Below the pieces are notes generated by a model. That model did no database searches and was not told the DNA's origin. It saw only the letters and a list, made by a program, of their open reading frames with translations. This document shows, piece after piece, positions 1-64,000 of a stretch of DNA of 64,000 nucleotides. Origin of the DNA: Arthrobacter pullicola (GTDB lineage: Bacteria; Actinomycetota; Actinomycetes; Actinomycetales; Micrococcaceae); NCBI RefSeq assembly GCF_014836875.1, contig NZ_JACSQC010000002.1, forward strand, positions 574,834-638,833. Reading direction: 5' to 3'. Each line of letters begins with the position of its first letter. The stretch's first letter is position 1. Both the position numbers and the translations under genes were made by a program.

Positions 1-707
1 GCGTAGACCAGGACGGCGGTGGCACCGGAGGCCAGCACCTCGTCGACCAGCCGGATCCCGCTTTCCGCCAGCGGCGGCAGCGGACCGAGCACGGTCAGGT
101 CCGCCCGGCCGGCCAGCGCCTGCGTGATGGCGCGCGTGCGCATGCTGTCCGGCCAGGAACCCTCGGGCCCGCCGACGTACGCGATCCGGGTGTGGCCGCG
201 GTCCGCAAGTGCTCCGGCCAGCCGGCCGAACGCCGCCGCGGTGTCCGCCACGACCGACGGCATGCCGGAGACTTCGCGTTCGATCAGCACCGTGGGAGCC
301 AGGGACGCAGCGTGCCGGACCACATCCTGGCTGGCTTGGGAGGCGTTCAGGATCAGGCCGTCCACCTGCCCGGCCAGCCGGTCCATGCCGCGCTGGTCCG
401 CCGCGGAGGCCAGCCCGCTGACGGCAATGGTGAGGTGGTTCCCGGAGTCCTCCGCCGCGGCCTGCGCACCCTCAATGATCGGGGCGAAGAAGGTGTTCTG
501 CAGGCTGGGGACCACCAGGGCCAGCAGCCCGGTGCGGCCGCGGGCCAGGGCGCGGGCGATCCGGCTGGGCTGGAAACCCAGGGACTCGGAGGCAGCGCGG
601 ACCCGTTCAATGGTCTCGCGGGCCACCAGTTCGGGCCGGCCCAGGGCACGGGAAGCGGTCGCCTTGGAAACGCCTGCGAGCGCGGCGACGTCGTCCAGTG
701 TTGCCAT
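1..707 (-). CDS. LacI-family transcriptional regulator, C-terminus outside window
   Basis: Reading leftwards from ATG at 705-707 the product begins MATLDDVAALAGVSKATASR, the classic LacI helix-turn-helix, followed by the hinge-helix region and a periplasmic-binding-protein-like effector domain (TGLLALVVPSLQNTFFAPII). About 235 codons are present; the last 100 or so residues expected for the family lie beyond position 1. It is transcribed divergently from the ABC importer starting at 937, and the intergenic region carries CCGG-centred palindromes of the type LacI proteins bind, so it probably controls that operon and itself. The effector is unknown; a substrate or breakdown product of the importer/deaminase pathway is an inference. 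Confidence 0.9.
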   Translation of the reverse strand, partial: MATLDDVAALAGVSKATASRALGRPELVARETIERVRAASESLGFQPSRIARALARGRTGLLALVVPSLQNTFFAPIIEGAQAAAEDSGNHLTIAVSGLASAADQRGMDRLAGQVDGLILNASQASQDVVRHAASLAPTVLIEREVSGMPSVVADTAAAFGRLAGALADRGHTRIAYVGGPEGSWPDSMRTRAITQALAGRADLTVLGPLPPLAESGIRLVDEVLASGATAVLVY

Positions 708-772
708 TGTTCCCCCTGATATCCCTGACGCGTAACTCTACCGCCGGGTGGGTGGCGTGGGCCGCATATGAA

Positions 773-837
773 GCCGGTTAACAAACCGGAAACACGATCC
801 TAATAGGGTAAGGTGCAATCGGTTCCACAACCGGTTT
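773..837. promoter_or_regulatory. Divergent promoter region with candidate LacI operators
   Basis: Two similar palindromic sites are visible: CCGGTTAACAAACCGG (774-789) and TCGGTTCCACAACCGG (819-834), both with arms YCGGTT and AACCGG separated by 4 bases. AACCGGTTT (829-837) is itself a CCGG-centred palindrome typical of LacI operators. A -35-like TTAACA (778-783) is followed after 17 bases by TAATAG (801-806), so the first site would overlap the promoter of the operon at 937. A related imperfect site lies near 845-857. Assignment to this LacI protein is inference. Confidence 0.5.
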
Positions 838-936
838 CATTCACGCGGTTGTTAACCGTTGATTGATTGTCCGTCCGATCGTTTCGTCTGCTCTGGCCGA
901 ACCGGTCCGCCCATATTGATTCGGGGATAACGCCGT

Positions 937-1758
937 ATGCTGCGCAGACCCAAGCTCCTGATTGCGCCGGGAGCCGTTGTGCTGGTGCTGGGATTCGCCG
1001 TCCCCGCGCTGATCATGATTTTCAGCCCGCCCGGCTCCGGCCCAGCCGAAGTCCTCGACCGGCTCTGGCAGATGCTGGGCGATCCGTATGATCTGGCGAT
1101 CATCGGCCGCACCCTGGTCTACGGTCTCACCGTCACCGTCCTGTGCATCGTCCTGGGGTTCCCCATTGCGTTCCTGCTGGCGCGGTCCACCTCCCGGTTC
1201 GCCGGCGTCTGGCTGGCCCTGGCCATCTTCCCGCTGTTGCTGAGCAACGTGGTCCGCACCTTCGGCTGGCTGGTTATCCTGGGCAGTAACGGCGCCGTCG
1301 GCCAGCTGATCGTCGCCCTGGGCCTCAGCGACCGCGGTCCGCAGCTGCTCTACACACCGCTGGCGGTGATCCTGGGCATGCTGCAGCTGTTCCTGCCGCT
1401 GGCGATCATCACCATCTACTCGGCGATCGCGCAGGTGGACCGCAACCTGGACGACGCCGCCCGCGGCCTGGGTGCCACCCGCACCCGGACCCTGTGGACC
1501 GTCGTCGCACCGCTTTCCCTGCCGGGCATCGTTGTCGCTGCCACGCTCGTCTTCGCCGGTGCGGCCACCGCCTACACCACGCCGTATCTGCTCGGCGGCA
1601 CCGGACAGCGGGTGCTTTCCACCCAGCTGTTCACCTATTCCTCGGTGACCGTTGACTGGCAGGCGGCCTCGGCCACGGCCCTGATCATGACGGTGCTGGT
1701 CTTCCTGGTCTCCGGACTGTCCACTGTGCTTGGCTCGCGAAAGGGCAGGGTCGAGTGA
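937..1758 (+). CDS. ABC transporter permease, spermidine/putrescine type (PotB-like)
   Basis: A 273-residue integral membrane protein with an N-terminal membrane helix (residues ~8-30) and about five more helices. The cytoplasmic EAA-type loop is seen as DDAARGLGATRTRTLWTVV around residues 168-186, the site that docks on the ATPase. Family and length match PotB-like permeases of polyamine, iron or organic-anion importers. The start is ATG 937 with a GGGGATAA-like ribosome-binding site. Its stop overlaps the next gene by 4 bp (GTGA), indicating translational coupling. First structural gene of a LacI-controlled operon. Confidence 0.9.
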   Translation: MLRRPKLLIAPGAVVLVLGFAVPALIMIFSPPGSGPAEVLDRLWQMLGDPYDLAIIGRTLVYGLTVTVLCIVLGFPIAFLLARSTSRFAGVWLALAIFPLLLSNVVRTFGWLVILGSNGAVGQLIVALGLSDRGPQLLYTPLAVILGMLQLFLPLAIITIYSAIAQVDRNLDDAARGLGATRTRTLWTVVAPLSLPGIVVAATLVFAGAATAYTTPYLLGGTGQRVLSTQLFTYSSVTVDWQAASATALIMTVLVFLVSGLSTVLGSRKGRVE

Positions 1759-2579
1759 AAACCCGTCAACTGAAAACCCGCCGGATGCAGTCCCGTCCAG
1801 TCCTGCTCACCCTTGCCGTCATCGGCTACATCATCATGATCGTGCCCATCCTGTTCGTGGTGATGACCTCCTTCACCGCCGGCCGCACGCTGGCGTTCCC
1901 GCCCACCGGTTTCTCGCTGCAGTGGTTCGAGAAGGCGCTCAAGTACGGGCCCTTTATGGAATCGCTGACCTCCTCGCTGCTGCTGGCGGTGGTGGCCACC
2001 GTGCTGGCCCTGCTGCTCGGGGTGCCCGTGGCCCTGGCCATTGCGCGCAGCAAGCTGGCCGGCAAAAGCGCCATCCAGACCTTCTTCGCCTCGCCGCTGA
2101 TTGTGCCGGAGCTGGTGATCGGCCTGGCGCTGTACCAGCAGCTGGTCATCACGCTGCGGGCGGATACCTTCTGGGTGCTGCTGATCGGCCACGTGGTCAT
2201 CCTGATGCCGTACACCGTCCGGGTCACCGGCTCCACCCTGGTGCTCAGCGACCTCAGCATTGAAGACGCCGCCCGCGGCCTGGGCGCGACGCCGCTGCAC
2301 ACCTTCCGCACCGTGACCCTGCCGCTGATGCGGCCGGGCCTGATCTCCGCCGCGCTGCTGAGCTTCATCACCTCGTTCAACAACGTGCCGCTGTCCCTGC
2401 TGCTGCAAAGCCGGGATTTCAGCACCTTCCCGATCACCATGCTGGATTACGTCCAGCAGTCCTACGACCCCATGATCGCCGCCATGTCCACGCTGATCAT
2501 GGCCGGCACCGTCATCATCGCCATCATCGCCGAGCGGACCGTGGGCTTCGCCAAAATCTTCGGAGGTATCAACTCGTGA
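1755..2579 (+). CDS. ABC transporter permease, spermidine/putrescine type (PotC-like)
   Basis: A 274-residue membrane protein starting with GTG inside the stop of the preceding permease. It has an N-terminal helix (~15-37) and further helices. The EAA loop reads EDAARGLGATPLHTFRTVTL, almost the same as in its partner, so the two probably form a heterodimeric channel. The family usually moves polyamines or other small organic substrates; no substrate can be read from the sequence. The stop overlaps the ATPase gene by 4 bp. Confidence 0.9.
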   Translation: MKTRQLKTRRMQSRPVLLTLAVIGYIIMIVPILFVVMTSFTAGRTLAFPPTGFSLQWFEKALKYGPFMESLTSSLLLAVVATVLALLLGVPVALAIARSKLAGKSAIQTFFASPLIVPELVIGLALYQQLVITLRADTFWVLLIGHVVILMPYTVRVTGSTLVLSDLSIEDAARGLGATPLHTFRTVTLPLMRPGLISAALLSFITSFNNVPLSLLLQSRDFSTFPITMLDYVQQSYDPMIAAMSTLIMAGTVIIAIIAERTVGFAKIFGGINS

Positions 2580-3643
2580 GCACGCCCGCAGCAGAATTCG
2601 TGAACGTGAGCCAGAACTACGGCAGTTCCCTGGCGGTGGATTCCATCAACCTGCAGATTGAGGAGGGGAAGCTGACCACCCTGCTCGGTCCCAGCGGCTG
2701 CGGCAAAACCACCAGCCTGCGCATGCTGGCCGGTTACCTGCAGCCCACCGCCGGGCAGATCATCATCGGCGGCTCCGACGCCACCGGGCTTCCGCCGGAG
2801 AAGCGGAACCTGGGCATGGTCTTCCAGTCCTATGCGCTCTTCCCACACCTGACCATCGCTGACAACGTGGGCTACGGCCTGAAGCTGCGCAAGGTGCCGG
2901 CGGCGGAGCGCAAGGCCCGGATCGCCGAATGCCTGGACATGGTGGGCCTGGGCCACCTGGCCGACCGCAAGCCGAAGGCCCTCTCCGGCGGCCAGCAGCA
3001 GCGCGTGGCGCTGGCCCGCGCGATCGCCATCCGGCCCCGGCTGCTGCTGCTCGATGAGCCGCTGTCCAACCTGGACGCCCGGCTGCGGGTGCAGATGCGC
3101 GCCGAGATCCGCCGGATCCAGGCCGAAACCGGACTGACCGTGGTGCTGGTGACGCACGACCAGGACGAGGCCCTGGAGATGTCCGATTCCATGGTCCTGA
3201 TGCGCGCCGGAAAGATCGAGCAGACCGGTTCCCCGGCAGAGGTCTTCACCCGTCCGGCCAGCCGGTTCGCCGCCGACTTCCTGGGCTACGAGAACTTCCT
3301 GGAACTGCCCGGCCGCGGCCTGGCCACCATCCGCCCGGAGCACCTGCACCTTGCCGCGCCAGGACAGCCGGCCGACGGCGGCGGGCTGGCGCTGGACGCC
3401 GTCGTCACCTCGGTGGCCTACCGCGGCACGGACGAGATTGTCACGGCCGACGCCGGCGGAACCCTGCTGAAAGTCTCGGTGCACCGCAATTCGCAGAGCG
3501 CCTCCCTGCCGGCGCTGCGCCCGGGCGATCCGGTCCGGATCACCGCCAGCGGCGGGGACATTGTGGACCTGCCCGACGACGTCGTGCCCTCCCCGGTCAG
3601 CGCGCCCCGCGCGGCTGCGGCTCCCGCCTCCCCGGCGGCCTAA
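2576..3643 (+). CDS. ABC transporter ATP-binding protein, PotA/FbpC type
   Basis: A 355-residue ATPase with GTG start coupled to the upstream permease. Walker A GPSGCGKTT is at residues 38-46, the Q-loop in MVFQSYALFP (~81-90), the signature LSGGQ at 136-140 and Walker B LLLLDE at 156-161. After residue ~240 follows a TOBE-type C-terminal domain (residues ~255-330), as in PotA, MalK and FbpC subunits, then an Ala/Pro-rich tail. Energises the two adjacent permeases. Confidence 0.93.
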   Translation: MSTPAAEFVNVSQNYGSSLAVDSINLQIEEGKLTTLLGPSGCGKTTSLRMLAGYLQPTAGQIIIGGSDATGLPPEKRNLGMVFQSYALFPHLTIADNVGYGLKLRKVPAAERKARIAECLDMVGLGHLADRKPKALSGGQQQRVALARAIAIRPRLLLLDEPLSNLDARLRVQMRAEIRRIQAETGLTVVLVTHDQDEALEMSDSMVLMRAGKIEQTGSPAEVFTRPASRFAADFLGYENFLELPGRGLATIRPEHLHLAAPGQPADGGGLALDAVVTSVAYRGTDEIVTADAGGTLLKVSVHRNSQSASLPALRPGDPVRITASGGDIVDLPDDVVPSPVSAPRAAAAPASPAA

Positions 3644-3793
3644 AGCCGGGCGGGGGCCTGCTGGTTTTCCCCCAAACCGGCTGGCTCCCGCCCTTCCCAG
3701 GTCCAACCCGACCTCTTTGCCCTGAACTTCCCGATTGCCCTGAACCTACGCGGCGCACCTGTGCCGGGTACCACCGAAAGGAAACGAATCACC

Positions 3794-4873
3794 ATGTCAC
3801 TCCCCCGCAACCGCGCAGCCAAGCTGGCTGCTGCTGCCTCGGTGACCGTCAGCGCCGCCCTCGTCCTGTCCGGCTGCGGTGCCTCCGGCGATGCTGCCGG
3901 GGAGTCCCGGACCCTGGTCCTGAGTGCCTTCCCGTTCGGTGTTGAGCCGTTTGAGGAGGCCGTGGTGAAGCCGTTTGAAGCGAAGACCGGCATCAACGTG
4001 GAGATCGAGACCGGTTCCAATGCTGACCGGCTCTCCTCCCTGGACCTGGCCGGCGGGGATGCCGGCATCGACGTGATGCTGATGTCCGATTTCTACGCCG
4101 CCATGGGCGAGGAAAAGGGCCTGTTCCAGGCCGTTGACGCCGAAAAGGTTCCGAACCTGGAGAACATCGCGGACTTCGCCGTGTCCGATGACTTCTCCGG
4201 CCCGTCCTACAGCTACCAGCTCAACGGTGTGATGTACCGGACCGCTGACGTGAGCGCTGAGAAAGCCGCCAGCTGGGACCTCTACGGGGACAAGAGCTAC
4301 GCCGGCCGGCTGGCCTTCCCGGACATTTCCACCACCGGCGGCCAGCTGTCGGTGACCGCTGCAGCCTCCACCTACGGCTCGGACCCGTACGACATTGACG
4401 CCGCTCTGGAAACGATCGGCGGCTGGGCTCCGAACATCCTGAAGTTCGTCTCCTCCTCCACCGAAATCACCAACCTGCTGGTACAGGGCGAGATTGTTGC
4501 CTCCCCCACGCTGAACGGTTTCGCCACGGATCTGATGGCCTCCGGCGAGCCGGTGGCCTGGACCGCCACCGATACCGGCCGCTACATGGCCACCAACCGG
4601 GTGCTGATCCCGTCCGGTGCCAAGAACGTGGACGCCGCGCACGAATTCATCGACTACCTGCTCTCCGCCGAAGCGCAGACCGCGTCCGCGGAACTGGTTG
4701 GCGACCTGCCGGTGAACCCGGACGCCACCGTGCCGGACTCGCTGACCGCCGTCGTCGGCGATATTGCCGAAGACCCGATCGCCGCAGGTTTCTCCACCCT
4801 GGACTTCGCCACCATCGTCGCGAACTACGACTCCTGGGTAGACCGCTTTGCCCGTGAGGCCTCTTCCAAGTAA
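3794..4873 (+). CDS. ABC transporter substrate-binding lipoprotein (PotD/Fbp-like)
   Basis: About 359 residues. I place the start at ATG 3794 (MSLPRNRAAKLAAAASVTV) behind GAAAGGAAA, rather than an in-frame ATG 33 bases upstream. A signal peptide ends in a lipobox (LSGCGA, Cys ~29), so the protein should be membrane-anchored and bind substrate outside the cell. The mature part has the type-2 periplasmic-binding-protein fold pattern. It sits 150 bases after the ATPase and 50 bases before the deaminase, in the same operon. Confidence 0.9.
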   Translation: MSLPRNRAAKLAAAASVTVSAALVLSGCGASGDAAGESRTLVLSAFPFGVEPFEEAVVKPFEAKTGINVEIETGSNADRLSSLDLAGGDAGIDVMLMSDFYAAMGEEKGLFQAVDAEKVPNLENIADFAVSDDFSGPSYSYQLNGVMYRTADVSAEKAASWDLYGDKSYAGRLAFPDISTTGGQLSVTAAASTYGSDPYDIDAALETIGGWAPNILKFVSSSTEITNLLVQGEIVASPTLNGFATDLMASGEPVAWTATDTGRYMATNRVLIPSGAKNVDAAHEFIDYLLSAEAQTASAELVGDLPVNPDATVPDSLTAVVGDIAEDPIAAGFSTLDFATIVANYDSWVDRFAREASSK

Positions 4874-4922
4874 TCCCCGGGGCCCAGCCCCGGTCCATCC
4901 GCAGCATTGAAAGTCAGGACGC

Positions 4923-6074
4923 ATGACCAGCACTGAAACCCAGCCCGGCCCGGCCCAGGCAGCCCAGGAAGCCACGGCCCTGCAGCAGTTCGCTGCCCGG
5001 CTGCCGAAGACGGACCTGCACTGCCACCTCATCGGCACGGTCCGGGCCACCACCTTCGCCGAGCTGGCCGCCAAGGCGGGCCTGGAGCTGCCGGAGGACC
5101 CGGAGACGATCTTCGCGAACATCTCCTCCGTGATGCGGGACTTCACCCCGTACGAGAATGCCCGGATTCCGATTGTGGAGGACTACTCCCTGGACCCCGA
5201 CGGCGAGAGGTACTCCCTGTTCCAGGCCTCCGACTGGGTGATGCAGTCCCTGACCGAGGCCGCTGACCTCACCCGCATCACCTACGAGGCGTTTGAGGCC
5301 GCGCACCGGACCAGCAACACCCGCCACCTGGAGCTGTTCATCGACGATGTTCCGCCGAACCTCACGGAGCTGGGCTACGCCGGCTGCGTGGAGGCGTATG
5401 CGGAGGGCATCCGGATGGCCGAGCGGGACTTCGGCATGAGCGGCCGGCTGATCGTCGGAATCGACCGCAGCAAGGACGGCGCCTATGCCGTGCGGCGCGT
5501 GCAGCAGATCCTGAACGCTCCGCACGAGTACGTGGTGGGAATTGGTCTGGACAACCTGGAGACCGCCGGCCCGCCGGAGCGTTTCGAGGCTGCCTACCAG
5601 CTGGCCGGTAAGGGCGGCCTGAAGCGCACCGCGCACTCCTCGGAGCACGCTCCGGTGGCGGTCAACACGATCACCTGCCTGGATGTGCTGGGCTGCGACC
5701 GGATCGATCACGGCTATTTCGTGATGGAGGACGACGCCGTGATCGCCCGGGTGCGCGAGGACCAGACTCCGTTCACCGGCATCTTCACCACCTCCCGCCG
5801 GTCCTGGCGTCCGTGGAGGCGTGCCTCGATCAAGGCCATGGTCGACGCCGGCCTGAACGTTATCCTCGCCTCGGACGATCCGGGGATGTTCCCCACGAAC
5901 CTGGCGAACGAATACCGGATTGCCGTCGACGACCTCGGCCTGGACCGTGCCTGGCTGCGGAAGTCGGCGCTGGCCGGTGCGGACGCGTGCTGGCTGCCGG
6001 ACGCGGAGAAGGCAGCGCTGAAGGCGTCCATGACGGCGGAGATTGATGCGCTGGAGAAGGAGCTGTTTGGGTAG
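4923..6074 (+). CDS. Adenosine-deaminase-like metal-dependent aminohydrolase
   Basis: 383 residues, amidohydrolase superfamily of the adenosine deaminase branch. Visible zinc-site motifs: TDLHCHLIG (His33, His35), HSSEHA replacing the usual HAGE, DRIDHG and ASDDPGMF with the conserved aspartate pair. Family members deaminate adenosine, adenine or related amino-heterocycles. The altered motifs (HLIGT for HLDGS, HSSE for HAGE) warn that the substrate may not be adenosine itself. As last gene of the ABC operon it probably acts on the imported compound, feeding ammonia and a purine-like product into metabolism. A strong terminator follows directly. Confidence 0.82.
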   Translation: MTSTETQPGPAQAAQEATALQQFAARLPKTDLHCHLIGTVRATTFAELAAKAGLELPEDPETIFANISSVMRDFTPYENARIPIVEDYSLDPDGERYSLFQASDWVMQSLTEAADLTRITYEAFEAAHRTSNTRHLELFIDDVPPNLTELGYAGCVEAYAEGIRMAERDFGMSGRLIVGIDRSKDGAYAVRRVQQILNAPHEYVVGIGLDNLETAGPPERFEAAYQLAGKGGLKRTAHSSEHAPVAVNTITCLDVLGCDRIDHGYFVMEDDAVIARVREDQTPFTGIFTTSRRSWRPWRRASIKAMVDAGLNVILASDDPGMFPTNLANEYRIAVDDLGLDRAWLRKSALAGADACWLPDAEKAALKASMTAEIDALEKELFG

Positions 6075-6103
6075 TTTTTAGCTGCTGAACTGAGTTGACA
6101 AAC

Positions 6104-6136
6104 AAGAGCCGCCCGGTGGTGATCCGGGCGGCTCTT
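6104..6136. terminator. Intrinsic terminator, probably bidirectional
   Basis: A perfect 13-bp stem (6104-6116 with 6124-6136, arm AAGAGCCGCCCGG) and a 7-base loop, extended by imperfect pairing of GACAA and TTGTC on the outside. It lies just after the deaminase stop and before the convergent small gene ending at 6235. Confidence 0.85.
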
Positions 6137-6234
6137 CTTGTCGGAATAATCTCGGCAGCGAACGAATCCAGCGATAATGTGGACCGCTATGTTTTCGACT
6201 CGAGGGGCGAAGCTGAAGCCGTCGGAACCGGTGT

Positions 6235-6516
6235 TCACCTTTCGGTGAGGGTGTTCTGCCAGTGGTCCTGCCAGTTTCCATAGAGGGAATCGGGATAGCG
6301 ATATTCTGCAGGATAGGTATCGCCGCGGCTGCTCCCGATATTGCCGTTATCCAGGAGTTCCGCCAGTGTTTTGACCTTATAGGCATTGTGGCCCCTCTGC
6401 CTTGTGGTTATTTGTCCCGCCGTACTGGAGTACTTGCGGTAGCGGCGCCTTCCAGAGACCTCGACTCGATACCCGGAGGGACTGTATTCCCAAACCGAGC
6501 CTGCAGATGTATTCAT
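6235..6516 (-). CDS. Hypothetical protein, 93 residues
   Basis: Not recognised. The product is hydrophilic, rich in Tyr, Arg, Ser and Gly, with no membrane segment or signal peptide; the central part (YKVKTLAELLDNGNIG) may form a helix. A good ribosome-binding site AAGGAGA precedes ATG 6516. It follows the 183-residue gene after 46 bases on the same strand, so the two probably form one operon. Base composition is lower in G+C than the flanking metabolic genes, which hints at transfer. Confidence 0.6.
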   Translation of the reverse strand: MNTSAGSVWEYSPSGYRVEVSGRRRYRKYSSTAGQITTRQRGHNAYKVKTLAELLDNGNIGSSRGDTYPAEYRYPDSLYGNWQDHWQNTLTER

Positions 6517-6562
6517 TGTGCTTTCTCCTTCTATTGGGTGTCTGAGTTGGGCGGGGACTTAT

Positions 6563-7114
6563 CTATTGGTCGATCCCGCGCAGAACGAAAGTGTTGACGC
6601 AGGGGTACATCTTCAGCAGTTTCAGCAGGTTGTCCAGAAGCTCGGGGTCGTGCGGTTGCCCGTCCATCTTGGTGAGGTCCACCCGCCGCATCTCGTGCGG
6701 AAAGCAGATTTTCAGCTGGTGTTGGCCGGGATAGGAACCCCCTACTGGAGTCGTTATGGCCTCTGCCCAGTCCGCAAGCAGATTTAGGCGCGTCAGTTCC
6801 TGCAAATTGGAGGGAGGGGTTCCGTAGACGTCGGCCAGCCCACTCCAGGTATCTATCAATGCCCGCCTGGGATCTTCGGGCGCAAAGTCCGCATATGGGG
6901 ACAGCTCCAGTTCCAGAATGTCCATCACGAGGGAATTCGGCATGATCCGGGCACCCGGATGCCCCTTCGCCAGATAGCGGTCAACTCGTCCAGCGACAAC
7001 TCCCAGCTGACACAGCCACTCTTTTCCCGTGGTGGTCATGACACCGTTTCGCTGCAGGCCGGGAACCTTTTGCCTGAGCGACCAATCGATGAATGGTGCG
7101 TACGGGTGCTCCAT
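6563..7114 (-). CDS. Hypothetical protein, 183 residues
   Basis: Not recognised. I choose ATG 7114 (MEHPYAPFIDWSLRQK) because AAAGGAA lies 7 bases upstream; an in-frame ATG 30 bases earlier has no such site. The product is a soluble, mixed-charge protein without visible catalytic motifs; the text TTTGKEWLCQLGVVAGRVDR and the Leu-rich C-terminus (LLDNLLKLLKMYP) suggest an alpha-helical fold. It lies directly downstream of two tandem terminators, so its expression may depend on read-through or on a promoter between hairpin and start. Confidence 0.65.
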   Translation of the reverse strand: MEHPYAPFIDWSLRQKVPGLQRNGVMTTTGKEWLCQLGVVAGRVDRYLAKGHPGARIMPNSLVMDILELELSPYADFAPEDPRRALIDTWSGLADVYGTPPSNLQELTRLNLLADWAEAITTPVGGSYPGQHQLKICFPHEMRRVDLTKMDGQPHDPELLDNLLKLLKMYPCVNTFVLRGIDQ

Positions 7115-7150
7115 GGGAGTTCCTTTCAGAGGAGTTGAGGGCAAAGAAAA

Positions 7151-7173
7151 ACCCCCGGCGGGGTGCCGGGGGT
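7151..7173 (-). terminator. Hairpin terminator (second of a tandem pair)
   Basis: Perfect 9-bp stem ACCCCCGGC/GCCGGGGGT with a 5-base loop. On the minus strand it is followed by TTTTTC, the form of an intrinsic terminator reading leftwards. It lies only 37 bases before the start of the 183-residue gene, an unusual place for a terminator. Confidence 0.7.
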
Positions 7174-7181
7174 GTGTGGTT

Positions 7182-7211
7182 AAACAAAAAAGACCGCCTT
7201 GATGGGCGGTC
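7182..7211 (-). terminator. Hairpin terminator (first of a tandem pair)
   Basis: Perfect 7-bp stem GACCGCC/GGCGGTC (7192-7198 with 7205-7211) followed on the minus strand by TTTTTTG. Upstream on the same strand are a small hairpin with an exposed CCTCC (7228-7241) and a -10-like GATAAT (7254-7259), so a transcript of only about 60-70 bases could end here. No coding sequence fits that transcript convincingly. Confidence 0.7.
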
Positions 7212-7525
7212 GCGCTGTCCTGCTTTGAAACCTGGAGGTTTGGTTCTTACTTCATTATCCCACGAACTTCCGTTACATCCGAACGAAATCGCGTCGGGCT
7301 TGGGCGGCTTTCCTATCGTCCAACAATTCAATTATTGTCCAACTTCCGGGACACATCCAAGCTGCCCTCGCCTCTTGAGGTCCCCCGCTCCGCTATTCCC
7401 GCGGAAACACGGAGCACGGCACCACGCACTGTCATCGAGGCCGGATGTTCGGTCCCCGTTAGCGGTTCGGCACTGACCCTAGGTATGGACCGCATTTGGG
7501 TAATCCCCACCAGCAACTGCAGAGG

Positions 7526-7555
7526 GGCCGCCCGGGAGATAGCATCCGGGCGGCC
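7526..7555 (+). terminator. Hairpin in leader of the flavoenzyme gene
   Basis: Perfect 10-bp stem GGCCGCCCGG/CCGGGCGGCC with a 10-base loop, followed by TTCCTGTATTT. It could be a weak terminator or attenuator for a transcript entering the gene at 7691. Its presence argues against translating this stretch as an N-terminal extension from ATG 7496. The rest of 7262-7690 shows no gene or clear riboswitch that I can recognise. Confidence 0.5.
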
Positions 7556-7690
7556 TTCCTGTATTTCAGGGGGATTCTTAAGCGTCCGAACACGGCTTCA
7601 CGCAGCTTCGCGGGAGGACATACGGTTCCTGCGGCAGCCCGTTGCTGCCCTAGGCTTCCGGTCACTGACACAACTTCTTTGGGAGCTCCC

Positions 7691-8851
7691 TTGGCAGCAT
7701 CACAACCGCGTTCCGGCGACCCCTTCGACTACGCCGTCGTGGGCGCGGGCCTGGCCGGCGCGGCAACTGCCTGGCGGATTGCCCAGCGCGGCCACGGCGT
7801 TGCGATCCTGGAACGCAGCGAGCCCGCCAACAGCGCCGGGAGTTCCCACGGCTCCGCCCGGATCTTCCGGTACGCCTACGAGGATCCGTTCTACACAGGT
7901 CTGGTCCAGTCCGCCGCCGCCGGTTGGAAGGAACTGGAGACGGCGCACGGAGCGCCGCTGATTCGCCCCACCGGGTGCCTGGATTTCGGGGAGGAACATG
8001 CCCCGAAGCGGTTTGCCGCTGGCCTGGAGGAGGCGGGTGTAACCCGCGAGCTGCTGTCTAAGGAAGAGGCCTCCGCGCGGTGGCCGCAGTTCGCCTTCAC
8101 CACCGACGTGCTCTGGCACCCTGGCGCCGGCGTTATTGATGCCGAAGGTGCGGTCCACGCCATGGTGGCAGCCGCCGTCGCGCATTCGGCGACCCTGCTG
8201 ACCGGATGGACCGTGGCCTCCGTGACCAAATCCGGGGCAGCCTACGCCCTGACCAGCAGCGACGGCCGGACGCTGGATGCCCGCAACGTGGTCATCGCCG
8301 CCGGCGGCTGGCTGCCTGGCCTGCTGGGGAACCTGGACCTGCCACGCGCGTTCCTCCGATCCCTGCCCGCCTTCGAGGTCCGGCAGGAGACGGCCTTCCA
8401 CTTCCCGTACCGCGACCAGCCGGCACCGGAAACCCCGTGGCCCACCTTCATTCATAAGGCCGGTGGGATGCAGGTCTATGGCCTGCCCGGCGGGCGCGAC
8501 GCCGGGAACCGCGGCCAGAAGGTCGCCGAGTACAACGGCGGCAAGGTGCTCCCCGATGCCGCCTCTCAGGACGGAAAAATCGATCCCGCCCACCGCCGGC
8601 GGATGGTCGACTACGTCGCGCACAATCTTCCCGGCCTGGTCCCGGAGCCCTACGCCGAAACGACCTGCCTGTTCACGAACACGCCCACGGAGGACTTCGT
8701 GATCGACCGGGCGGAGGGCATCACGGTTCTCTCGCCCTGTTCCGGGCACGGCGCCAAGTTCGCCCCGCTGCTGGGTGCGCTGGCTGCTGATCTGGCCAGC
8801 GGCGCCGGCACGGTTCCCGCGCGGTTCCGACCCAGCACCGGTAGGGAATAG
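7691..8851 (+). CDS. Sarcosine oxidase / N-methyltryptophan oxidase-type FAD-dependent oxidoreductase
   Basis: I start the gene at TTG 7691, giving 386 residues, the usual length of monomeric sarcosine oxidase; an upstream ATG at 7496 would add 65 residues without similarity and cross a terminator-like hairpin. An N-terminal dinucleotide-binding fold reads VVGAGLAGAATAW. Near residue 326 lies TTCLFTNTPTEDFVID, where the cysteine aligns with the residue that carries covalent FAD in this family, and SPCSGHGAKF follows. The enzyme should oxidise a secondary amine such as sarcosine or an N-methyl amino acid, giving an aldehyde and hydrogen peroxide. No folate or tetrameric subunits are adjacent. 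The true substrate is unproven. Confidence 0.85.
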   Translation: MAASQPRSGDPFDYAVVGAGLAGAATAWRIAQRGHGVAILERSEPANSAGSSHGSARIFRYAYEDPFYTGLVQSAAAGWKELETAHGAPLIRPTGCLDFGEEHAPKRFAAGLEEAGVTRELLSKEEASARWPQFAFTTDVLWHPGAGVIDAEGAVHAMVAAAVAHSATLLTGWTVASVTKSGAAYALTSSDGRTLDARNVVIAAGGWLPGLLGNLDLPRAFLRSLPAFEVRQETAFHFPYRDQPAPETPWPTFIHKAGGMQVYGLPGGRDAGNRGQKVAEYNGGKVLPDAASQDGKIDPAHRRRMVDYVAHNLPGLVPEPYAETTCLFTNTPTEDFVIDRAEGITVLSPCSGHGAKFAPLLGALAADLASGAGTVPARFRPSTGRE

Positions 8852-8894
8852 CCCGGTTCCGCCGGGAACAGCACGCGCTGGGCGCTCCTCAGGG

Positions 8895-9326
8895 TCAGCC
8901 CTCGCCAGGGTCAGCGACGGCGGTCCCGGGTCCGGGCCGGGGCTCGAGGAACCGCCGCGTACCGGCCCGGGCGAGCATCAGCACCACAATGAGCGCGGTC
9001 ACCAGGAAGAACCCGCCCAGGTGGACGCTGCCGCGGAAGACGACGGCCGTCAGCTCGAGGACCAGGAACTTGCTTCCCGGCAGGACCAGCAGGAGCATCG
9101 CGGCGCTCACCGCCCGCCTCGGTCCCGGCTGGCCGGACCGCAGCCGCTGAAGCAGCCGCGTTTTCGCCCAGACGACCGCTTCCAGCACCACCTTGAGCAG
9201 CACCGCGGTCAGGAGGGTGATCAGGAATGACTCGGTAATCACTGCAGGAAAGAACTGCACGAACAGGCCCAGCACCACGGTGTAAGCGAAGACGTCCACT
9301 ACGTCGAGGGGCCCCAGCTGTTTCAT
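8895..9326 (-). CDS. Small integral membrane protein, unknown function
   Basis: 143 residues from ATG 9326 (MKQLGPLDVVDVFAYTVVLG). Four hydrophobic segments are visible (residues ~10-30, 33-52, 73-97 and 103-120), with a basic loop between segments two and three and a Pro/Gly-rich tail. No recognised domain. It starts 35 bases after the glycosidase stop on the same strand, so it is probably the last gene of the Pel-like operon. A role in polymer export or anchoring would be inference from position only. Confidence 0.7.
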   Translation of the reverse strand: MKQLGPLDVVDVFAYTVVLGLFVQFFPAVITESFLITLLTAVLLKVVLEAVVWAKTRLLQRLRSGQPGPRRAVSAAMLLLVLPGSKFLVLELTAVVFRGSVHLGGFFLVTALIVVLMLARAGTRRFLEPRPGPGTAVADPGEG

Positions 9327-9361
9327 GGGGCGAGTGTAGGCCAGGTAGACGCGTCGCGACG

Positions 9362-10465
9362 TCAGCCCGACCGGCGGAACAGGACTCCGCGCTGCGGCGG
9401 CAGGATGCACGACGACGGCGCGGGGCGGCCGGCGTCGTCCACCATCCCGGCGGGGATGCGCACCTTGCGCCGGCGGCGTCCGTCGCGGTTGAAGTTCACG
9501 GCCGCGAAGCCGCCGTCGAACTCGCGCCACCAGGTATGGCCCCTCCCCTGCGGCCCGCTGCGCGGTGCCCCGAGCTGCCAGTCGAGTTCCGGGGCGTGCT
9601 GGGTGCGGCTGTAGTCGTCGTGGGCGGTGGCCGAGTAGGCTCCCCGACCTTCGCCGAAGATCCAGAACGCTGACAATCCGTACAGGAAATTCGGGTGCTG
9701 GTCGTTGCCGTCGGTGGGGACGCGGAGGATCGAAAGTCCCGGCCCGGCGGCCTGGGGCAGCTGGGCCTCGGCGGTTGCCGGGTCGAAGAGGTGCTCGGGG
9801 CCGTAGCCGAGCCACACCTCCTCAAAGCCGCCACCGTACGCTGAATGGGCCGCCCAGCGGCCGGTTTCCCGGCGCGACTCGGCGATGTTGGGCACCAGGA
9901 TCTTTCCCACACTGTTCAGCGCCGTCCCGGCGGCGTTCACCAGGTCTCCGAGCGCGGTGCGGAGAACGCCCATGCTGGCGGCCCCGGGGATCGGCAGGTT
10001 CAGCCCGTAGTAGTCGTCGAAGACGTCGTTGTCCGCCAGCACGCCGTCGAAGGGTGAGCCGTGGAATTCGGCCAGCACGTTTTCCACCCAGCGGCGCTGG
10101 TAGCCCGGCTCCCAGACCTTCATCTGCCAGTGCCCCGGATACCGTTCCCACTCGATCCGCGCTCCGTCCGGACGCGTGGCAAACCAGCCGCCGCCGTCGT
10201 CGTCGTCATCCAATGCAACAGCGGCAGCCTCCGCCTCCGCGAAGGAAACGCCCGAACTGTACACCGGACCCGGTTCATAGCTGCGCACCGAGGACAGGCA
10301 CTTGTAGGCCAGAACCGTCATGTCCGGACGGAGCCGCTTGAGTTCCCGGGCGGCGCCGGTTTCCCAGGGCTGCAGGATCGCCGCACGGTAGTGCTTGGCC
10401 GCGAACCTGACCTGCTCCGGGCTCACCGGATCCCCGTACCGGATCCAGGCACCGACTCCGCTCAT
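9362..10465 (-). CDS. Putative TIM-barrel glycoside hydrolase of the Pel-like locus
   Basis: 367 residues. The pattern (GAWIRYGDP early; VLAYKCLS; FDGVLADNDVFDDYYG around residues 140-155; VPNIAE; WLGYGPEHL) fits a hypothetical-glycosidase TIM barrel like the hydrolase domain of PelA and GHL-type enzymes. A beta-sandwich-like C-terminus ends ILPPQRGVLFRR. Likely acidic catalytic residues are in the DND/DD cluster, which I infer rather than know. No signal peptide is visible, which is odd for a polysaccharide hydrolase and suggests a cytoplasmic or membrane-associated task. Its ATG overlaps the pelF stop by 4 bp. Confidence 0.7.
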   Translation of the reverse strand: MSGVGAWIRYGDPVSPEQVRFAAKHYRAAILQPWETGAARELKRLRPDMTVLAYKCLSSVRSYEPGPVYSSGVSFAEAEAAAVALDDDDDGGGWFATRPDGARIEWERYPGHWQMKVWEPGYQRRWVENVLAEFHGSPFDGVLADNDVFDDYYGLNLPIPGAASMGVLRTALGDLVNAAGTALNSVGKILVPNIAESRRETGRWAAHSAYGGGFEEVWLGYGPEHLFDPATAEAQLPQAAGPGLSILRVPTDGNDQHPNFLYGLSAFWIFGEGRGAYSATAHDDYSRTQHAPELDWQLGAPRSGPQGRGHTWWREFDGGFAAVNFNRDGRRRRKVRIPAGMVDDAGRPAPSSCILPPQRGVLFRRSG

Positions 10466-12243
10466 CGGACCGGTTCGGCCGGAACTGATGCACCCGGAAC
10501 TGAACCGGCCGGCGTGAGGAAGTCCAGCTCCGTGGTGTCCAGATTGCGCATGTGGGTGATGTTGCCGACGGCGCGGTAAATCCCGTTATAGGAGGACATG
10601 ATTTCGTGCATCTGGAAGAACTCTTCCACTCGGGTCCGGGCGTTGTCCGCGTAGTCGATGTAGAGGTCCATGTTCCCGATGACGGCGCGGATGCTGTCCG
10701 CCATGTGCTCCACGTCGCCGGCGGCCACGAGCTCCCCGCAGGGCCCGACCATGCGGCCGTCGGTGGTGGCCAGTTCGTCGCTAATCAGCTGGCGCATACC
10801 GCCGACGTCGGTGCCCACGGTGGGGATGCCGGCCGCCATGGCTTCCAGGACCACGATCGGCTGGCCTTCGTTGTAGCTGGGCAGGACCAGCAGATCGAAC
10901 TGGTCCAGCCGGTCCCGGACGTTGACCGTGCCGTGGACGGTGACGTGGTCGTGCAGGTTCAGGGCATCGATTTTCGCCATGCACGCCTCGTAGTATTCCG
11001 GGACGTGTTCGGTGGGGCCGAGCACGTCCAGGTGCAGGTTCGGGAAACCGTAGCGGCGCAGCAGGTCGATGCTGGAGAGCAGATCCAGCAGCCCCTTGAT
11101 CGGCACCACGCGGGCAATATAGACGAGGTTCCAGGTGTGGTTGTCACCGTTGCGGATCAGGTGCTCCCGCGCGGCGAGCCGGGCCCGGTACTTCTCGTCG
11201 AACTCTTCGATCACCATGGCGTTGGGTACCACCACGGCCTTGTCGATGTCCGTTCCCAGGTGCGCCGCTTCGGTGATCGCCGTTGGGTACAGGTAGGTGA
11301 TCAGCGCGGCGCTGGGGTAGCAGAAGTGGCCCATTTCGGTCCACCACGCCATCCAGGCCCGCTTTTCGGGGGTGACGTCGAAGGTGCGGTAGTCCTCCGA
11401 GGTGATGGAGAGCGCCATGTTGCGGTCCAGCAGGGTATTAACCGTGTCGCGGACGTACAGGTTGTGTTCGGTCAGGAGGAAGGATGTGCCGTGGTCGCGG
11501 GCGGCGGCGGCTCCGAGGAGTGATGCGTAGCCGGTGGTGTGGGCGTGGTAAACGTTGGCCCGGGGCATGGTTTCGCCGAGGATGGCGTAGGCCAGGGACA
11601 GGAAGTTGCGCAGGGTCCAGAACGAGTCCGCGAGGGAGAGGTTCAGCTGCGGCATCCGCACGGCGAGGGTTTCCATGAACTCCCGGGTGCCCAGCAGCGC
11701 CCACAGCGGGTAGGCGCGGGTGCGTTCGTTGAACCCTTCGTCGATGAGCTCCCAGAGCGGGCCAACTTCCCGCCGCTCGGACAGGGCATAGAGCGCGTCA
11801 AACAGCCGGTGTGCCAGGGCCGAGCGTTGGCGGGTGTCCATGCCCAGGTCCTTGGCGGACACTTTCATGAAGTCGTGCCGGTGTTCCTGCATGCTCAAGT
11901 AGACCGGCCGGACCCACAGGACGTTCTCCGGCACCCCGTAGAGGTCTTCATGCGGGGCGTCGGCGTCCCAGGTGATGTGGATGATGCCGTAGGTCAGGTC
12001 CGGGTTGTGCGTGACGATGTCATGCACAACGGCCGAGACCCCGCCCTTGAGGTACGGGTAGGTGGACTCCATGACAATGGCGACGTCAACGTCGTCGTAC
12101 TGGGCCTGCGCTGCGGCCTGCGCGGGATGGACGACGGCTGTGAGCGCGGTGGGGGCGGCGGTCGGCGGGACGACGGCGGCGGGCTGGGCGGGTGCCTGAA
12201 CGAGCGGGGCGCGGCGGAAGAGTTTCTGCTTGATTCCGTACAT
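10462..12243 (-). CDS. pelF: PelF-like GT4 glycosyltransferase
   Basis: 593 residues from ATG 12243 (MYGIKQKLFRRAP) with AAAGGCAG 7 bases upstream; a TTG five codons earlier lies inside that site. The region from ~45 has the PelF hallmark VAIVMESTYPYLKGGVSAVV and the N-terminal domain peculiar to this family, followed by a GT-B fold. The donor-site E-x7-E motif is in NEGQPIVVLE near residue 490. In known pel systems PelF is the cytosolic UDP-sugar glycosyltransferase that polymerises the cationic GalNAc-rich chain. It is linked to a PelG-like membrane protein upstream and a glycosidase downstream. An Ala/Pro linker (residues ~15-45) is specific to this copy. Confidence 0.9.
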   Translation of the reverse strand: MYGIKQKLFRRAPLVQAPAQPAAVVPPTAAPTALTAVVHPAQAAAQAQYDDVDVAIVMESTYPYLKGGVSAVVHDIVTHNPDLTYGIIHITWDADAPHEDLYGVPENVLWVRPVYLSMQEHRHDFMKVSAKDLGMDTRQRSALAHRLFDALYALSERREVGPLWELIDEGFNERTRAYPLWALLGTREFMETLAVRMPQLNLSLADSFWTLRNFLSLAYAILGETMPRANVYHAHTTGYASLLGAAAARDHGTSFLLTEHNLYVRDTVNTLLDRNMALSITSEDYRTFDVTPEKRAWMAWWTEMGHFCYPSAALITYLYPTAITEAAHLGTDIDKAVVVPNAMVIEEFDEKYRARLAAREHLIRNGDNHTWNLVYIARVVPIKGLLDLLSSIDLLRRYGFPNLHLDVLGPTEHVPEYYEACMAKIDALNLHDHVTVHGTVNVRDRLDQFDLLVLPSYNEGQPIVVLEAMAAGIPTVGTDVGGMRQLISDELATTDGRMVGPCGELVAAGDVEHMADSIRAVIGNMDLYIDYADNARTRVEEFFQMHEIMSSYNGIYRAVGNITHMRNLDTTELDFLTPAGSVPGASVPAEPVR

Positions 12244-12276
12244 GGTTCTGCCTTTCAAGACGAGGGTAGGGCGGGG

Positions 12277-13773
12277 CTACCAGGAAGTGGCGTGCCGCCA
12301 GAACAGCGTGTATTCGGGCTGGCTCCAGTGGCGCTTGTACAGCACCCAGGCGATGGCGACGAGCAGCACGTCTGCGGCCACCAGTGCCACATAGGCGAGG
12401 GCTGCCGCCGTCGGATTGGCTGTGGCGGAGACCAGACCGAAGACTGCTGCGCACAGGGCCAGATGGATTCCGCCCAGCAGCTGCGGCAGCATCCGCACGC
12501 CGATGTAGTCCAGTTCGTAGCTGAGGAGGGTAAGGACCATAAACGCCCAGGACGCGGTGCCGACGCAGACCGCCAGGAGCACATCCGCGGGCTGGAGGCT
12601 TTCGAGGACCACGCACACGGCCAGGGTCAGGATCATGCCGACCGCGCCGGTGCTGAGGATCGCGCGGTCCACGGTCCGGGTCAGCCGCTTCGACTCGGCG
12701 GCGAGAACTGTCAGCGGTTCCTCGGCGATGGAACGGTGCAGGGAAGTCACGGCCTTATCCACCCGCGGGGCGAGGTGCACAAAGTAGTAGTTGTAGGCGA
12801 TCACCGCCGGCAGCATGGACACGAAAACGATGACCACCGGGAAATCGCCGTCCGTTGCGAGGAACAGCAGGTATTTGTCGGCCCAGAGCACGGCTCCGAG
12901 CAGCAGTCCGCGGACGACGTCGAGCGCGAAGTTTCGTCCGGCCGGCCGGTTCCGCAGGCTGATGCTGGCCAGTCCGCGTCCCATGGCCGCGATCTGGGTG
13001 GCCGCTCCCAGCAGCGGCGGCAGCCACCACAACGTGGGAACGGCGAACAGCGCGGCGGCGTAGGCGACCCAGGCCAGGGCCCAGAGTCCGCGGCGGTTGC
13101 CCACGTTGGCCAGGACCAGGGACTGGACGAACAGCAGGTGCAGGGCGCACAGCCCGGCGTAGGTTGCCATGGCGGTGAAGGACCAGCGGGCGGCCAGCCA
13201 CAGCGGGATACCGAAGAGCACCACGAGCGGCAGCGCGTAGCCGAACATGGCCGGCCAGTTGGCGCAGAAGCGGCGGGTAATGGCGGGCATGTTGCGCTCG
13301 GCCATCAGGTCACCGATGAGGCGGTAGGCGGGCAGGCAGGCGGCCTGCGCCAGCCAGGGAACCGTTATGGAGGAGGCCAGAACCAGGTAGGTGAGCTGCA
13401 CTCCGCCCACATTCGCGGCTGCCATCTCCGGGCTGACCAGCGGGTAGACCAGGTTCAGCAGGATCACCGGTGAGAGGTAGAGCAACAGTCCGGCGCCGGG
13501 GCGGGAGTTATCTGCCCCGGTTTTCTGTCCCGGGGATTCCGGGTCCTCCGCGGTATCTGGGTTGCCCGGACGACCCGGACGACCCGGGCGGAACAGCTGG
13601 AACAGCGTGGCCATGACCAGCAGCGCACCGGCGCCCAGGAGCGCGGTGGACCAGCCCGCGGGGAACACGGTGTCCGCGAACAGAACAAGACTGGTCAGGA
13701 CTAGCGCGGCGATGATGACCACGGTGCGGCGGCGGACAAAGGTGTCCTGGAACAGAGACTGTAGCGATGACAT
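12277..13773 (-). CDS. pelG: PelG-like polysaccharide membrane transporter (MOP superfamily)
   Basis: 498 residues from ATG 13773, preceded by GGGGGGA; a GTG 18 bases earlier lies in the ribosome-binding region. About twelve hydrophobic segments span the protein. A charged insert with a short GRPGRPG repeat lies at ~63-92. The central VLWADKYLLFL resembles the W-(S/A)-DK motif of PelG. In known systems PelG sits in the inner membrane with PelD and PelE and works with PelF to move the chain across. Gap to pelF is 33 bases. PelG assignment rests on topology, this motif and the neighbour. Confidence 0.78.
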   Translation of the reverse strand: MSSLQSLFQDTFVRRRTVVIIAALVLTSLVLFADTVFPAGWSTALLGAGALLVMATLFQLFRPGRPGRPGNPDTAEDPESPGQKTGADNSRPGAGLLLYLSPVILLNLVYPLVSPEMAAANVGGVQLTYLVLASSITVPWLAQAACLPAYRLIGDLMAERNMPAITRRFCANWPAMFGYALPLVVLFGIPLWLAARWSFTAMATYAGLCALHLLFVQSLVLANVGNRRGLWALAWVAYAAALFAVPTLWWLPPLLGAATQIAAMGRGLASISLRNRPAGRNFALDVVRGLLLGAVLWADKYLLFLATDGDFPVVIVFVSMLPAVIAYNYYFVHLAPRVDKAVTSLHRSIAEEPLTVLAAESKRLTRTVDRAILSTGAVGMILTLAVCVVLESLQPADVLLAVCVGTASWAFMVLTLLSYELDYIGVRMLPQLLGGIHLALCAAVFGLVSATANPTAAALAYVALVAADVLLVAIAWVLYKRHWSQPEYTLFWRHATSW

Positions 13774-14171
13774 GGATCCCCCCGGAACCACCGCTGTGCT
13801 GCACGAATGCGCGTGCGGTGGGATTGCATTGAGACGTGGCTGGCAGGCTGCGGCCTCCTGCGGTCCAAGATGGACCGGGTGTAGGTTGGCGCAGCTTAAG
13901 CGCCCGCAGGAGCAGATTCGTCCGGTGTCCCAGTTGACGAGGGAAAATACGTGTCACCGCCGAACTCTCCGGCGAGCACAGTCCTCAGCCTAGAAATGCG
14001 GATGGAGGTATGGGTGAGTAGCGCCTACGCGTCTTTGTCCTGGGTGCTACTTGGTTATTTCTGGCGCTCTTTGGTGAGAATGTGGCCGCTGCTTGTTGTA
14101 CCCGGTTGGTTTTGGCTTAGGGTGAACCGACGTCCTGCGTCCAGATCTCCGTCAAAGGTGTTAGGAACCGA
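13774..14171. other. Intergenic region upstream of the Pel-like operon
   Basis: About 400 bases between the end of mcrC and the start of pelG, with no convincing gene on either strand. It should hold the promoter of the pelG operon; I could not pick a clear -35/-10 pair on the minus strand. No strong terminator hairpin for mcrC was seen. Confidence 0.5.
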
Positions 14172-15401
14172 TTAGCGTGAGCGAACGGAAATTTCCGTCG
14201 CAGCGTGCGGAATGACTGCCAGCTCCGCCAACTCGCTGACCCTCTTCAACACCTCATGCGGATGCAAAGAAAGATCGAGCGGGAATTCCTCCACCGTGAC
14301 ACCGGTGTTCACGATGCGCCTGGACCGCGGCTGGCCCGCCCCTGCGTAGACCAGCCAGGCCCTCGGCGCTGCGAGCGCGGTGCAGTACGCAAGCATTTGG
14401 TAATGGTCCGCGTTGGCGTATTTTCCGCCAGCCGAGGCGACCTTGTACTTGGCATCGAAGATCACCGGTGCCAGGCCAGGAACCTGATAGACCGCGTCCA
14501 TGTACATGCGGATACGGTGTGGTCCCGCCGCTTCGTCAGGGTGATCGAGGGACACAGGGTGCTGCCGGTAGATACGACCGCCCGGAATATGCAGCTTGGA
14601 CGCTGCTTCTGCGAGCGCGACTTCCAAAAAGTCCTCGAAGACCTTCGCCATATTGACGGCAAAGGCCGCTACCCGCACCCGCCCGTCCGCCGTTTCAGCC
14701 ACGGAGTGCGTGAGGATGATTTCTGCCAGCCTCAGGGCCGGGACATAGCGCTCGTTCAGGCGGCTCGTGCGCCATGCTGGCAGCGGGGCGCCGGGGCGGA
14801 GGTCCCGTACGCCGTCGAGCCGTCGATCCAGATGCGCCAAGCGACGGCGTACACCTGGCTCCACCCGGTTGAGGCCCAGGAGCAGCCGCAGTGCCGCCCG
14901 CAGGATCTGGTTCTCGGCGATGTTCACCGTGTGATCGTCATAGCTCACTTCCAAAGGCAACAGCATGCCGGGCCGCTGGGATATCTGATCCGTGATCCGG
15001 ATACGTCCCCTAACGGTCCGCAGGGCCTCGTCAACCCTCACGTAACCGTGCAGGAGTCCGTTAGCCAGGGCCCTCTCGCACAATCGAGCCAGAGACTCGG
15101 CCAAAGCAGACCAGAGGTCGAGCGCTGAGGACGCCGCGACGTCGTCCGGCCGAAAGCCAGGATTCCGGGCATAACCCAACAGGAACAGGAGCTGGCTTAC
15201 TCCCACCTTGTCTTTGGGCCGAACCTCCAACAGCACATCCTGGATTTCGACGGCGCCCACCATCCCCACGGGGGTTAGCCGCCAGGAACCGTGGCCCCCG
15301 GGTTCCACACGCACCAACCCGGAGGCAGCCAGCCCCGCGGCAATGTCGTCCGAGAGTTCTTCCGTGGTTTGGTCGAGTTCCCCAATACAGATGTGCCTCA
15401 C
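14172..15401 (-). CDS. mcrC: McrC, endonuclease subunit of McrBC restriction system
   Basis: 409 residues, GTG start overlapping the mcrB stop by 4 bp. An N-terminal McrB-interacting region is followed by a C-terminal PD-(D/E)XK nuclease fold: Asp302 in YMDAVY and Asp316-Ala-Lys318 in IFDAKYK form the D...DXK active site. Family members join a hexameric McrB motor and cut DNA containing modified cytosines after GTP-driven translocation. Length is close to the usual 350-420 residues. Confidence 0.92.
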   Translation of the reverse strand: MRHICIGELDQTTEELSDDIAAGLAASGLVRVEPGGHGSWRLTPVGMVGAVEIQDVLLEVRPKDKVGVSQLLFLLGYARNPGFRPDDVAASSALDLWSALAESLARLCERALANGLLHGYVRVDEALRTVRGRIRITDQISQRPGMLLPLEVSYDDHTVNIAENQILRAALRLLLGLNRVEPGVRRRLAHLDRRLDGVRDLRPGAPLPAWRTSRLNERYVPALRLAEIILTHSVAETADGRVRVAAFAVNMAKVFEDFLEVALAEAASKLHIPGGRIYRQHPVSLDHPDEAAGPHRIRMYMDAVYQVPGLAPVIFDAKYKVASAGGKYANADHYQMLAYCTALAAPRAWLVYAGAGQPRSRRIVNTGVTVEEFPLDLSLHPHEVLKRVSELAELAVIPHAATEISVRSR

Positions 15402-18304
15402 GATGCGGACGCTGCTGTCCCGTCGACCTTCCGCTCAATCGCTGCCAGACCGAACCGCTCATGAATCTCCGGACGGCTCATGCGTCCGTAATAGTGCTCC
15501 TCCAACAGCGGAAGCAGCTCGTATTTCCAAAGCTGTTTCAGGCCGCCAGCGGAGCCAGAGTGCTCCTTCATGAAGTACGACGGACCGATCATCAGGTCGC
15601 GGTCTTCCATGGCTATCTCTGCATTCAGCGCATTCAGGAGCTGGGCCGGGCGGCTGTCCAGTCCGCGGGCTTCCAGGAAACGTTCCAGCAGGCCGCTGGT
15701 CATTCCTTCCTGGGGATGCAGCTCCACGAAGGCGAACCTCCGCCGGATGGCCGCATCCACCATGGCGATGGAGCGGTCCGCGGTGTTCATCGTGCCAATG
15801 ATGAAGAGGTTCGGCGGCAGAACGAATCTCTCCGCAGAGTTGTACTGGAGGTCGATTTTTTGGTCCCGGTATTCGAGCAGGAAGTACAACTCGCCAAAGA
15901 CTTTCGCCAGGTTTCCCCGGTTCATTTCGTCAATAATCAGGAAATAGGGTTTCCCCCGGTTTGCTGCCGCATCAGCTGCGATCCGGCGCAGCGGCCCCGG
16001 TGTCAATGCAAAGGAAACCTGGCCGTCTGTGCCCTTGACTGGGCGGTACCCCTCAAAGAAGTCCTCGTAGGCGTAGGACGGATGGAACTGCACGGTAGTT
16101 ACATGGTTCGTGTGCTCCTCCCCCGCCAGGTAGCGGGCGATCTTTCCCGCCAGGAAAGTCTTGCCGGTTCCCGGAGGACCGTAGAAAACAATCTGGTTCC
16201 GCGTCTGGAGCAGCCCGACGACTTCCTGCAAATCCTCTTTCTCCATCAAGAGCGCTTCGGCCAGGTCCTCGCTTACCTCCCGCAGGACGGGCACACCGCT
16301 GGCGGTTAGCTCACGGGCGTCGTCGATGGCGGGGGCAACGGCCGGTGCGACGTCGTCATCCTCCAGCCAAGTGCGGATGGACGGCAGTACCTCTGTCAGG
16401 TCCACGACCATGCCCTGCTCCTCCAGCAGGCTAGGGAACGGCGCGGCGAGGTCTGCCGTGGAAACGGTGCTTCTCTGCCATGCCACCTCACGGACCAAAC
16501 CGATCATCGGATCATCACGACGGTGCTCCACCGGACCGTTGACGATCCCGAGGCTCAACTGCTGGCCCTGCACAGTCAGCACCAGATCTTCGGGCTTCAT
16601 AAGGGTCAAGAACGCGTGGTAGGCCCGGGCGCGCAGGCCTCGTTCCGGATAGTCCAGGTGCTCATACCCTTGGTCAACTGCCGATTGCAGATCCTCAAGG
16701 GTTGCGATATCCGTCGGCGTGTCCAGGTACCGCGCTTCCAGGGAGACAAACCCGTCGCTGGTCCATCGATCCGCCAACTCAACGCCGCCTTGGGATTGGC
16801 GGATCAGCCAGGCGCGTGTTGGGTCTGCCGCCGGCTTCCATTGGCTGAGGTACGGCTCCGCGTACCAGTCAGGGCGCTGGCCGGTCTTCCGCTCTTGGAC
16901 CGTGCGGATCAGGTGCAGGTCCGTGGCCACCGCGATTTCGCTGTCTCCGGACGCGCCCTCAATCTCATGGGCAAAGGCGTTCCGGATTCTCTTGCGGTGG
17001 CCCCAGTTCACCACGGGCACGAAGAAGCCGGGCCAGGACATATACTCCAGGGAATAGCGGATCGACGGCAGATTACCCTCAACTGCCTCGGCAACGTCGT
17101 GGAATCCCTGCGGAGAGGCGACGGCCGCGGCAGCGTTGGCTTCGTCGCTGTGCAGGCTAATGACCAGATCACAGAGCCAGCACAGGTGCCGCCACAGCTG
17201 CACGTTGAACCCAGTGCCGCCATTAAAGGCTCCTTGTGCGCGCAGCCCTTTTTCGAGAATGTCGGGGACAGCCGGGATTGGGCTGGTCCAGGACAGAACT
17301 TTCTCGACCCGCGCCAGTTTCGTTTCGGGACGGAGATTTGTCAGTGGGAGACACTGCAGCGCAATCAACTCGGCCGTTAGGAGCACAACGCCGCGTGAGG
17401 CACCGGCAAGCTGCTTTTCCAGCTTGCCCATGAATGTCCCGGCACCGGCGTCGGGGTCTTCATAGACGCGGCGGTATAGGTCGCGTGCGTTCTCTTCGTT
17501 CCAGGAAACCACATCAGCGTCGAACGGCGACGGAGCGCCTGCCAGACCCGGGGTCAGGATGGCGGCAGCGGCCTCTTCAAGGTCCGGATGCGGCCCTGTA
17601 CGGAAGTCCTCAGCCGCGTCCGGCTCTTCGAGGTTGCGCCATGCCAGGAACTCCCGCTTCTGGGCAGGAGCCCAATCTGTTGGAGGCGAGTAGTTGACGA
17701 CCAGCCAGACGAGCCCCTGCGCATCCAGGCGATCCGGCAGGTTCAGACCATGCCTCGGAGCAGCGGCGATCAGGGCATCCAGGGCGGTGATGAAAGCCTC
17801 ATACCTCTCGGACGCGGGTGAAGAATTGGTGGGAACGTCTTCGGCGTCGATCAGTTTCAAAAAACGTGAAGCTGGGGTTGCCCGGTACGGAGGGAACGAG
17901 GCAGGGTCAACGGCCGTCAGGAGAACTGTTCCGAGGGCGAGCAAGTTGCCCGGCGCAAGGTCTTTAGACAGCTCGCGGATGTTCTCGACGAAGGATGTCA
18001 GTGCAAATGGAGAGGGATCGGCCACCCAGAGCTTTTCGACGGCCGTCCGGAGTTCCTCCGGGTGGTCGCCGCTAAGGGCTTTCAAGTTGCCGAGGGACCG
18101 CCAATTCACGAGGTTGGTGCCGGAGAGATCATCCAAGAGGCGTTCCAGCCAGCCCGCTTCGCCTTTCAGAACCATCTGACGCGTGGCGGAAAGCCGTTCG
18201 GCCAGCTCGATTTTGTAGGGACGCTCTGCCGGAACCCAATCGATGGTGACCGCAAGTTCGGCCGCCCATTTCAGGAAATCGTCGATTTTTGAATACTCGG
18301 GCAC
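15398..18304 (-). CDS. mcrB: McrB-like AAA+ GTPase with extended N-terminus
   Basis: I start at GTG 18304 (VPEYSKIDDFLKWAAE), which has AAGGAG 6 bases upstream; an ATG at 18361 would add 19 residues covering that site. That gives 968 residues. The C-terminal AAA+ motor has Walker A GPPGTGKT at 709-716, Walker B LIIDEMNRG at ~789-797 and the McrB signature MNTADRS at 839-845. About 700 residues precede the motor, against roughly 160 in E. coli McrB. Within them, around 570-640, a stretch (MKPEDLVLTVQGQQLSLGIV) resembles PUA/EVE-like modified-base readers. Hexameric GTP-driven motor with McrC. Confidence 0.9.
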   Translation of the reverse strand: MPEYSKIDDFLKWAAELAVTIDWVPAERPYKIELAERLSATRQMVLKGEAGWLERLLDDLSGTNLVNWRSLGNLKALSGDHPEELRTAVEKLWVADPSPFALTSFVENIRELSKDLAPGNLLALGTVLLTAVDPASFPPYRATPASRFLKLIDAEDVPTNSSPASERYEAFITALDALIAAAPRHGLNLPDRLDAQGLVWLVVNYSPPTDWAPAQKREFLAWRNLEEPDAAEDFRTGPHPDLEEAAAAILTPGLAGAPSPFDADVVSWNEENARDLYRRVYEDPDAGAGTFMGKLEKQLAGASRGVVLLTAELIALQCLPLTNLRPETKLARVEKVLSWTSPIPAVPDILEKGLRAQGAFNGGTGFNVQLWRHLCWLCDLVISLHSDEANAAAAVASPQGFHDVAEAVEGNLPSIRYSLEYMSWPGFFVPVVNWGHRKRIRNAFAHEIEGASGDSEIAVATDLHLIRTVQERKTGQRPDWYAEPYLSQWKPAADPTRAWLIRQSQGGVELADRWTSDGFVSLEARYLDTPTDIATLEDLQSAVDQGYEHLDYPERGLRARAYHAFLTLMKPEDLVLTVQGQQLSLGIVNGPVEHRRDDPMIGLVREVAWQRSTVSTADLAAPFPSLLEEQGMVVDLTEVLPSIRTWLEDDDVAPAVAPAIDDARELTASGVPVLREVSEDLAEALLMEKEDLQEVVGLLQTRNQIVFYGPPGTGKTFLAGKIARYLAGEEHTNHVTTVQFHPSYAYEDFFEGYRPVKGTDGQVSFALTPGPLRRIAADAAANRGKPYFLIIDEMNRGNLAKVFGELYFLLEYRDQKIDLQYNSAERFVLPPNLFIIGTMNTADRSIAMVDAAIRRRFAFVELHPQEGMTSGLLERFLEARGLDSRPAQLLNALNAEIAMEDRDLMIGPSYFMKEHSGSAGGLKQLWKYELLPLLEEHYYGRMSRPEIHERFGLAAIERKVDGTAASAS

Positions 18305-18410
18305 CAGAAACTCCTTATCCGGGAAGGCGTTTCTAGACTGCTTCCTGCCCCCACCGCACATCTAGGTATACCGGAGCTTGGATCACTAATCGTAATCAGG
18401 GACACGCGGC

Positions 18411-19619
18411 TCAAAACCGCCGCAAATGCTCCGGCCCCAGCTCGGCAACACTCGTAACTCCGATCAGCTGCATCACCAGGGTCATCTCCGTCTGCAGGAT
18501 TTCCAGTGCACGGTCCACACCCTGGCGTCCGCCGGCCATCAGCCCGTAGAGGTAGGCCCGGCCGATCAGCGTGAAGTCGGCGCCCGCGGCCAGCGCCGCT
18601 ACGATGTCGCCGCCGGACATGATTCCGGAGTCCAGGATGAGTTCAGCTTCCGGGCCCACGGCCGCACGGATCTCCGGCAGCACCTTCAGCGGCACCGGAG
18701 CGCGGTCCAGCTGCCGGCCGCCGTGGTTGGAGACCACCAGGGTGTCCGCGCCGCGGGCCAGGACGTCGACGGCGTCGGCCGCTGACTGGATGCCCTTCAC
18801 GATCAGCTTGCCGGGCCAGTTCTCCCGCAGCCAGGCCAGGTCGTCCAGGTTCAGCGAGGGATCGAACATCGTATTGACCTGCTCGGCCACCGATGTCCGC
18901 TCCCCCTCGAAGTTGGCGAAGCCCAGCGGTTTGGTGGTCAGGAAGTTGAACCACCACTCCGGTCGGTAGGAGGCATCAAGGATGGTCTTCGCAGTCAGGG
19001 TGGGCGGCAGGGTCATTCCGTTGCGGGTGTCGCGGTGCCGGGCCCCGGAGACCGGGGTGTCGACCGTGACGATCAGCGCCCCGAACCCGGCGTCGGCAGC
19101 CCGGCGGATCAGGTCCTGGGACCGGGGACGATCCTTCCAGAGGTACAGCTGGAACCATTTATCGGCGTCGGGCGCTTCCCGGGCGACCTCCTCGATGGAG
19201 ACCGTGCCCATCGTGGAGAGCGAGAAGGGAATCCCGAACGACGCCGCCGCCTGCGCTCCGGCGACCTCACCTTCGGCGTGCATGAGCCGGGTCAGGCCGG
19301 TGGGCGCGACGCCCACCGGCAGCGCCGCGTCCACGCCGGCGATCTTCGCCCGCAGGTCCACCGCGGAAACATCTTGGAGCACACAGGGGTTGAATTCGAC
19401 GTCGTCGAACGCCGCCCGGTTCCGCCGCAGCGAGTGCTCGAAAAAGCTGCCGCCGTCCACGTACTCGAAGGCCGCCGTCGGGATCCGCCGTTTAGCGATG
19501 TCCCGCAGGTCCCAGAGGGTGTTGGCCTTGGCCAGCCGGGCGCGGCGCCGGTCGGGGTCGAAGGCTTTGAACTGCACGAGTTCGCGTAGTTCGGCGTACT
19601 GGGGAATTCGGCGCTTCAT
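18411..19619 (-). CDS. FMN-dependent alpha-hydroxy-acid dehydrogenase (LldD/lactate oxidase family)
   Basis: 402 residues from ATG 19619 (MKRRIPQYAELREL); an upstream in-frame ATG would overlap the preceding gene. The family barrel is clear: FEYVDGGSFFEHSLRRN near the start, PVGVAPTG, the phosphate loop and the active-site VVSNHGGRQLD with the catalytic His and Arg, then ILDSGIMSGGDIVAALAAGA. Enzymes of this type oxidise L-lactate, glycolate or mandelate using FMN. It lies 22 bases after an ABC-type binding lipoprotein and shares its strand with a GntR regulator, so the three probably form one regulated unit. Confidence 0.88.
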   Translation of the reverse strand: MKRRIPQYAELRELVQFKAFDPDRRRARLAKANTLWDLRDIAKRRIPTAAFEYVDGGSFFEHSLRRNRAAFDDVEFNPCVLQDVSAVDLRAKIAGVDAALPVGVAPTGLTRLMHAEGEVAGAQAAASFGIPFSLSTMGTVSIEEVAREAPDADKWFQLYLWKDRPRSQDLIRRAADAGFGALIVTVDTPVSGARHRDTRNGMTLPPTLTAKTILDASYRPEWWFNFLTTKPLGFANFEGERTSVAEQVNTMFDPSLNLDDLAWLRENWPGKLIVKGIQSAADAVDVLARGADTLVVSNHGGRQLDRAPVPLKVLPEIRAAVGPEAELILDSGIMSGGDIVAALAAGADFTLIGRAYLYGLMAGGRQGVDRALEILQTEMTLVMQLIGVTSVAELGPEHLRRF

Positions 19620-19641
19620 GGCTGCTTTCGAAAAAGTGCGG

Positions 19642-20640
19642 TTAGTCAATGACGGTGTCGGCGGCGTCGAGCAGTTCCTGCGGAACGGTGACGCCCATAC
19701 GCTGCGCTGCCGATTTGTTGACGACCAGCAGGGATTCGGTCTGCTTTTCCACCGGCATGGTGGCGGGGTCTTCGCCCTCGAGGATCTTGATCGCCATCAG
19801 CGCGGTCTGGTAGCCGAGCTGTTCGTAGTCCAGGCCGTAGGTGGCCACGCCGCCGGCTTCCACCGTGGCGCTGTCGCCGACGACGAGCGGCACCTGCTGG
19901 GTTTCGGCGGCTTCCACCACGGCGTCGATCGCGGAGACCACGTGCGAGTCGGTCGGGACGTAGAACGCGTCGACGTCGAGGGACTGGGCGGCCTGCTGCA
20001 CCTCGGCGGTGCTGGCGACGGAGGCTTCCTTGAGCTCCATGCCAAGCTTTTCCGCGGCCTCGCGGGCCAGATCAATCTGCACCTGGGAGTTGACCTCGCC
20101 GGAGGAATAGACGACGCCGATGGTCTTGGCGTCGGGCGCGAGTTCCTTGATCAGGCCGATCTGGTCCTCCACCGGGCCGAGGTTGCTGGTGCCGGTGACG
20201 TTGACGCCGGGCGCGTCCCAGGACTCCACGATGCCGGCTTCCACCGGTTCGGTGACGGCGGAGAACACCACGGGAATGTTGCCGACAGCCTGGGCCACGG
20301 TCTGGGCGGCCGGGGTGGCGATCGCGAAGACAAGGTCAACGTCCGACGTCGCGAAGCCGGCGGCGATCTGGGTGGCGGTGGCCTGGTCGCCCTGAGCGTT
20401 CTGGTAGTCGTACTCGATGTCCTCGCCCTCGACGTAGCCGTTTTCGGTCATGCCCTTGATAAAACCTTCGCGGGTGGCGTTGAGGGCGTCGATGTCCATG
20501 AGCTGGGAGATGCCGACCTTGACCGGGCCCTCTCCCCCGGCGGCGCCGTCGTTGGTTCCGGAGTCCGCGCCGCAGCCGGCGAGGAACAGGGCGGAGGTGA
20601 GCAGCGTGGCGGTACCGAGGGTTCTGAGTGGACGCTTCAT
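19642..20640 (-). CDS. ABC transporter substrate-binding lipoprotein (ABC_sub_bind/TrpX type), orphan
   Basis: 332 residues with a lipoprotein signal (LFLAGCGA, Cys ~23). The body follows the ABC_sub_bind pattern: VKVGISQLMDIDALN, then VDLVFAIATPAAQ and VFSAVTEPVEAGIV. Family members bind aromatic amino acids or related compounds for a TrpXYZ-like importer. No permease or ATPase gene is adjacent, which is unusual. GAAAGGCAA precedes the ATG. Located between the GntR gene and the FMN dehydrogenase, it may deliver the hydroxy acid or act as a sensor. Confidence 0.85.
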   Translation of the reverse strand: MKRPLRTLGTATLLTSALFLAGCGADSGTNDGAAGGEGPVKVGISQLMDIDALNATREGFIKGMTENGYVEGEDIEYDYQNAQGDQATATQIAAGFATSDVDLVFAIATPAAQTVAQAVGNIPVVFSAVTEPVEAGIVESWDAPGVNVTGTSNLGPVEDQIGLIKELAPDAKTIGVVYSSGEVNSQVQIDLAREAAEKLGMELKEASVASTAEVQQAAQSLDVDAFYVPTDSHVVSAIDAVVEAAETQQVPLVVGDSATVEAGGVATYGLDYEQLGYQTALMAIKILEGEDPATMPVEKQTESLLVVNKSAAQRMGVTVPQELLDAADTVID

Positions 20641-20683
20641 TGCGTTGCCTTTCGGGTCGGTGTGCTGTTTTGGAGCGGCGGGG

Positions 20684-21424
20684 TTAGAGCGGTCCGGCGT
20701 TGTAGAAGGTGCGGATCATGGCGGCGTTGGATTCGAGCAGGTGGTTGTGCATGAGTTCCTGCGCGGCTTCTGCGTTGCCGGTGGCGACGGCGTCGAAGAT
20801 GGCCTCGTGGGCGGCCTGTTCTTCTGCGGAGGCGAAGTGGTCGTGGGCGGTCGGCATCAGGTGGTAGAACCGCATGACTTCGTCGGTCAGGGCGCGGTCC
20901 ACGGCTGCGGCCCGGGTGTTGCGGGAAGCCTGGGAGCAGGTGACGTGGAAGTCGCGGGCGGCGGCGAGCCGGTCTTCCAGGGTGTTGCCGTCGCGGAACT
21001 GGTTTTCCACGAGGCTGCGCAGGTCGGTGACGAGGTCTGCGGTGACGTTGCGCGCGGCTGCGGCGGCCAGCGGTGGTTCGAGGATGAGGCGCAGGTCCAT
21101 GACTTCGCGGACGTCGTGGAAGCTGAGGCTGCGCACCATGTAACCCTTCCGCGGAAGCACGTTGACCAGGCCTTCGACGGTGAGCATTTGCAGGGCTTCG
21201 CGGACCGGGGTTTTGGAGACGCCGTATTCGCGGGCGAGGTCCGGTTCAGTGAAGATTTGTCCCGGCCGCAGTTCGGCCCGGATGATCTGCCGCCGGATCA
21301 TCCCGCGGATGCGTTCCGGCTGGGACTGGGGGGTGGGGTTGTTTGTGTCCATCGAGGCGCCGGCGACGGGGCGGCCCGTGGGCGGACCGGTGGGCAGCGG
21401 GAGGACGTTGTCCGCGGGTGTCAT
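20684..21424 (-). CDS. GntR-family regulator, FCD (FadR) subfamily
   Basis: Up to 246 residues from ATG 21424; an internal ATG at 21352 (MDTNNPTPQ) is an alternative start. A winged helix (EPDLAREYGVSKTPVREALQ, residues ~60-80) is followed by an all-helical FCD effector domain with metal-ligand-type Asp/His positions (ARDFHVTCSQ; later EEQAAHEAIF). FCD regulators respond to small carboxylates or sugar acids. It is upstream of the orphan binding protein and FMN dehydrogenase on the same strand and probably regulates them. Confidence 0.88.
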   Translation of the reverse strand: MTPADNVLPLPTGPPTGRPVAGASMDTNNPTPQSQPERIRGMIRRQIIRAELRPGQIFTEPDLAREYGVSKTPVREALQMLTVEGLVNVLPRKGYMVRSLSFHDVREVMDLRLILEPPLAAAAARNVTADLVTDLRSLVENQFRDGNTLEDRLAAARDFHVTCSQASRNTRAAAVDRALTDEVMRFYHLMPTAHDHFASAEEQAAHEAIFDAVATGNAEAAQELMHNHLLESNAAMIRTFYNAGPL

Positions 21425-21867
21425 GATGTGACCTGCATTACAGAGATGCTACAGATATATCTCAGGGATACAAGGTTGCGGTGCGGAGTAAAGCAGGAAG
21501 GTGTCAGACGTAGCTCCGCCTGCAGTCTTCGAGCTAGGGAGGGCCCCAGGGGTCTAGAGCCTAATGGCTCCCTAGCGACTTCCACGAAGGCTGGATGACG
21601 CCTGACGCCCTCGGTGTAGTTTGCCGCACCATCATCGTCATGGTGGAGCACCCTATGAAGACCCAGGTCCCGGGCAGCTGCCTCAGGTGCTCTATGAAAA
21701 CCAAGAGCTACCCCCGATTAGACATAAAAGCGACGCCGAGGAGGCCTACTGCTAGTGATGAGACTGCATGAGGTACCCCACACCTGAGCCACACAACCTG
21801 TTTCAGAGCCCTAGAACACGCCCCATTTGCCAGCAGACCCGACGTCTCGCTGCTATACAGTTGAGGC
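21425..21867. other. Intergenic region at the left edge of the defence island
   Basis: About 440 bases of mixed composition with no convincing gene. An imperfect inverted repeat (CTAGGGAG ... CTCCCTAG) lies at about 21533-21576. Immediately before the methyltransferase start, TATACA at 21854-21859 could be a -10 element giving a very short leader. No direct repeat marking an integration site was identified by eye. Confidence 0.4.
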
Positions 21868-23088
21868 ATGCAACGCAAGGTCCCCGGCTCCCCAGCCCCT
21901 TACACTATGATCGATCTATTCGCAGGCGCCGGCGGACTCTCCGAGGGCCTTCGCGAATCCGGATTCACGAGCCTTTACGCCAACGAAGTTGTGCAGCGGT
22001 ACTCCGAGACGTTCAAGGCCAACCACCCTGAAGTCTTTGTTGACAACAGGGACGTCCGTCGGGTCGACGCCGCCGAGGTGCGGGAACAGTTAGGGCTAAC
22101 CCGTGGTGAATTGTCCTTGGTAGCGGGCGGCCCTCCGTGCCAGGGTTTCAGTGTCAACGCCCCTGTACGGAGCAATGACGACTACCGCAATCACCTGTTT
22201 CGCGAGTTTCTTCGCTTTGTCGACGAATTCATGCCTGCCGCCGTACTAATCGAGAACGTACCTGGATTAGTTTCCTTCGAACGTGGCGCGACGTTGTCTG
22301 CCATAATTCAGGCGCTCGAAGAACTCGGATATACCGCGGACGTTCGCATCCTCTATGCACCACTTTATGGAGTACCTCAGACCCGGTGGCGAACCATCAT
22401 CCTGGGCTTCCGCAACGGCAATCCAAGCCGCGCGTTCCCCCAGCCTACGCATATCGCGCCCATGCGCGTCAACTTCACAAGCACCTTCCGGGGGCAAAAT
22501 ATTGTTGCCATGCCGGATGGCTCTGATTTGATTCCCTACACGAGCGTGCGGGATGCCATCGGCGACCTGCCGCCCCTCATCAACGGTGAATTGGGCGAGC
22601 CATTGAAGGGGTACGCCGCTCCGCCGCAGAATCCATACCAAGAGAGACTTCGCTCTCAGTCCATGGGTGTAAGAAATCACGAGGCCGCCCGACTAGGCCA
22701 GATAAACTTGGAACGACTGCGTCATATTCCGCCTGGGGGAAATTGGACTAATATTCCTATAGAGCTTCTACCTGCCGGGATGAAGCGAGCACACCGGTCA
22801 GACCACACAAAGCGCTACGGGCGATCCCTTCCAGAGGGACTATCCTCAACCATCTTGACCAAATGCGATCCGCATTGGGGTGCCTATTTCCACTACTCAC
22901 AAGACCGCATATTTACCGTCCGTGAGGCCGCAAGAATACAGTCCTTTCCGGACCACTATATCTTTCAAGGTTCAAGGATAGAGCAATATGAACAGGTAGG
23001 AAATGCCGTTCCACCAATGCTCGCAGCGGCAGTGGGCGCAGGGATTCGCGAGGTCATTGCAAGCGAGGAGCTATCAGTAGCAGTATAG
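21868..23088 (+). CDS. DNA (cytosine-5) methyltransferase of a type II R-M system
   Basis: 406 residues. C5-methyltransferase motifs occur in order: I IDLFAGAGGLSEG (~15-27), IV GGPPCQGFS with catalytic Cys91, VI IENVPGLVSF (ENV), VIII near YGVPQTRWR, IX VREAARIQSFPDHY and X YEQVGNAVPP. The variable target-recognition region lies roughly between residues 215 and 335. The NotI-like endonuclease starts only 7 bases after its stop, so this enzyme should protect the same sequence. Codon use is less GC-rich than in neighbouring metabolic genes, supporting horizontal origin. Confidence 0.93.
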   Translation: MQRKVPGSPAPYTMIDLFAGAGGLSEGLRESGFTSLYANEVVQRYSETFKANHPEVFVDNRDVRRVDAAEVREQLGLTRGELSLVAGGPPCQGFSVNAPVRSNDDYRNHLFREFLRFVDEFMPAAVLIENVPGLVSFERGATLSAIIQALEELGYTADVRILYAPLYGVPQTRWRTIILGFRNGNPSRAFPQPTHIAPMRVNFTSTFRGQNIVAMPDGSDLIPYTSVRDAIGDLPPLINGELGEPLKGYAAPPQNPYQERLRSQSMGVRNHEAARLGQINLERLRHIPPGGNWTNIPIELLPAGMKRAHRSDHTKRYGRSLPEGLSSTILTKCDPHWGAYFHYSQDRIFTVREAARIQSFPDHYIFQGSRIEQYEQVGNAVPPMLAAAVGAGIREVIASEELSVAV

Positions 23089-23095
23089 TCAAAGC

Positions 23096-23995
23096 ATGTC
23101 TCATATATCTGAGTTTTTCGGCTATCCAGTAACTGATATTAGTTCCGCGGCTGTGGGTGCAGCCGCTAGTCGATATTGCCCCTTTCTAGAGAGGACATGT
23201 GTCAAGACGCTAAGCGACGGACTCATTTCAGGCGCTTGTGCCATAAAGCCCGCAAGAAGTCCAGCCGTTATCTGTTGCCCCAACAGGTTATACGCGGACA
23301 ACTATCGTTTTCTTGTCGATATCGCTGAGAAGGCCTTCCCAATCGGCTTGGAGCTTGTGCCCGGCCCTCGGGCATTATCGGATGCGCGGGAGCGAAACCG
23401 GCCCGTTGTAGGAGTTTTTGGCAAGCGATGGGGAGGCGAGCTCCGACTCCCTCAACGTTCAGGTGTGGGCAATTACTACGTCGACTGGATATTGGCTCTC
23501 GTTGACCCGTTAAAAGGGCTGAGTGAATTTGTTGCGGTTGAAGTCCAGACGATAGACACAACTGGGAATTATCGCGACAGTCGAACTGCATTATTGGAAG
23601 ACCGGACGATAACAAATAGTTCAGCTGGTCTCAACTGGGAAAACGTGAGCAAAAGAATTTTGCCCCAACTTATATACAAGGGTCAGGTCCTGCAGCGAGA
23701 GGAAGGTTGCAAGAAGGGCCTGTTCTTTGTCTCCCCCACCCCTGTATATGAGCGCGTCATGCGACGACTGGGCGGCGAAGACGGACTGACTAATTATCAT
23801 CTCCAACCGGCTTCGATTACATTCATGTCGTACGACTATACTGACTCGTCAAACGCATCCTCAGGCCAGCCCGCACCTCTCATCCTAGACCTAGTACATA
23901 GTACAACCGTCTATAAGCTTCAAGAACGCTTCAACAACGTCGAACTGCCGTCCCCGAATGTGTATCGAGATGCCATAACCCGTGCTTTTTCATAA
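23096..23995 (+). CDS. NotI/EagI-like type II restriction endonuclease
   Basis: 299 residues. Family features: an N-terminal FFGYPV followed by a Cys set (Cys28 in CPF, Cys35, Cys48, Cys60-Cys61) matching the iron-binding four-cysteine centre of NotI, and a PD-(D/E)XK core with Asp130 (YYVDWILALVD) and Glu149-x-Gln151 (VAVEVQTID), the E-x-Q variant typical of NotI. NotI itself is longer (about 380 residues). The partner methyltransferase is directly upstream. A GC-rich target of the GGCCGC kind is likely but inferred. Confidence 0.82.
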   Translation: MSHISEFFGYPVTDISSAAVGAAASRYCPFLERTCVKTLSDGLISGACAIKPARSPAVICCPNRLYADNYRFLVDIAEKAFPIGLELVPGPRALSDARERNRPVVGVFGKRWGGELRLPQRSGVGNYYVDWILALVDPLKGLSEFVAVEVQTIDTTGNYRDSRTALLEDRTITNSSAGLNWENVSKRILPQLIYKGQVLQREEGCKKGLFFVSPTPVYERVMRRLGGEDGLTNYHLQPASITFMSYDYTDSSNASSGQPAPLILDLVHSTTVYKLQERFNNVELPSPNVYRDAITRAFS

Positions 23996-24007
23996 TTGCT
24001 TCAGTTC

Positions 24008-24157
24008 CTAAACCACCACCCATCGCCGATCCGCGACATCCACCCAGTTTTCCTCCAGATACACCTTCGGCCACCCTAGCGACCCCGGACTGGACAGCCG
24101 CACCGGGAGTTCCGGTTCGACGCTAACCTGAAGCCATTTACTGGTCTTCGCTGCAAG
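24008..24157 (-). pseudogene. C-terminal coding remnant, unrecognised family
   Basis: On the minus strand a 49-codon open stretch ends at a stop (24008-24010). It reads like a genuine, GC3-rich protein end (VRLSSPGSLGWPKVYLEEN, then WVDVADRRWVVV) but has no start and is cut upstream by a stop at 24158-24160. It is probably the tail of a gene truncated by an insertion or deletion. I do not recognise the family. Confidence 0.35.
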
Positions 24158-24269
24158 TCATGGCGAAGGCAATGGAGGATTGGGGGATCTTCACAGTTGG
24201 TGGTGAAACGGATTCCGTGTATTGAAGGGACCGTAGCCAGCCTGCTGTGATGGATGTTCTCTGACAACA

Positions 24270-24391
24270 GTGAAGTTCCAGGCCAACAACACGGTGATCA
24301 AGCACATCAAGAGGGCAGGGCAGGGACTCACCAACGCAGGTAACAACATCACGCGTACCTGTTGTGCATTGCCGCTAGAACAGCCGCATGA
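24270..24391 (+). pseudogene. Transposase C-terminal remnant with frameshift (ISL3-like)
   Basis: One frame reads NNTVIKHIKRAGQGLTNAGN and then loses sense; shifting frame near 24345 continues HHAYLLCIAARTAA and stops at 24389-24391. The N-T-V-I-K-x-x-K-R-x-G pattern and the terminal ARTAA are familiar from the C-termini of ISL3-type transposases. The rest of the transposase and the terminal inverted repeats are not visible, so this is a decayed insertion-sequence scar inside the defence island. Confidence 0.5.
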
Positions 24392-24964
24392 ACATTCATC
24401 ATGGCAGATCATTCCCACGAACCGTGAGGAGCCGTCTATCCTTGCCGATCCTCAGCGCTTGTTCAATAGCACAGCGATGATCTGGCGTTCGCTGTGGGCT
24501 GGAGTCTCTCGTAGGTTGCCTATGTGCGGCTGGAGCGGTCGCTCCTGGCGTGAGCAGTGTCTGCAGCACTGGTCAGCCCAGCGGGCTGCGGTGCTGACTG
24601 ACTTGGAATCGTTCCGCGCTCGGAGCAGATGCCAGCCGTCCTCGACGACGCAGCGAGCCAGCCTCAGCCGGCCATGTGGAGTCCTATAGCATTATGGGAC
24701 ATGAATGACCTCTGGGGTGGTGTGCTCCAGACAAGCTCGGCCTCATCCGGAGGGCTCTCTCACATCGCTAAGCCAACGCACCAATAAGGCAGGCCGCGTG
24801 TACCTAATGTCCTCGCCAATACAGCCAGGTGACGGGTTTCAGGCAAAGCGCGAAGCGTTCGGCGCCGTACAACTTCATACATCGCTGCCGCTGCAGGAAA
24901 ACCGAGATCTTTATTTTTTGGAAACGCTCGGATACAAGTAACCAGATTGAATCCGCTGTTAATA
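24392..24964. other. Non-coding, probably degenerate stretch
   Basis: About 570 bases between the transposase scar and the Kiwa genes. Open frames exist but show no protein-like composition, start signals or known motifs. I regard it as remnant DNA of the island. Confidence 0.4.
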
Positions 24965-25789
24965 TTAAATTTTTACAATAGAATTTGCGAGGCGTTTCTC
25001 TTCTCCAACGGGTGTGGTATAGAACCGCTGCTCGATTCCATACAGCAGAAGCTTCAGATCGTCATCGGTAGCAACATGAAAAGTGTTGCTCGTTTTGTTA
25101 AAAGGTATCTGTGTGTCCGTGTACTCAGCCATATATGAAAAGACATTGATTCGCTCACCGTCCGACATCTTTTCAAGAGTCTGCGCAGCGAGTGCAATTC
25201 TTTTACGGTTCGGCTTGGACACCTTGGTTACCGCAATCTCAGCATTCAAGAAGTCATGCTTCAAGAATTTTTCTACTTGCTCGTCCGTTGCCTCAGTAAA
25301 CAACTCATCGATCCCACGAAAGATGGATGAAATCGTCGCCAGATCACGAAAAATCAAGGCATCATCATCTGGGAAGTAAACGGCATCGGGGAATGGGGTC
25401 AAGACAATCTTGTCTGCAGGACGTTCAAGGCGTGCTACATCTCCGCATACAATAACCTTCCTTCGAAGAATGGCGCTCGGCCGAACTCGCTGAAAGTGAA
25501 AAATCCCCTCCTGTAGTGCAATGAGGTAATTAATTTTCTGGAAATCCGCCTTGCTAAGCTCAGAGAAATCAGCGGATGTGGGCCAGTCTGCAAGCTCTAT
25601 GAGGAAATACTGCTTCTGGCTGAAATGGGAAACTTTAAACCACTCATCATTATCGAGAATGGTGTTTGGGTCGTATTCACGACATGAAGCAGGTCGAGGC
25701 ACATCCTCGTCGAAAATACGCTCCCCAGAGATGATTTTGCGGTATGGAGTTCTCTGCATCCGCTTCAACCGTGCATATAGGTGATCCAT
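24965..25789 (-). CDS. kwaB: KwaB-like protein (DUF4868), Kiwa anti-phage defence
   Basis: 274 residues from ATG 25789, with GGAGAG upstream. The C-terminal half follows the DUF4868 pattern: FPDDDALIFRDLATISSIFR, a helical stretch, then DDDLKLLLYGIEQRFYTTP and EKRLANSIVKI at the end. KwaB is the cytosolic DNA-binding effector of Kiwa, held in a complex with the membrane protein KwaA. Here it starts 2 bases after the stop of a four-helix membrane protein, the expected gene order. It is somewhat shorter than KwaB proteins of about 315 residues. G+C is clearly below the genome average. Confidence 0.75.
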   Translation of the reverse strand: MDHLYARLKRMQRTPYRKIISGERIFDEDVPRPASCREYDPNTILDNDEWFKVSHFSQKQYFLIELADWPTSADFSELSKADFQKINYLIALQEGIFHFQRVRPSAILRRKVIVCGDVARLERPADKIVLTPFPDAVYFPDDDALIFRDLATISSIFRGIDELFTEATDEQVEKFLKHDFLNAEIAVTKVSKPNRKRIALAAQTLEKMSDGERINVFSYMAEYTDTQIPFNKTSNTFHVATDDDLKLLLYGIEQRFYTTPVGEEKRLANSIVKI

Positions 25790-25791
25790 CG

Positions 25792-26319
25792 TTATTTGCT
25801 CTCCATAAATGTGTATCCATTAATGCGACGTACTGGCCTAACTTCCACCGAGGCAGGAGTTCGAAAATCTTGGCGACTAATCACGAATATGGACGTTCCC
25901 TCACTGGTTACCATATTGTAAAATCTGTAACCAAAGAGCAGAAAAAGCGGATTGAAATACAGGGCCTGAGACATAAATGTGAAAGCGAAGAGCACGGCGT
26001 ACACAAAGAGCAACGTTCTGATATCGGGAATGCTTAAAGCGACGAAAAAGTAACCCAGATAGCTGGGGAGAAATACATTGCTCGCGTGTTCAATAGACGC
26101 GATACTTCCCGCCTCGATGGCATCTCGTCCCAACGTCCGGCTCAGCAGGATGCCCAGACTCGTGAATAGGATCGGAACCATGATAAGGGCAACACTGAGC
26201 CCGTAGCGAATGCCGTCACCGAACTGCAGAAATAGAAAGGGTTCTTTAACCTGATAGATGACAACTAACAGTGAAGTCGCATTGAATGTTAATAATAGGC
26301 GTAATAAAAAAGTCCCCAT
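25792..26319 (-). CDS. kwaA: KwaA-like membrane protein, Kiwa anti-phage defence
   Basis: I prefer ATG 26319 (MGTFLLRLLLTFNATSLLVV, 175 residues) because AAAGG lies 6 bases upstream; an ATG at 26421 would give 209 residues with no ribosome-binding site. Four hydrophobic segments are visible, and near the C-terminus PLFLLFGYRFYNMVTSEG resembles the G-Y-x-F-Y region of KwaA. In Kiwa the KwaA tetramer senses phage attachment at the membrane and works with KwaB. A promoter-like pair (TTGAAC 26358-26363, TAAAAT 26334-26339 on the minus strand) would give an almost leaderless transcript from this start. Confidence 0.7.
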   Translation of the reverse strand: MGTFLLRLLLTFNATSLLVVIYQVKEPFLFLQFGDGIRYGLSVALIMVPILFTSLGILLSRTLGRDAIEAGSIASIEHASNVFLPSYLGYFFVALSIPDIRTLLFVYAVLFAFTFMSQALYFNPLFLLFGYRFYNMVTSEGTSIFVISRQDFRTPASVEVRPVRRINGYTFMESK

Positions 26320-26424
26320 AAGCAGCCTTTGTGATTTTATCTCGTGAACGATATCAAGTTCAATTGCCTGCGGCACCCTTTCGACAGTTACAACCGTCCA
26401 CCAATGATAGATTTTCATCAAATG

Positions 26425-27488
26425 ACACTGGAGGCGCTACGCCTTGAAATCCAGTAGATCCAGCATAGCTACAAAAGCAACGTTTGTCCCATTTTAGTGT
26501 ACTGAAACTCGCCCGTGGACCGGTCGAGTGTGGACCGGTCGAGTACTGTGGCGGCCTGTTGGGATCGTGCGACGTGCGCTTCCCAGCATCCACTTGTCGC
26601 ATGAGATCCGTCCGAAGGAATGGCCGGCGAGAGACCCTAAACGTTAGAATTACGTATAGATATGATTTCATCTCAGCGTTGTGCACGCCCGCACCTTCCA
26701 TCGAGCCGGTCTGTACATGTCGCAAGGATTCGATAAAACGACAGGACCGGAACGAAGACCCGCAATTGTGGTGGACAACCGTTCCTGCCGGCCCGCTCGA
26801 TTTGGCTGACGGGCCGAGGTGCAGCAGATCCACCGTCCCATACCGCGTCCCGATGACTTGTCCGGAACCCGACGCGGCTACGGCCTCGGTCTCGGTCTCG
26901 GTCTCGATATTCTGGCGCATCCAACCGCCGGGCGAATTGTCTCCCATTCCGGCGGATATCCCGGCTTCGGCTCTCATATGGTTTGCACCCGCTGACGGGC
27001 ACCGTGGCACTAGAGGCTGGAGAACGCCACATACTCCCGTGTGGAACAGCCGTCATCCGCGTCCTGGATACCGTTCTCGGACTTGCCTCTCCGCAGGCAC
27101 CTGCGGTTCGTCCACGGGCGGGAGCCTCTTATAAGCACCTCGAGGCAGGAACCTAGCAGGAGCTCAAGGCTGTCTACGATGCGCTCTCAGCCCGGCTGGC
27201 CAGCCCTCCGCCTCAGCCCGAGCAGAAGCTGCGCGACCCCTTTGCCGCAAATATGGACCTGGATCAGCCGTGGCAGAAGCGCTGCTCGGACTGGCTGCGG
27301 CTGCGCGGTGCTACCGGGCAACTTCGTCCCCATGCAGCCCGCGCTGAAGCTCGCTGGACCCTGCCCGGAGACCGCGGGGTCTTGTGCTGCCGGGTGCAGC
27401 TGACCCCGTCGAGCAGCCGCAGTTGCAGCGGCTGCGAATCACCATGAATCCCAAGAACGCCGAACCGGTGGCCGTCAGCCCCGCGCAA
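26425..27488. other. Right flank of the defence island, no intact gene
   Basis: About 1,060 bases without a convincing complete gene. From about 27151 to 27446 (plus strand) a GC-rich open stretch looks protein-like (DLDQPWQKRCSDWLRLRG) but has no start, and near its end the sense seems to move to another frame (QPQLQRLRITMNPKNAEPV), so it may be a decayed gene end. Short tandem repeats at 26515-26544 and a CGGTCT triplet repeat near 26885 are present. Confidence 0.35.
26515..26544 (+). repeat. 15-bp perfect tandem duplication
   Basis: GTGGACCGGTCGAGT occurs twice in direct succession. It lies in non-coding DNA upstream of the Kiwa genes. The unit contains ACCGGT, so each copy has a small palindrome. 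Confidence 0.85.
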
Positions 27489-28940
27489 CTAGGCCGAAAC
27501 CCGCCGCTCCTCAGCATCCGCCCGGTTCAGCTCCACGTACTCGCGCTTCGGCAGCCCCACAGACGCCGGAACGCCAGGAAGCTCCTCGCCGCGCAGCGTG
27601 GCCTGGGCGGTCTCCCGCATGCAGAGAATGCTGACCAGACCGATGACACCGGCAATCGCCATGTACCAGCCGGGCACCAGCTGGTTGCCGGTAGTCTCGA
27701 TCAGCTGGTTGGCGATGGTCTGCGAAGGGCCGGCGAAGAACGCGGTGGAGAAGTTATAGGCGATCGCGAAGCCGGTATAGCGGACCGCGGTCGGGAACAT
27801 CGCCGGAAGCGTCGAGGACACCGAAGACACCAGGATCACCAGCAGGAAGCCCAGCACACCCAGGCCGATGAACTGCAGCACCAGGTTCTCCATGCCCAGC
27901 AGCGCAATCGCCGGGACGGACAGCACCGTGTACCCGACAGCGGCCGCGAGCAGCAGCGGCTTGCGGCCAATCCGGTCGGACAGTGCACCGACTGGAGGAA
28001 TAGCCACCAGCATCAACGCCATCACTACCACCAGCATCCAGTTGCCCTGCGCGGTGCTGTGCCCCAACTGCCCGCTCAGGTAGGTCGGCATGTAGCCGAG
28101 GATCAGGTAGAACGCCACGTTCAGCAGCACCACAAACCCGGCCACAATCAGCAGCTGCCGCCAGTTGTTCCGCAGCACGGTCCGCAGCGGCGACTTGGTG
28201 GTTTCCTCATGCTCCGACGCTTCCGTGTAGACAGCAGCCTCCGTCAGCCGGGTCCGGATCCAGAGGGCGGTCAGGCCCAGCGGAATGGTCAGCAGGAACG
28301 GCAGCCGCCACCAGCCAGCCTCCATGCCGGCATCCCCCACAATCGCGATCAGCGTGGTGCAGACAATCGCGGCCATGATGAAGCCCACCGTGGTGCCGAA
28401 CTCCAGGAAGGAGCCGAAGAACCCGCGGCGCTTATCCGGCGCGGACTCCGCCATGTACACCGCAGCTCCGCCGTACTCACCGCCGGCGGAGAAGCCCTGC
28501 ACCAGGCGGCAGATCAGCAGCAGGACCGGAGCGAGCAGGCCCACGGTCTCCAGCGTCGGCAGCAGCCCGATCGCCCCGGTGGCCAGCGTCATCATGGTCA
28601 CGGTGAGCACCATAACCTTCTGCCGGCCCACCCTGTCCCCCAGCGGACCGAGGATCAGCCCGCCCAGCGGCCGGACCAGGAAGGAAAGCGCCAGGGTGGC
28701 GAGTGTCAGCGTGACCCCCAGGCCGCCGTCGCCCTCCGTGGAACCGAAGAAGTTCACCGCCATATAGATGGTGAGGTAGCCGTAAACGCCGTAGTCGAAC
28801 CACTCGACGGCGTTGCCCAGCGCCGCGCCCAGGATGGACCGGTGGAGCGAGCGTTTGCCTTCGGAGGTGCTGGGCTCGGAGCCCGGCACTGCCTGCGGTT
28901 CCGGGTGCCTGCCTTGCGTGGGCTGTGAACTGGTGGTCAT
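27489..28940 (-). CDS. MFS transporter of the metabolite:H+ symporter (MHS/ProP-like) family
   Basis: 483 residues with about twelve membrane helices. Family motifs: NAVEWFDYGVYGYL in helix 1, GDRVGRQKVMV in the loop after helix 2, GFSAGGEYGGAAVYMAE in helix 5 and the second-half copy SDRIGRKPLLL. These are hallmarks of the MHS group (proline/betaine/ectoine, citrate, shikimate and ketoglutarate carriers). It is the last gene of the minus-strand catabolic set, 141 bases after the dehydrogenase, and probably brings in the pathway substrate; a compatible solute such as ectoine would fit the neighbours. Confidence 0.88.
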   Translation of the reverse strand: MTTSSQPTQGRHPEPQAVPGSEPSTSEGKRSLHRSILGAALGNAVEWFDYGVYGYLTIYMAVNFFGSTEGDGGLGVTLTLATLALSFLVRPLGGLILGPLGDRVGRQKVMVLTVTMMTLATGAIGLLPTLETVGLLAPVLLLICRLVQGFSAGGEYGGAAVYMAESAPDKRRGFFGSFLEFGTTVGFIMAAIVCTTLIAIVGDAGMEAGWWRLPFLLTIPLGLTALWIRTRLTEAAVYTEASEHEETTKSPLRTVLRNNWRQLLIVAGFVVLLNVAFYLILGYMPTYLSGQLGHSTAQGNWMLVVVMALMLVAIPPVGALSDRIGRKPLLLAAAVGYTVLSVPAIALLGMENLVLQFIGLGVLGFLLVILVSSVSSTLPAMFPTAVRYTGFAIAYNFSTAFFAGPSQTIANQLIETTGNQLVPGWYMAIAGVIGLVSILCMRETAQATLRGEELPGVPASVGLPKREYVELNRADAEERRVSA

Positions 28941-29081
28941 GGGTTTGTCCTTTAGTGAGTGGTTTGGCTAGCAAGGGTGGTGCCAAGTTCGGGAATCCGG
29001 CCGGTGTGCCAGTCCCCATCACGCTCAAAATCAGTCCCGCAGCAGCCCGGGCCTTCGCCCCGGGGCTACCAGTCACCAGGC

Positions 29082-30566
29082 CTACCGGGGCACGGCCAGG
29101 TATTTCGTTTCCAGGAATTCCTCGATCCCCACCCGCCCTCCTTCACGGCCCAGCCCGGAGGCCTTGATCCCGCCGAACGGTGCCGCCGGATTGGAGACGA
29201 TCCCGGTGTTGAGTCCCACCATGCCGACCTCCAGCGCATCCCCCATCCGGAACCCGCGGTCCACGTCCTGCGTGAACAGGTAGCCGACCAGCCCCCACGG
29301 GGTGTCATTGGCCAGCCGGGTGACTTCTTCCTCGGTGTCGAACGGGACCACGGGGGCCACCGGGCCGAAGATCTCCTCGCTCATCAGGTCCGAATCCGGG
29401 CTGACCCCGGAGAGGACCGTCGGTGTGTAGAAATAGCCGGGCCCCTCCGGCCGCGACCCGCCGCAGACCACCTCCGCGCCCTTGGCGACGGCGTCGTCCA
29501 CCAGCTCCTGCACCTTGGTGAGTGCCTTCTCCTCCACCAGGGGCCCGACGTCGGTGCCCGGCTCCGCACCGTTGCCCACCGACAGTGTGCTCAGGCGGGC
29601 GGCGAGCCGGCGGGCGAACTCGTCCGCCACCGACCGCTGCACAAACATCCGGTTGGCCGCGGTGCAGGCCTCGCCCATGTTGCGCATCTTCGCGGCGACG
29701 GCACCGTCCACGGCGCGGTCCAGGTCCGCGTCCTCGAACACGATGAACGGCGCGTTCCCGCCCAGTTCCATCGAGGAGCGCATCACATGCTCAGCGGCCT
29801 GGCCCAGCAGGCGCACACCCACTTCGGTGGATCCGGTGAAGCTGACCTTCCGGGCGATGCCGCTGGACATCCACGGCGACACCACCTTCGAGGCCTTCGA
29901 CGTCGGCACCACGTTCAGCACCCCGGCGGGCAGCCCGGCCTCCACCAGGATGTCCACCAGCACCAGCGAGGACAGCGGGGTCAGGTTCGCGGGCTTGAAC
30001 ACCATGGTGCATCCGGCGGCGATGGCCGGGCCGATCTTGCGGGTGCCCATGGCCAGCGGAAAGTTCCACGGCGTGACCAGCACGCACGGACCCACGGGTT
30101 CCTTCGAGACGATGATCCGGGTCTTGCCGTCGCCGGTGGTGGTGGCGTCGCCGCCGATGCGCACGGCTTCCTCGGAGAACCAGCGGAAGAACTCGGCCGC
30201 GTACGCCACTTCCCCCTTGGCTTCGGCGAGCGGCTTGCCCATTTCGGTGGTCATGATCAGCGCCAGCTCGTCCTGCCGGGCCATGATCAGGTCATAGGCG
30301 CGGCGCAGGATCTCGCTGCGCTCCCGGGGAGCGGTCGCAGCCCACTCCTTCTGCACCCGGCCGGCGGTTTCGATCGCCCGCTGGGCGTCCTCCGGGCCGC
30401 CGTCGGCCACCGTAGCGACGACCTCTTCGGTGGCGGGATTCACGACGTCGAACCGCGCACCGGACGCGGCGTCGGCCCACTGCCCGTCGATGAACAGGCC
30501 GGTACTGACCTTGGCGATGGCGTCGAGGGCCTGCTGCGAGGTGCGGGTGCTGGTTTGGGTTGTCAT
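29082..30566 (-). CDS. NAD(P)-dependent succinate-semialdehyde-type dehydrogenase (GabD family)
   Basis: 494 residues from ATG 30566 (MTTQTSTRTSQQALDAI). The aldehyde dehydrogenase fold is complete: TEMGKPLAEAKGEV, VTPWNFPLAM, FTGSTEVG, MELGGNAPFIVFED with the general-base Glu, NMGEACTAANR with the catalytic Cys, and SEEIFGPVAPV. Closest by motif to succinate-semialdehyde dehydrogenases. In this cluster it could instead oxidise aspartate semialdehyde, the DoeC step of ectoine breakdown. The start overlaps the upstream stop by 4 bp. Confidence 0.88.
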   Translation of the reverse strand: MTTQTSTRTSQQALDAIAKVSTGLFIDGQWADAASGARFDVVNPATEEVVATVADGGPEDAQRAIETAGRVQKEWAATAPRERSEILRRAYDLIMARQDELALIMTTEMGKPLAEAKGEVAYAAEFFRWFSEEAVRIGGDATTTGDGKTRIIVSKEPVGPCVLVTPWNFPLAMGTRKIGPAIAAGCTMVFKPANLTPLSSLVLVDILVEAGLPAGVLNVVPTSKASKVVSPWMSSGIARKVSFTGSTEVGVRLLGQAAEHVMRSSMELGGNAPFIVFEDADLDRAVDGAVAAKMRNMGEACTAANRMFVQRSVADEFARRLAARLSTLSVGNGAEPGTDVGPLVEEKALTKVQELVDDAVAKGAEVVCGGSRPEGPGYFYTPTVLSGVSPDSDLMSEEIFGPVAPVVPFDTEEEVTRLANDTPWGLVGYLFTQDVDRGFRMGDALEVGMVGLNTGIVSNPAAPFGGIKASGLGREGGRVGIEEFLETKYLAVPR

Positions 30567-33500
30567 GCGGTTTCTCTTTCTCTGTCTGTGGAAGTTCTGT
30601 CTGTGACGGGCCCCGGATCGAGGAGCTGGGCCAGATGGGTGCCCGGCCGGGCGGCGTCGAGCTGCTTGACCTGCATGACGCAGGAGAAGCCGTCGGTCAG
30701 GATTACGGTGTCCGCGCTGGTGTCCCACATCGCCGGGGCGAGGGCTTGCTCGGCTACCTGCATGCTCACGTCGAAGTGCTCCTTTTCGAAGCCGAAGTTC
30801 CCGGCCACGCCGCAGCAGCCGGTCGCGTCGACCACGCTGGGAACCCCGACGGCGGCCAACGCGGATTTCTGCGTTCCGGCACCGAAGACGGAGTATTCGT
30901 GGCAGTGCGTCTGCAGCACCACCTGCTCCGGCAGCGGCACCGCGGGAGACGGCGTCCAGCCGCCCGCGGACAGTTCGCCCACGTGCGCCGCGAAACTTTG
31001 AACCCGGGCGGCGACCCGGCGGGCCTGCTCGGTGGGAATCAGCTCCGGCAGGTCCTTTCGCAGCGCGGCGGCACAGCTGGGCTCGACGACGACGATGGGC
31101 CTCTCGGTCCCGTCGTCCAGCACCTGCGCGGCGTTGGCCAGGAGCTTCTTGGCGGTGTCCAGCTGGCCGGTGGAGATCCAGGTCAGGCCGCAGCAGGCGT
31201 CCGCGGAGCATTCCGTCCGCTCCCCCGCACCGGTCAGCACGCGGGCGGCGGCACCGGCGACTGCGGGGCGGAAACCGCGGGTGAAGGTGTCGACGAAGAG
31301 CAGGACGCCGTCCGTCGGGTTCGGGGACGTAAGGCCATCAGTCCGCCGGGGCATCTCCACCCCGGCAGCTGCCAGTTCTGTCCGCCATTCCCCCGCGCCG
31401 GCGAAGCGGGGCAGGGAGCGTTCGGTGGTGAGGCCGCCGAGCTTCGCGGCGAGTTTGTCGAGCGGGGTGGCCAGCACTGCGTTGACCAGTGGTGCCACCC
31501 GGCCGGTGAGCTTGAGCCAGCGCGGCAGCCAGCCGAGCGAGAAGTGCGAGAGTGGCCGTAGCCGGCCGCGGTAGTAGTGGTCGAAGAACTCCGACTTGTA
31601 CGTCGCCATGTCCACGCCGGTGGGGCAGTCGCTGGAGCAGGCCTTGCAGGAGAGGCAGAGGTCAAGGGCCTCGCGGACCTCCTCGGATTTCCAGCCCTCC
31701 TGCACGGTGCGGGCGCCGCGGACCATGTCCTGCAGCACCCGGGCCCGGCCCCGCGTGGAGTCCTTCTCATCCCGGGTGGCCCGGTAGCTGGGGCACATCA
31801 CGCCGCCGGCATCGGTGCGGCAGCGGCCGACCCCGATGCAGCTCTGCACCGCATGAACAAACGGATCCACCGCGGCCCCGGGAGCAGGGTCGTCAGTCTC
31901 CACCGACGACCCTCCCCCGGCGTGCAGCGGCCGCAGGTCGAAGCTGGTGCGCCATTCCCGCGCGGGCACCCCGTCCAGCGCCAGGTGCTCATCGATCGGA
32001 TCCGGATCGGTCAGCGATCCCGGGTTCAGGATCCCGGCCGGGTCCCACAGCCGCCGGTACGCGGTGAACGCCGTGAGCAGACGTGGGGAGTACATCAGCG
32101 GCAGCAGCGCGGACCGGGCCCGGCCGTCGCCGTGTTCGCCGGAGAGCGAGCCGCCGTGCTGCACCACCAGCCGGGCGGCGTCGGCGGAGAAGGTCCGGAA
32201 CACGTCCCTCCCGGCCGCGGTGCGCAAGTCATAGGTGATCCGGATGTGCATACACCCGGCGCCGAAGTGCCCGTACATCACACCCTGCAGCCCGTACTGG
32301 TCCAGCAGGTTACGGAAGTCGGCCAGGTAGTCGGCCAGCTTTTCCGGTGCGACGGCGGAATCCTCCCACCCGGGCCAGGACTCACCGCCGGTGGACAGCC
32401 GGGAGGACAGCCCGGCGCCGTCTTCCCGGACACGCCAGAGCGAGCCCCGCTCCACGTCGTCGGGCACCGGGCGGCCTTCGATCAGCCGGCCGTTCTCGGC
32501 GAGCCTAGCCAGCAGCCGGTCCGCCGCGGCCTGCACGGAGGCCGGATCGTCGCCGTCGAGGTCCACGTACAGCCAGGCCTTGCCCGCGGGCAGGCCGGTC
32601 ACCGAGCCGGCGCCGCGGCGGAAACGCATGGTGTCCACAATGGCTTCGTCGATCCCCTCCACTGCCGCCGGGGAAAACTCCAGGATGGTTTCGATATCGC
32701 GGGCTGCCTCCACCACGTCCGCGTAGCCGAGGCAGACCAGCAGCGCGCTGGCCGGTTTGGGCACCAGCTTCATCCGCGCGCCGACAATCACGGCACAGGT
32801 CCCCTCGGAGCCCACCAGTGCGCGGGCCACGTTGAAGCCGTGTTCCGGCAGCAGGTTGGCCAGATGGTAGCCGGAAACCTGGCGCTGGATCCGGCCGAGT
32901 TCTACCCGGAAGTCCGCCAGGTTGGCGTGCGCCAGCTCCTGCAGACCCGCGGCCAGTGCAGCGGCCCGCCGCTCAGAAAAACTGTCCGCCGGGTCGGTGG
33001 CGTGCAGTCCCGTGGCCGTGGCGGTGAGCCGGGCGCCGTCGGCCGTGACGACGTCGATCTCCGTCACATGGTCCGAGGTGCGGCCGTAGCGCACGGAGTG
33101 GTTGCCGCAGGCGTCGTTGCCCAGGGCGCCGCCCACGGTGGCGCGGTTCTTCGACGACGGATCCGGGGCGAAGGTGAAACGGTTGCCGGTAGCCTGCTCC
33201 ACCTCCCGGGACAGGACAGCGAGGACGACGCCGGGGTCCACGGCCACGGTGCCGGTGGCCTCGTCGATCCCGTGGATGCGGTTCAGATGCCGGGAGAAGT
33301 CCAGGACAACGCCGGGGCCAATCGCGTTGCCGGCCATGGAGGTGCCGCCGCCCCGGCTCACCAGCGGTGTTCCGGTGTCCCGGCAGACCGCGAGGACGGC
33401 GACGACGTCGTCCACCGACCGCGGGAACACCACGGCCAGCGGCGGCACCCGGTAGTTCGACGCGTCATAGGAGTACTCGGCCAGCCGCCGCGGCGAAGCA

Positions 33501-33601
33501 TCGGCAGGAATCCCCGCCGCGGCCAGCGCCGCCAGCAGCCCACCGCTGCCCGGTCCGCCAGCCGGAGCTGCGGACGGGGCTGCGATGCCGGTTTTTGTCA
33601 T
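30563..33601 (-). CDS. FAD-binding and [4Fe-4S] fusion oxidoreductase (D-2-hydroxyacid dehydrogenase, YdiJ/Dld type)
   Basis: 1,012 residues in two parts. Residues ~40-540 form a PCMH-type FAD domain (VSRGGGTSMAGNAIGPGVVL; SGEHGDGRARS) and lactate/glycolate-oxidase-like cap. Residues ~600-1000 are a Fe-S oxidoreductase with LCLSCKACSSDCPTGVD and later cysteine-rich CCG-type motifs (DACCGLTW, ATGCCGVAGNFG) of the GlpC/LutA kind. Such fusions oxidise D-2-hydroxyglutarate or D-lactate-like acids and pass electrons to quinone. Overlaps of 4 bp at both ends tie it to the aminotransferase and aldehyde dehydrogenase. Confidence 0.87.
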   Translation of the reverse strand: MTKTGIAAPSAAPAGGPGSGGLLAALAAAGIPADASPRRLAEYSYDASNYRVPPLAVVFPRSVDDVVAVLAVCRDTGTPLVSRGGGTSMAGNAIGPGVVLDFSRHLNRIHGIDEATGTVAVDPGVVLAVLSREVEQATGNRFTFAPDPSSKNRATVGGALGNDACGNHSVRYGRTSDHVTEIDVVTADGARLTATATGLHATDPADSFSERRAAALAAGLQELAHANLADFRVELGRIQRQVSGYHLANLLPEHGFNVARALVGSEGTCAVIVGARMKLVPKPASALLVCLGYADVVEAARDIETILEFSPAAVEGIDEAIVDTMRFRRGAGSVTGLPAGKAWLYVDLDGDDPASVQAAADRLLARLAENGRLIEGRPVPDDVERGSLWRVREDGAGLSSRLSTGGESWPGWEDSAVAPEKLADYLADFRNLLDQYGLQGVMYGHFGAGCMHIRITYDLRTAAGRDVFRTFSADAARLVVQHGGSLSGEHGDGRARSALLPLMYSPRLLTAFTAYRRLWDPAGILNPGSLTDPDPIDEHLALDGVPAREWRTSFDLRPLHAGGGSSVETDDPAPGAAVDPFVHAVQSCIGVGRCRTDAGGVMCPSYRATRDEKDSTRGRARVLQDMVRGARTVQEGWKSEEVREALDLCLSCKACSSDCPTGVDMATYKSEFFDHYYRGRLRPLSHFSLGWLPRWLKLTGRVAPLVNAVLATPLDKLAAKLGGLTTERSLPRFAGAGEWRTELAAAGVEMPRRTDGLTSPNPTDGVLLFVDTFTRGFRPAVAGAAARVLTGAGERTECSADACCGLTWISTGQLDTAKKLLANAAQVLDDGTERPIVVVEPSCAAALRKDLPELIPTEQARRVAARVQSFAAHVGELSAGGWTPSPAVPLPEQVVLQTHCHEYSVFGAGTQKSALAAVGVPSVVDATGCCGVAGNFGFEKEHFDVSMQVAEQALAPAMWDTSADTVILTDGFSCVMQVKQLDAARPGTHLAQLLDPGPVTDRTSTDRERETA

Positions 33602-34905
33602 CGGCGCTCCGTGGTTGCTGCAGTGGTTGCAGTCGTGGCAGCGGCCGGAACAGCGCCAGTCACGGCGGCCAGGGCGGCTTCGAAGCGCTCCAGCCCCAGG
33701 CCGATTTCCTCGGCAGTGACCACCAGGGCCGGGATCAGCCGGACCACGTTGCCGGCCGGGCCGCAGGTCAGGGTCAGCAGGCCCTGGTCCGTGGTGGCCT
33801 GCTGCACCGCGGCGGCGGTCGCAGCGTCCGGTTTGCCGTCCGTGGCGGTGAACTCGATGCCCTGCATCAGGCCGCGCCCGCGGACGTCGCCGATCACCGG
33901 GAACCGGGCCTGGATCTCCCGCAGCCCGGCCTGCAGCTGTTCGCCGCGGACCCGCGAGTTCTCCACCAGCCCTTCCTCCCGCACCACTTCCAGGGTGGCG
34001 ACGCCGGCGGCAGCGGACACGGCATTGCCGCCGTAGGTGCCGCCCTGCGAACCCGGCCAGGCCTTGGACATGGTCTCGGTGGACGCGGCGATGGCGGAAA
34101 TCGGGAAGCCCGAGGCAATACCCTTGGCGGTGATGAGGATGTCCGGGGTGGCACTGGAGTACTGGTGGCCCCAGAATTTTCCGGTGCGGCCCACGCCGGC
34201 CTGGACCTCGTCGAAGATCAGCTGGATGCCGAACTTGTCCGCGCGCTCGCGCAGTCCCTCCAGAAACGCGCGCGGGGTGGGCAGGTAGCCGCCGTCGCCC
34301 AGCGCGGGTTCAATCAGGAACGCAGCGGTGTCCTTGGGATCGGTGCGGGTCTGGAGCAGGTAGTCGAGCTCCTGCAATGCGAAGGCGACGGCGGTGTCTT
34401 CGTCCCAGCCGTAGCGGTACGCGTAGGGGAAGGCGGACATGTGGACGCCGGCCATCAGCGGCGCGAAGCCGGCGGAAAACTTGGTGCCCGCCGTCGTCAG
34501 TGAGGCGGCAGCGACGGTGCGGCCGTGGAACCCGCCCTGGAACACCACAATGTTGGGCCGGCCGGTGGCCATGCGGGCCAGCCGGACCGCGGCTTCCACG
34601 GCTTCGGAGCCGGAGTTGGCGTAGAAGACGGAGTCCAGTCCGGCCGGGAGGACCTCGCCCAGCTTCTCGGTCAGCTCGAGCAGTGGTTTGTGCATCACGG
34701 TGGTGTACTGCGCGTGGATGATCTTGCCGACCTGCTCCCGGGCGGCGGCCACCACCTTCGGGTGGCAGTGCCCGGTGCTGGTGACGCCGATTCCCGTGGT
34801 GAAGTCCAGGTAGGACCTGCCGTCGGTCCCGTGGATCCAGCTGCCGAGGGCATGGTCCACGATCACCGGGGTTGCTTGCTTGAGGGCGGGGCTGAGGGAA
34901 GTCAT
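33598..34905 (-). CDS. Class III omega-aminotransferase (GabT / diaminobutyrate-type)
   Basis: About 435 residues from ATG 34905 (MTSLSPALKQATPVIVDHAL). PLP-enzyme features: FYANSGSEAVEAAVRLAR, GGFHGRT, IFDEVQAGVGRTGKF and the Schiff-base lysine in ITAKGIASGFP. The family includes GABA and diaminobutyrate (DoeD) transaminases; with a semialdehyde dehydrogenase two genes downstream it should make a semialdehyde from an omega-amino acid. It is the first gene of the minus-strand operon, divergent from the gene at 34971. Confidence 0.87.
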   Translation of the reverse strand: MTSLSPALKQATPVIVDHALGSWIHGTDGRSYLDFTTGIGVTSTGHCHPKVVAAAREQVGKIIHAQYTTVMHKPLLELTEKLGEVLPAGLDSVFYANSGSEAVEAAVRLARMATGRPNIVVFQGGFHGRTVAAASLTTAGTKFSAGFAPLMAGVHMSAFPYAYRYGWDEDTAVAFALQELDYLLQTRTDPKDTAAFLIEPALGDGGYLPTPRAFLEGLRERADKFGIQLIFDEVQAGVGRTGKFWGHQYSSATPDILITAKGIASGFPISAIAASTETMSKAWPGSQGGTYGGNAVSAAAGVATLEVVREEGLVENSRVRGEQLQAGLREIQARFPVIGDVRGRGLMQGIEFTATDGKPDAATAAAVQQATTDQGLLTLTCGPAGNVVRLIPALVVTAEEIGLGLERFEAALAAVTGAVPAAATTATTAATTERR

Positions 34906-34934
34906 GCCGTTATGATGCAGGTCACATCTGTCTA

Positions 34935-34962
34935 TTGTCAACAATCCTGCAATAGGGATACG
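34935..34962. promoter_or_regulatory. Divergent promoter with candidate GntR operator
   Basis: TTGTCAACAA at 34935-34944 is a TTGT-N2-ACAA palindrome of the kind bound by FCD-type GntR proteins, and it is followed by TCCTGCAAT. The nearly identical TTGTCTACAATCCT lies at 40606-40619, upstream of the cluster's own GntR gene. In the plus direction TTGTCA can serve as -35 with GATACG 16 bases later, so a bound regulator would block the gene at 34971 and probably also the divergent aminotransferase operon. Confidence 0.55.
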
Positions 34963-34970
34963 GTTGTGGC

Positions 34971-35954
34971 GTGAGTAACACTGTGAGCAAACCCCGTGTG
35001 GTTCTTCTTTCCGCCCAGGGCGTGGCCCTTCCCTTCAATCTGGACGCCCTTGAGGCCGTGGCGGACGTGACCGTGACCGACGCCGGGGGCCTTCCCCGGG
35101 CAGTTGCCGGCGCCGACGTCCTGTTCCTTTGGGACTTCTTCTCCTCCGCGCTTCAAGATGCGTGGCCGCACGCCGACGCGCTGAAGTGGGTGCATGTGGC
35201 CGCCGCCGGGGTGGACGCCATGCTGTTCGAGGAGCTGCGGTCCTCCGGCGTGGTGCTCACCAACGCGCACGGCACGTTCGACCAGCCGATCGCCGAGTTT
35301 GTGCTGGCCTCAATCCTGGCGCACAACAAGCAGCTGCACCTGAGCAAGCGGCTGCAGCAGGACTCGGTCTGGAAGCACCGCGAGCTGACCCGCACCGCAG
35401 GATCGCGGGCGCTGGTGGTCGGCACCGGCGGAATCGGCCGTGCCACGGCCCGGCTCCTGCGGGCCGTGGGCCTGGAGGTGCGCGGTGTGGGACGGACCCC
35501 GCGGGAGCAGGATCCGGACTTCGGCACGGTCGCGGCCAGCTCGGATCTCGCCGAGCACGCGGGCTGGGCAGACCACGTGGTCCTGGCCGCCCCGCTCACC
35601 GAACAGACCCGCGATCTGGTGGACGACGTCGTCCTGGCCGCCATGCAGCCCAGCGCGCACCTTATTAACGTCGGCCGCGGTGCCCTAGTGGACGAAGACG
35701 CACTGCTCCAGGCGCTGCGCCGGGGGCAGATCGCCGCCGCGTCGCTGGACGTGTTCCGCGAAGAGCCGCTGCCGGTGTCCCATCCCTTCTGGGGCCTGGA
35801 GAACGTCCACCTGTCCGCTCACATGTGCGGCGACGTCGTCGGCTGGCGCGACGCGCTCGCCCGGCAGTTCCAGGACAACCTGGAACGCTGGACGACCGGC
35901 GCGGATCTGGCCAATGTGGTGGACAAGCAGCGCGGCTACGTGAGCAGCAGATAA
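34971..35954 (+). CDS. D-isomer-specific 2-hydroxyacid dehydrogenase, NAD-binding
   Basis: 327 residues, GTG start close behind the promoter. The Rossmann motif VVGTGGIGRATARLLRAVG lies at ~145-163. The active-site set is present as NVGRGALVDE (Arg), FREEPLP (Glu) and SAHMCGD (His). It interconverts 2-oxo and D-2-hydroxy acids. Together with the FAD/Fe-S hydroxyacid oxidase on the other strand it suggests that a D-2-hydroxy acid arises in this pathway. The ribosome-binding site is weak, so translation may start near the 5' end of the message. Confidence 0.88.
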   Translation: MSNTVSKPRVVLLSAQGVALPFNLDALEAVADVTVTDAGGLPRAVAGADVLFLWDFFSSALQDAWPHADALKWVHVAAAGVDAMLFEELRSSGVVLTNAHGTFDQPIAEFVLASILAHNKQLHLSKRLQQDSVWKHRELTRTAGSRALVVGTGGIGRATARLLRAVGLEVRGVGRTPREQDPDFGTVAASSDLAEHAGWADHVVLAAPLTEQTRDLVDDVVLAAMQPSAHLINVGRGALVDEDALLQALRRGQIAAASLDVFREEPLPVSHPFWGLENVHLSAHMCGDVVGWRDALARQFQDNLERWTTGADLANVVDKQRGYVSSR

Positions 35955-36050
35955 GCGCATACTCAGTTCTCTCAGTCTCTAAGGTCCTACTCAGCTCCAG
36001 CCTCGCCACCGTCGTCGAGGTCAAACCAACAACTATGTGGAGGTGCCCGC

Positions 36051-37232
36051 TTGCTGTTCAGCCAAGAGGAATACGATGCCCGGCTCGCCGGGGTCCGCGC
36101 GCGGATGGCGCGGCAGGGGCTTTCCGCCCTGCTGGTGACCGATCCGGCCAATCTCTACTACCTCACCGGATACAACGCCTGGTCCTTCTACACACCGCAG
36201 GTGCTCTTCGTTCCTGCGGACGGGCCCATGCTGCTGTTCACCCGCGAAATGGACGCCGGCGGCGCGACCCGCACCAGCTGGCTTCCGCCGGAAAACATTG
36301 TGGGCTACCCGGAGCGCTATGTGCACCGCCCGCACCTGCACCCCTTTGACTGGGTGGCATTCGCCCTCCGCGAGCGCCACCTGATCGCTCCGGCCGCAGC
36401 GGGCTGCGTGGGCCTGGAAATGGACTCGCACTTCTTCTCCCCCAAGGCCTACCGCTCTCTGGTCAACGCCGTGCCGGAATGGACGCTGGTGGACTGCTTC
36501 GAACTGGTGAACTGGGTCCGCTCGGTCAAGTCCCCCGCGGAGCTTGAGCTGATGCGCCAGGCCGCCCGGATCTGCAACGGCGCCATGGAAGCGGCCGTCG
36601 CGGGCATCGCCGTCGGCGTCCGCCAGTGCGACGCCGCCGCCGCCATCAGCTCGGCGCAGATTTCCGGTGTGGACGGCATCGGCGGGGACTACCCCGCGAT
36701 CGTGCCGATGCTGCCCACCGGCGAGGCGGCGGACACCCCGCACCTGACCTGGAGCGAGGAGAGGTTCGAGGCCGGGCAGGCCGTGGTGGTGGAACTCGCC
36801 GGTGCGTACCACCGCTATCACGCGCCGCTGGCCCGCACCGTGGTGCTGGGGCCGCCGTCGGACCGGCTCGCAAAACTGGCCGACGCCGTCGCCGACGGAC
36901 TGGATGCCGTCCTCACCGAAGTCCAGCCCGGCGTGCCGGTGCACGAGCTCGCCCGGACCTGGAACCGGACGCTGGCCAAGTACGGCTTGGAAAAGCCCTC
37001 CCGCATCGGGTACTCGATCGGCATCGGCTATCCGCCGGACTGGGGCGAACGCACCATCTCCCTCCGCTCTGAGGACGAGACCGTCCTGGCGGAAAACATG
37101 ACCTTCCATCTGATCGGCGGTATGTGGATGGATAACTACGGCTACGAACTCTCCGAATCAATCCGCGTCAGCCCCGACGGCGTGGAACCCCTTACCAGCT
37201 TCCCGCGGGAACTGCTCCAGAAAGGCAGCTAG
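36051..37232 (+). CDS. M24-family hydrolase, probably ectoine hydrolase (DoeA-like)
   Basis: 393 residues, TTG start with GGAGG (36039-36043) 7 bases upstream. An N-terminal creatinase-like domain (LLVTDPANLYYLTGYNAWSF) is followed by a pita-bread domain. Segments closely match the DoeA/EutD ectoine hydrolases as I remember them: GGDYPAIVPMLPTGEA, ADTPHLTW, YHAPLARTVVLGPP, GYSIGIGYPPDWGERTISLR and MTFHLIGGMWM. DoeA opens the ectoine ring to N-acetyl-2,4-diaminobutyrate. A general Xaa-Pro peptidase is less likely given these motifs. It is followed after 3 bases by an aminotransferase and then an M20 deacetylase. Confidence 0.75.
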   Translation: MLFSQEEYDARLAGVRARMARQGLSALLVTDPANLYYLTGYNAWSFYTPQVLFVPADGPMLLFTREMDAGGATRTSWLPPENIVGYPERYVHRPHLHPFDWVAFALRERHLIAPAAAGCVGLEMDSHFFSPKAYRSLVNAVPEWTLVDCFELVNWVRSVKSPAELELMRQAARICNGAMEAAVAGIAVGVRQCDAAAAISSAQISGVDGIGGDYPAIVPMLPTGEAADTPHLTWSEERFEAGQAVVVELAGAYHRYHAPLARTVVLGPPSDRLAKLADAVADGLDAVLTEVQPGVPVHELARTWNRTLAKYGLEKPSRIGYSIGIGYPPDWGERTISLRSEDETVLAENMTFHLIGGMWMDNYGYELSESIRVSPDGVEPLTSFPRELLQKGS

Positions 37233-37235
37233 CCC

Positions 37236-38498
37236 ATGACCCTGAACTCCCTTGACGCTTCCGCCACCAGCCCGCGGGCCGAACTCCCGCTGGCGGACCG
37301 GGCAGCCAGCCTGGTCGGTTCCGTGATCGATTCCAGCACCTCGCTGCTGGCCTCGCAGACCCATGACATTGTGCGTTTCGCGATGGGCTCCCCCGCAGAC
37401 GAGGCGGTGCCGCTGGAGGTGTTCCGCGACATCAACGCGCAGGTCCTGGACCACAGTTCCCTGACCTACGGCGCCACCGAGGGCGAACCGGTGCTGCTCA
37501 ACGCCCTGGTGGACTATCTGGCCGGCACCTCGGACCCGGTGGACCCCGAACGGATCACCATCACCGCCGGCGGGATGCAGGGCCTGGATCTGGCCTGCAA
37601 GATCTTCATCAACCCCGGCGACCTCGTGATCGTGGAAAGCCCCACCTACACCAACGGCAGCGCCACCGCCCTGAGCTACGGCGCCGAGCTGCTGGAAGTT
37701 CCGGTTGACCAGGACGGCCTGATCGTGGAGGCACTGCCGGAGCTCGTGGCCGCCGCCGGCCGCACCCCCAAGGCCATCTACACCATCCCCAACTTCCAGA
37801 ACCCTTCCGGCGTGACGCTCTCCCTGCCGCGCCGGCAGCGGCTGCTGGAGCTCGCGCACGAGTGGAACGCCGTCATCATCGACGACGATCCGTACGGACT
37901 GCTGCGTTTCCAGGGCGAGGACCTGCCGTCCCTGCAGGCGCTGAGCCCCGGCGATCCGTTGCTGTTCTCCGTCCGCACCTTCTCCAAAATCCTGGCTCCG
38001 GGCCTGCGCGTGGGTTGGGTGGACACCGATCCGGCGGTCCGCCAGCTGGTCATCAACGCCAAGCAGGCCATGGACACCTGCACCAACGTCCCAGCCCAGC
38101 ATCTGGTGGCCGAGTTCATCCGCCGCGGCGGCCTGGACAATCATCTGGCCGGGCTCCGTGTGGAGTACAAACGCCGCAAGGACGCCATGCAGCAGAATCT
38201 GCGCCGGCACCTTGGCAGCCGGATCACCACCACCGACCCCGAGGGCGGCTTTTTCCTCTGGCTCACCCTGCAGGGCGAGGACGCACGGATCTCCACTCAG
38301 AAACTGTTCGAAACGGCCCTGGCTGAGGGGGTGGCGTTTATCCCCGGTCCGGCCCTTTCGGCCAGCGGAAAGTTCGACGACGCCCTGCGTTTGTGCTTCG
38401 CGTCCACCACTCCGGAGCGGGCTGAGGAAGGAATTCTCCGGCTGCGCCAGGCGATGGACCGGGAACTGGCGGCGGTCAAGGGCGGATCGGGGACATGA
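37236..38498 (+). CDS. PLP-dependent class I/II aminotransferase (MocR/2-aminoadipate type, no HTH)
   Basis: 420 residues. The fold-type-I core is clear: LTYGATEGEPVLLNALVDYL, YTIPNFQNPSGVTLSL, IIDDDPYGLLRF and the PLP lysine in VRTFSKILAPGLRVGW. This family includes 2-aminoadipate and multi-substrate transaminases and the C-terminal domain of MocR regulators, but no winged helix precedes it here, so it should be an enzyme. It starts 3 bases after the M24 gene and overlaps the M20 gene by 4 bp. It may handle diaminobutyrate or an alpha-amino intermediate. Confidence 0.87.
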   Translation: MTLNSLDASATSPRAELPLADRAASLVGSVIDSSTSLLASQTHDIVRFAMGSPADEAVPLEVFRDINAQVLDHSSLTYGATEGEPVLLNALVDYLAGTSDPVDPERITITAGGMQGLDLACKIFINPGDLVIVESPTYTNGSATALSYGAELLEVPVDQDGLIVEALPELVAAAGRTPKAIYTIPNFQNPSGVTLSLPRRQRLLELAHEWNAVIIDDDPYGLLRFQGEDLPSLQALSPGDPLLFSVRTFSKILAPGLRVGWVDTDPAVRQLVINAKQAMDTCTNVPAQHLVAEFIRRGGLDNHLAGLRVEYKRRKDAMQQNLRRHLGSRITTTDPEGGFFLWLTLQGEDARISTQKLFETALAEGVAFIPGPALSASGKFDDALRLCFASTTPERAEEGILRLRQAMDRELAAVKGGSGT

Positions 38499-39778
38499 GC
38501 GCCCTGCCCCGCGTGAAGGACAAGGCTGGCCTTTCCGGCCTGGAGGAAAAGGTCCTGAGCCTGATCAGCGAGACGGACCTCGTCGCACTGACCTCTGCGC
38601 TGGTCGCGGCCGGAGGCGAGAATCCCGGCGGCGCGTATACACGGGGCACCGAGGAAGCCACCGTGGCCGTGCTGGCGGACTTCTGCCGCGGCGCCGGCTT
38701 GGAGGTCTCCACGGATCTGGTGGCTCCGGGCCGGCCGAATCTCACCGCCGTCCTGCCCGGCCGGAAGCAACCCGGCGGAACCCAGCCGCGCGCAACCCAG
38801 CCGGGGCTGCTCTTCCTGGGGCACTCCGACGTCGTGCCCGCCGGAGCCGGCTGGGACCGGCCACCGTTTCAGCCGTATCTCCGGGACGGCCGGCTGTTCG
38901 GCCGGGGCTCCACGGACATGAAGGGCGGACTGGCTGCGGTGCTGATCGCGTTTCAGGCGCTCCGGGCCGCCGGCGTCGAGCTGCTCGGCGGCGCTGCCCT
39001 GGCCTGCACCGTGGACGAGGAGGACCTGGGCATCGGCATCCGTGCCTACACGGCCGCGGCCCGGGTATCCGCGGCAATCGACGACCGGCGGTTCCCCTAC
39101 TCCGCGTGCGTGGTGGCGGAGCCGACCGATCTGGAGACGGTGATCGCCTGCCGCGGGGACAGCTATCTGGAGCTGACCGTCACCGGGAGGTCGGCGCACT
39201 CCGGCCGGCCCGCGGACGGCCGCAACGCCATCGACGCCGCGGCGAAGATCCTGGACCTGGTCCGCGCAGACCATGCCCGTCTGCAGGCCGACGCCGATCC
39301 GCTGCTGGGTTCCGGCACCTGGAACATCGGGCTCATCCGCGGCGGCACCGGCATCTCCATGGTGGCGGCGGAGTGCACGGTGTCACTCGACCGCCGGCTG
39401 CTGCCTGATGAGGACCCCCAGCTGATTCTCGAGACTCTGCTGGCCCGGATCCGTGAAGCCGGAATCGATGCGGACGGCATCTCGGTGACGGGCGCCGTGA
39501 CCATGGAGATGCCCGGCTTCCGCACACCGGCGTCGCACCCGCTGGTGACCAGTGCAGTGTCCGCGCTGGCCGACGTCGGCGTTACCAGCACTGTCACCGG
39601 CTGGTCCGCGGCGTGCGACGGCGGCTTCATTTCCCGCGATCTCGGCCTGCCGGTGATCGTGATGGGCCCGGGCGGACTCAACGACCAGGCACACCAGGTC
39701 AACGAGTCGGTCAGCATTGCTGAATTGCTCGCCGCCGCGCGGGCCTACGCACTGATGTGCCTGCGCCACGGCGCGTAG
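38495..39778 (+). CDS. M20-family amidohydrolase / deacetylase (ArgE/DapE-like)
   Basis: 427 residues. Metal and catalytic motifs: LGHSDVVPAG with the first His-x-Asp, GRGSTDMKGGLAAV with the bridging Asp, VDEEDLG with the general-base Glu pair and VVAEPTD. Between ~190 and 310 lies the dimerisation lid (LTVTGRSAHSGRP). Such enzymes remove acyl groups from N-acyl amino acids. In this operon it could deacetylate N-acetyl-diaminobutyrate, a job done by an AstE/AspA-type DoeB in described ectoine clusters. Start overlaps the previous stop by 4 bp. Confidence 0.87.
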   Translation: MSALPRVKDKAGLSGLEEKVLSLISETDLVALTSALVAAGGENPGGAYTRGTEEATVAVLADFCRGAGLEVSTDLVAPGRPNLTAVLPGRKQPGGTQPRATQPGLLFLGHSDVVPAGAGWDRPPFQPYLRDGRLFGRGSTDMKGGLAAVLIAFQALRAAGVELLGGAALACTVDEEDLGIGIRAYTAAARVSAAIDDRRFPYSACVVAEPTDLETVIACRGDSYLELTVTGRSAHSGRPADGRNAIDAAAKILDLVRADHARLQADADPLLGSGTWNIGLIRGGTGISMVAAECTVSLDRRLLPDEDPQLILETLLARIREAGIDADGISVTGAVTMEMPGFRTPASHPLVTSAVSALADVGVTSTVTGWSAACDGGFISRDLGLPVIVMGPGGLNDQAHQVNESVSIAELLAAARAYALMCLRHGA

Positions 39779-39857
39779 CGGGGTTGGGTGCCGGGGACAT
39801 ACCCGGTCGGTCCGCGGGCACGGATTCCCGCGCGGCCCCTAACGCCGTCGCGGGCCC

Positions 39858-40577
39858 CTACGCCGTCGCGGCCTGCGGGGTGCTGCCGCCGGTGAGCCGC
39901 TGCAGGGCATCGTCCATGTGGGTGATCAGCAGCCGGCCGACGAGCTCCTGGTCCCCCGCGGCCAAGGCTTCGGCAATGGCCTGATGCTCGTCCACGCGGG
40001 TCTGCGGGTCCGGATACCGTCGCTCCAACGCCGTGAGGCACATCCTGGTCTCGGTCAGCAGGGTGTTGTGCATCCGGGTGAGCCGCGGACTTTCGGCGGC
40101 GGCAACCAGCGTGGAGTGGTACGCCATATCGGCCTCTGACATGGCGTCCAGGTCACCTTTGAGGGCGGCTTCCTTCATGGTCCGCACCGTCTGCAGCAGC
40201 GTGGCCGCGACCTCCTGGCCGCCCCGCTGCAGGATCAGTTCCGCGGCGGCCCGTTCGACGGCGGTGCGCGCCACGTACATGTCCCGCACTTCTTCATCGG
40301 TCATGGTGATGACAAAAAGCCCGCGGTTCCGGATGCTGATCAGCAGTCCCTCCTGGGTGAGGCGCTGCATGGCCTCCCGCAGTGGACCACGGCTCACTCC
40401 CAGTTCCTTGGCCAGCTCCATTTCGACCAGTTGACTGCCGGGGGCGATCTGTCCACGTCCAATGGCGGTACGCAGTTTGCCGGCGATGATCGACGGCGTT
40501 GACTCGCGTTCCACGGGATCGAAAATTGCCATCGGGACCACATTCCGCTCGGGGCTCCGGGGCTGATCCCGGGCCAT
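39858..40577 (-). CDS. GntR-family regulator, FCD subfamily, of the catabolic cluster
   Basis: 239 residues from ATG 40577; ATG 40532 (MAIFDPVERES) is an alternative. The winged helix (MELAKELGVSRGPLREAMQ) is at ~52-70, followed by the helical FCD ligand domain with DMAYHSTLV and a late DEHQAIAEAL, the usual metal-site positions. Convergent with the M20 gene. A TTGT-N2-ACAA site about 30 bases upstream matches the one between 34905 and 34971, so it probably represses both its own gene and the divergon. Confidence 0.9.
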   Translation of the reverse strand: MARDQPRSPERNVVPMAIFDPVERESTPSIIAGKLRTAIGRGQIAPGSQLVEMELAKELGVSRGPLREAMQRLTQEGLLISIRNRGLFVITMTDEEVRDMYVARTAVERAAAELILQRGGQEVAATLLQTVRTMKEAALKGDLDAMSEADMAYHSTLVAAAESPRLTRMHNTLLTETRMCLTALERRYPDPQTRVDEHQAIAEALAAGDQELVGRLLITHMDDALQRLTGGSTPQAATA

Positions 40578-40605
40578 GTAGGAACCGCTCAGGGCGGATC
40601 AAAAC

Positions 40606-40615
40606 TTGTCTACAA
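40606..40615. promoter_or_regulatory. Candidate GntR auto-regulatory operator
   Basis: TTGTCTACAA, followed by TCCTACATT, repeats the TTGTCAACAATCCTGCAAT of 34935-34953 with few changes over about 19 bases. Position just upstream of the GntR start fits autoregulation. Confidence 0.55.
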
Positions 40616-40774
40616 TCCTACATTGATGGACGATGCTTGCCCGGTATATTGCGAAAATCAGGGCTCTTATTCCCCGGTACGGGGAGTCGCCTGTTGTTGG
40701 CGTCCCGTCTATTGATACCGGCGGCTTGAGGTTTTACACGGGGATCGCGGAACCGGCTCACCCCACAACCCGGG

Positions 40775-41227
40775 TTAGCCGCGGCGGCGGAAAGTCACAG
40801 CCTGCACGGTCAGCAGGGTGAAGGCACCGATAACGCCAAAGAGGAAAAGAAACGGGCCCATGCTGAACAGGTTGAGGAGGAACGTGTTCGATGACCCCGT
40901 GCTGTCGGGATTGGCCGGGTCGTAGTATTGCCGGCTGGCGTCAAGGATTCCCGCCATACTGCCCACACCGAGGACCAGAGCGACGGCGACGAACCCCCAG
41001 GCCGCTGCAAGATAGGGGTTGAACCGCCGCGGCTGCGGCACCCCTTCGACGGGCATCCCATCAGCCGGTGTCCCCTCAGCTCCGTCCACACCGGACCGTG
41101 TCGCAGACCCACGAGGCACGCCGGCCGCGCCGTCGGCATTGCGATGGGCTCCGGCCTGCGCAGCCCCGCCCTCCGGCCGCGCGTACAGGTCGTGATCCGC
41201 CTCGTCAGGCGTACGTGAAGTCCCCAT
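40775..41227 (-). CDS. Small C-terminally anchored membrane protein (paralogue of 53286-54020)
   Basis: 150 residues from ATG 41227 (MGTSRTPDEADHDLYARPEG). A hydrophilic N-terminal half is followed by RRFNPYLAAAWGFVAVALVL (first membrane segment) and NLFSMGPFLFLFGVIGAFTL (second), ending in a basic tail. The product encoded at 53286-54020 has the same architecture and near-identical motifs. The 20 or so bases before both start codons are also almost identical. No known domain; both look like Micrococcaceae-specific membrane proteins. Confidence 0.75.
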   Translation of the reverse strand: MGTSRTPDEADHDLYARPEGGAAQAGAHRNADGAAGVPRGSATRSGVDGAEGTPADGMPVEGVPQPRRFNPYLAAAWGFVAVALVLGVGSMAGILDASRQYYDPANPDSTGSSNTFLLNLFSMGPFLFLFGVIGAFTLLTVQAVTFRRRG

Positions 41228-41294
41228 AGCGGCGAGCCTACCCGACCACCCCGGCGTTCCTACCGATCCCCAGCACTCCGGCCCGGCACCCCGC

Positions 41295-42503
41295 TTACCG
41301 CGCACCCCTCCCCCGCCGGGCAAACCCGAATGCCACCGCGGCCAGCAGCACCAGGCCCTTGATGACCTGCTGCCACGCGGCGTCCACAGACAGGATGGAC
41401 AGGCCCTGGTTCAGCACACCCATCACCAGGCCGCCGATCACCGCACCCACCACCGTGCCCACACCGCCCTGCACCGACGCACCGCCAATAAAGACGGCGG
41501 CAATCGCGTCCAGCTCAAACCCGCCGCCGGCGGACGCCACCGCACCGCCGGCACGCGCAGTGCTGACGATGGCGGCCAGCCCGGCGAGGAAACCCATGTT
41601 TACGAACACCATAAAGTTGACCCAGCGCGTCTTCACCCCGGACATCAGGGCGGCGTTTAGGTTCCCGCCCATCGCGTAGATGTGCCGGCCGAACACGGTC
41701 CGGTTCAGCAGGAACGAATACGCCAGCACCAGGGCGGCAAGGATGATCAGGATGATCGGCGTCCCGCGGTTGTACGCCAGCAGATAGCACAGGTACATGA
41801 TCGCGGCGACGGCCACGGCGTTCTTGAACACGAAGGACGCCGTGCGTTCCCGCGGCAGGTCCAGCTTCTTCAGGTCGCTGCGGGCTTTGACCTGCTGCAC
41901 CACCAGCGCCACCGAGGCGAGCGCACCGATGCCCAGGGTGAGCAGGTCCGGGGTTCCCGTCACCGGCAGCGTGCCGGAGCCGATCGCGTTGAACTGGCGT
42001 GGCAGGCCGCTGATCGTTCCGCCGGTGAGCAGGATCAGCGCCACCCCGCGGAACACCAGCATCCCGGCCAGCGTCACAATGAACGCCGGAATCCCCACAA
42101 ACGCCACCCAAAAGCCCTGCCAGGCACCAATCAGCGCCCCCACCAGCAGGGACACAACGACGGCGGCCCACCAGGGCAGGCCCCAGCTGTTCATTGACAG
42201 CGCGGCAATTGCCCCCACCGTGGCAACCACCGAACCCACCGACAGGTCGATGTGCCCGGCGATAATCACCATGACCATGCCGATGGCCAGGATCAGCACG
42301 TAAGCGTTCTGCTGGATGAGGTTGCTGACGTTGCCCGGGTAGAGCAGCCGCCCGCCGGTCAGGACCTGGAAGAGCAGCACAATCACCACCAGTGCGGCCA
42401 GGATGCCGTATTGGCGCAGGTCGATCCGCATCCGTTTGCGCCCGGTGCCGTTCGGCGGCGGCGGGAGCGGGGATTTGGCCTGTTCGGAAGTTGTGGTGGT
42501 CAC
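41295..42503 (-). CDS. mmsB: Multiple-monosaccharide ABC transporter permease (MmsB/GguB)
   Basis: 402 residues with about ten membrane helices, XylH/RbsC-type permease. Features: [56 protein letters not shown] and [18 protein letters not shown]. The long form with a cytoplasmic insert around 190-220 is typical of GguB/MmsB. Start overlaps the ATPase stop by 4 bp. It works with the ATPase and ChvE-type binding protein encoded upstream to import sugars such as galactose, arabinose or xylose. Confidence 0.9.
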
Positions 42504-44128
42504 GGCCCTTGTGCTCCTTCGATCCTGGCGGAATCGGTTCCCGCGGATTCGGTCCTGGCGGAATCGGTTCCCGCGGATGCAGTCCCGGCGGTTTCAGTCC
42601 TGTCAGCTGTCATGTGCCGCATCAGTTCCTCCTGCGTTGCCTCGGCCCGGGGAACCTCCGCGGTGAGCCGGCCCTCAGCGATGGTGTAGATGCGGTCGCA
42701 CAGCCCAATCAGTTCGGGCAGCTCGCTGGAAATAACAATCACGGCCTTGCCCTGCGCCGCCATTTCGTTGATGATTCCGTAGATTTCAAACTTGGCGCCG
42801 ACGTCGATCCCCCGGGTCGGTTCGTCCAGGATCAGCACCTCCGGGCCCGAGTAGATCCATTTACTCAGCACCACTTTCTGCTGGTTCCCGCCGGAGAGGT
42901 TGGCCACCACGGACGCGACGGACGGAGTGCGGATGTTCATCTTCTGCCGGTAGTCATCCGCCACGGCATATTCGCGGTGCTTGTCGATCACGCCCAGCCG
43001 GGCCAGCTTCCCCAGCGCGGCGGCGGACACGTTGACCACCACCGAGCCGATCAGGTTCAGCCCGTACCGCTTGCGGTCCTCGCTCACGTAGGCCAGTCCG
43101 TGCCGGATGGCCTCCCCCACCGAGCGGGTCTGGATTTCCACGCCGTCTTTATAGACCCGGCCGGAGATTCCGGTCCCCCAGGACCGGCCGAAGATGCTCA
43201 TCGCCAGTTCGGTGCGTCCAGCTCCCATCAGCCCGGCGAAGCCCACGATTTCCCCGGCCCGGACGTGAAAGGATGCGTTGGAAACTACCACGCGGTCCAC
43301 GTCGATCGGGTGGTGCACGGTCCAGTCCTCCACCCGGAACTTCTCCGCCCCGATCTCCGGGAGCCGGTCCGGGAACTGGCTGTCCAGCGGCCGCCCCACC
43401 ATGTCCCGGATGATCCGGGTTTCGATTTCCGGAGTGTCTTCCACCGGGAAGGACTCGATGGTGCGGCCGTCCCGGATCACCGTCACGTTATCCGCGATGG
43501 CCCGGATTTCCTTCAGCTTGTGGGAGATCACGATCGAGGTGATACCGCCGTCGCGCAGCTGGTCGATCAGGCCCAGAAGGTGCGCCGAATCGCCGTCGTT
43601 CAGTGCCGCCGTCGGCTCATCCAGGATCAGGATCTTCACTTCCTTGGACAGGGCCTTGGCGATTTCCACCAGCTGCTGCTTGCCCACACCCAGCTCGAGG
43701 ATCTTGGTAGCCGGATTCTCCTCCAGGCCAACCCGCTTGAGCAGGGCCGCGGCCTGCAGGTTGGTCTGGTTCCAGTCGATCACCCCGGCGCGCTGCACCT
43801 CATTGCCCAGGAAAATGTTCTCCGCGATGGACAGGTAGGGGCTGAGCGCCAGCTCCTGGTGGATGATCACGATCCCGTCCCGCTCGCTGTCATTGATCGA
43901 GCCGTAGCTGACCGGTGTGCCTTCGAGCGAAATGGTGCCGGAATAGCTGCCGTGCGGGTACACGCCGCTGAGTACCTTCATCAGCGTGGACTTGCCGGCT
44001 CCGTTCTCGCCGCAGATCCCGTGCACCTCGCCGCGTTTCACGCTCACGGATACCTCGTCCAGCGCCCGGATCCCGTTGAACTCCTTCACTATGCCGTCCA
44101 TGTGCAGGATGACGTCGTCGTCGATCAT
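42500..44128 (-). CDS. mmsA: Multiple-monosaccharide ABC transporter ATP-binding protein (MmsA/GguA)
   Basis: 542 residues with two nucleotide-binding domains, as in RbsA/XylG/GguA. The first has Walker [10 protein letters not shown] (~38-46), the signature [15 protein letters not shown] and [11 protein letters not shown]. The second carries the degenerate GLMGAGRTE, signature [14 protein letters not shown] and [15 protein letters not shown]. The last ~25 residues are a Thr/Ala/Ser/Gly repeat encoded by imperfect 15-bp units, not part of the conserved family. Confidence 0.92.
42521..42610. repeat. 15/30-bp tandem repeat in the 3' end of mmsA
   Basis: The 30-base block at 42524-42553 recurs at 42554-42583 with three changes, and a 15-base periodicity continues to about 42610. 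Because the unit is divisible by three, it encodes five-residue repeats (AGTDSA-like) at the C-terminus of the ATPase and can change copy number without breaking the frame. Confidence 0.8.
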
Positions 44129-44206
44129 GTATGTCTCGCCTTACCTGATGGGGGAAGGCGGGGCACGACGGCGGCAGTCGCCGTCGTGCCCTGCGAACCG
44201 GGGTGG

Positions 44207-45328
44207 CTACAGACCGATATCGGAGGCTTCCACGAACCCGGACTCCACCAGGACGGGTTCCACCTGATCCTTGACCACCACCTGCGGCTCCAGGATGTAG
44301 GTGGGGACCACCTTCACCTTGTTGTCGTAGGACTCGGTGTCATTGACGTCCACCTCTTCCCCGGCCACGATCTGCTGGATCATCTTGTCCACCTGGCTGC
44401 CGAGCTCGCGGGTGTCCTTCCAGACCGTCATGGACTGCTGGTCCGCGAGGATGGCCTTGATGTTCGCGACGTCGCCGTCCTGTCCGGTGATCAGGGGCCA
44501 GTCCGTGCCGGGTGCGTAGCCGGCGCTGGACAGAGACTGCTCGATGCCCAGCGCCAGGCTGTCATTCGGCGAGAGGACGACGTCGACCTTGTCTCCGCCG
44601 GTGTAGAAGGACTGCAGCCGGTTATCCATTTCCGCCTGCGCGTCCGCCGACCCCCAGCCCAGGATGCCGATGGATGTCCAGTCCGCGTTGCTGGCCGGGG
44701 ACTTACCGGAGGGAACCACCAGTTTGCCGCTTTCCACGTAGGGCAGCAGCACATCCCAGGCACCGGCGAAGAAGAACGCGGCGTTGTTGTCATCCGGGCT
44801 GCCGGCGAACGGTTCCAGGTTGAACGGGCCCTCGGCGTTGGCCAGGTCCAGTTGTTCCTCGATGAACTCGCCCTGGAGCTGGCCCACCTGGTAGTTATCG
44901 AATGTGGCGTAGTAGTCCACGGCGTCGGTGCCGTTGATCAGACGGTCATAAGCGATGACCGTGACGTCCTGGCTCTTGGCGTCTTCCAGGACCGGGCCCA
45001 GGGTCTCACCGTCGATCGCGGCGACCACCAGGATCTTGGCTCCGCCGGCCACCTGGTTCTGGATCTGGCTGATCTGCTGGTCGGTCTTGTCATCGGCGTA
45101 CTGCAGGTCAACGGTGCAGTCCTGGGCCTCGAGTTTCTCCTTCAGCCCCTCGCCGTCGTTGATCCAGCGCTCCAGGCTGCGGGTAGGCATCGAGATGCCC
45201 ACGTTGCACTCGACTGCGTTGCTGTCACCTTCGCCGTCCCCGGTGGTTCCGGCGGGAGCACAGGCCGCCAATCCCGCCGCGAGACCGAAGGCAGCTAAGA
45301 GGGCCGGAACATTCTTTCTTTTGCTCAT
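44207..45328 (-). CDS. chvE: Multiple-monosaccharide ABC transporter binding lipoprotein (ChvE-type)
   Basis: 373 residues from ATG 45328 (MSKRKNVPALLAAFGLAAG) with GAAGG upstream. A lipobox (AACAPAG, Cys ~24) anchors it outside the membrane. The periplasmic-binding-protein-1 fold starts VGISMPTRSLERWINDGEG, the ChvE/MmsE signature, followed by the sugar-site regions VIAYDRLI and GILGWGSADAQAEMD. It is the first gene of the mms operon; the 78-base gap to mmsA holds a hairpin-like sequence. The promoter must lie in 45329-45526, where I see no unambiguous site. Confidence 0.92.
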   Translation of the reverse strand: MSKRKNVPALLAAFGLAAGLAACAPAGTTGDGEGDSNAVECNVGISMPTRSLERWINDGEGLKEKLEAQDCTVDLQYADDKTDQQISQIQNQVAGGAKILVVAAIDGETLGPVLEDAKSQDVTVIAYDRLINGTDAVDYYATFDNYQVGQLQGEFIEEQLDLANAEGPFNLEPFAGSPDDNNAAFFFAGAWDVLLPYVESGKLVVPSGKSPASNADWTSIGILGWGSADAQAEMDNRLQSFYTGGDKVDVVLSPNDSLALGIEQSLSSAGYAPGTDWPLITGQDGDVANIKAILADQQSMTVWKDTRELGSQVDKMIQQIVAGEEVDVNDTESYDNKVKVVPTYILEPQVVVKDQVEPVLVESGFVEASDIGL

Positions 45329-45526
45329 GGTCGAACCTTCGAAAAGGACCCGGCCGGCCAACACCAAAACGCACGCGGTAGGAAGAGCGGGAAGGCCACT
45401 TCCCGGACGACTGGGTCGAGCGGATACAACGCTGTAGCGCCTGAGTCGACGTCCTGCGGTCAACCATTTGTAGGCGAGCACAACTTAACTCCGCGCGAAG
45501 CCGCTCGGCAAGGGGAATTCCGATAG

Positions 45527-46111
45527 TTATCCAATCGCAATCTGGCGGGGTGGCAGGCGGGACTCGCGCAGCGCAGCCAGCGGAACCTCCACCACCTCAC
45601 CGTTTAGCACCCGCGGATACGGCCGGCCCGTCAGCGCAGAAAGGGTCAGCCTGATCAGGCTGCCGTGGGCCACGGCGATGATCCGCTGGCCGGGATACTG
45701 CGCAGCCACACTCCGCAGGGCCGAGATTCCGCGCTCCGTCACTGCGTCCTCCGGTTCCCCGATGCCCAGTGCAGCTGTGAGCTGCGGTTCGGTCAGCCCG
45801 TTCAGGTGCAGCCCCTCGGCCGATCCGTAGTCCCGCTCGATCAGCCCGGGAAGGGTGCCGGCGGGCTGCAGTCCGGCTGCGTCGGCAACAATCTGAGCTG
45901 TCTGTACGGCCCGCAGCAGCGGCGAGGAAACCACCACGTCCCAGGGTTCGGCGGCCAGCAGCCGCCCGGCCCGGCGCGCCTGGGCACGGCCCACGCCGTT
46001 CAACGGGTTATCGGTGCGGCCCTGCAGACGGCGTTGCCGGTTCCAGTCTGTTTCGCCGTGCCGCACCAGGACCAGCCGTGCCGGTGGTGTGCGGACACCG
46101 TCGTGCCTCAC
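45527..46111 (-). CDS. Histidine phosphatase family protein (phosphoglycerate-mutase-like)
   Basis: 194 residues from GTG 46111, which overlaps the ATPase stop (TGA 46108-46110). The catalytic motif LVLVRHGETDWNRQRRLQG lies at ~14-32, and the second active-site His is in AVAHGSLIRL. Enzymes of this branch (CobC, GpmB and acid phosphatase-like) remove phosphate from small molecules. As last gene of an operon that also holds a metallophosphoesterase and a tyrosine-type phosphatase, it probably helps release phosphate from an imported organophosphate. Confidence 0.87.
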   Translation of the reverse strand: MRHDGVRTPPARLVLVRHGETDWNRQRRLQGRTDNPLNGVGRAQARRAGRLLAAEPWDVVVSSPLLRAVQTAQIVADAAGLQPAGTLPGLIERDYGSAEGLHLNGLTEPQLTAALGIGEPEDAVTERGISALRSVAAQYPGQRIIAVAHGSLIRLTLSALTGRPYPRVLNGEVVEVPLAALRESRLPPRQIAIG

Positions 46112-47361
46112 GCCGTCACCAGCGTCCGGCGGACGGCCGCCGCATCCGGACCGGCCGCAGCATCCGCGCCCGCATCCCCCGTCGCATTCCCGGCGCCGTT
46201 CCCCGCGGCTCCCCCGATAACTCCCGCGGCGGCCGCCGTACCCGCCACGGCCCCCGACACCTCCGCCGCGAACACCTGGGCCCTGAGCACCTCGGGCAGG
46301 ACCCGGTCGCCCGGCTTGGGTACCCAGCCGGTGACATGCGCCCGCAGGGTCCGGCCCTGCCAGTCGGCGGAGACGTCGAACCCGTGCGGCCCGTAGAGCG
46401 CGGAGGTCACCACACCCGTCCGTTCCCTGCCGGTGTCCCAGGTGTCGCCGTCGTGGTCCGGGTGCACCGGATGCAGCACCAGGTCCAGCGGCGACACCGC
46501 GGCTGTCACTGCCAGTTCGCGGCGTCCCAGACCGTCGGCACCCAGGCACGGCCCGGCCTCCAGCCGTTCGCCGGGAATGCTGCTGCCCTCCGCGATCTGC
46601 AGCCGGCCCTCGGCCCAGGTGCCGTCCAGCAGCACGGCATCGTTGACGAAGGACGCCACAAAGGCCGACGCCGGGTTCCGCACCAGGTCCTGCGGGGTGC
46701 CGATCTGCTCAATCCGGCCGGCCCGCAGCACCGCCACCCGGTCGGCCAAGGCCAGGGCCTCCGCACGGTCGTGCGTGACGTGTACCGCCGTCAGTCCCTG
46801 CTCATTGGTCAGGGTCTTCAGGTCCAGGCGGAGCCGGGCCCGCAGCGGTTCATCCAGGGAAGACAATGCTTCGTCCAGGAGCAGTGCCTGCGGAGCGCCG
46901 ACGATCGCCCGCGCCAGGGCGACCCGCTGGCGCTGCCCGCCGGAGAGTGCCGACGGTGCCCGCTCCCCCAGCCCGTCCAGCCCCACAAGTCCCAGCACAC
47001 TGCGCACCCGGGCCTCCGCAGTCTTACGCGGCACACCCGCCAGCCGTAGCGGATACCCCACGTTCCGGGCCACGGACCAGTGCGGCCAGATCGCGTGATC
47101 CTGGAAGACCATGCCCAGGTTCCGCTTCTCCGGCGGGACCCAGACGCCCGGTCCCGCCACCGGACTGCCGCCGAGGCACAGCGTGCCGCCCTCCGGCTGA
47201 ACAAACCCGGCGATGCTGCGCAGCAGCGTGGTTTTCCCGGAACCCGACGGACCCAGCAGAGCCAGGAATTCGCCGTCGTGCACCTCCAGGTCCACTTCGG
47301 AGAGGCCAACATGGCCGTTGGCGTAGACGTGGTGCAGGCCTTGAAGGCTGATCGAAGACAT
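46108..47361 (-). CDS. ABC transporter ATP-binding protein (FbpC/PhnT-like)
   Basis: 417 residues. Walker A GPSGSGKTT (~37-45), Q-loop MVFQDHAIWPH, signature LSGGQRQRVALARAI and Walker B ALLLDEALSSLD, where Ala-Leu replaces the usual Pro-Leu after the Glu. A TOBE-like C-terminal part (~270-375) is followed by an Ala/Gly-rich tail of about 45 residues. It lies directly after the fused permease (stop 47362) and overlaps the phosphatase gene. Type fits ferric, thiamine or aminoethylphosphonate importers. Confidence 0.9.
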   Translation of the reverse strand: MSSISLQGLHHVYANGHVGLSEVDLEVHDGEFLALLGPSGSGKTTLLRSIAGFVQPEGGTLCLGGSPVAGPGVWVPPEKRNLGMVFQDHAIWPHWSVARNVGYPLRLAGVPRKTAEARVRSVLGLVGLDGLGERAPSALSGGQRQRVALARAIVGAPQALLLDEALSSLDEPLRARLRLDLKTLTNEQGLTAVHVTHDRAEALALADRVAVLRAGRIEQIGTPQDLVRNPASAFVASFVNDAVLLDGTWAEGRLQIAEGSSIPGERLEAGPCLGADGLGRRELAVTAAVSPLDLVLHPVHPDHDGDTWDTGRERTGVVTSALYGPHGFDVSADWQGRTLRAHVTGWVPKPGDRVLPEVLRAQVFAAEVSGAVAGTAAAAGVIGGAAGNGAGNATGDAGADAAAGPDAAAVRRTLVTA

Positions 47362-49569
47362 TTACTTTCCCTTCTGGAAGCGGGTGCGCGCTGTGCGGCG
47401 GGCGCCCAGGGCGGCGGTCGCGGAGAGCCCCGCGACGCCGACGATCGTGACCAGCAGCGCCAGGGCGGACGCCGAGTTGTAGTCCCCGGCCTGCTGGAGG
47501 TTGAAGATGACCACGCCCAGCGTCTGGGAGCCGGGCGCCACCAGGAGGATGGAAATGGTCAGTTCGCGCACGGCGGTCAGGGCGACGACGACGGCGCCGC
47601 TCACCGCCGCGGGCACGCTCAGCCGCAGCGCGACGTCGCCCAGTGCCCGCAGCGGGCCGGCACCGGAGATCCGTGCCGCCTCGTCCAGGGACACCGGCAC
47701 GGATTCCAGCGGTGCCCGCACCGACTGGACCACCAGGGCCAGGAACGCCATCACGTAGGCGCCGAGGATCACCCACGGTGTGTTGAAGATGCCCAGCGCC
47801 GGGGCAATCAGCAGCCAGGCGACGGCCAGGACCAGGCCCGGCAGTGCCTGCGGCAGCATGGCGGTGACGTCCAGTGCGGTGTTGGAGCGGTGTTTGGTCC
47901 GGGTCAGGAGCGCACCAACAGCGAGTCCCAGCACGCCGCAGGCCACAGCTGCACCGAGGGCAAGCAGCACCGAGTTGGCGATGCCGGTGAGCGCTCCGCC
48001 GCTGGTGAGCGCGCGGGCGATGTTCGCCAGGGTCAGGTTCTCCCAGGTCAGCGGCACACCGGGAGCGGGAAGCAGCGCCTGTTCCGTCAGCGCCAGCAGC
48101 GGCAGGACGCAGACGACGGCGGCGGTGCACCAGAGCAGCCCCGCCACCACCCAGCGGGCGGACCCCAGCTGCAGCGGCAGTGCAGCCGCTCCGGACCCGC
48201 CCAGTTCGCTGCCCCCGGGCAGCCGGCGCTGCATCAGCACGGCCGCCAGGCCCAGGACCAGCAGCACCACGCCGATCGCGGCCACGGCCGGCAGCGGATT
48301 GGTCACGGTGCCGGAAGCGAGGTAGCGGTAGACCAGGGTGGTGAGCGTGGTGTACCGCTCCGGCAGGCCGATCAGCGCGGGAATGCCGAAGTCGGAAAGG
48401 TTGGCGACGAGGGTGAGCACGAACGCGGCCACCACGGCTGGGCGCACCAGCGGCAGGGTCACCTGGCAGAACGTGCGCAGCCCGCCGGCACCGCTGATCC
48501 GGGCGGCTTCCTCCAGGCTGCCGGGAACCCGGCGCAGCGCCGCACTGATCACCAGGTACGCCAGCGGATAGGAGTGCACGGCCAGCAGGAACACCACACC
48601 GCCGCCGCCGTAAATGTCCAGCACCGGGCCCGTAGATCCGGTCAGCGCCATCAGCGTCTGGTTCACGGTGCCCGCCGGAGAGAGCAGCGCCATCCAGGAC
48701 ATCGCGCCAATGAACGGCGGAATGAGGAACGGGAGCAGGAAGATCCAGCGCAGCACGGTACGGCCCGGCAGATCGGTGCGATCCAGCACGACGGCGAGCA
48801 GCGCACCGAACGCGGTGGCCAGCGCGGCCGATCCGGCGGCGGAGGAGACGGAGTTCCATGCCGCCGCCAGGACGTCGGGGTCCGTGAGCACATCGGCGTT
48901 GGCCGGCTGGGCCCCGCGGAACAGGATGACGCCGAGCGGGAGGAGCACCAACAGGGCCAGCGCCGCCCAGACCGCCAGCCGAAGCCAGTGCAGTCCGTCG
49001 CCCCGCGGCCCCCGGTCTGAAGCGGACTGGTTTGAAGAGTCGCGGTTTGAAGCGCCCTTGTTTGACGTGCCCCGGTTTGGCTCGCCCATGTTTGAAGCGC
49101 CCCGGTTTGGCTCGCCCATGTTTGGAGCACCCTTCTTTGGAGCGCCCCGGCCGGCGGATCCCCGGCCTGAGGTCCCTCCGGCGTCCCGTCGGGCAGCCGG
49201 CCCGGCGGCCCGGCCGGCTGGCAACCGGCCGGCAGACCATCGTCCGGCCGGGCTCTGTCCGGCTGGGCTCTGTCCGGTTAAGCTCTGGCCGGTTGGACGT
49301 CGCCCGGTTGGCGTCTGTCCGGCGGGCCATCGTCCTGCCGATACCTGTGCGTCGGGTCGTCGCCCTGCCCATCCCCGCCTGACGGGCAGCCGTCCCGCGG
49401 GCACCTGCCCCGCGGGCAGCCGTCCGGAAAACCTCCAGCCGGGACGCCTCCAGCCGGTGAACCTGGAACCGGAAGGCCTGGAAACGGTGGGGCTCTGAGC
49501 GGCGGGGCCCGGCCCGGCAGCGCCGAGCCGCCCTGCCTCCGGGGACACGGAATTACTTGAGGAGTTCAT
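47362..49569 (-). CDS. Fused two-domain ABC permease (FbpB/ThiP/PhnU-like) with repetitive N-terminus
   Basis: Up to 735 residues if started at ATG 49569, inside the end of the binding-protein gene. Residues ~205-735 are two fused permease domains of about six helices each, with EAA loops LEEAARISGAGGLRTFCQV and LDEAARISGAGPLRALGDV. The first ~200 residues are five-residue repeats rich in Gly, Pro, Arg, Ser and Asn, written by 15-bp DNA repeats. All reading frames are open there, so the true start is uncertain. A start near the last repeats (for example GEPNRG-region Met codons) would give a normal-length permease of about 550 residues. Confidence 0.82.
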   Translation of the reverse strand: MNSSSNSVSPEAGRLGAAGPGPAAQSPTVSRPSGSRFTGWRRPGWRFSGRLPAGQVPAGRLPVRRGWAGRRPDAQVSAGRWPAGQTPTGRRPTGQSLTGQSPAGQSPAGRWSAGRLPAGRAAGPAARRDAGGTSGRGSAGRGAPKKGAPNMGEPNRGASNMGEPNRGTSNKGASNRDSSNQSASDRGPRGDGLHWLRLAVWAALALLVLLPLGVILFRGAQPANADVLTDPDVLAAAWNSVSSAAGSAALATAFGALLAVVLDRTDLPGRTVLRWIFLLPFLIPPFIGAMSWMALLSPAGTVNQTLMALTGSTGPVLDIYGGGGVVFLLAVHSYPLAYLVISAALRRVPGSLEEAARISGAGGLRTFCQVTLPLVRPAVVAAFVLTLVANLSDFGIPALIGLPERYTTLTTLVYRYLASGTVTNPLPAVAAIGVVLLVLGLAAVLMQRRLPGGSELGGSGAAALPLQLGSARWVVAGLLWCTAAVVCVLPLLALTEQALLPAPGVPLTWENLTLANIARALTSGGALTGIANSVLLALGAAVACGVLGLAVGALLTRTKHRSNTALDVTAMLPQALPGLVLAVAWLLIAPALGIFNTPWVILGAYVMAFLALVVQSVRAPLESVPVSLDEAARISGAGPLRALGDVALRLSVPAAVSGAVVVALTAVRELTISILLVAPGSQTLGVVIFNLQQAGDYNSASALALLVTIVGVAGLSATAALGARRTARTRFQKGK
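49019..49503. repeat. Long array of degenerate 15-bp repeats
   Basis: From 49019 to 49138 the units line up without a gap (GAAGCGCCCCGGTTT, GGCTCGCCCATGTTT and relatives); a second family (TGGGCTCTGTCCGGT, TGGCGTCTGTCCGGC and relatives) runs in the same 15-base register from about 49219 to 49503. Thirty or so units are recognisable. The array covers the 5' part of the permease gene and the junction to the binding-protein gene. Confidence 0.85.
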
Positions 49570-50602
49570 TGAACTTCGCGACCGCTCCTGCCTGCTTCTC
49601 GGCGATGACCGCAAGGTCCGGGTTCAGCAGCTGAAGGTCGGCGAGCTCGGGCGCACCCTCGGGAACGCCGGCGTCGTCGCGGACCGGGAGGTAGGACTGC
49701 GCCACGGCCAGCTCCTGGCCCTCCTTGGAGACCAGGAACTCCACGAACTCGTTGGCAGCGTCCGGGTTCTTGGAGTCAGTGAAGACCCCGGCCGGCTGCG
49801 AGACGTATGGAACGCCGTCGGACGGGTAGGACAGAGCGATGGGCGAGCCCTTCGCTGCCAGTTCGCGGGCCACATAATCCACTACGATCCCGATGCCCGA
49901 GGTGCCGGCGGCCACGGCCTGGCCCACCGGGCCGTTGCTTTCCAAAACCGTCGGTTCGTTGCTGATCAGGCGCTTCAGCCAGTCCTCGCCCAAGGCCGGG
50001 GTCTCAAGCCAGACCGTGGTGTTGAAGGCTGCGGCCCCTGAAACGTCCGGGTTCGGCATGGCGATCATGCCCTTGTAGTCCTCGTTGGTCAGTTCGGCCC
50101 AGGACCCGGGGGCGTTGTCCACCAGCGTGGTGTTGTAGGCGATGACCGTGGGGATGATGCGGGTGCCCACGTAGTAGCCCTCGGCGTCGACAATGTCCTG
50201 ATTCAGTTCACCAGCGTTGTCGATGTCCAGGACCTGCAGGTCGCCCTCAGCGGCGTACGCCTCGAATGTTGGGACGTCGGCGGCGAGGATCACGTCTGCC
50301 TGGATGCCGCCGGTCTCCTTCTCCGTAGCGATCCGGGTCTTCAGTTCGCCGGTGCCGGCACGGAAGACCTCAACGTTGACCTCTGGATTGACCTCGTTGT
50401 AGGCGGCGACCAGTTCATCGATCTTGGCCTGCGGCTCGGAGGTGTAGACCGTGAGGGTGCCGGTGGCGCCGGCCGCGGTGCTGGAAGCTGCGGCTGACGG
50501 GGAGTTTTCGGCGCCGTCGGCGCTGCCGCTGCAGGCGGTCAGGAGAGCCAGGGAAGCCAGCGAAGCGACGGCGAGGGCGGGGTACTTAGAGCGGTGCAGC
50601 AA
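49553..50602 (-). CDS. ABC transporter substrate-binding lipoprotein (FbpA/PhnS-like)
   Basis: 349 residues from TTG 50602, with AAGGAG 6 bases upstream; the start lies inside the end of the phosphoesterase gene. Signal and lipobox: LALLTACSGS (Cys ~22). The mature protein begins GTLTVYTSEPQAKIDELVAA, the type-2 binding fold of ferric/aminoethylphosphonate binding proteins. The Tyr pair typical of iron-binding FbpA is not evident to me, which favours an organic ligand. Neighbouring phosphatases suggest an organophosphate or phosphonate. Confidence 0.88.
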   Translation of the reverse strand: MLHRSKYPALAVASLASLALLTACSGSADGAENSPSAAASSTAAGATGTLTVYTSEPQAKIDELVAAYNEVNPEVNVEVFRAGTGELKTRIATEKETGGIQADVILAADVPTFEAYAAEGDLQVLDIDNAGELNQDIVDAEGYYVGTRIIPTVIAYNTTLVDNAPGSWAELTNEDYKGMIAMPNPDVSGAAAFNTTVWLETPALGEDWLKRLISNEPTVLESNGPVGQAVAAGTSGIGIVVDYVARELAAKGSPIALSYPSDGVPYVSQPAGVFTDSKNPDAANEFVEFLVSKEGQELAVAQSYLPVRDDAGVPEGAPELADLQLLNPDLAVIAEKQAGAVAKFNELLK

Positions 50603-51653
50603 TGGGTTCTCCTTGGGAAACCGGCAGCAGCGGCTGCTGCCGGTAGGGGTGGCCCGGGGCCCGTGCGGGCACCGGGATCGGATGGGTGGAACGGGTGGTG
50701 GCCGCGGCTGGGACGGCGGCGGGGTGCGGGGTGGAAGCGGGGTGCGGGGTGGTCTCGGGGTCCGCGGCGGTCTTGGGACTCGCTGCGGCATTGAGGTGCC
50801 CAGTGAGATTGAGGTGCACGGCGGCCTTGCTGAATACCGGGGCTCCGGCGTGCTGCAGGCCCCCGGCTGACTGCAGCGGCACCGGAACGGCGCTGAAACT
50901 CCCCTTTTCGCCCAGCCGGATGACCGAGAGCCAGCTGCTGTCCAGGCCCTGCACTGTCTCCGGCGGAGCGGAGAGATCCTGCCCGTAGGACACCGCCGGA
51001 CCGGCCCACACCGGCACCGCGCCCAGCCGGCCGGACACCGCATGGTGGTAGTGCCCGCACAGGACGGCACGGACATCGGTGCCGGACAGCACGCCGGCGA
51101 GTTCTGCCGGCCGGGCCAGACCACGGCCGGACAGCTGCGGCAGCAGCGAATCCACGGGCGGATGGTGCAGGGCCAGCACGGTGCCGTCGGGCGCAGGCTC
51201 GGCCAGGACAGTATCCAGCCAGTGCAGCTGCTCGCCGGTGAGGCGGCCTGCGGGCTGGCCGGGGTCGTCCGAATCCAGGGTGATGAGGCGCAGTCCCCCG
51301 ACGAAATGCACGTCGTTCCCCGGGCCGGGGCCCGCATCTGTCCGTGAACCTGTGAACTCTTCCGCTGCCCACGCGCGGGTGCCGGGAACGTCGTGGTTAC
51401 CGGGCAGCACGATCACCGGGCAGCCCAGCTCCCGGCCGGCCCGGGCGAAAAGGCCGGAGGCAGCCGCGTAGATATCCCCGCCGGAATCGGCGATGTCACC
51501 GGTGACCACGACGGCGTCGGGCCGGTAGCGGGCGGCAGCGCGCAGGGCCTCGGCGGTCCGTGCCCACGTGTCCAGGGCACCAAACAGCAGCTCGTCCGGC
51601 TGGTGCAGATGAGTGTCCGTGAGATGAATCAGGGTGTATCCGGGCCCGTTCAT
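50586..51653 (-). CDS. Calcineurin-like metallophosphoesterase (CpdA/Icc type)
   Basis: 355 residues. Metal-site motifs in order: HLTDTHLH (~10-17), VVTGDIADSGGD, LPGNHDVPGT and CGHYHHAVSG, the class III phosphodiesterase set. Such enzymes cleave cyclic nucleotides or glycerophosphodiesters. No secretion signal. The last ~60 residues are Pro/Thr/His-rich with short repeats (TPHPASTPHP) and lie outside the domain. Start ATG 51653 overlaps the upstream stop by 4 bp; its 3' end overlaps the binding-protein start by 17 bases. Confidence 0.88.
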   Translation of the reverse strand: MNGPGYTLIHLTDTHLHQPDELLFGALDTWARTAEALRAAARYRPDAVVVTGDIADSGGDIYAAASGLFARAGRELGCPVIVLPGNHDVPGTRAWAAEEFTGSRTDAGPGPGNDVHFVGGLRLITLDSDDPGQPAGRLTGEQLHWLDTVLAEPAPDGTVLALHHPPVDSLLPQLSGRGLARPAELAGVLSGTDVRAVLCGHYHHAVSGRLGAVPVWAGPAVSYGQDLSAPPETVQGLDSSWLSVIRLGEKGSFSAVPVPLQSAGGLQHAGAPVFSKAAVHLNLTGHLNAAASPKTAADPETTPHPASTPHPAAVPAAATTRSTHPIPVPARAPGHPYRQQPLLPVSQGEPIAAPL

Positions 51654-52462
51654 ACCGCGGGGGTTCCGTCGTCTTGCAGCCGGTCGCGGGCCGGGAGTAT
51701 GCCAGAGTCCAGCAGGACACGGACCCGATCCAGCAGGGCCTGGCCCAAACCGTGCCGCAGCAGGTAAGCGGCGGCACCCGTCTCGCCGTCGAAGGATTCT
51801 TCCGCCAGAAGCTGCAGGGCACTCTCCAGAACCTCGGGCGGGCTGCCCAGATGCAGGCGGACAGCGGCGGCCAGTTCCGCGGGATCCGTCATCCGGCTGC
51901 GGAGCCGAGTCAGCACAGCCTGGCGGAAGGAAGCAGGAAGGGCCGCTTCGGTGCGGGAGTAATCCGCCACAATGGCACCGCGGGAGGCACCGGCGGCGTC
52001 CAGCACCAGAGCGATGACCAACCCGGTACGGTCTTTCCCAGCGGCACAGTGCACCAGTACACCGCCGTCGAGGTTTCGGATCACAGCCGCGGCGGCGCTG
52101 GTCAGTGCCGGAGCGCAGTTCTGCAGCAGATGCCGGTAGACGGCTTCGATCGGTTCGGAGACGGGGATCCTTCCGCGGTAGAGCGGGACGTTCAGCACCT
52201 GCGTTCCAGCCGGAACACTGTCCGGAGCCGAGGCAATCTCCACCGGCTCGCGCAGGTCCAACACCATGCCGATCCGTACTGCCGTCAGTTCAGCGAGACC
52301 GGCGGCGTCGAGGCCGTTCAGGGCTCCGGCCCGGAAGAGCAGTCCCCGGCGCAGTCCCGGAGTTCCGGTTTCTGCTGCCGCGTCACGGAAATTGAACAAT
52401 CCGCTGACTGCGGGCGGAACGTCCGCAGGAGCCTGCGGACTGGAGGACAGCTTGGTATTCAT
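51650..52462 (-). CDS. Tyrosine/serine-type protein phosphatase (PTP superfamily)
   Basis: 270 residues from ATG 52462, preceded by AGAGG. N-terminal GLFNFRDAA and LLFRAGALNGLDAAG are typical of bacterial Y_phosphatase3 proteins; the C-x5-R loop is VHCAAGKDRTGLV near residue 130. The family dephosphorylates tyrosine, serine or phosphoinositides. It is the first gene of a coupled operon continuing with a phosphoesterase, an ABC importer and a histidine phosphatase, so its substrate may be a small organophosphate rather than a protein. Confidence 0.88.
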   Translation of the reverse strand: MNTKLSSSPQAPADVPPAVSGLFNFRDAAAETGTPGLRRGLLFRAGALNGLDAAGLAELTAVRIGMVLDLREPVEIASAPDSVPAGTQVLNVPLYRGRIPVSEPIEAVYRHLLQNCAPALTSAAAAVIRNLDGGVLVHCAAGKDRTGLVIALVLDAAGASRGAIVADYSRTEAALPASFRQAVLTRLRSRMTDPAELAAAVRLHLGSPPEVLESALQLLAEESFDGETGAAAYLLRHGLGQALLDRVRVLLDSGILPARDRLQDDGTPAV

Positions 52463-52790
52463 GGAACCTCTGGGTGGTACTCGGTTGGGACTCTCCGAGT
52501 TCACCCAGCAAAGGTTAATCGGCGGTGAACACGCACAGTCGCCCAGGCCAACCGTGCGCGAACACTTTGGCCTCCCAGGCTCCCCTCCTCCGGTGCGCGT
52601 ACCTGAACGCCACGTTCAGCCGTACCTTGCCGTCTCGATCCGAACGCCGCGCGGCCGCACCTTGCCTCCCCACAGCCAGTCCACCGGGCCGTACCGTGCC
52701 GCACTCCGAGCGTCGGCCAACCCCACCAACGCAGCCAGACACGCGGGCAGTGGCAACCTCCCCGCCCCGCAGCCAATCCAGTCGACCCGC

Positions 52791-52863
52791 GGTTCCCACC
52801 CACTGGTACAGGAGTTACCCCTGAGGTCACACCAGGCAACTCCTTCAACACTCACTGGGAACC
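52791..52863. repeat. Nested palindromic repeat, copy A
   Basis: A 73-base element bounded by GGTTCCCA and TGGGAACC, with inner pairs GGAGTT/AACTCC (52811-52816 with 52838-52843) and CCTG/CAGG, so the single strand can fold into a long interrupted hairpin. Its last 63 bases are identical to copy B 142 bases downstream. Confidence 0.88.
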
Positions 52864-52932
52864 GCGGTCAGATAGACCCCGGCCAGCACCCAGGCCAGCC
52901 TCCCCGCTCCGGAGCCAACCCGGTCGACCCGC

Positions 52933-53005
52933 CGTTCCCAGCCACTGGTACAGGAGTTACCCCTGAGGTCACACCAGGCAACTCCTTCAACACTCACTGG
53001 GAACC
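52933..53005. repeat. Nested palindromic repeat, copy B
   Basis: Second copy of the 73-base element; bases 52943-53005 match 52801-52863 exactly, and similarity with a few changes extends about 30 bases to the left. Tandem order in the same orientation. Confidence 0.88.
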
Positions 53006-53186
53006 ACGGCCCGCAGCCACCCAAACCACGAGGGAGCTGCTCCCGCGGGGCCAGAGTGCTCAGGATTCGCGGCGAGAATGCACAGCCGGGGCAACACCGG
53101 CCCCAGCCGCACCGAGGCTGGGCAACCGGGTAGGTACCCAGATGGATCCGGACGAAGAACCCTCCGTTCTGGGTCAAATCGACCGT

Positions 53187-53230
53187 TTTGGGACTTCCCT
53201 GCCGTGGCGCCACGGCAGGGAAGTCCCAAA
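53187..53230. repeat. Perfect 44-bp palindrome without spacer
   Basis: The 22 bases at 53187-53208 (starting TTTGGGACTTCC, ending CCGTGGC) are the exact reverse complement of 53209-53230, with no loop bases between. It sits about 55 bases after the stop of the membrane protein at 53286 in the direction of that gene, so it could end its transcript or extrude as a cruciform. Confidence 0.92.
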
Positions 53231-53285
53231 CTGGCAGGGGAATCCCCATCCGGAGGAAAACGGGCTCAAACGGCAGAGAGTACGG

Positions 53286-54020
53286 CTAGCCTGCGCGAAC
53301 CCGCCGGAAGCCAGCAGCCTGCACGGTGAGGAGCGCCAACGCACCGATCAGCCCGATCAGCAGCAGGAACGGGCCCATGCTGTACAGGTTGGAAGCGATG
53401 ACGCCCGACATGCCCTCCATCCCCTGCCCCGTGGCCGGGTCAACCGAGATGTATCGAGGCGGCGCGAGGGCACCCGTCAGCCAGAACAGGCCAGCTGCCA
53501 GCATCATGGCTACCAGCGCCCAAGCCGCACAAAGGTACGGGTTGAGCCAGCGCCGGGACCCATCGGGTGCGGATAGACCGTAGCTGGCGGAGAATCCGCC
53601 AGGAACCGACGCCCCGGGGACACCATCGGAGCGGCCCGGATTCCCCGCCTCTTCAACCCTGGTGGACTCGTCAACCCAGGAGGAACCATCTCCGCGGCCC
53701 GAGGCGCCACTCCCGCCGGCGTCCCGAACCAGGTGTTGCCAGCCGGCGTCGCGATCCCCGGCGCGGGCGGCGTCGCGGTCCCCGGCGCGGGCGGCGGAGC
53801 GGCCCCCAGCCCGGGCGGCGGCACGGTCCCCAGCCCGGGCGGCGGAGCGGCCCCCGGCGCTGCCGGAGGCCAACACTCCGGGATCATCGTTCCGCGTGGC
53901 CCGCCCCACGGCAGACGGAACAGTCCCGCCGTCGTCGACAATCTGCACCGGGTCCTGAGCCTGGCCAGCCGGTGGCCGCGCGTACAACCGGTAATCGTCC
54001 GAAGGTGTGTGATTCCCCAT
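53286..54020 (-). CDS. C-terminally anchored membrane protein (paralogue of 40775-41227)
   Basis: 244 residues from ATG 54020 (MGNHTPSDDYRLYARPP). A long hydrophilic N-terminal part contains five 8-residue repeats of the type ARAGDRDA, encoded by a 24-bp array. Two membrane segments follow (RRWLNPYLCAAWALVAMMLA and NLYSMGPFLLLIGLIGALAL), with a basic tail. Both segments and the DLYARP-like N-terminus match the protein encoded at 40775-41227, which is about 95 residues shorter, mostly in the linker. Function unknown. Confidence 0.75.
   Translation of the reverse strand: MGNHTPSDDYRLYARPPAGQAQDPVQIVDDGGTVPSAVGRATRNDDPGVLASGSAGGRSAARAGDRAAARAGGRSAARAGDRDAARAGDRDAGWQHLVRDAGGSGASGRGDGSSWVDESTRVEEAGNPGRSDGVPGASVPGGFSASYGLSAPDGSRRWLNPYLCAAWALVAMMLAAGLFWLTGALAPPRYISVDPATGQGMEGMSGVIASNLYSMGPFLLLIGLIGALALLTVQAAGFRRVRAG
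53746..53865. repeat. 24-bp tandem repeat, five units, in coding sequence
   Basis: Five consecutive 24-base units (53746, 53770, 53794, 53818, 53842) with 2-6 changes between them. In frame they encode eight-residue Ala/Arg/Gly/Asp repeats in the linker of the membrane protein. Confidence 0.88.
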
Positions 54021-54116
54021 GGCGGCGAGCCTACCCGACACCAACCTGGGCCGGCTCGAGGGCGCAGTGGCCACCGGGGCCACCGGCAGGCAGGGGCCAC
54101 CGGCAGGGACGTCCCT

Positions 54117-55319
54117 TTACTGCGGGGCGGCCAGCCAGAGGTCGGGACCGAAGACCTCGTACTGGATGTCCTGGGCGGGAACCCCGCGCGCAATCAGCGC
54201 GCTGCGGATCGCCTGCATAAAGCCAAGCGGACCGCACAGGTAGTAATCGGCGTCGGCGGGCAGCTCAATGGCGGCAAGGTCCATGAAACCGGAGAACTGG
54301 TTGGCGCTCTCCTGGCCCGCAGGCTGGCTGAACCAGGTGGTGAGCGAGGCATCCGGCAGCTTCGCCAGGTCCGCCCGCACCTGGTCCCGCAGCGCGAAGG
54401 TCTGCTCCGACTTATCGGCGTGCAGCAGCGTCACGGGGCGGGTTGCGGCCGACTGGACCAGATGGGAAATCATACCGGCCATGGGTGTGATGCCGATGCC
54501 GGCGCTGGCAAAGACCACGGGCCGGTCGGTGTCCGTGAGCACAACCTCGCCGAACGGCGCCGACAGCACCACCTCATCATTCACGTTCACGCTGGCGTGC
54601 AGCAGGTTGGAGACCTCGCCGTCGGGGGTAGGCCGGCCGTGAACGCGCTTGACGGAGAACTGGCGGCGCTCGCCATCGTCGGCGCGGGTGAGGCTGTACT
54701 GCCGCGGCTGGTGCACGCCGTCGGGCATCAGTGCCTTCAGCGAGACGTACTGGCCGGGCAGCGCCGGCTTCATCCGGCCGGCAGTGAGGGGCTCGACCAC
54801 GAAGGTCACGACGTCGGTGGTTTCCTGGATCTTCTCCGTCACCCGCCAGGTGCTCCAGACACTTTCCGGGGTGAGGTCCGCAGCCGTGTACATGGCCCGT
54901 TCCTGATTAATGAGGGCGTTGGCCATCAGCCAGTACACCTCGTCCCACGCGGCTCCGACCTCGGGGGTGACGGCGTCTCCCAGGACGTCGCCAATGGCCC
55001 ACATCAGGTGGTCGTGAACAATCTTGTACTGTTCCGGCCGCAGGCCCAGGGAAACATGCTTATGCGAAATCCGGGCCAGCAAATGGTCAGGCAGGACACC
55101 GGGTTTGTTCACCAGGAAAGTGGCAAAAGCGGCAACTGATCCGGCCAAGGCCTGCTGCTGACGGCCCTCGGCCTGGTTTCCGCGGTTGAAAAGTCCATCA
55201 AGGAGTTCGGGTTTCTCCGCAAACATATGTGAATAGAAGCGTTTCGCGATCTCCCCGATATTCTCACCGACCACCGGCAAAGTGGCTTCAATAACGGGAC
55301 GGGATGTATCTGAAAGCAC
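54117..55319 (-). CDS. hmp: Flavohaemoglobin, nitric oxide dioxygenase
   Basis: 400 residues from GTG 55319 with AAGGAG 6 bases upstream. Residues ~1-140 form the globin domain (proximal His in ISHKHVSLG); residues ~150-400 form the FAD/NAD(P)H reductase with PGQYVSLKALM, RQYSLTRAD, GIGITPMAGM and YLCGPLGFMQ. It oxidises nitric oxide to nitrate with oxygen and NADPH, in the cytosol. A six-base-arm inverted repeat about 80 bases upstream may be the site for a nitric-oxide-responsive repressor. Confidence 0.95.
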   Translation of the reverse strand: MLSDTSRPVIEATLPVVGENIGEIAKRFYSHMFAEKPELLDGLFNRGNQAEGRQQQALAGSVAAFATFLVNKPGVLPDHLLARISHKHVSLGLRPEQYKIVHDHLMWAIGDVLGDAVTPEVGAAWDEVYWLMANALINQERAMYTAADLTPESVWSTWRVTEKIQETTDVVTFVVEPLTAGRMKPALPGQYVSLKALMPDGVHQPRQYSLTRADDGERRQFSVKRVHGRPTPDGEVSNLLHASVNVNDEVVLSAPFGEVVLTDTDRPVVFASAGIGITPMAGMISHLVQSAATRPVTLLHADKSEQTFALRDQVRADLAKLPDASLTTWFSQPAGQESANQFSGFMDLAAIELPADADYYLCGPLGFMQAIRSALIARGVPAQDIQYEVFGPDLWLAAPQ

Positions 55320-55400
55320 GTAAAACTCCTTGACTTAACGAAACGCAATGCGAAAGCCATGAGGAAATTCAACGACTTCCGGGAGGCAACATTACTCCTC

Positions 55401-55417
55401 TTCTACGGCGTGTAGAA
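55401..55417. promoter_or_regulatory. Candidate operator upstream of hmp
   Basis: Perfect inverted repeat TTCTAC-N5-GTAGAA. On the minus strand TAATGT (17 bases beyond TTCTAC) could be the -10, so the repeat would overlap the -35 of hmp. Whether the binder is NsrR-like is not known. Confidence 0.4.
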
Positions 55418-55508
55418 ATCACCGGCGGAGGATTCCCGGCTTCGTGATTCCGGGCACCATGCGTGGTCGCTCCGGGTGCCGCGAAGACAGTCGAAGCCAC
55501 AGCAAAAC

Positions 55509-55546
55509 GGCCGACGCCGGCACCCGCGTGGGTGCCGGCATCGGCC
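55509..55546 (-). terminator. Terminator of the DUF4352-like gene
   Basis: 17-bp stem with one mismatch (55509-55525 with 55530-55546) and a 4-base loop, followed on the minus strand by GTTTTGC. It lies 19 bases after the stop at 55565. Confidence 0.75.
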
Positions 55547-55564
55547 GCTGTTCTGTCCCCGGAT

Positions 55565-57370
55565 TTACGGCAGGCGCCAGTACACCGGGTCGTTGTCCTC
55601 TGCCAGGATCATGCGCAGGCTCATCCGGCTGTCTTCGCCCAGGGCCTCCTCGGGGAGGTCGAAGCAGACCTCGTGGGAGCGGGCCTCCCCCTTGGCCAGG
55701 TTGGGCTGGCTGAACCCGCTCACCCCAAGATCCATGGAGCAGTCCAGGACACTGTAGGAGCGGTTGTCCGCACCGATGAACTCGGGAGCGAGGTCCAGCC
55801 ACAAACGTCCTTCACCGTCACCGTTGTAGACCGCGTCGAACTCGAACATCACGTAGTTGTAGTCCGGTGCGCCGGCAGTGCGGTCCCGCTCCTGCACCTC
55901 GGCGGAGGCGTTGCGGTCCACGGAGACCAGGGTGACGGTGTAGTCGCCCACCTTGACCTCCTCGCCCGCCGAATTTGCCGGTGCGGAGAGCATCTTTTCG
56001 ATGAACGCATCACTGTTCTCGTAGGTGTACTCATCCGGGGAAGCCTGGGCGCCCGGCGTGCCGGAAGCATTTGGCAGCGGCCGGGAAGGCTCAGATTCTG
56101 CCTCCGCTGCGGGGTATTCGCCGATGCCCAGCTGCCGAAGCGAGTCCACCACCATGGCCGACACCGTACCGGCAATGATCATGGACACCACTGCCACACC
56201 CACGGCAATGATGGAGAGCATCCGGGCCACGTTACGTGCCCGGAATCCCTTAATCATCGCGGGGATTCCGAGACCGATGGCCACGATGCCAAGCAGGAAC
56301 GTCAAGACGTTGATGAACGGAATCCAGGAGACGAGGAGGCCAACACCGGCGAGGCACAGTGCCGCGATGCCCAGTGCCTTGCCGGGAGTCCGCGCCGGCT
56401 GGGCACCCGGGTAGCCCGCGCCCGGGTAGCCAGCGCCTGGATAGCCCGGCCCGGAACCGTATCCGCCGGGTGTTCCCTGCCCCGGAGCCGCGTACTGGTT
56501 CGGGGCCTGGCCCGGCGCACCGTACTGCTGCTGACTCTGTCCCTGCGCTGCGTACTGGTACGGGCCCTGCTCCGGCATTCCGTAGTGCGGGCGGACGTAC
56601 TCGGGTGCGCCGGCAGCCGGATCGTCTGTGCCGGTGCCGGTGCCGACGCCGCCTTGATCCACGGAGCCTTGATCGATGGAACCCGCTGCTGCGGCATTCG
56701 GATCGACAGATTCCGGCGCGCCCGCTGGCTGGCCAGCCGGAGGGTATGGGGGCAGCGCCGGACCACCGGCAGGGGGTTTCCCGGCCGAGGGAATCCCGGC
56801 GTAGGGATTTCCGCTGGGCCTGTCATACGAGGTCAGAGGCCGGGTGGCGGCGGGGTAACCGTCAACGATGTACGGGCCACCAGCGGCCGCAGGATTCTGG
56901 GCACCCGCCGCGTCACTGGCGTGGCTGCTCGCACTGTTGCCGTAGCCGTTGCCGTAGCTGTTGCTGTTGCTGCCGCTCCCGCCGTAGGGGTGCGGCTGCT
57001 GGCCAGTTGGAGCCGCTGGTTCGCTGCTGCCGGGAGCGGTGCCATACCCTGCCCGACCATAGCCGGGAGGAGCGAACGAGCCGCCAGGAGCGGCAAATCC
57101 GCTGGGCGGCGCCAGCCGGGAGCCGTCGTCCATCCCGGGCCCGCCAACAGCGCCTGCAGACACGGCCGCATTGCCGTTCCGTTCCACTGCGGGTGCGTCC
57201 TCAGCGGGCGCCGGCTCAGCGGACGCCGATTCGGGCGCCGGCATAGCGGGCGGCTCAGCGGGCGCCGGCGCGGGTGCCGCTCCCCCGGATTCACGAGCCT
57301 CCCCAGGTTCCAGTGCCCCGGTCTGCCCCTGGTCGTCGCCGAGCCCAGGCCCGCCCTGTTCCTTATCCAT
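55565..57370 (-). CDS. Proline/glycine-rich membrane protein with DUF4190- and DUF4352-like parts
   Basis: 601 residues. Residues 1-~325 are low-complexity Pro/Gly/Ala/Tyr/Gln sequence, including GYPGAG repeats. Two or three membrane segments follow (~330-410: GIAALCLAGVGLLVSWIPF, LTFLLGIVAIGLGIPAM, IIAVGVAVVSMIIAGTV), resembling DUF4190. The C-terminal ~150 residues (VGDYTVTLVSVDRN; FEFDAVYNGDGEGRLWLDL) form an extracellular Ig-like DUF4352-type domain. GGGGGAAATAA precedes ATG 57370. It is probably a cell-envelope protein; no enzymatic role can be read. Confidence 0.8.
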   Translation of the reverse strand: MDKEQGGPGLGDDQGQTGALEPGEARESGGAAPAPAPAEPPAMPAPESASAEPAPAEDAPAVERNGNAAVSAGAVGGPGMDDGSRLAPPSGFAAPGGSFAPPGYGRAGYGTAPGSSEPAAPTGQQPHPYGGSGSNSNSYGNGYGNSASSHASDAAGAQNPAAAGGPYIVDGYPAATRPLTSYDRPSGNPYAGIPSAGKPPAGGPALPPYPPAGQPAGAPESVDPNAAAAGSIDQGSVDQGGVGTGTGTDDPAAGAPEYVRPHYGMPEQGPYQYAAQGQSQQQYGAPGQAPNQYAAPGQGTPGGYGSGPGYPGAGYPGAGYPGAQPARTPGKALGIAALCLAGVGLLVSWIPFINVLTFLLGIVAIGLGIPAMIKGFRARNVARMLSIIAVGVAVVSMIIAGTVSAMVVDSLRQLGIGEYPAAEAESEPSRPLPNASGTPGAQASPDEYTYENSDAFIEKMLSAPANSAGEEVKVGDYTVTLVSVDRNASAEVQERDRTAGAPDYNYVMFEFDAVYNGDGEGRLWLDLAPEFIGADNRSYSVLDCSMDLGVSGFSQPNLAKGEARSHEVCFDLPEEALGEDSRMSLRMILAEDNDPVYWRLP

Positions 57371-57482
57371 TTATTTCCCCCATGCGGTAAGCGCTGCGTG
57401 CAAAAAGATGGGGACACGTCCGTCCGGCTGGTGGCCCCGGCACCATTCTAGGCCCCTGACCTGCGGCTTTCCCCAAGAGCAA

Positions 57483-57510
57483 GGCCCGCCCCGCAACAGC
57501 GGAACGGGCC
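57483..57510 (-). terminator. Weak hairpin after tpx
   Basis: GGCCCG/CGGGCC with an internal mismatch loop and inner GC pairs, followed on the minus strand by TTGCTCTT. It lies 18 bases after the tpx stop. Confidence 0.45.
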
Positions 57511-57528
57511 CCAAGCGCGAACTGAAGA

Positions 57529-58026
57529 CTAAGCTAGAGCCGCGACGACGTCGTCGTAATCCGGTTCGGTGGTGATCTCCGGAACCAGCTGCGTGTACAG
57601 CACGGTGCCATCGGCATCCAGGACGACGACGGCGCGGGCCAGCAGACCGGCCAGCGGCCCGTCGGCCTGGGTCAGTCCGAAGTCTTCGCCGAAGCTGCTG
57701 CGGAAGGCGGAAGCCGCCACCACGTTCTCGATGCCCTCTGCGCCGCAGAAACGGCCAAGCGCGAACGGAAGATCCTTGGAGACGCACACCACTGCGGTGT
57801 TCTCCAGGCCGGCGGCCACCTCGTTGAAGCGGCGGACGCTCTGCGCGCACACACCGGTGTCCACGCTGGGGAAGATGTTCAGGACCACCCGGCGGCCGGC
57901 GAACCCGGAGAGGGTCACGGCGGCGAGGTCGGTGCCGACCAGTTCGAAGGCCGGAGCGGAGGTGCCGACGGCGGGAATTTCACCGGAGGTGCGGACAGGG
58001 TTCTCTTTAAATGCTGTGGTTGCCAT
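57529..58026 (-). CDS. tpx: Thiol peroxidase (Tpx, atypical 2-Cys peroxiredoxin)
   Basis: 165 residues, the usual Tpx length. The peroxidatic Cys is in [17 protein letters not shown] near residue 60 (T-x2-C pattern), the resolving Cys in GRFCGAEG near residue 93. It reduces hydrogen peroxide and alkyl peroxides with thioredoxin in the cytosol. ATG 58026 opens [18 protein letters not shown]. Monocistronic by position. Confidence 0.95.
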
Positions 58027-58260
58027 GGTTCGTGTCTATCACGTCTTTCTCCCTTTGGTGGGACGCTGACCTGCGGTGATGCTGGCCTGACGGTCCGATG
58101 GGAAGAAATTCGGGTTATGGGCTTCCCTCCGCGCGTGCTGGTGCTCTACTGGAAGAAGGTTGAGGTTTGCTGCAGAAGATCCCAACTAGGTCCTCCCCAG
58201 TGGAGGGCCGTCAGGTCCACATGGCCGGGACCAGTAGGTTCGATGGCCGAACCTTGGAAC

Positions 58261-58286
58261 GACTCCCCGGTTGAGGCCGGGGAGTC
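58261..58286. repeat. Perfect 10-bp-stem hairpin between tpx and the SDR gene
   Basis: GACTCCCCGG/CCGGGGAGTC with a 6-base loop. No T-run follows on either strand. Nearby GGTTCG/CGAACC (about 58228-58244) forms another small hairpin. Confidence 0.8.
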
Positions 58287-58290
58287 AGAT

Positions 58291-58341
58291 CCATGTTGAG
58301 GCGCGTTCCATATTGACGCGCGTTCCATATTGAGGCGCCTC
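58291..58341. repeat. 17-bp tandem repeat, three units
   Basis: Units CCATGTTGAGGCGCGTT, CCATATTGACGCGCGTT and CCATATTGAGGCGCCTC follow each other directly, 30 bases beyond the SDR stop on the minus strand and about 265 bases upstream of tpx. Confidence 0.85.
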
Positions 58342-58370
58342 ACCCGGCCAGCTCTCGGCCGGCGAAAAAC

Positions 58371-59156
58371 CTATTCGGCGGCCAGCTGCACCGAACCGCG
58401 GTGGGCTCCCAACCCGCCGTCGACCCGGATGTCGGTGCCGTTGACCCAGCTGGCCTGCGGCGAGGCCAGGAAGGTGATCACGTTGGCGATATCCCGGGCG
58501 GAAGCCGCCCGGCCAAGCAGGGCCACAGCGCCTTCCACCTTGTCCACACCGTGGTCCTTCATGAAGTCGGCCAGGATCGGCGTCTCGACGGGGCCGGGGC
58601 TTACCGAGTTCACCCTGACGCGGCCCAGGTTTTCGCTGGCCTGCAGTTCCGTGAGCAGCCGGACAGCTTCCTTGGAGAAGCGGTAGGAGTTACCGGTGAC
58701 CTCAGCGTCCTGGTGCACCCCGGCAAGCGCGCCGTCCCAGTCGGCGGCGGAGACGAATGCGAAGAGCTGGGAGCGGCGCTCGCCCCAGCCGGCTGCCACG
58801 GCGGAGGCCAGGTGGGTGACGAATCCGCCGTCGGCAATCTGGGGCAGCAGCGCCTTGGTGAGCTCCCGCAGCCCGAAGACGTTGACCGCGAGCACCAGCT
58901 CAAACGGTGCGGTGCCGGGAACGCCGGCGATGTTGGCCAGGCCGTGGATGGTGCCGCGGACCTGCGCGGCGGCGTCGGCTACGCCCTGCGGGGAGGAGAG
59001 GTCGGCCTGGATGAACTCGCCGGGGAAATCCTGGGCCGGGTTGCGGTCGATGCCGATGACCTCGGCTCCGCCAGCTGTAAACGCCGCCGCCGTGGCGGCG
59101 CCGATGCCGGAGGCAGCTCCGGTAACCACAATCCTTTGGTCAGCAAATATGCCCAT
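58371..59156 (-). CDS. Short-chain dehydrogenase/reductase (coniferyl-alcohol/3-alpha-hydroxysteroid type)
   Basis: 261 residues. Cofactor motif VVTGAASGIGAAT at ~10-22, Asp at the end of strand 2 (VIGIDRN) pointing to NAD, ANIAG, and the catalytic Tyr-x3-Lys as NSYRFSKEAV. The short domain layout with VNVFGLRELT and a long gap before the Tyr matches the coniferyl-alcohol dehydrogenase / 3-alpha-hydroxysteroid dehydrogenase group. It is divergent from an aldehyde dehydrogenase, so an alcohol-to-aldehyde-to-acid route for an aromatic alcohol is plausible but inferred. Confidence 0.85.
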   Translation of the reverse strand: MGIFADQRIVVTGAASGIGAATAAAFTAGGAEVIGIDRNPAQDFPGEFIQADLSSPQGVADAAAQVRGTIHGLANIAGVPGTAPFELVLAVNVFGLRELTKALLPQIADGGFVTHLASAVAAGWGERRSQLFAFVSAADWDGALAGVHQDAEVTGNSYRFSKEAVRLLTELQASENLGRVRVNSVSPGPVETPILADFMKDHGVDKVEGAVALLGRAASARDIANVITFLASPQASWVNGTDIRVDGGLGAHRGSVQLAAE

Positions 59157-59336
59157 GCTTCGTCTCCGTTATCTCCGTGCTTCCGCGGCAGCAGCCGCGG
59201 CTCATCGCTGACCAATCTTCTCCTCCACACGCACCCAGGCAAGGCCGCTTTTCCACTGGACAGATAATGGGACTTGTCCGTTTCTCCGCACCCGACAAGG
59301 CTGGGGACACCAGTGACAACGCGAAAAGGACGGCCA

Positions 59337-60764
59337 GTGACTGTTTCCCCCACCACCTATGAGGTCTTCGACCCGGCCACCCTGGAAGTAGTCGGCACCG
59401 CGCCCCTGCACACGGCGGAAGATGTTGAACGCGCCGTCGCCCTGGCCGGCACTGCCGCCGCTGCCTGGGCCGCGGACCGGGAAGCACGGCGCTCGGCCCT
59501 GCGCTCGATCGCCGCTGCCGTCCGGACCCAGTCGGGCCGTCTGGGGGAAATCCTCAGCCGCGAACAGGGGAAGGTCCTGCGTGAGGCGGTCATGGAGTTC
59601 CAGGTCGCCGCCGGATTGTTCGAGTATTACGCCGATCTCGAATGGGACCAGACCGAGCAGCTGCCTGAACGCGACGGCCGCCAGCTCTCGGTGGACTACC
59701 GTCCGGTGGGCCTGGTCGGTGCCATCACGCCGTGGAACTTCCCGATCTCGCTGCTGGCGGTCAAGCTGGCGCCGGCGCTGGTGGCCGGCTGCACGGTGAT
59801 CGCCAAGCCGTCACCGAGCACCCCGCTCTCCACCATCGCCTTGGTGGAGCTGATGAACGGTTACCTGCCGCCGCATGTGCTCAAATCCGTGACCGGCCGG
59901 GGCGTGCTCAGCCGGGCGCTCAGCACCCTGCCGGGTGTGCGGAAGATTTCCTTCACCGGTTCCACCGAGGTGGGCACCGCGATCATGGCGCAGGCCGCGC
60001 CCACGGTCAAGCGGGTGACGCTGGAGCTTGGCGGCAACGATCCGGCGATCGTGCTGCCCGACGCCGATCCGGCATTCACCGCGGCAGGCATCATCGGTTC
60101 GGCGTTCCGTAACGCCGGGCAGGTCTGCATGGCGGTGAAGCGGGTCTTTGTGCCGCGCAGCCTGGCCGGCGAACTCACCGAAGCCCTTGCCTCCGCCGCT
60201 GCCGGCCTGGTGGTGGGCCGCGGCCTCGACGCCGGCACCAGCATGGGTCCGATGCATAACGCCGCACAGCGGGACCTGGTCTCCAGCCTGGTCACGCAGG
60301 CAGTGAACGACGGCGGCAAGCTCGCCTTCGGCGGCGGCACCGGAACCTCGCTTCCCGGTTACTTCATGGAACCGACCATCATCGCGGACGCTCCGTACAA
60401 CACCCCTCTGGTCTGCTCCGAACAGTTCGGTTCCGCGCTTCCGGTATCGGTGTACGACGACGTCGAGGACGTGCTGGCGCAGCTGAACGCACAGGAATTC
60501 GGGCTCGGAGCGTCGGTCTGGACGCCCGATCTGGACCGCGCCGGAGAGCTGGCCGCCCGGATCGAGGCCGGCACGGTATGGATCAACCAGCACACGCAGG
60601 TGGAGCTGGATGCGCCGTTCGGCGGGTGGAAGGCCTCCGGCATGGGCCGTGAACGCGGCCGGTGGGGTCTGTCCGAATACCTGCAGACCCGCACCCTCAA
60701 CGCCATGGCGGGGAACCACGCCGCCGCGGCAGCCGGTGCATCTTCCGCCGCCCAGAGCAGCTAG
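59337..60764 (+). CDS. Aldehyde dehydrogenase family protein
   Basis: About 475 residues from GTG 59337 (TVSPTTYEVFDPATLEVV), which has AAAAGGA upstream; in-frame starts at 59313 or 59274 are possible. ALDH features: ITPWNFPISLLAVKLAPAL, FTGSTEVGTAIM, LELGGNDPAIVLPD, NAGQVCMAVKR with the catalytic Cys, and WINQHTQVELDAPFGGWK. Substrate is not fixed by sequence; divergent placement from an SDR suggests the aldehyde made by that enzyme. A strong bidirectional terminator follows. Confidence 0.88.
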   Translation: MTVSPTTYEVFDPATLEVVGTAPLHTAEDVERAVALAGTAAAAWAADREARRSALRSIAAAVRTQSGRLGEILSREQGKVLREAVMEFQVAAGLFEYYADLEWDQTEQLPERDGRQLSVDYRPVGLVGAITPWNFPISLLAVKLAPALVAGCTVIAKPSPSTPLSTIALVELMNGYLPPHVLKSVTGRGVLSRALSTLPGVRKISFTGSTEVGTAIMAQAAPTVKRVTLELGGNDPAIVLPDADPAFTAAGIIGSAFRNAGQVCMAVKRVFVPRSLAGELTEALASAAAGLVVGRGLDAGTSMGPMHNAAQRDLVSSLVTQAVNDGGKLAFGGGTGTSLPGYFMEPTIIADAPYNTPLVCSEQFGSALPVSVYDDVEDVLAQLNAQEFGLGASVWTPDLDRAGELAARIEAGTVWINQHTQVELDAPFGGWKASGMGRERGRWGLSEYLQTRTLNAMAGNHAAAAAGASSAAQSS

Positions 60765-60814
60765 AGCCTAGAAAGTAGCGCCCGGCTACGGCAGCCCGCC
60801 GTAGCCAACCACAA

Positions 60815-60848
60815 AAAGGTCCCCTTCCGTGTTCGGAAGGGGACCTTT
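60815..60848. terminator. Strong bidirectional terminator
   Basis: Perfect 15-bp stem (AAAGGTCCCCTTCCG with CGGAAGGGGACCTTT) and a 4-base loop, with A-run and T-run on either side, between the convergent aldehyde dehydrogenase and MFS genes. A second hairpin, GGCTACGG/CCGTAGCC, stands at 60784-60806. Confidence 0.92.
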
Positions 60849-60877
60849 CTCGGTTCCGGCCGCAGCCGGGCGAGGGT

Positions 60878-62272
60878 TTAGTGCTGCGGGCTGCCCATGC
60901 TCACCGGCTCAGCAAGCCCCAGCCGGCGCACGTCGCGCTGCTGGTTGATGAACAGCAGGGCCAGGATGCCCATCAGGAGCATCAGCCCGCCGGCCAGGGC
61001 GAAGGCTGCGGTGTAGCCCTCCGCCGGAGTGGACCCGCCGCCGATCAGGAAGCCCGAGACGGCCGGGGCGAAGATGCCGCCGGAGGAGAGCACCGCGTTG
61101 GCAATGGAGAGGTTCGCCCCGCGCTGCGCAACGGTGGTGAGTTCGGAAACGATCAGGTACGTGATGGCAAACAGTGCCGGGGCCGTGCCCAGGCCGAGAA
61201 CCAGCAGCACCAGGGACAGCAGCGGGGACTGCACCAGGGTGGCGCCCAGCAGGGCCGCTCCGGCCAGGGTGGCGGCGCCGCCCAGGACAAAGGACCGGGC
61301 CTGACGCGTGGGCAGCCCGCGCAGGTGCAGGCGCTGGGTCAGCGCGCTCAGGGAAATAGTCGTAATGGCGCCCCAGGCAGCCGGAAGAGCAATCATGCTG
61401 CCTGCAGCCTGGCTGGAGTAGCCGAGAACGGTTTCAAAGTAGGCCGGTCCCCAGGACATCGCCAGGGTGAACGTCCAGTAACCCATAAACGAGGTCAGGA
61501 CGGCGATGATCCAGCTGGCCGTGAAGATGGTCTTTTTGTAGCTGACCTTCGTTTCGGCGACGGCGGCCGCCGGCTCCTCATCGTCGTCCCCGGCACCGGC
61601 GTCGGGACCGTCGATTTCCCGCTCCACCTGCCGGCTGGTGTAGGGGCCTTCCTTGCCGGTAATGACCCAGAAGACGGACCAGACCAGCCCGATGATGGCC
61701 AGCGTGGCGAAGGCAGTCTGCCAGCCGAAGGCGCCAACCACCCAGGCCAGCACCGGCGCGAAGGCCACCACACCCAGGGTGACTCCGGAGGAAGCGACCG
61801 CCGCCGGCGTCGCACCCTTCTTCTCCGGGAACCACTTGTAGATGCTGTGCATCATGACGGGAGCCAGCGGGCCTTCTCCGGCACCGAGCAGCAGCCGGGA
61901 AATCCAGAGGGCCGGCAGCGAGGCGAGGATCAGGATCGGCAGCTGCGCCACCGACCAGGTGAGGCACAGGACCAGAAGGATCCATTTGGTGGGAATCTTG
62001 TTGGCGAGCGGCGCCGCGACGAACTGGATGACCACGAAGGTCAGGAACATGGCGCTGCTCACCAGGCCAAACTGTTCCGGCGTGATGCCAAGGTCCCGCA
62101 TCAGCGGAACGGCCGCAATACCCAGGACCGCTTTGTCCGCCCAGCTGAGCATCATCAGCACCAGGAGGGAAGAGGTGGTGAACCAGGCATACCGGTTGCG
62201 TCTCGCGGCGGACCAGTAGCGCGGATTACCTGGGTCCTGCCGAACAGACGTGGGGGGTTCTTTGAGGGACAC
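60878..62272 (-). CDS. MFS transporter, anion:cation symporter (ACS)-like
   Basis: 464 residues with GTG start and about twelve membrane helices. Helix 1 contains LSWADKAVLGIAAVPLMRDL, the ACS-type D-K/R motif; helix 4-5 has RLLLGAGEGPLAPVMM, and a charged central loop (~210-240) follows. ACS carriers import organic anions such as aromatic acids, sugar acids or phthalate. It is divergent from the MBL-fold hydrolase, with a palindrome between them, and near an IclR regulator, a common set-up for aromatic-acid breakdown. Confidence 0.87.
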   Translation of the reverse strand: MSLKEPPTSVRQDPGNPRYWSAARRNRYAWFTTSSLLVLMMLSWADKAVLGIAAVPLMRDLGITPEQFGLVSSAMFLTFVVIQFVAAPLANKIPTKWILLVLCLTWSVAQLPILILASLPALWISRLLLGAGEGPLAPVMMHSIYKWFPEKKGATPAAVASSGVTLGVVAFAPVLAWVVGAFGWQTAFATLAIIGLVWSVFWVITGKEGPYTSRQVEREIDGPDAGAGDDDEEPAAAVAETKVSYKKTIFTASWIIAVLTSFMGYWTFTLAMSWGPAYFETVLGYSSQAAGSMIALPAAWGAITTISLSALTQRLHLRGLPTRQARSFVLGGAATLAGAALLGATLVQSPLLSLVLLVLGLGTAPALFAITYLIVSELTTVAQRGANLSIANAVLSSGGIFAPAVSGFLIGGGSTPAEGYTAAFALAGGLMLLMGILALLFINQQRDVRRLGLAEPVSMGSPQH

Positions 62273-62370
62273 GGGCCTACCAGACTTTCGTAATCGGATA
62301 CCGCGCAGGCATCCGGTGTGGGGCGTTATTCCTCGACTGTAGATTCGTGTGATCTGAGCAACAATTTGCG

Positions 62371-62389
62371 CTTTCCGGTGGCCGGAAAG
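62371..62389. promoter_or_regulatory. Candidate IclR operator between MFS and hydrolase genes
   Basis: Perfect 8-bp inverted repeat CTTTCCGG-TGG-CCGGAAAG in the 208-base divergent region. IclR-type sites often have this TTCCG/CGGAA symmetry, and an IclR gene lies just beyond the hydrolase. Confidence 0.5.
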
Positions 62390-62480
62390 GTCTTCCGGAT
62401 TTTCTCTCCGCGGGCAGGCATTCTGGAGTCAACCGACTTCCAACCTCGCCGGGCCGGCGAAGATATGCGAGCACACGAAC

Positions 62481-63455
62481 ATGAACAAGCCCCTCCCGGA
62501 GCCTGCGGCGGGCATGTCCGTCATCACCCTCGGAACCGCCGCCGGACCGGCCATCCGCGGTCCGCATCCGGGGATGGCCACCGCCGTCGTGGTGGACGGC
62601 AGTTTCTACCTGGTGGACTTTGGCCTGGGGATCACCCGGGCCGCGAACAGCGCCGGGCTGCGCGGAGAGAACCTGCGGGCCTGCTTCATCACGCACCTGC
62701 ATTCGGACCATGTGGCAGAGCTCCCGGGCTATTTCCTGTGGAACTGGGGGCGTCCGGTCAGCGGCATCACCACCCCCGTGACTGTCTTCGGGCCGGGCAC
62801 CGATCCGCAGGGAATCCCCGGCGAAAACGGCGGAACCGGTGCCATGGTCGAGCACGTGCTGGAGGCGTACTCCTATGACATCAACATCCGGGTCCATGAT
62901 GAGGGACGGCCGGACCTGCGGCAGCTGGTGCTCGCTGCGGACATCGAGCTGCCGGCCGGGGTGGCCGACACGGCGCACGGGAATCACACCCCCGCCATGG
63001 AACCCTTCCTCGTCTATGAGGACGAGCTGGTGCGGGTCAGCGCGATCCTGGTGGAGCATCCTCCGGTGTTCCCCGCTTTCGCGTTCCGGATTGAGAGCCG
63101 TTACGGGTCCGTGGTCATTTCCGGTGACACCACTGAATGCGCCAACATGGTTACGCTCGCCACCGGTGCCGACCTGCTGATTCACGAAGCAGTGAATCTG
63201 GACTATTTCGCCGCATTGGACATGGCGCCGGAGTTCCTGAATCACCAGCGGATCTCCCACACCACGGCTCCCGGCGTCGGCCGGGTCGCGGCGCAGGCCG
63301 GCGTCCCGCACGTGGTGCTCTCGCACCTGGCCGGGCTGGCCAGCGACGACGAGTGGTCAGCGGGCGTGCGGACAGAATTCGGCGGCCGCATCACCGTGGC
63401 CGCTCCGGGCAACCGGTTCGAAATCGCAGGGGTCCCGGTACTGGCAGCACGCTAG
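62481..63455 (+). CDS. Metallo-beta-lactamase-fold hydrolase
   Basis: 324 residues. The zinc motif THLHSDHVAELPGY is at ~74-87, followed by further ligands SGDTTECANM (Asp) and ISHTTAPGVG / VLSHLAG (His). This is the arylsulfatase/lactonase/RNase-Z-like branch of the fold. It may open a lactone or cleave an ester of the compound brought in by the divergent MFS carrier. ATG 62481 has only a weak ribosome-binding site. Its stop overlaps the convergent IclR stop by 4 bp. Confidence 0.83.
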   Translation: MNKPLPEPAAGMSVITLGTAAGPAIRGPHPGMATAVVVDGSFYLVDFGLGITRAANSAGLRGENLRACFITHLHSDHVAELPGYFLWNWGRPVSGITTPVTVFGPGTDPQGIPGENGGTGAMVEHVLEAYSYDINIRVHDEGRPDLRQLVLAADIELPAGVADTAHGNHTPAMEPFLVYEDELVRVSAILVEHPPVFPAFAFRIESRYGSVVISGDTTECANMVTLATGADLLIHEAVNLDYFAALDMAPEFLNHQRISHTTAPGVGRVAAQAGVPHVVLSHLAGLASDDEWSAGVRTEFGGRITVAAPGNRFEIAGVPVLAAR

Positions 63456-64000
63456 CCCGCGAGCCCGGCCAGGCCGCCCACTTCACGCCCGACGGCGGCC
63501 GCGGCCACCTGCAGGGCCGGAATGATTCGCTCGGGTTCCCGCATGGGCCCGATAAAAACGACTCCCAGGGCCGCCATCAGCTGGCCCTTGGAGTTCAACA
63601 CCGGCACCGCCAGGCCGGAGGTGCCCAGGGCATGTTCCTCGCGGGTGGTCGCGTACCCGTTGTCCCGGGCCTCCTGGACCTGTCGATGTAGTTTGCCGGG
63701 CTCGATCACGGTGTACGGGGTGCGGCGGGCCAGATTGGCGAAGGCCTTCGCCCGGACCTCCGCGGGGGCATAGCCCAGGATGATCTTCCCTGCGGCGCTG
63801 ACGTGCAGCGGAAGCCGCTCCCCCACCTGCGCCACAGGCTTGCCCACCGCGGTGCCCGCAAAGCGTTCGATCAGCAGCGCCTGCTGCCCCTCCAGGACAA
63901 ACAGGTTGACCACCTGCCGGGTCGCGAAAAGCACGTCCTGCATATACGGGCCGGCAATGGTTTTGAGGTCCTTCTCCACCGGAGCCAGCAGCCCCAGCGT
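63452..64000 (-). CDS. IclR-family transcriptional regulator, N-terminus outside window
   Basis: Reading frame is open through position 64000. The visible ~182 residues are the IclR effector domain: DLKTIAGPYMQDVLFATRQV, LPLHVSAAGKIILGY, the Y-x-x-x-x-E-E-H type ATTREEHALGTSGLAVPV and a C-terminal helix. The winged-helix part lies to the right of the window. Probably controls the MFS and MBL-fold genes next to it through the palindrome at 62371-62389. Confidence 0.9.
   Translation of the reverse strand, partial: TLGLLAPVEKDLKTIAGPYMQDVLFATRQVVNLFVLEGQQALLIERFAGTAVGKPVAQVGERLPLHVSAAGKIILGYAPAEVRAKAFANLARRTPYTVIEPGKLHRQVQEARDNGYATTREEHALGTSGLAVPVLNSKGQLMAALGVVFIGPMREPERIIPALQVAAAAVGREVGGLAGLAG

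Follow-up and report, generated by a model that had tools for sequence, protein, structure and literature searches.

An ectoine catabolism divergon is predicted in Arthrobacter pullicola

We found that nine neighboring genes of Arthrobacter pullicola (positions 27489 to 40577 of the window, that is, of the whole 64,000-nucleotide stretch of DNA that was analysed) probably form a substrate-inducible divergon for ectoine catabolism. This reading draws on protein families, conserved residues, operon layout, a recurrent palindrome and gene co-occurrence, all of which were observed in the sequence. The genes are open frames, and the frame list together with Pfam and NCBIfam profile matches agrees with the coordinates, families and divergent arrangement given in the original prediction. 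For ALDH and AT3 we used its starts; the longest mechanical frames of both begin further upstream. The features are as follows.

27489..28940, minus strand: putative MHS-family (ProP/TcuC-like) symporter (Pfam Sugar_tr, MFS_1)
29082..30566, minus strand: ALDH, succinate-semialdehyde dehydrogenase (SSADH)-type aldehyde dehydrogenase (TIGR01780 match)
30563..33601, minus strand: FAD/Fe-S, FAD/Fe-S D-2-hydroxyacid dehydrogenase (best NCBIfam YdiJ)
33598..34905, minus strand: AT3, class-III aminotransferase, GABA-transaminase type (best PDB match GABA aminotransferase)
34935..34944, no strand: operator-like palindrome TTGTCAACAA at the divergent AT3/DHDH promoter (palindrome search)
34971..35954, plus strand: DHDH, NAD(P)-dependent D-2-hydroxyacid dehydrogenase (PF02826, PDB matches)
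36051..37232, plus strand: M24, putative DoeA/EutD-like ectoine hydrolase (PDB 6twk, TIGR02993)
37236..38498, plus strand: AT1, class-I aminotransferase of the LysN/KAT-II kind (alpha-aminotransferase; PDB matches)
38495..39778, plus strand: M20, ArgE/DapE-type deacylase, proposed DoeB replacement (TIGR01910)
39858..40577, minus strand: FCD-type GntR regulator gene (PF00392, PF07729)
40606..40615, no strand: operator-like palindrome TTGTCTACAA upstream of the GntR gene (palindrome search)

The divergent arms are separated by 65 bp. ALDH and FAD/Fe-S, FAD/Fe-S and AT3, and AT1 and M20 each overlap by 4 bp, and the carrier gene lies 141 bp downstream of ALDH. The same layout, partly rearranged, recurs in Arthrobacter, other Micrococcaceae, Williamsia, Gordonia, Kocuria, Glaciibacter and others, and because it is found again across several genera it is not accidental. 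The host is an Arthrobacter-group soil bacterium and, judged by its M24 protein (97% to Arthrobacter luteolus), stands near A. luteolus.

The M24 protein is DoeA-like

The best PDB match of M24 is 6twk, "Ectoine hydrolase DoeA" (355 bits), which leads the next family, Xaa-Pro dipeptidase (84 bits), by 270 bits. Its model scores fall below the cut-offs, both for the DoeA equivalog TIGR02993 (425 bits, or 426 in a search of its own genome; cut-off 613) and for NF038259, the DoeA2 model (215 bits; cut-off 575). When aligned with DoeA/EutD and Xaa-Pro proteins, as the original prediction had suggested, M24 keeps 75 of the 75 positions that are near-invariant in DoeA-like proteins, these being columns in which 31 or all 32 DoeA-like rows agree, 13 of which are close relatives of the window's M24. 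Among them is Glu248, the counterpart of Glu255 of 6twk, which reportedly has a covalent role. Three Xaa-Pro-like rows keep 24-29 of the 75; the two Xaa-Pro-like proteins of the same genome keep 24 and 29.

In the tree, M24 lies within its own 16-row actinobacterial clade (100/99) and outside a 9-row clade (97/96) that holds the DoeA rows of 6twk (Halomonas), S. meliloti pSymB, Phaeobacter and Caballeronia; the deep branching order is not settled. The proposed check, membership of the DoeA clade, thus had a divided outcome: M24 stands apart from the characterised DoeA proteins but inside a wider DoeA-like group that shares the near-invariant positions. Taken together, these results support a DoeA-like M24 protein, as originally claimed, with ectoine hydrolysis as its predicted reaction.

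An M20 deacylase is predicted to stand in for DoeB

We compared 149 genomes of the family, 27 with M24 and 122 without. The M20 gene is present in all 27 and in none of the 122. The DoeB model TIGR02994 has no match in the host genome and no match over cut-off in any of the 149 (19 carry a weaker, sub-cut-off match), and PF04952 was likewise found in none of the 149. The M20 protein itself scores just short of TIGR01910 (206.9 bits; cut-off 217.6), and the known metal and catalytic residues of the family align with DapE. The presumed substrate, N2-acetyl-diaminobutyrate, is N2-acetylornithine one carbon shorter. These observations support M20 as the stand-in for DoeB here, with deacylation predicted, and on this point the original prediction holds. 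Its premise, that described clusters use an AstE/AspA-type DoeB, was incomplete: NCBIfam also contains a "DoeB2" model, NF038260, that matches an M20-family protein, so that the AstE type does not cover every deacetylase described. The 25 best-scoring models for our M20 do not include NF038260 (cut-off 550 bits), which means a score below 68.6 bits. Replacement of DoeB by an M20 protein is, as a principle, already known (DoeB2; abgB, Boas Lichty et al. 2026).

A palindrome common to the cluster and, in relatives, an ectoine transporter

The palindrome TTGTNNACAA occurs at the divergent AT3/DHDH promoter and at the GntR gene. The site at 34935 is upstream of AT3 if the gene starts at 34905, but not if it starts with the longer frame at 34944. 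Among relatives, 39 of 39 AT3 genes and 35 of 38 DHDH genes examined have the palindrome at most 200 bp upstream; it also precedes 12 of 38 GntR genes examined, and GntR in loci L004 and L005. In 1.05 Mb of relatives' DNA we counted 139 sites, compared with 1-12 for each of five further palindromes that have a similar composition. The regulator gene of the cluster is of the FCD-GntR type, and the nine genes include neither an EnuR-type nor an AsnC/Lrp gene.

EhuB scores over cut-off in 12 of the 27 M24 genomes and in 4 of the 122 others, these four having EhuB without M24. In six genomes ehuB lies within 35 kb of M24 on the same contig (G440 being just below the EhuB cut-off), and in five of the six the palindrome stands 101-167 bp before this ectoine transporter gene; the sixth, G416, has no palindrome before ehuB. 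In addition, EhuA over cut-off adjoins the cluster in locus L007. The ectoine link rests on these relatives, because the host genome has no EhuB match at E 1e-30. The palindrome common to cluster and ehuB in relatives makes ectoine the likely substrate, in line with the original prediction. The predicted MHS/ProP-type carrier is also present (best NCBIfam ProP, 404 bits, cut-off 544), and we propose that it imports ectoine.

A candidate route to oxaloacetate

In the mechanism that we propose, each reaction and each contact between regulator and DNA is a prediction. The MHS carrier would take up ectoine, with the Ehu ABC transporter also available in several relatives. M24 would open the ectoine ring to give N-acetyl-diaminobutyrate, probably as the alpha isomer, from which the ArgE/DapE-type M20 would strip the acetyl group to leave diaminobutyrate. 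For Halomonas DoeA in E. coli, however, both alpha- and gamma-ADABA are reported as products, at 2:1 (PMC5924519). The FCD-type GntR would sit at TTGTNNACAA and, until the substrate or an intermediate binds, repress its own gene as well as both arms.

For the late steps, AT1 could remove the alpha amino group of diaminobutyrate by transamination, giving 4-amino-2-oxobutyrate, which DHDH would reduce to 2-hydroxy-GABA (D-4-amino-2-hydroxybutyrate). AT3, which resembles GABA transaminases, and ALDH, which resembles SSADH, may then convert 2-hydroxy-GABA to D-malate, and FAD/Fe-S may oxidise D-malate to oxaloacetate. That the pathway leaves through hydroxy-GABA, D-malate and oxaloacetate and not through aspartate is put forward tentatively.

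The enzymes concerned have the following relatives. AT1 best matches the archaeal "Aminotransferase II homologue", multiple substrate aminotransferase and 2-aminoadipate transaminase in the PDB, with the lysine of TFSKILAPG and the arginine of RLCF aligned; Pfam finds no HTH or DNA-binding domain in it, and it scores 129 bits against EhuR (cut-off 480). DHDH best matches phenylpyruvate reductase 8hpg and D-2-hydroxyacid dehydrogenase 5mh5, and its alignment shows the Arg, Glu and His expected from the motif of this family. For FAD/Fe-S the top NCBIfam model is YdiJ, D-2-hydroxyglutarate dehydrogenase (448 bits; cut-off 1350), and the FAD part of the protein resembles D-lactate and D-2-hydroxyglutarate dehydrogenases. 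AT3 matches GABA aminotransferase at 281 bits; with 28-30% identity (120-157 bits) to two DoeD proteins it is not closer to DoeD than to other class-III aminotransferases, and it is nearer to haloarchaeal aminotransferases than to DoeD. ALDH reaches 585 bits against TIGR01780 (cut-off 646).

Orthologues of DHDH and FAD/Fe-S are both present in 21 of the 27 M24 genomes and both absent in the same six, which include the three M24 genomes that lack AT1. The other three (G417, G512 and G521) have AT1 with M24 and M20; in two of them a short-chain dehydrogenase is encoded near the cluster and could substitute for DHDH. Among the 122 genomes without M24, 7 carry an orthologue of FAD/Fe-S (identity 64% or more) and 4 an orthologue of DHDH (62% or more); more remote homologues of FAD/Fe-S are frequent (67 of 149 genomes at E 1e-150). 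Such counts are not independent, because the compared genomes are related. With a GABA-transaminase-like AT3 and "extra" genes co-conserved in 21 of 27 M24 genomes, the exit is possibly not aspartate, and the original suggestion that all four Doe steps to aspartate could be present fares poorly. Its GABA-like idea reappears for a proposed intermediate and not for the substrate.

Alternative readings

After the same first two steps the cluster might instead follow the ordinary Doe route, with AT3 as DoeD and ALDH as DoeC yielding aspartate, and with AT1, DHDH and FAD/Fe-S as a side branch serving, for example, 5-hydroxyectoine or nitrogen and redox balance. We regard this as possible but less likely than not. 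In its favor, class III includes DoeD as well as the GABA transaminases, ALDH shares 43-45% identity with two DoeC proteins, and three genomes retain AT1 without DHDH and FAD/Fe-S; moreover, hydroxyectoine would require another route here, because EutB is over cut-off in 0 of 149 genomes. Against it stand the low identity of AT3 to DoeD and the DoeD-closer aminotransferases found in the four compared loci that lack DHDH and FAD/Fe-S (L046, L128, L129 and L130). The place of AT1 between M24 and M20 in a single operon, and the palindrome-bearing promoter common to DHDH and AT3, also count against it.

It is unlikely, in our judgement, that an M24 recruited from DoeA serves another N-acylated or cyclic-amidine substrate, GABA-like or arginine-derived. 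Such a substrate would fit its sub-cut-off equivalog score and separate clade, and the palindrome of the relatives also marks an amidase gene, a DUF3830 gene and two EutA/arylmalonate-decarboxylase-like genes, for which we know of no role in ectoine breakdown. However, the 75 conserved positions and the Ehu operon under the same palindrome in five of six linked genomes point back to ectoine, as does the fact that EutA is the top NCBIfam model for each of the two racemase-like proteins, albeit with scores of 84 and 99 bits (cut-off 318). It is most improbable that M24 is an ordinary Xaa-Pro/creatinase-type metallohydrolase in a cluster degrading peptides or amino acids: the Pfam families PF00557 and PF01321 are the same, but DoeA far outscores Xaa-Pro dipeptidase and the genome's own Xaa-Pro-like proteins lack most of the near-invariant positions.

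Relation to known clusters and significance

The Proteobacterial Doe/Eut clusters (Halomonas doe; Ruegeria and Sinorhizobium eut) likewise have a DoeA-type hydrolase adjoining a deacetylase, a class-III aminotransferase and an SSADH-type dehydrogenase, and some have the Ehu transporter (L086, L144). The present cluster differs in having M20 instead of an AstE-type DoeB, FCD-GntR instead of EnuR or AsnC/Lrp, and a GABA-transaminase-type AT3 with AT1, DHDH and FAD/Fe-S, and in that none of the 149 family genomes has EutB over cut-off. With the DoeA2/DoeB2 type it shares an M20-family deacetylase and a reported occurrence in an actinobacterium; the low NF038259 and NF038260 scores set M24 and M20 apart from that type. 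PMC7192451 describes a doeBDAC cluster in Methylomicrobium alcaliphilum and Tsukamurella, and we infer that the methanotroph DoeB belongs to DoeB2.

It has been reported by Boas Lichty et al. 2026 (PMC13188858) that ectoine breakdown is experimentally validated only in a few Proteobacteria and that all Gram-positive and archaeal clusters, the latter already reported there, are provisional. Its putative Gram-positive clusters (Priestia example L083) resemble ours in having a EutD homologue without EutE, together with genes for an amidohydrolase (abgB) and an aldehyde dehydrogenase; the Bacillus type, unlike ours, has PucR, EutB, EutC, thrA and another aminotransferase. Fig. 7 of that paper includes actinomycete clusters, and a search of its main text gave no hit for Arthrobacter, "hydroxyacid", "M20" or "GntR". 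Neither putative Gram-positive clusters nor an M20-like DoeB2 is new; none of the papers listed by our literature searches had the GntR regulon or a D-malate exit.

Related M24 clusters occur in haloarchaea (Haloprofundus, Halorussus, Halopiger, Natrialba, Halostagnicola, Haladaptatus and Halomarina plasmids), with a DoeA-like M24 (47-51%) and an annotated amidohydrolase (the one checked matches M20 model TIGR01891). DHDH lies beside M24, the amidohydrolase and a threonine dehydratase in seven of nine loci examined, the other two (L148, L149) being without the DHDH-amidohydrolase pair, and FAD/Fe-S of the same YdiJ-like architecture occurs in four of the nine. Unlike ours, these clusters have the threonine dehydratase, in most cases a BCCT transporter, and an M20 from another subfamily; the loci have no AT1 match, and DHDH and FAD/Fe-S are just 31-38% identical. 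There may be a second ectoine route, common to actinobacteria and haloarchaea, that bypasses aspartate semialdehyde and aspartate, with the FCD-GntR at TTGTNNACAA also controlling Ehu in actinobacteria. After ring opening and deacetylation by M20, the alpha nitrogen would be lost through AT1 in actinobacteria and, starting from hydroxyectoine, through a threonine-dehydratase-like enzyme in haloarchaea. The keto acid would then be reduced to D-4-amino-2-hydroxybutyrate and pass, by two enzymes like those of the GABA shunt, to D-malate and oxaloacetate. Our literature search found no paper linking D-2-hydroxyacid enzymes with DoeA-like genes in the two groups.

The cluster offers a concrete Gram-positive case of ectoine breakdown, in which the palindrome common with the ectoine transporter is a hint to the substrate independent of the hydrolase. 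It names a specific candidate for the deacetylase, and the proposed pathway predicts two unusual metabolites. If true, this pathway would account for the D-2-hydroxyacid enzymes beside DoeA-like genes in actinobacteria and haloarchaea.

Organisation of the cluster and its surroundings

The original prediction named nine genes and assigned each to a family, and all nine are borne out by open frames and family profiles. They are arranged as follows, with the starts of the two arms separated by 65 bp:

Left arm, minus strand: AT3 (class III aminotransferase), FAD/Fe-S (YdiJ-like D-2-hydroxyacid dehydrogenase), ALDH (SSADH-like dehydrogenase), MHS (carrier)
Right arm, plus strand: DHDH (D-2-hydroxyacid dehydrogenase), M24 (DoeA/EutD-like hydrolase), AT1 (class I aminotransferase), M20 (ArgE/DapE-type deacylase)
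34935-34944: palindrome TTGTCAACAA, in the intergenic region between the two arms
39858-40577: GntR regulator gene of the FCD kind, at the end of the cluster
40606-40615: palindrome TTGTCTACAA, upstream of the GntR gene

The host genome comprises 3.6 Mb in 15 contigs, and the closest species by M24 protein is Arthrobacter luteolus (97%). Among the eight genomes of the host's genus in a 149-genome sample of the family, M24 was found in the host's own alone, and the cluster is thus accessory in this genus.

Just past the GntR gene lies a sugar-type ABC transporter (permease, ATPase and binding protein; 41295-45481), which also follows the cluster in the related locus L005 and had no visible match in L004. 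On the other side, an island of low third-position GC (21868-23995) carries genes for a C5-cytosine methyltransferase and for an endonuclease resembling NotI (PF12183; 22.9 bits against a cut-off of 22), and after it come two further frames of low third-position GC without a Pfam match (24965-26421). An AAA_5-domain protein of 987 aa and the 409-aa frame adjoining it (14172-18361) are possibly a McrBC-type restriction system.

M24 is related to ectoine hydrolase

With 355 bits, "Ectoine hydrolase DoeA" (6twk, from Halomonas elongata) was the best solved match of M24, and Xaa-Pro dipeptidase followed as the second family with 84 bits; against TIGR02993, M24 reached 425 bits (cut-off 613). We aligned it with 6twk, homologues from Phaeobacter and Caballeronia (annotated doeA), Ensifer, Shinella, Priestia and Sinorhizobium meliloti pSymB (taken as EutD, its record carrying no annotation), haloarchaea, four further genomes of the host's phylum and actinobacterial relatives. 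Seventy-five columns share one residue across 31 or more of the 32 rows, and M24 keeps all 75, compared with 24-29 in three Xaa-Pro-like rows and 45 in a DoeA2-like row. On the structure-match scores and these counts we rejected a Xaa-Pro peptidase, and by sequence M24 is DoeA-like. The expectation that it would fall inside the DoeA clade met with a mixed outcome: M24 has the conserved positions, but in the tree it groups with actinobacterial proteins in a clade of 16 rows (100/99) that is a neighbour of the one holding the characterised enzymes (97/96) and not part of it; the Xaa-Pro-like and DoeA2-like rows have very long branches, which makes the deep order unusable.

Two variants of M24 were seen along the way. 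On a Shinella plasmid (L085, 8074-11347), a long-branch DoeA-like M24 retaining 65 of the 75 positions is paired with an M20 gene and a DUF1989 gene, a set that perhaps serves another substrate. The family genomes G476 and G542 each have one in-frame TGA in the M24 copy adjoining M20, and a stop-free second copy on another contig.

M20 may stand in for DoeB

M24 and M20 were each present in 27 of the 149 family genomes, and the two sets of genomes are identical. PF04952 alone proved a poor probe for AstE-type DoeB, being a 76-position "hybrid" domain (the AstE-type protein of L135 matched PF24827 instead), and we therefore searched with TIGR02994. No family genome had a match over the cut-off; 19 had a weaker one, and the host had none. 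An AstE-type deacetylase elsewhere in the host genome was also looked for, and none was found. M20 aligned with DapE through what we take to be the metal-binding and catalytic residues, and we propose that it acts in place of DoeB.

In ten other genomes of the phylum DoeA scores 556-651 bits (above the cut-off in six), and in eight of the ten an M20 match adjoins it; the one M20 protein profiled among these eight passed the cut-off of an acetylornithine-deacetylase model. The NCBIfam family "DoeB2" is M20-like too, as is the candidate deacetylase here, and an amidohydrolase is likewise carried by Bacillus-type clusters (PMC13188858), as it is at a locus in Priestia. The replacement would hence add one more case to a principle already described.

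A shared palindrome links the cluster to ectoine

The window holds three copies of TTGTCNACAA, where 0.13 would be expected; the one besides those two (22037-22046, minus strand) lies within the methyltransferase gene and is perhaps due to chance. TTGTNNACAA occurred 139 times in 1.05 Mb of non-Brevibacterium relatives, and three palindromes of the same letters 1 to 5 times each. Among the relatives' genes examined, a palindrome stood at most 200 bp upstream of AT3 in 39/39, DHDH in 35/38, M24 in 33/53, GntR in 12/38 and MHS in 4/27. It was nearly absent before AT1 (0/54), M20 (0/49), ALDH (0/43) and FAD/Fe-S (1/40), as expected of genes internal to operons. This survey covers loci other than L001 (the window itself) and L003, families other than the neighbour families o36-o39, and genes of at least 45% identity starting more than 200 bp from a locus end, with Brevibacterium counted apart; its locus counts overlap the 149-genome counts, since some genomes are apparently in both (for example G517:C38/L079).

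EhuB, which is the ectoine-binding component of the transporter, was over the cut-off in 16 of the 149 genomes; 12 of these 16 belong to the 27 that have M24. In six genomes ehuB lies within 35 kb of M24 (the copy in G440 falls slightly short of the cut-off). All of these but G416 have a palindrome 101 to 167 bp ahead of ehuB. Locus L118 (genome G517) combines both sets: ehuB, two permease genes, an ehuA-like gene, a RidA-like gene, two EutA-like genes, an amidase and DUF3830 are followed by M20-AT1-M24-DHDH and AT3-FAD/Fe-S, with six palindromes, some of them before ehuB, M24 and AT3/DHDH. The stretch between ehuA and the core (7722-11966), whose EutA-like genes also resemble arylmalonate decarboxylase, has palindromes interspersed. 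A palindrome common to ehuB and the cluster links the cluster to ectoine independently of the similarity of M24, and we consider it probable that ectoine is the substrate. The host's own genome gave no EhuB match, so that uptake there would fall to the MHS carrier.

The 24 Brevibacterium loci have a related M24 (64-67%), in most cases with no cluster around it (an M20 match in two, AT1 in one), and none of their 467 kb holds the palindrome. At L046 (7538-11164), M24 is divergent from a 161-aa frame, which we take to be Lrp/AsnC-like, and a DoeD-closer aminotransferase. Ectoine synthesis is also encoded in most Brevibacterium genomes, according to PMC5719810.

The additional enzymes and a candidate exit through D-malate

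Of the 27 M24 genomes, 21 contain orthologues of DHDH as well as of FAD/Fe-S (identity floors 62% and 64%), and the remaining six contain neither. AT1 was missing from three of those six and from none of the 21. In the other three (G417, G512 and G521), M24, AT1 and M20 accompany LysR regulators and a DoeD-closer aminotransferase, with a short-chain dehydrogenase at two of the three loci. AT3 is closest to GABA transaminases and does not resemble DoeD (the row AT3_Willi, with a wrong end and an internal stop, was not used), and AT1 to enzymes of the archaeal AroAT-II, LysN and KAT-II kind; we rejected AT1 as a transcription regulator, as it has no HTH and its closest solved proteins are enzymes. 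The EutB search carries little weight, as 147 of the 149 genomes matched through a threonine dehydratase; no match was over the cut-off.

At nine of the haloarchaeal M24 loci (H1, H2, H4, H12, H13, H16, H17, H18 and H20), DHDH, an annotated amidohydrolase and a threonine dehydratase adjoin M24 in seven, and FAD/Fe-S is also present in four; each of these four families was profiled on one protein. The figures of Boas Lichty et al. 2026 (PMC13188858) include putative actinomycete and haloarchaeal clusters, treated as provisional. No open PMC paper contained both "ectoine" and "4-amino-2-hydroxybutyr", and neither a D-2-hydroxyacid branch nor a GntR ectoine regulon in Arthrobacter appeared in the titles and abstract openings of the open PMC papers among the matches listed.

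From families, residues, operons, palindrome and co-occurrence, the following route can be proposed. M24 would open ectoine to alpha-ADABA (ADABA, N-acetyl-diaminobutyrate), which M20 would deacetylate to diaminobutyrate; AT1 would convert this to 4-amino-2-oxobutyrate and DHDH would yield D-4-amino-2-hydroxybutyrate, from which AT3 would form D-malate semialdehyde, ALDH D-malate, and FAD/Fe-S oxaloacetate. ArgE-type enzymes have N2-acyl compounds as their substrates. Because of this preference, and because alpha-ADABA has been published as the EutD product or deacetylase substrate, a keto-first order via gamma-acetyl-diaminobutyrate, with AT1 ahead of M20, was demoted to a variant only. Alpha-ADABA is so described in PMC7192451 and elsewhere, but PMC5924519 reports both ADABA isomers for Halomonas DoeA.

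Against the D-malate exit, FAD/Fe-S and DHDH orthologues also occur in 7 and 4, respectively, of the 122 genomes without M24, three genomes carry AT1 but not DHDH, and in G401 AT1 and FAD/Fe-S are present although neither M24 nor M20 was found in that genome. There (L134-L135), a single contig brings together, in some 25 kb, AT1, an AstE-type protein and homologues of FAD/Fe-S and AT3, possibly a different entry to the same exit route. In favour of the D-malate exit, it leaves no enzyme gene without a step, and the GABA-shunt character of AT3 and ALDH fits a hydroxy-GABA. We put forward, tentatively and at somewhat less than even chances, that ectoine carbon would leave this pathway through D-malate.
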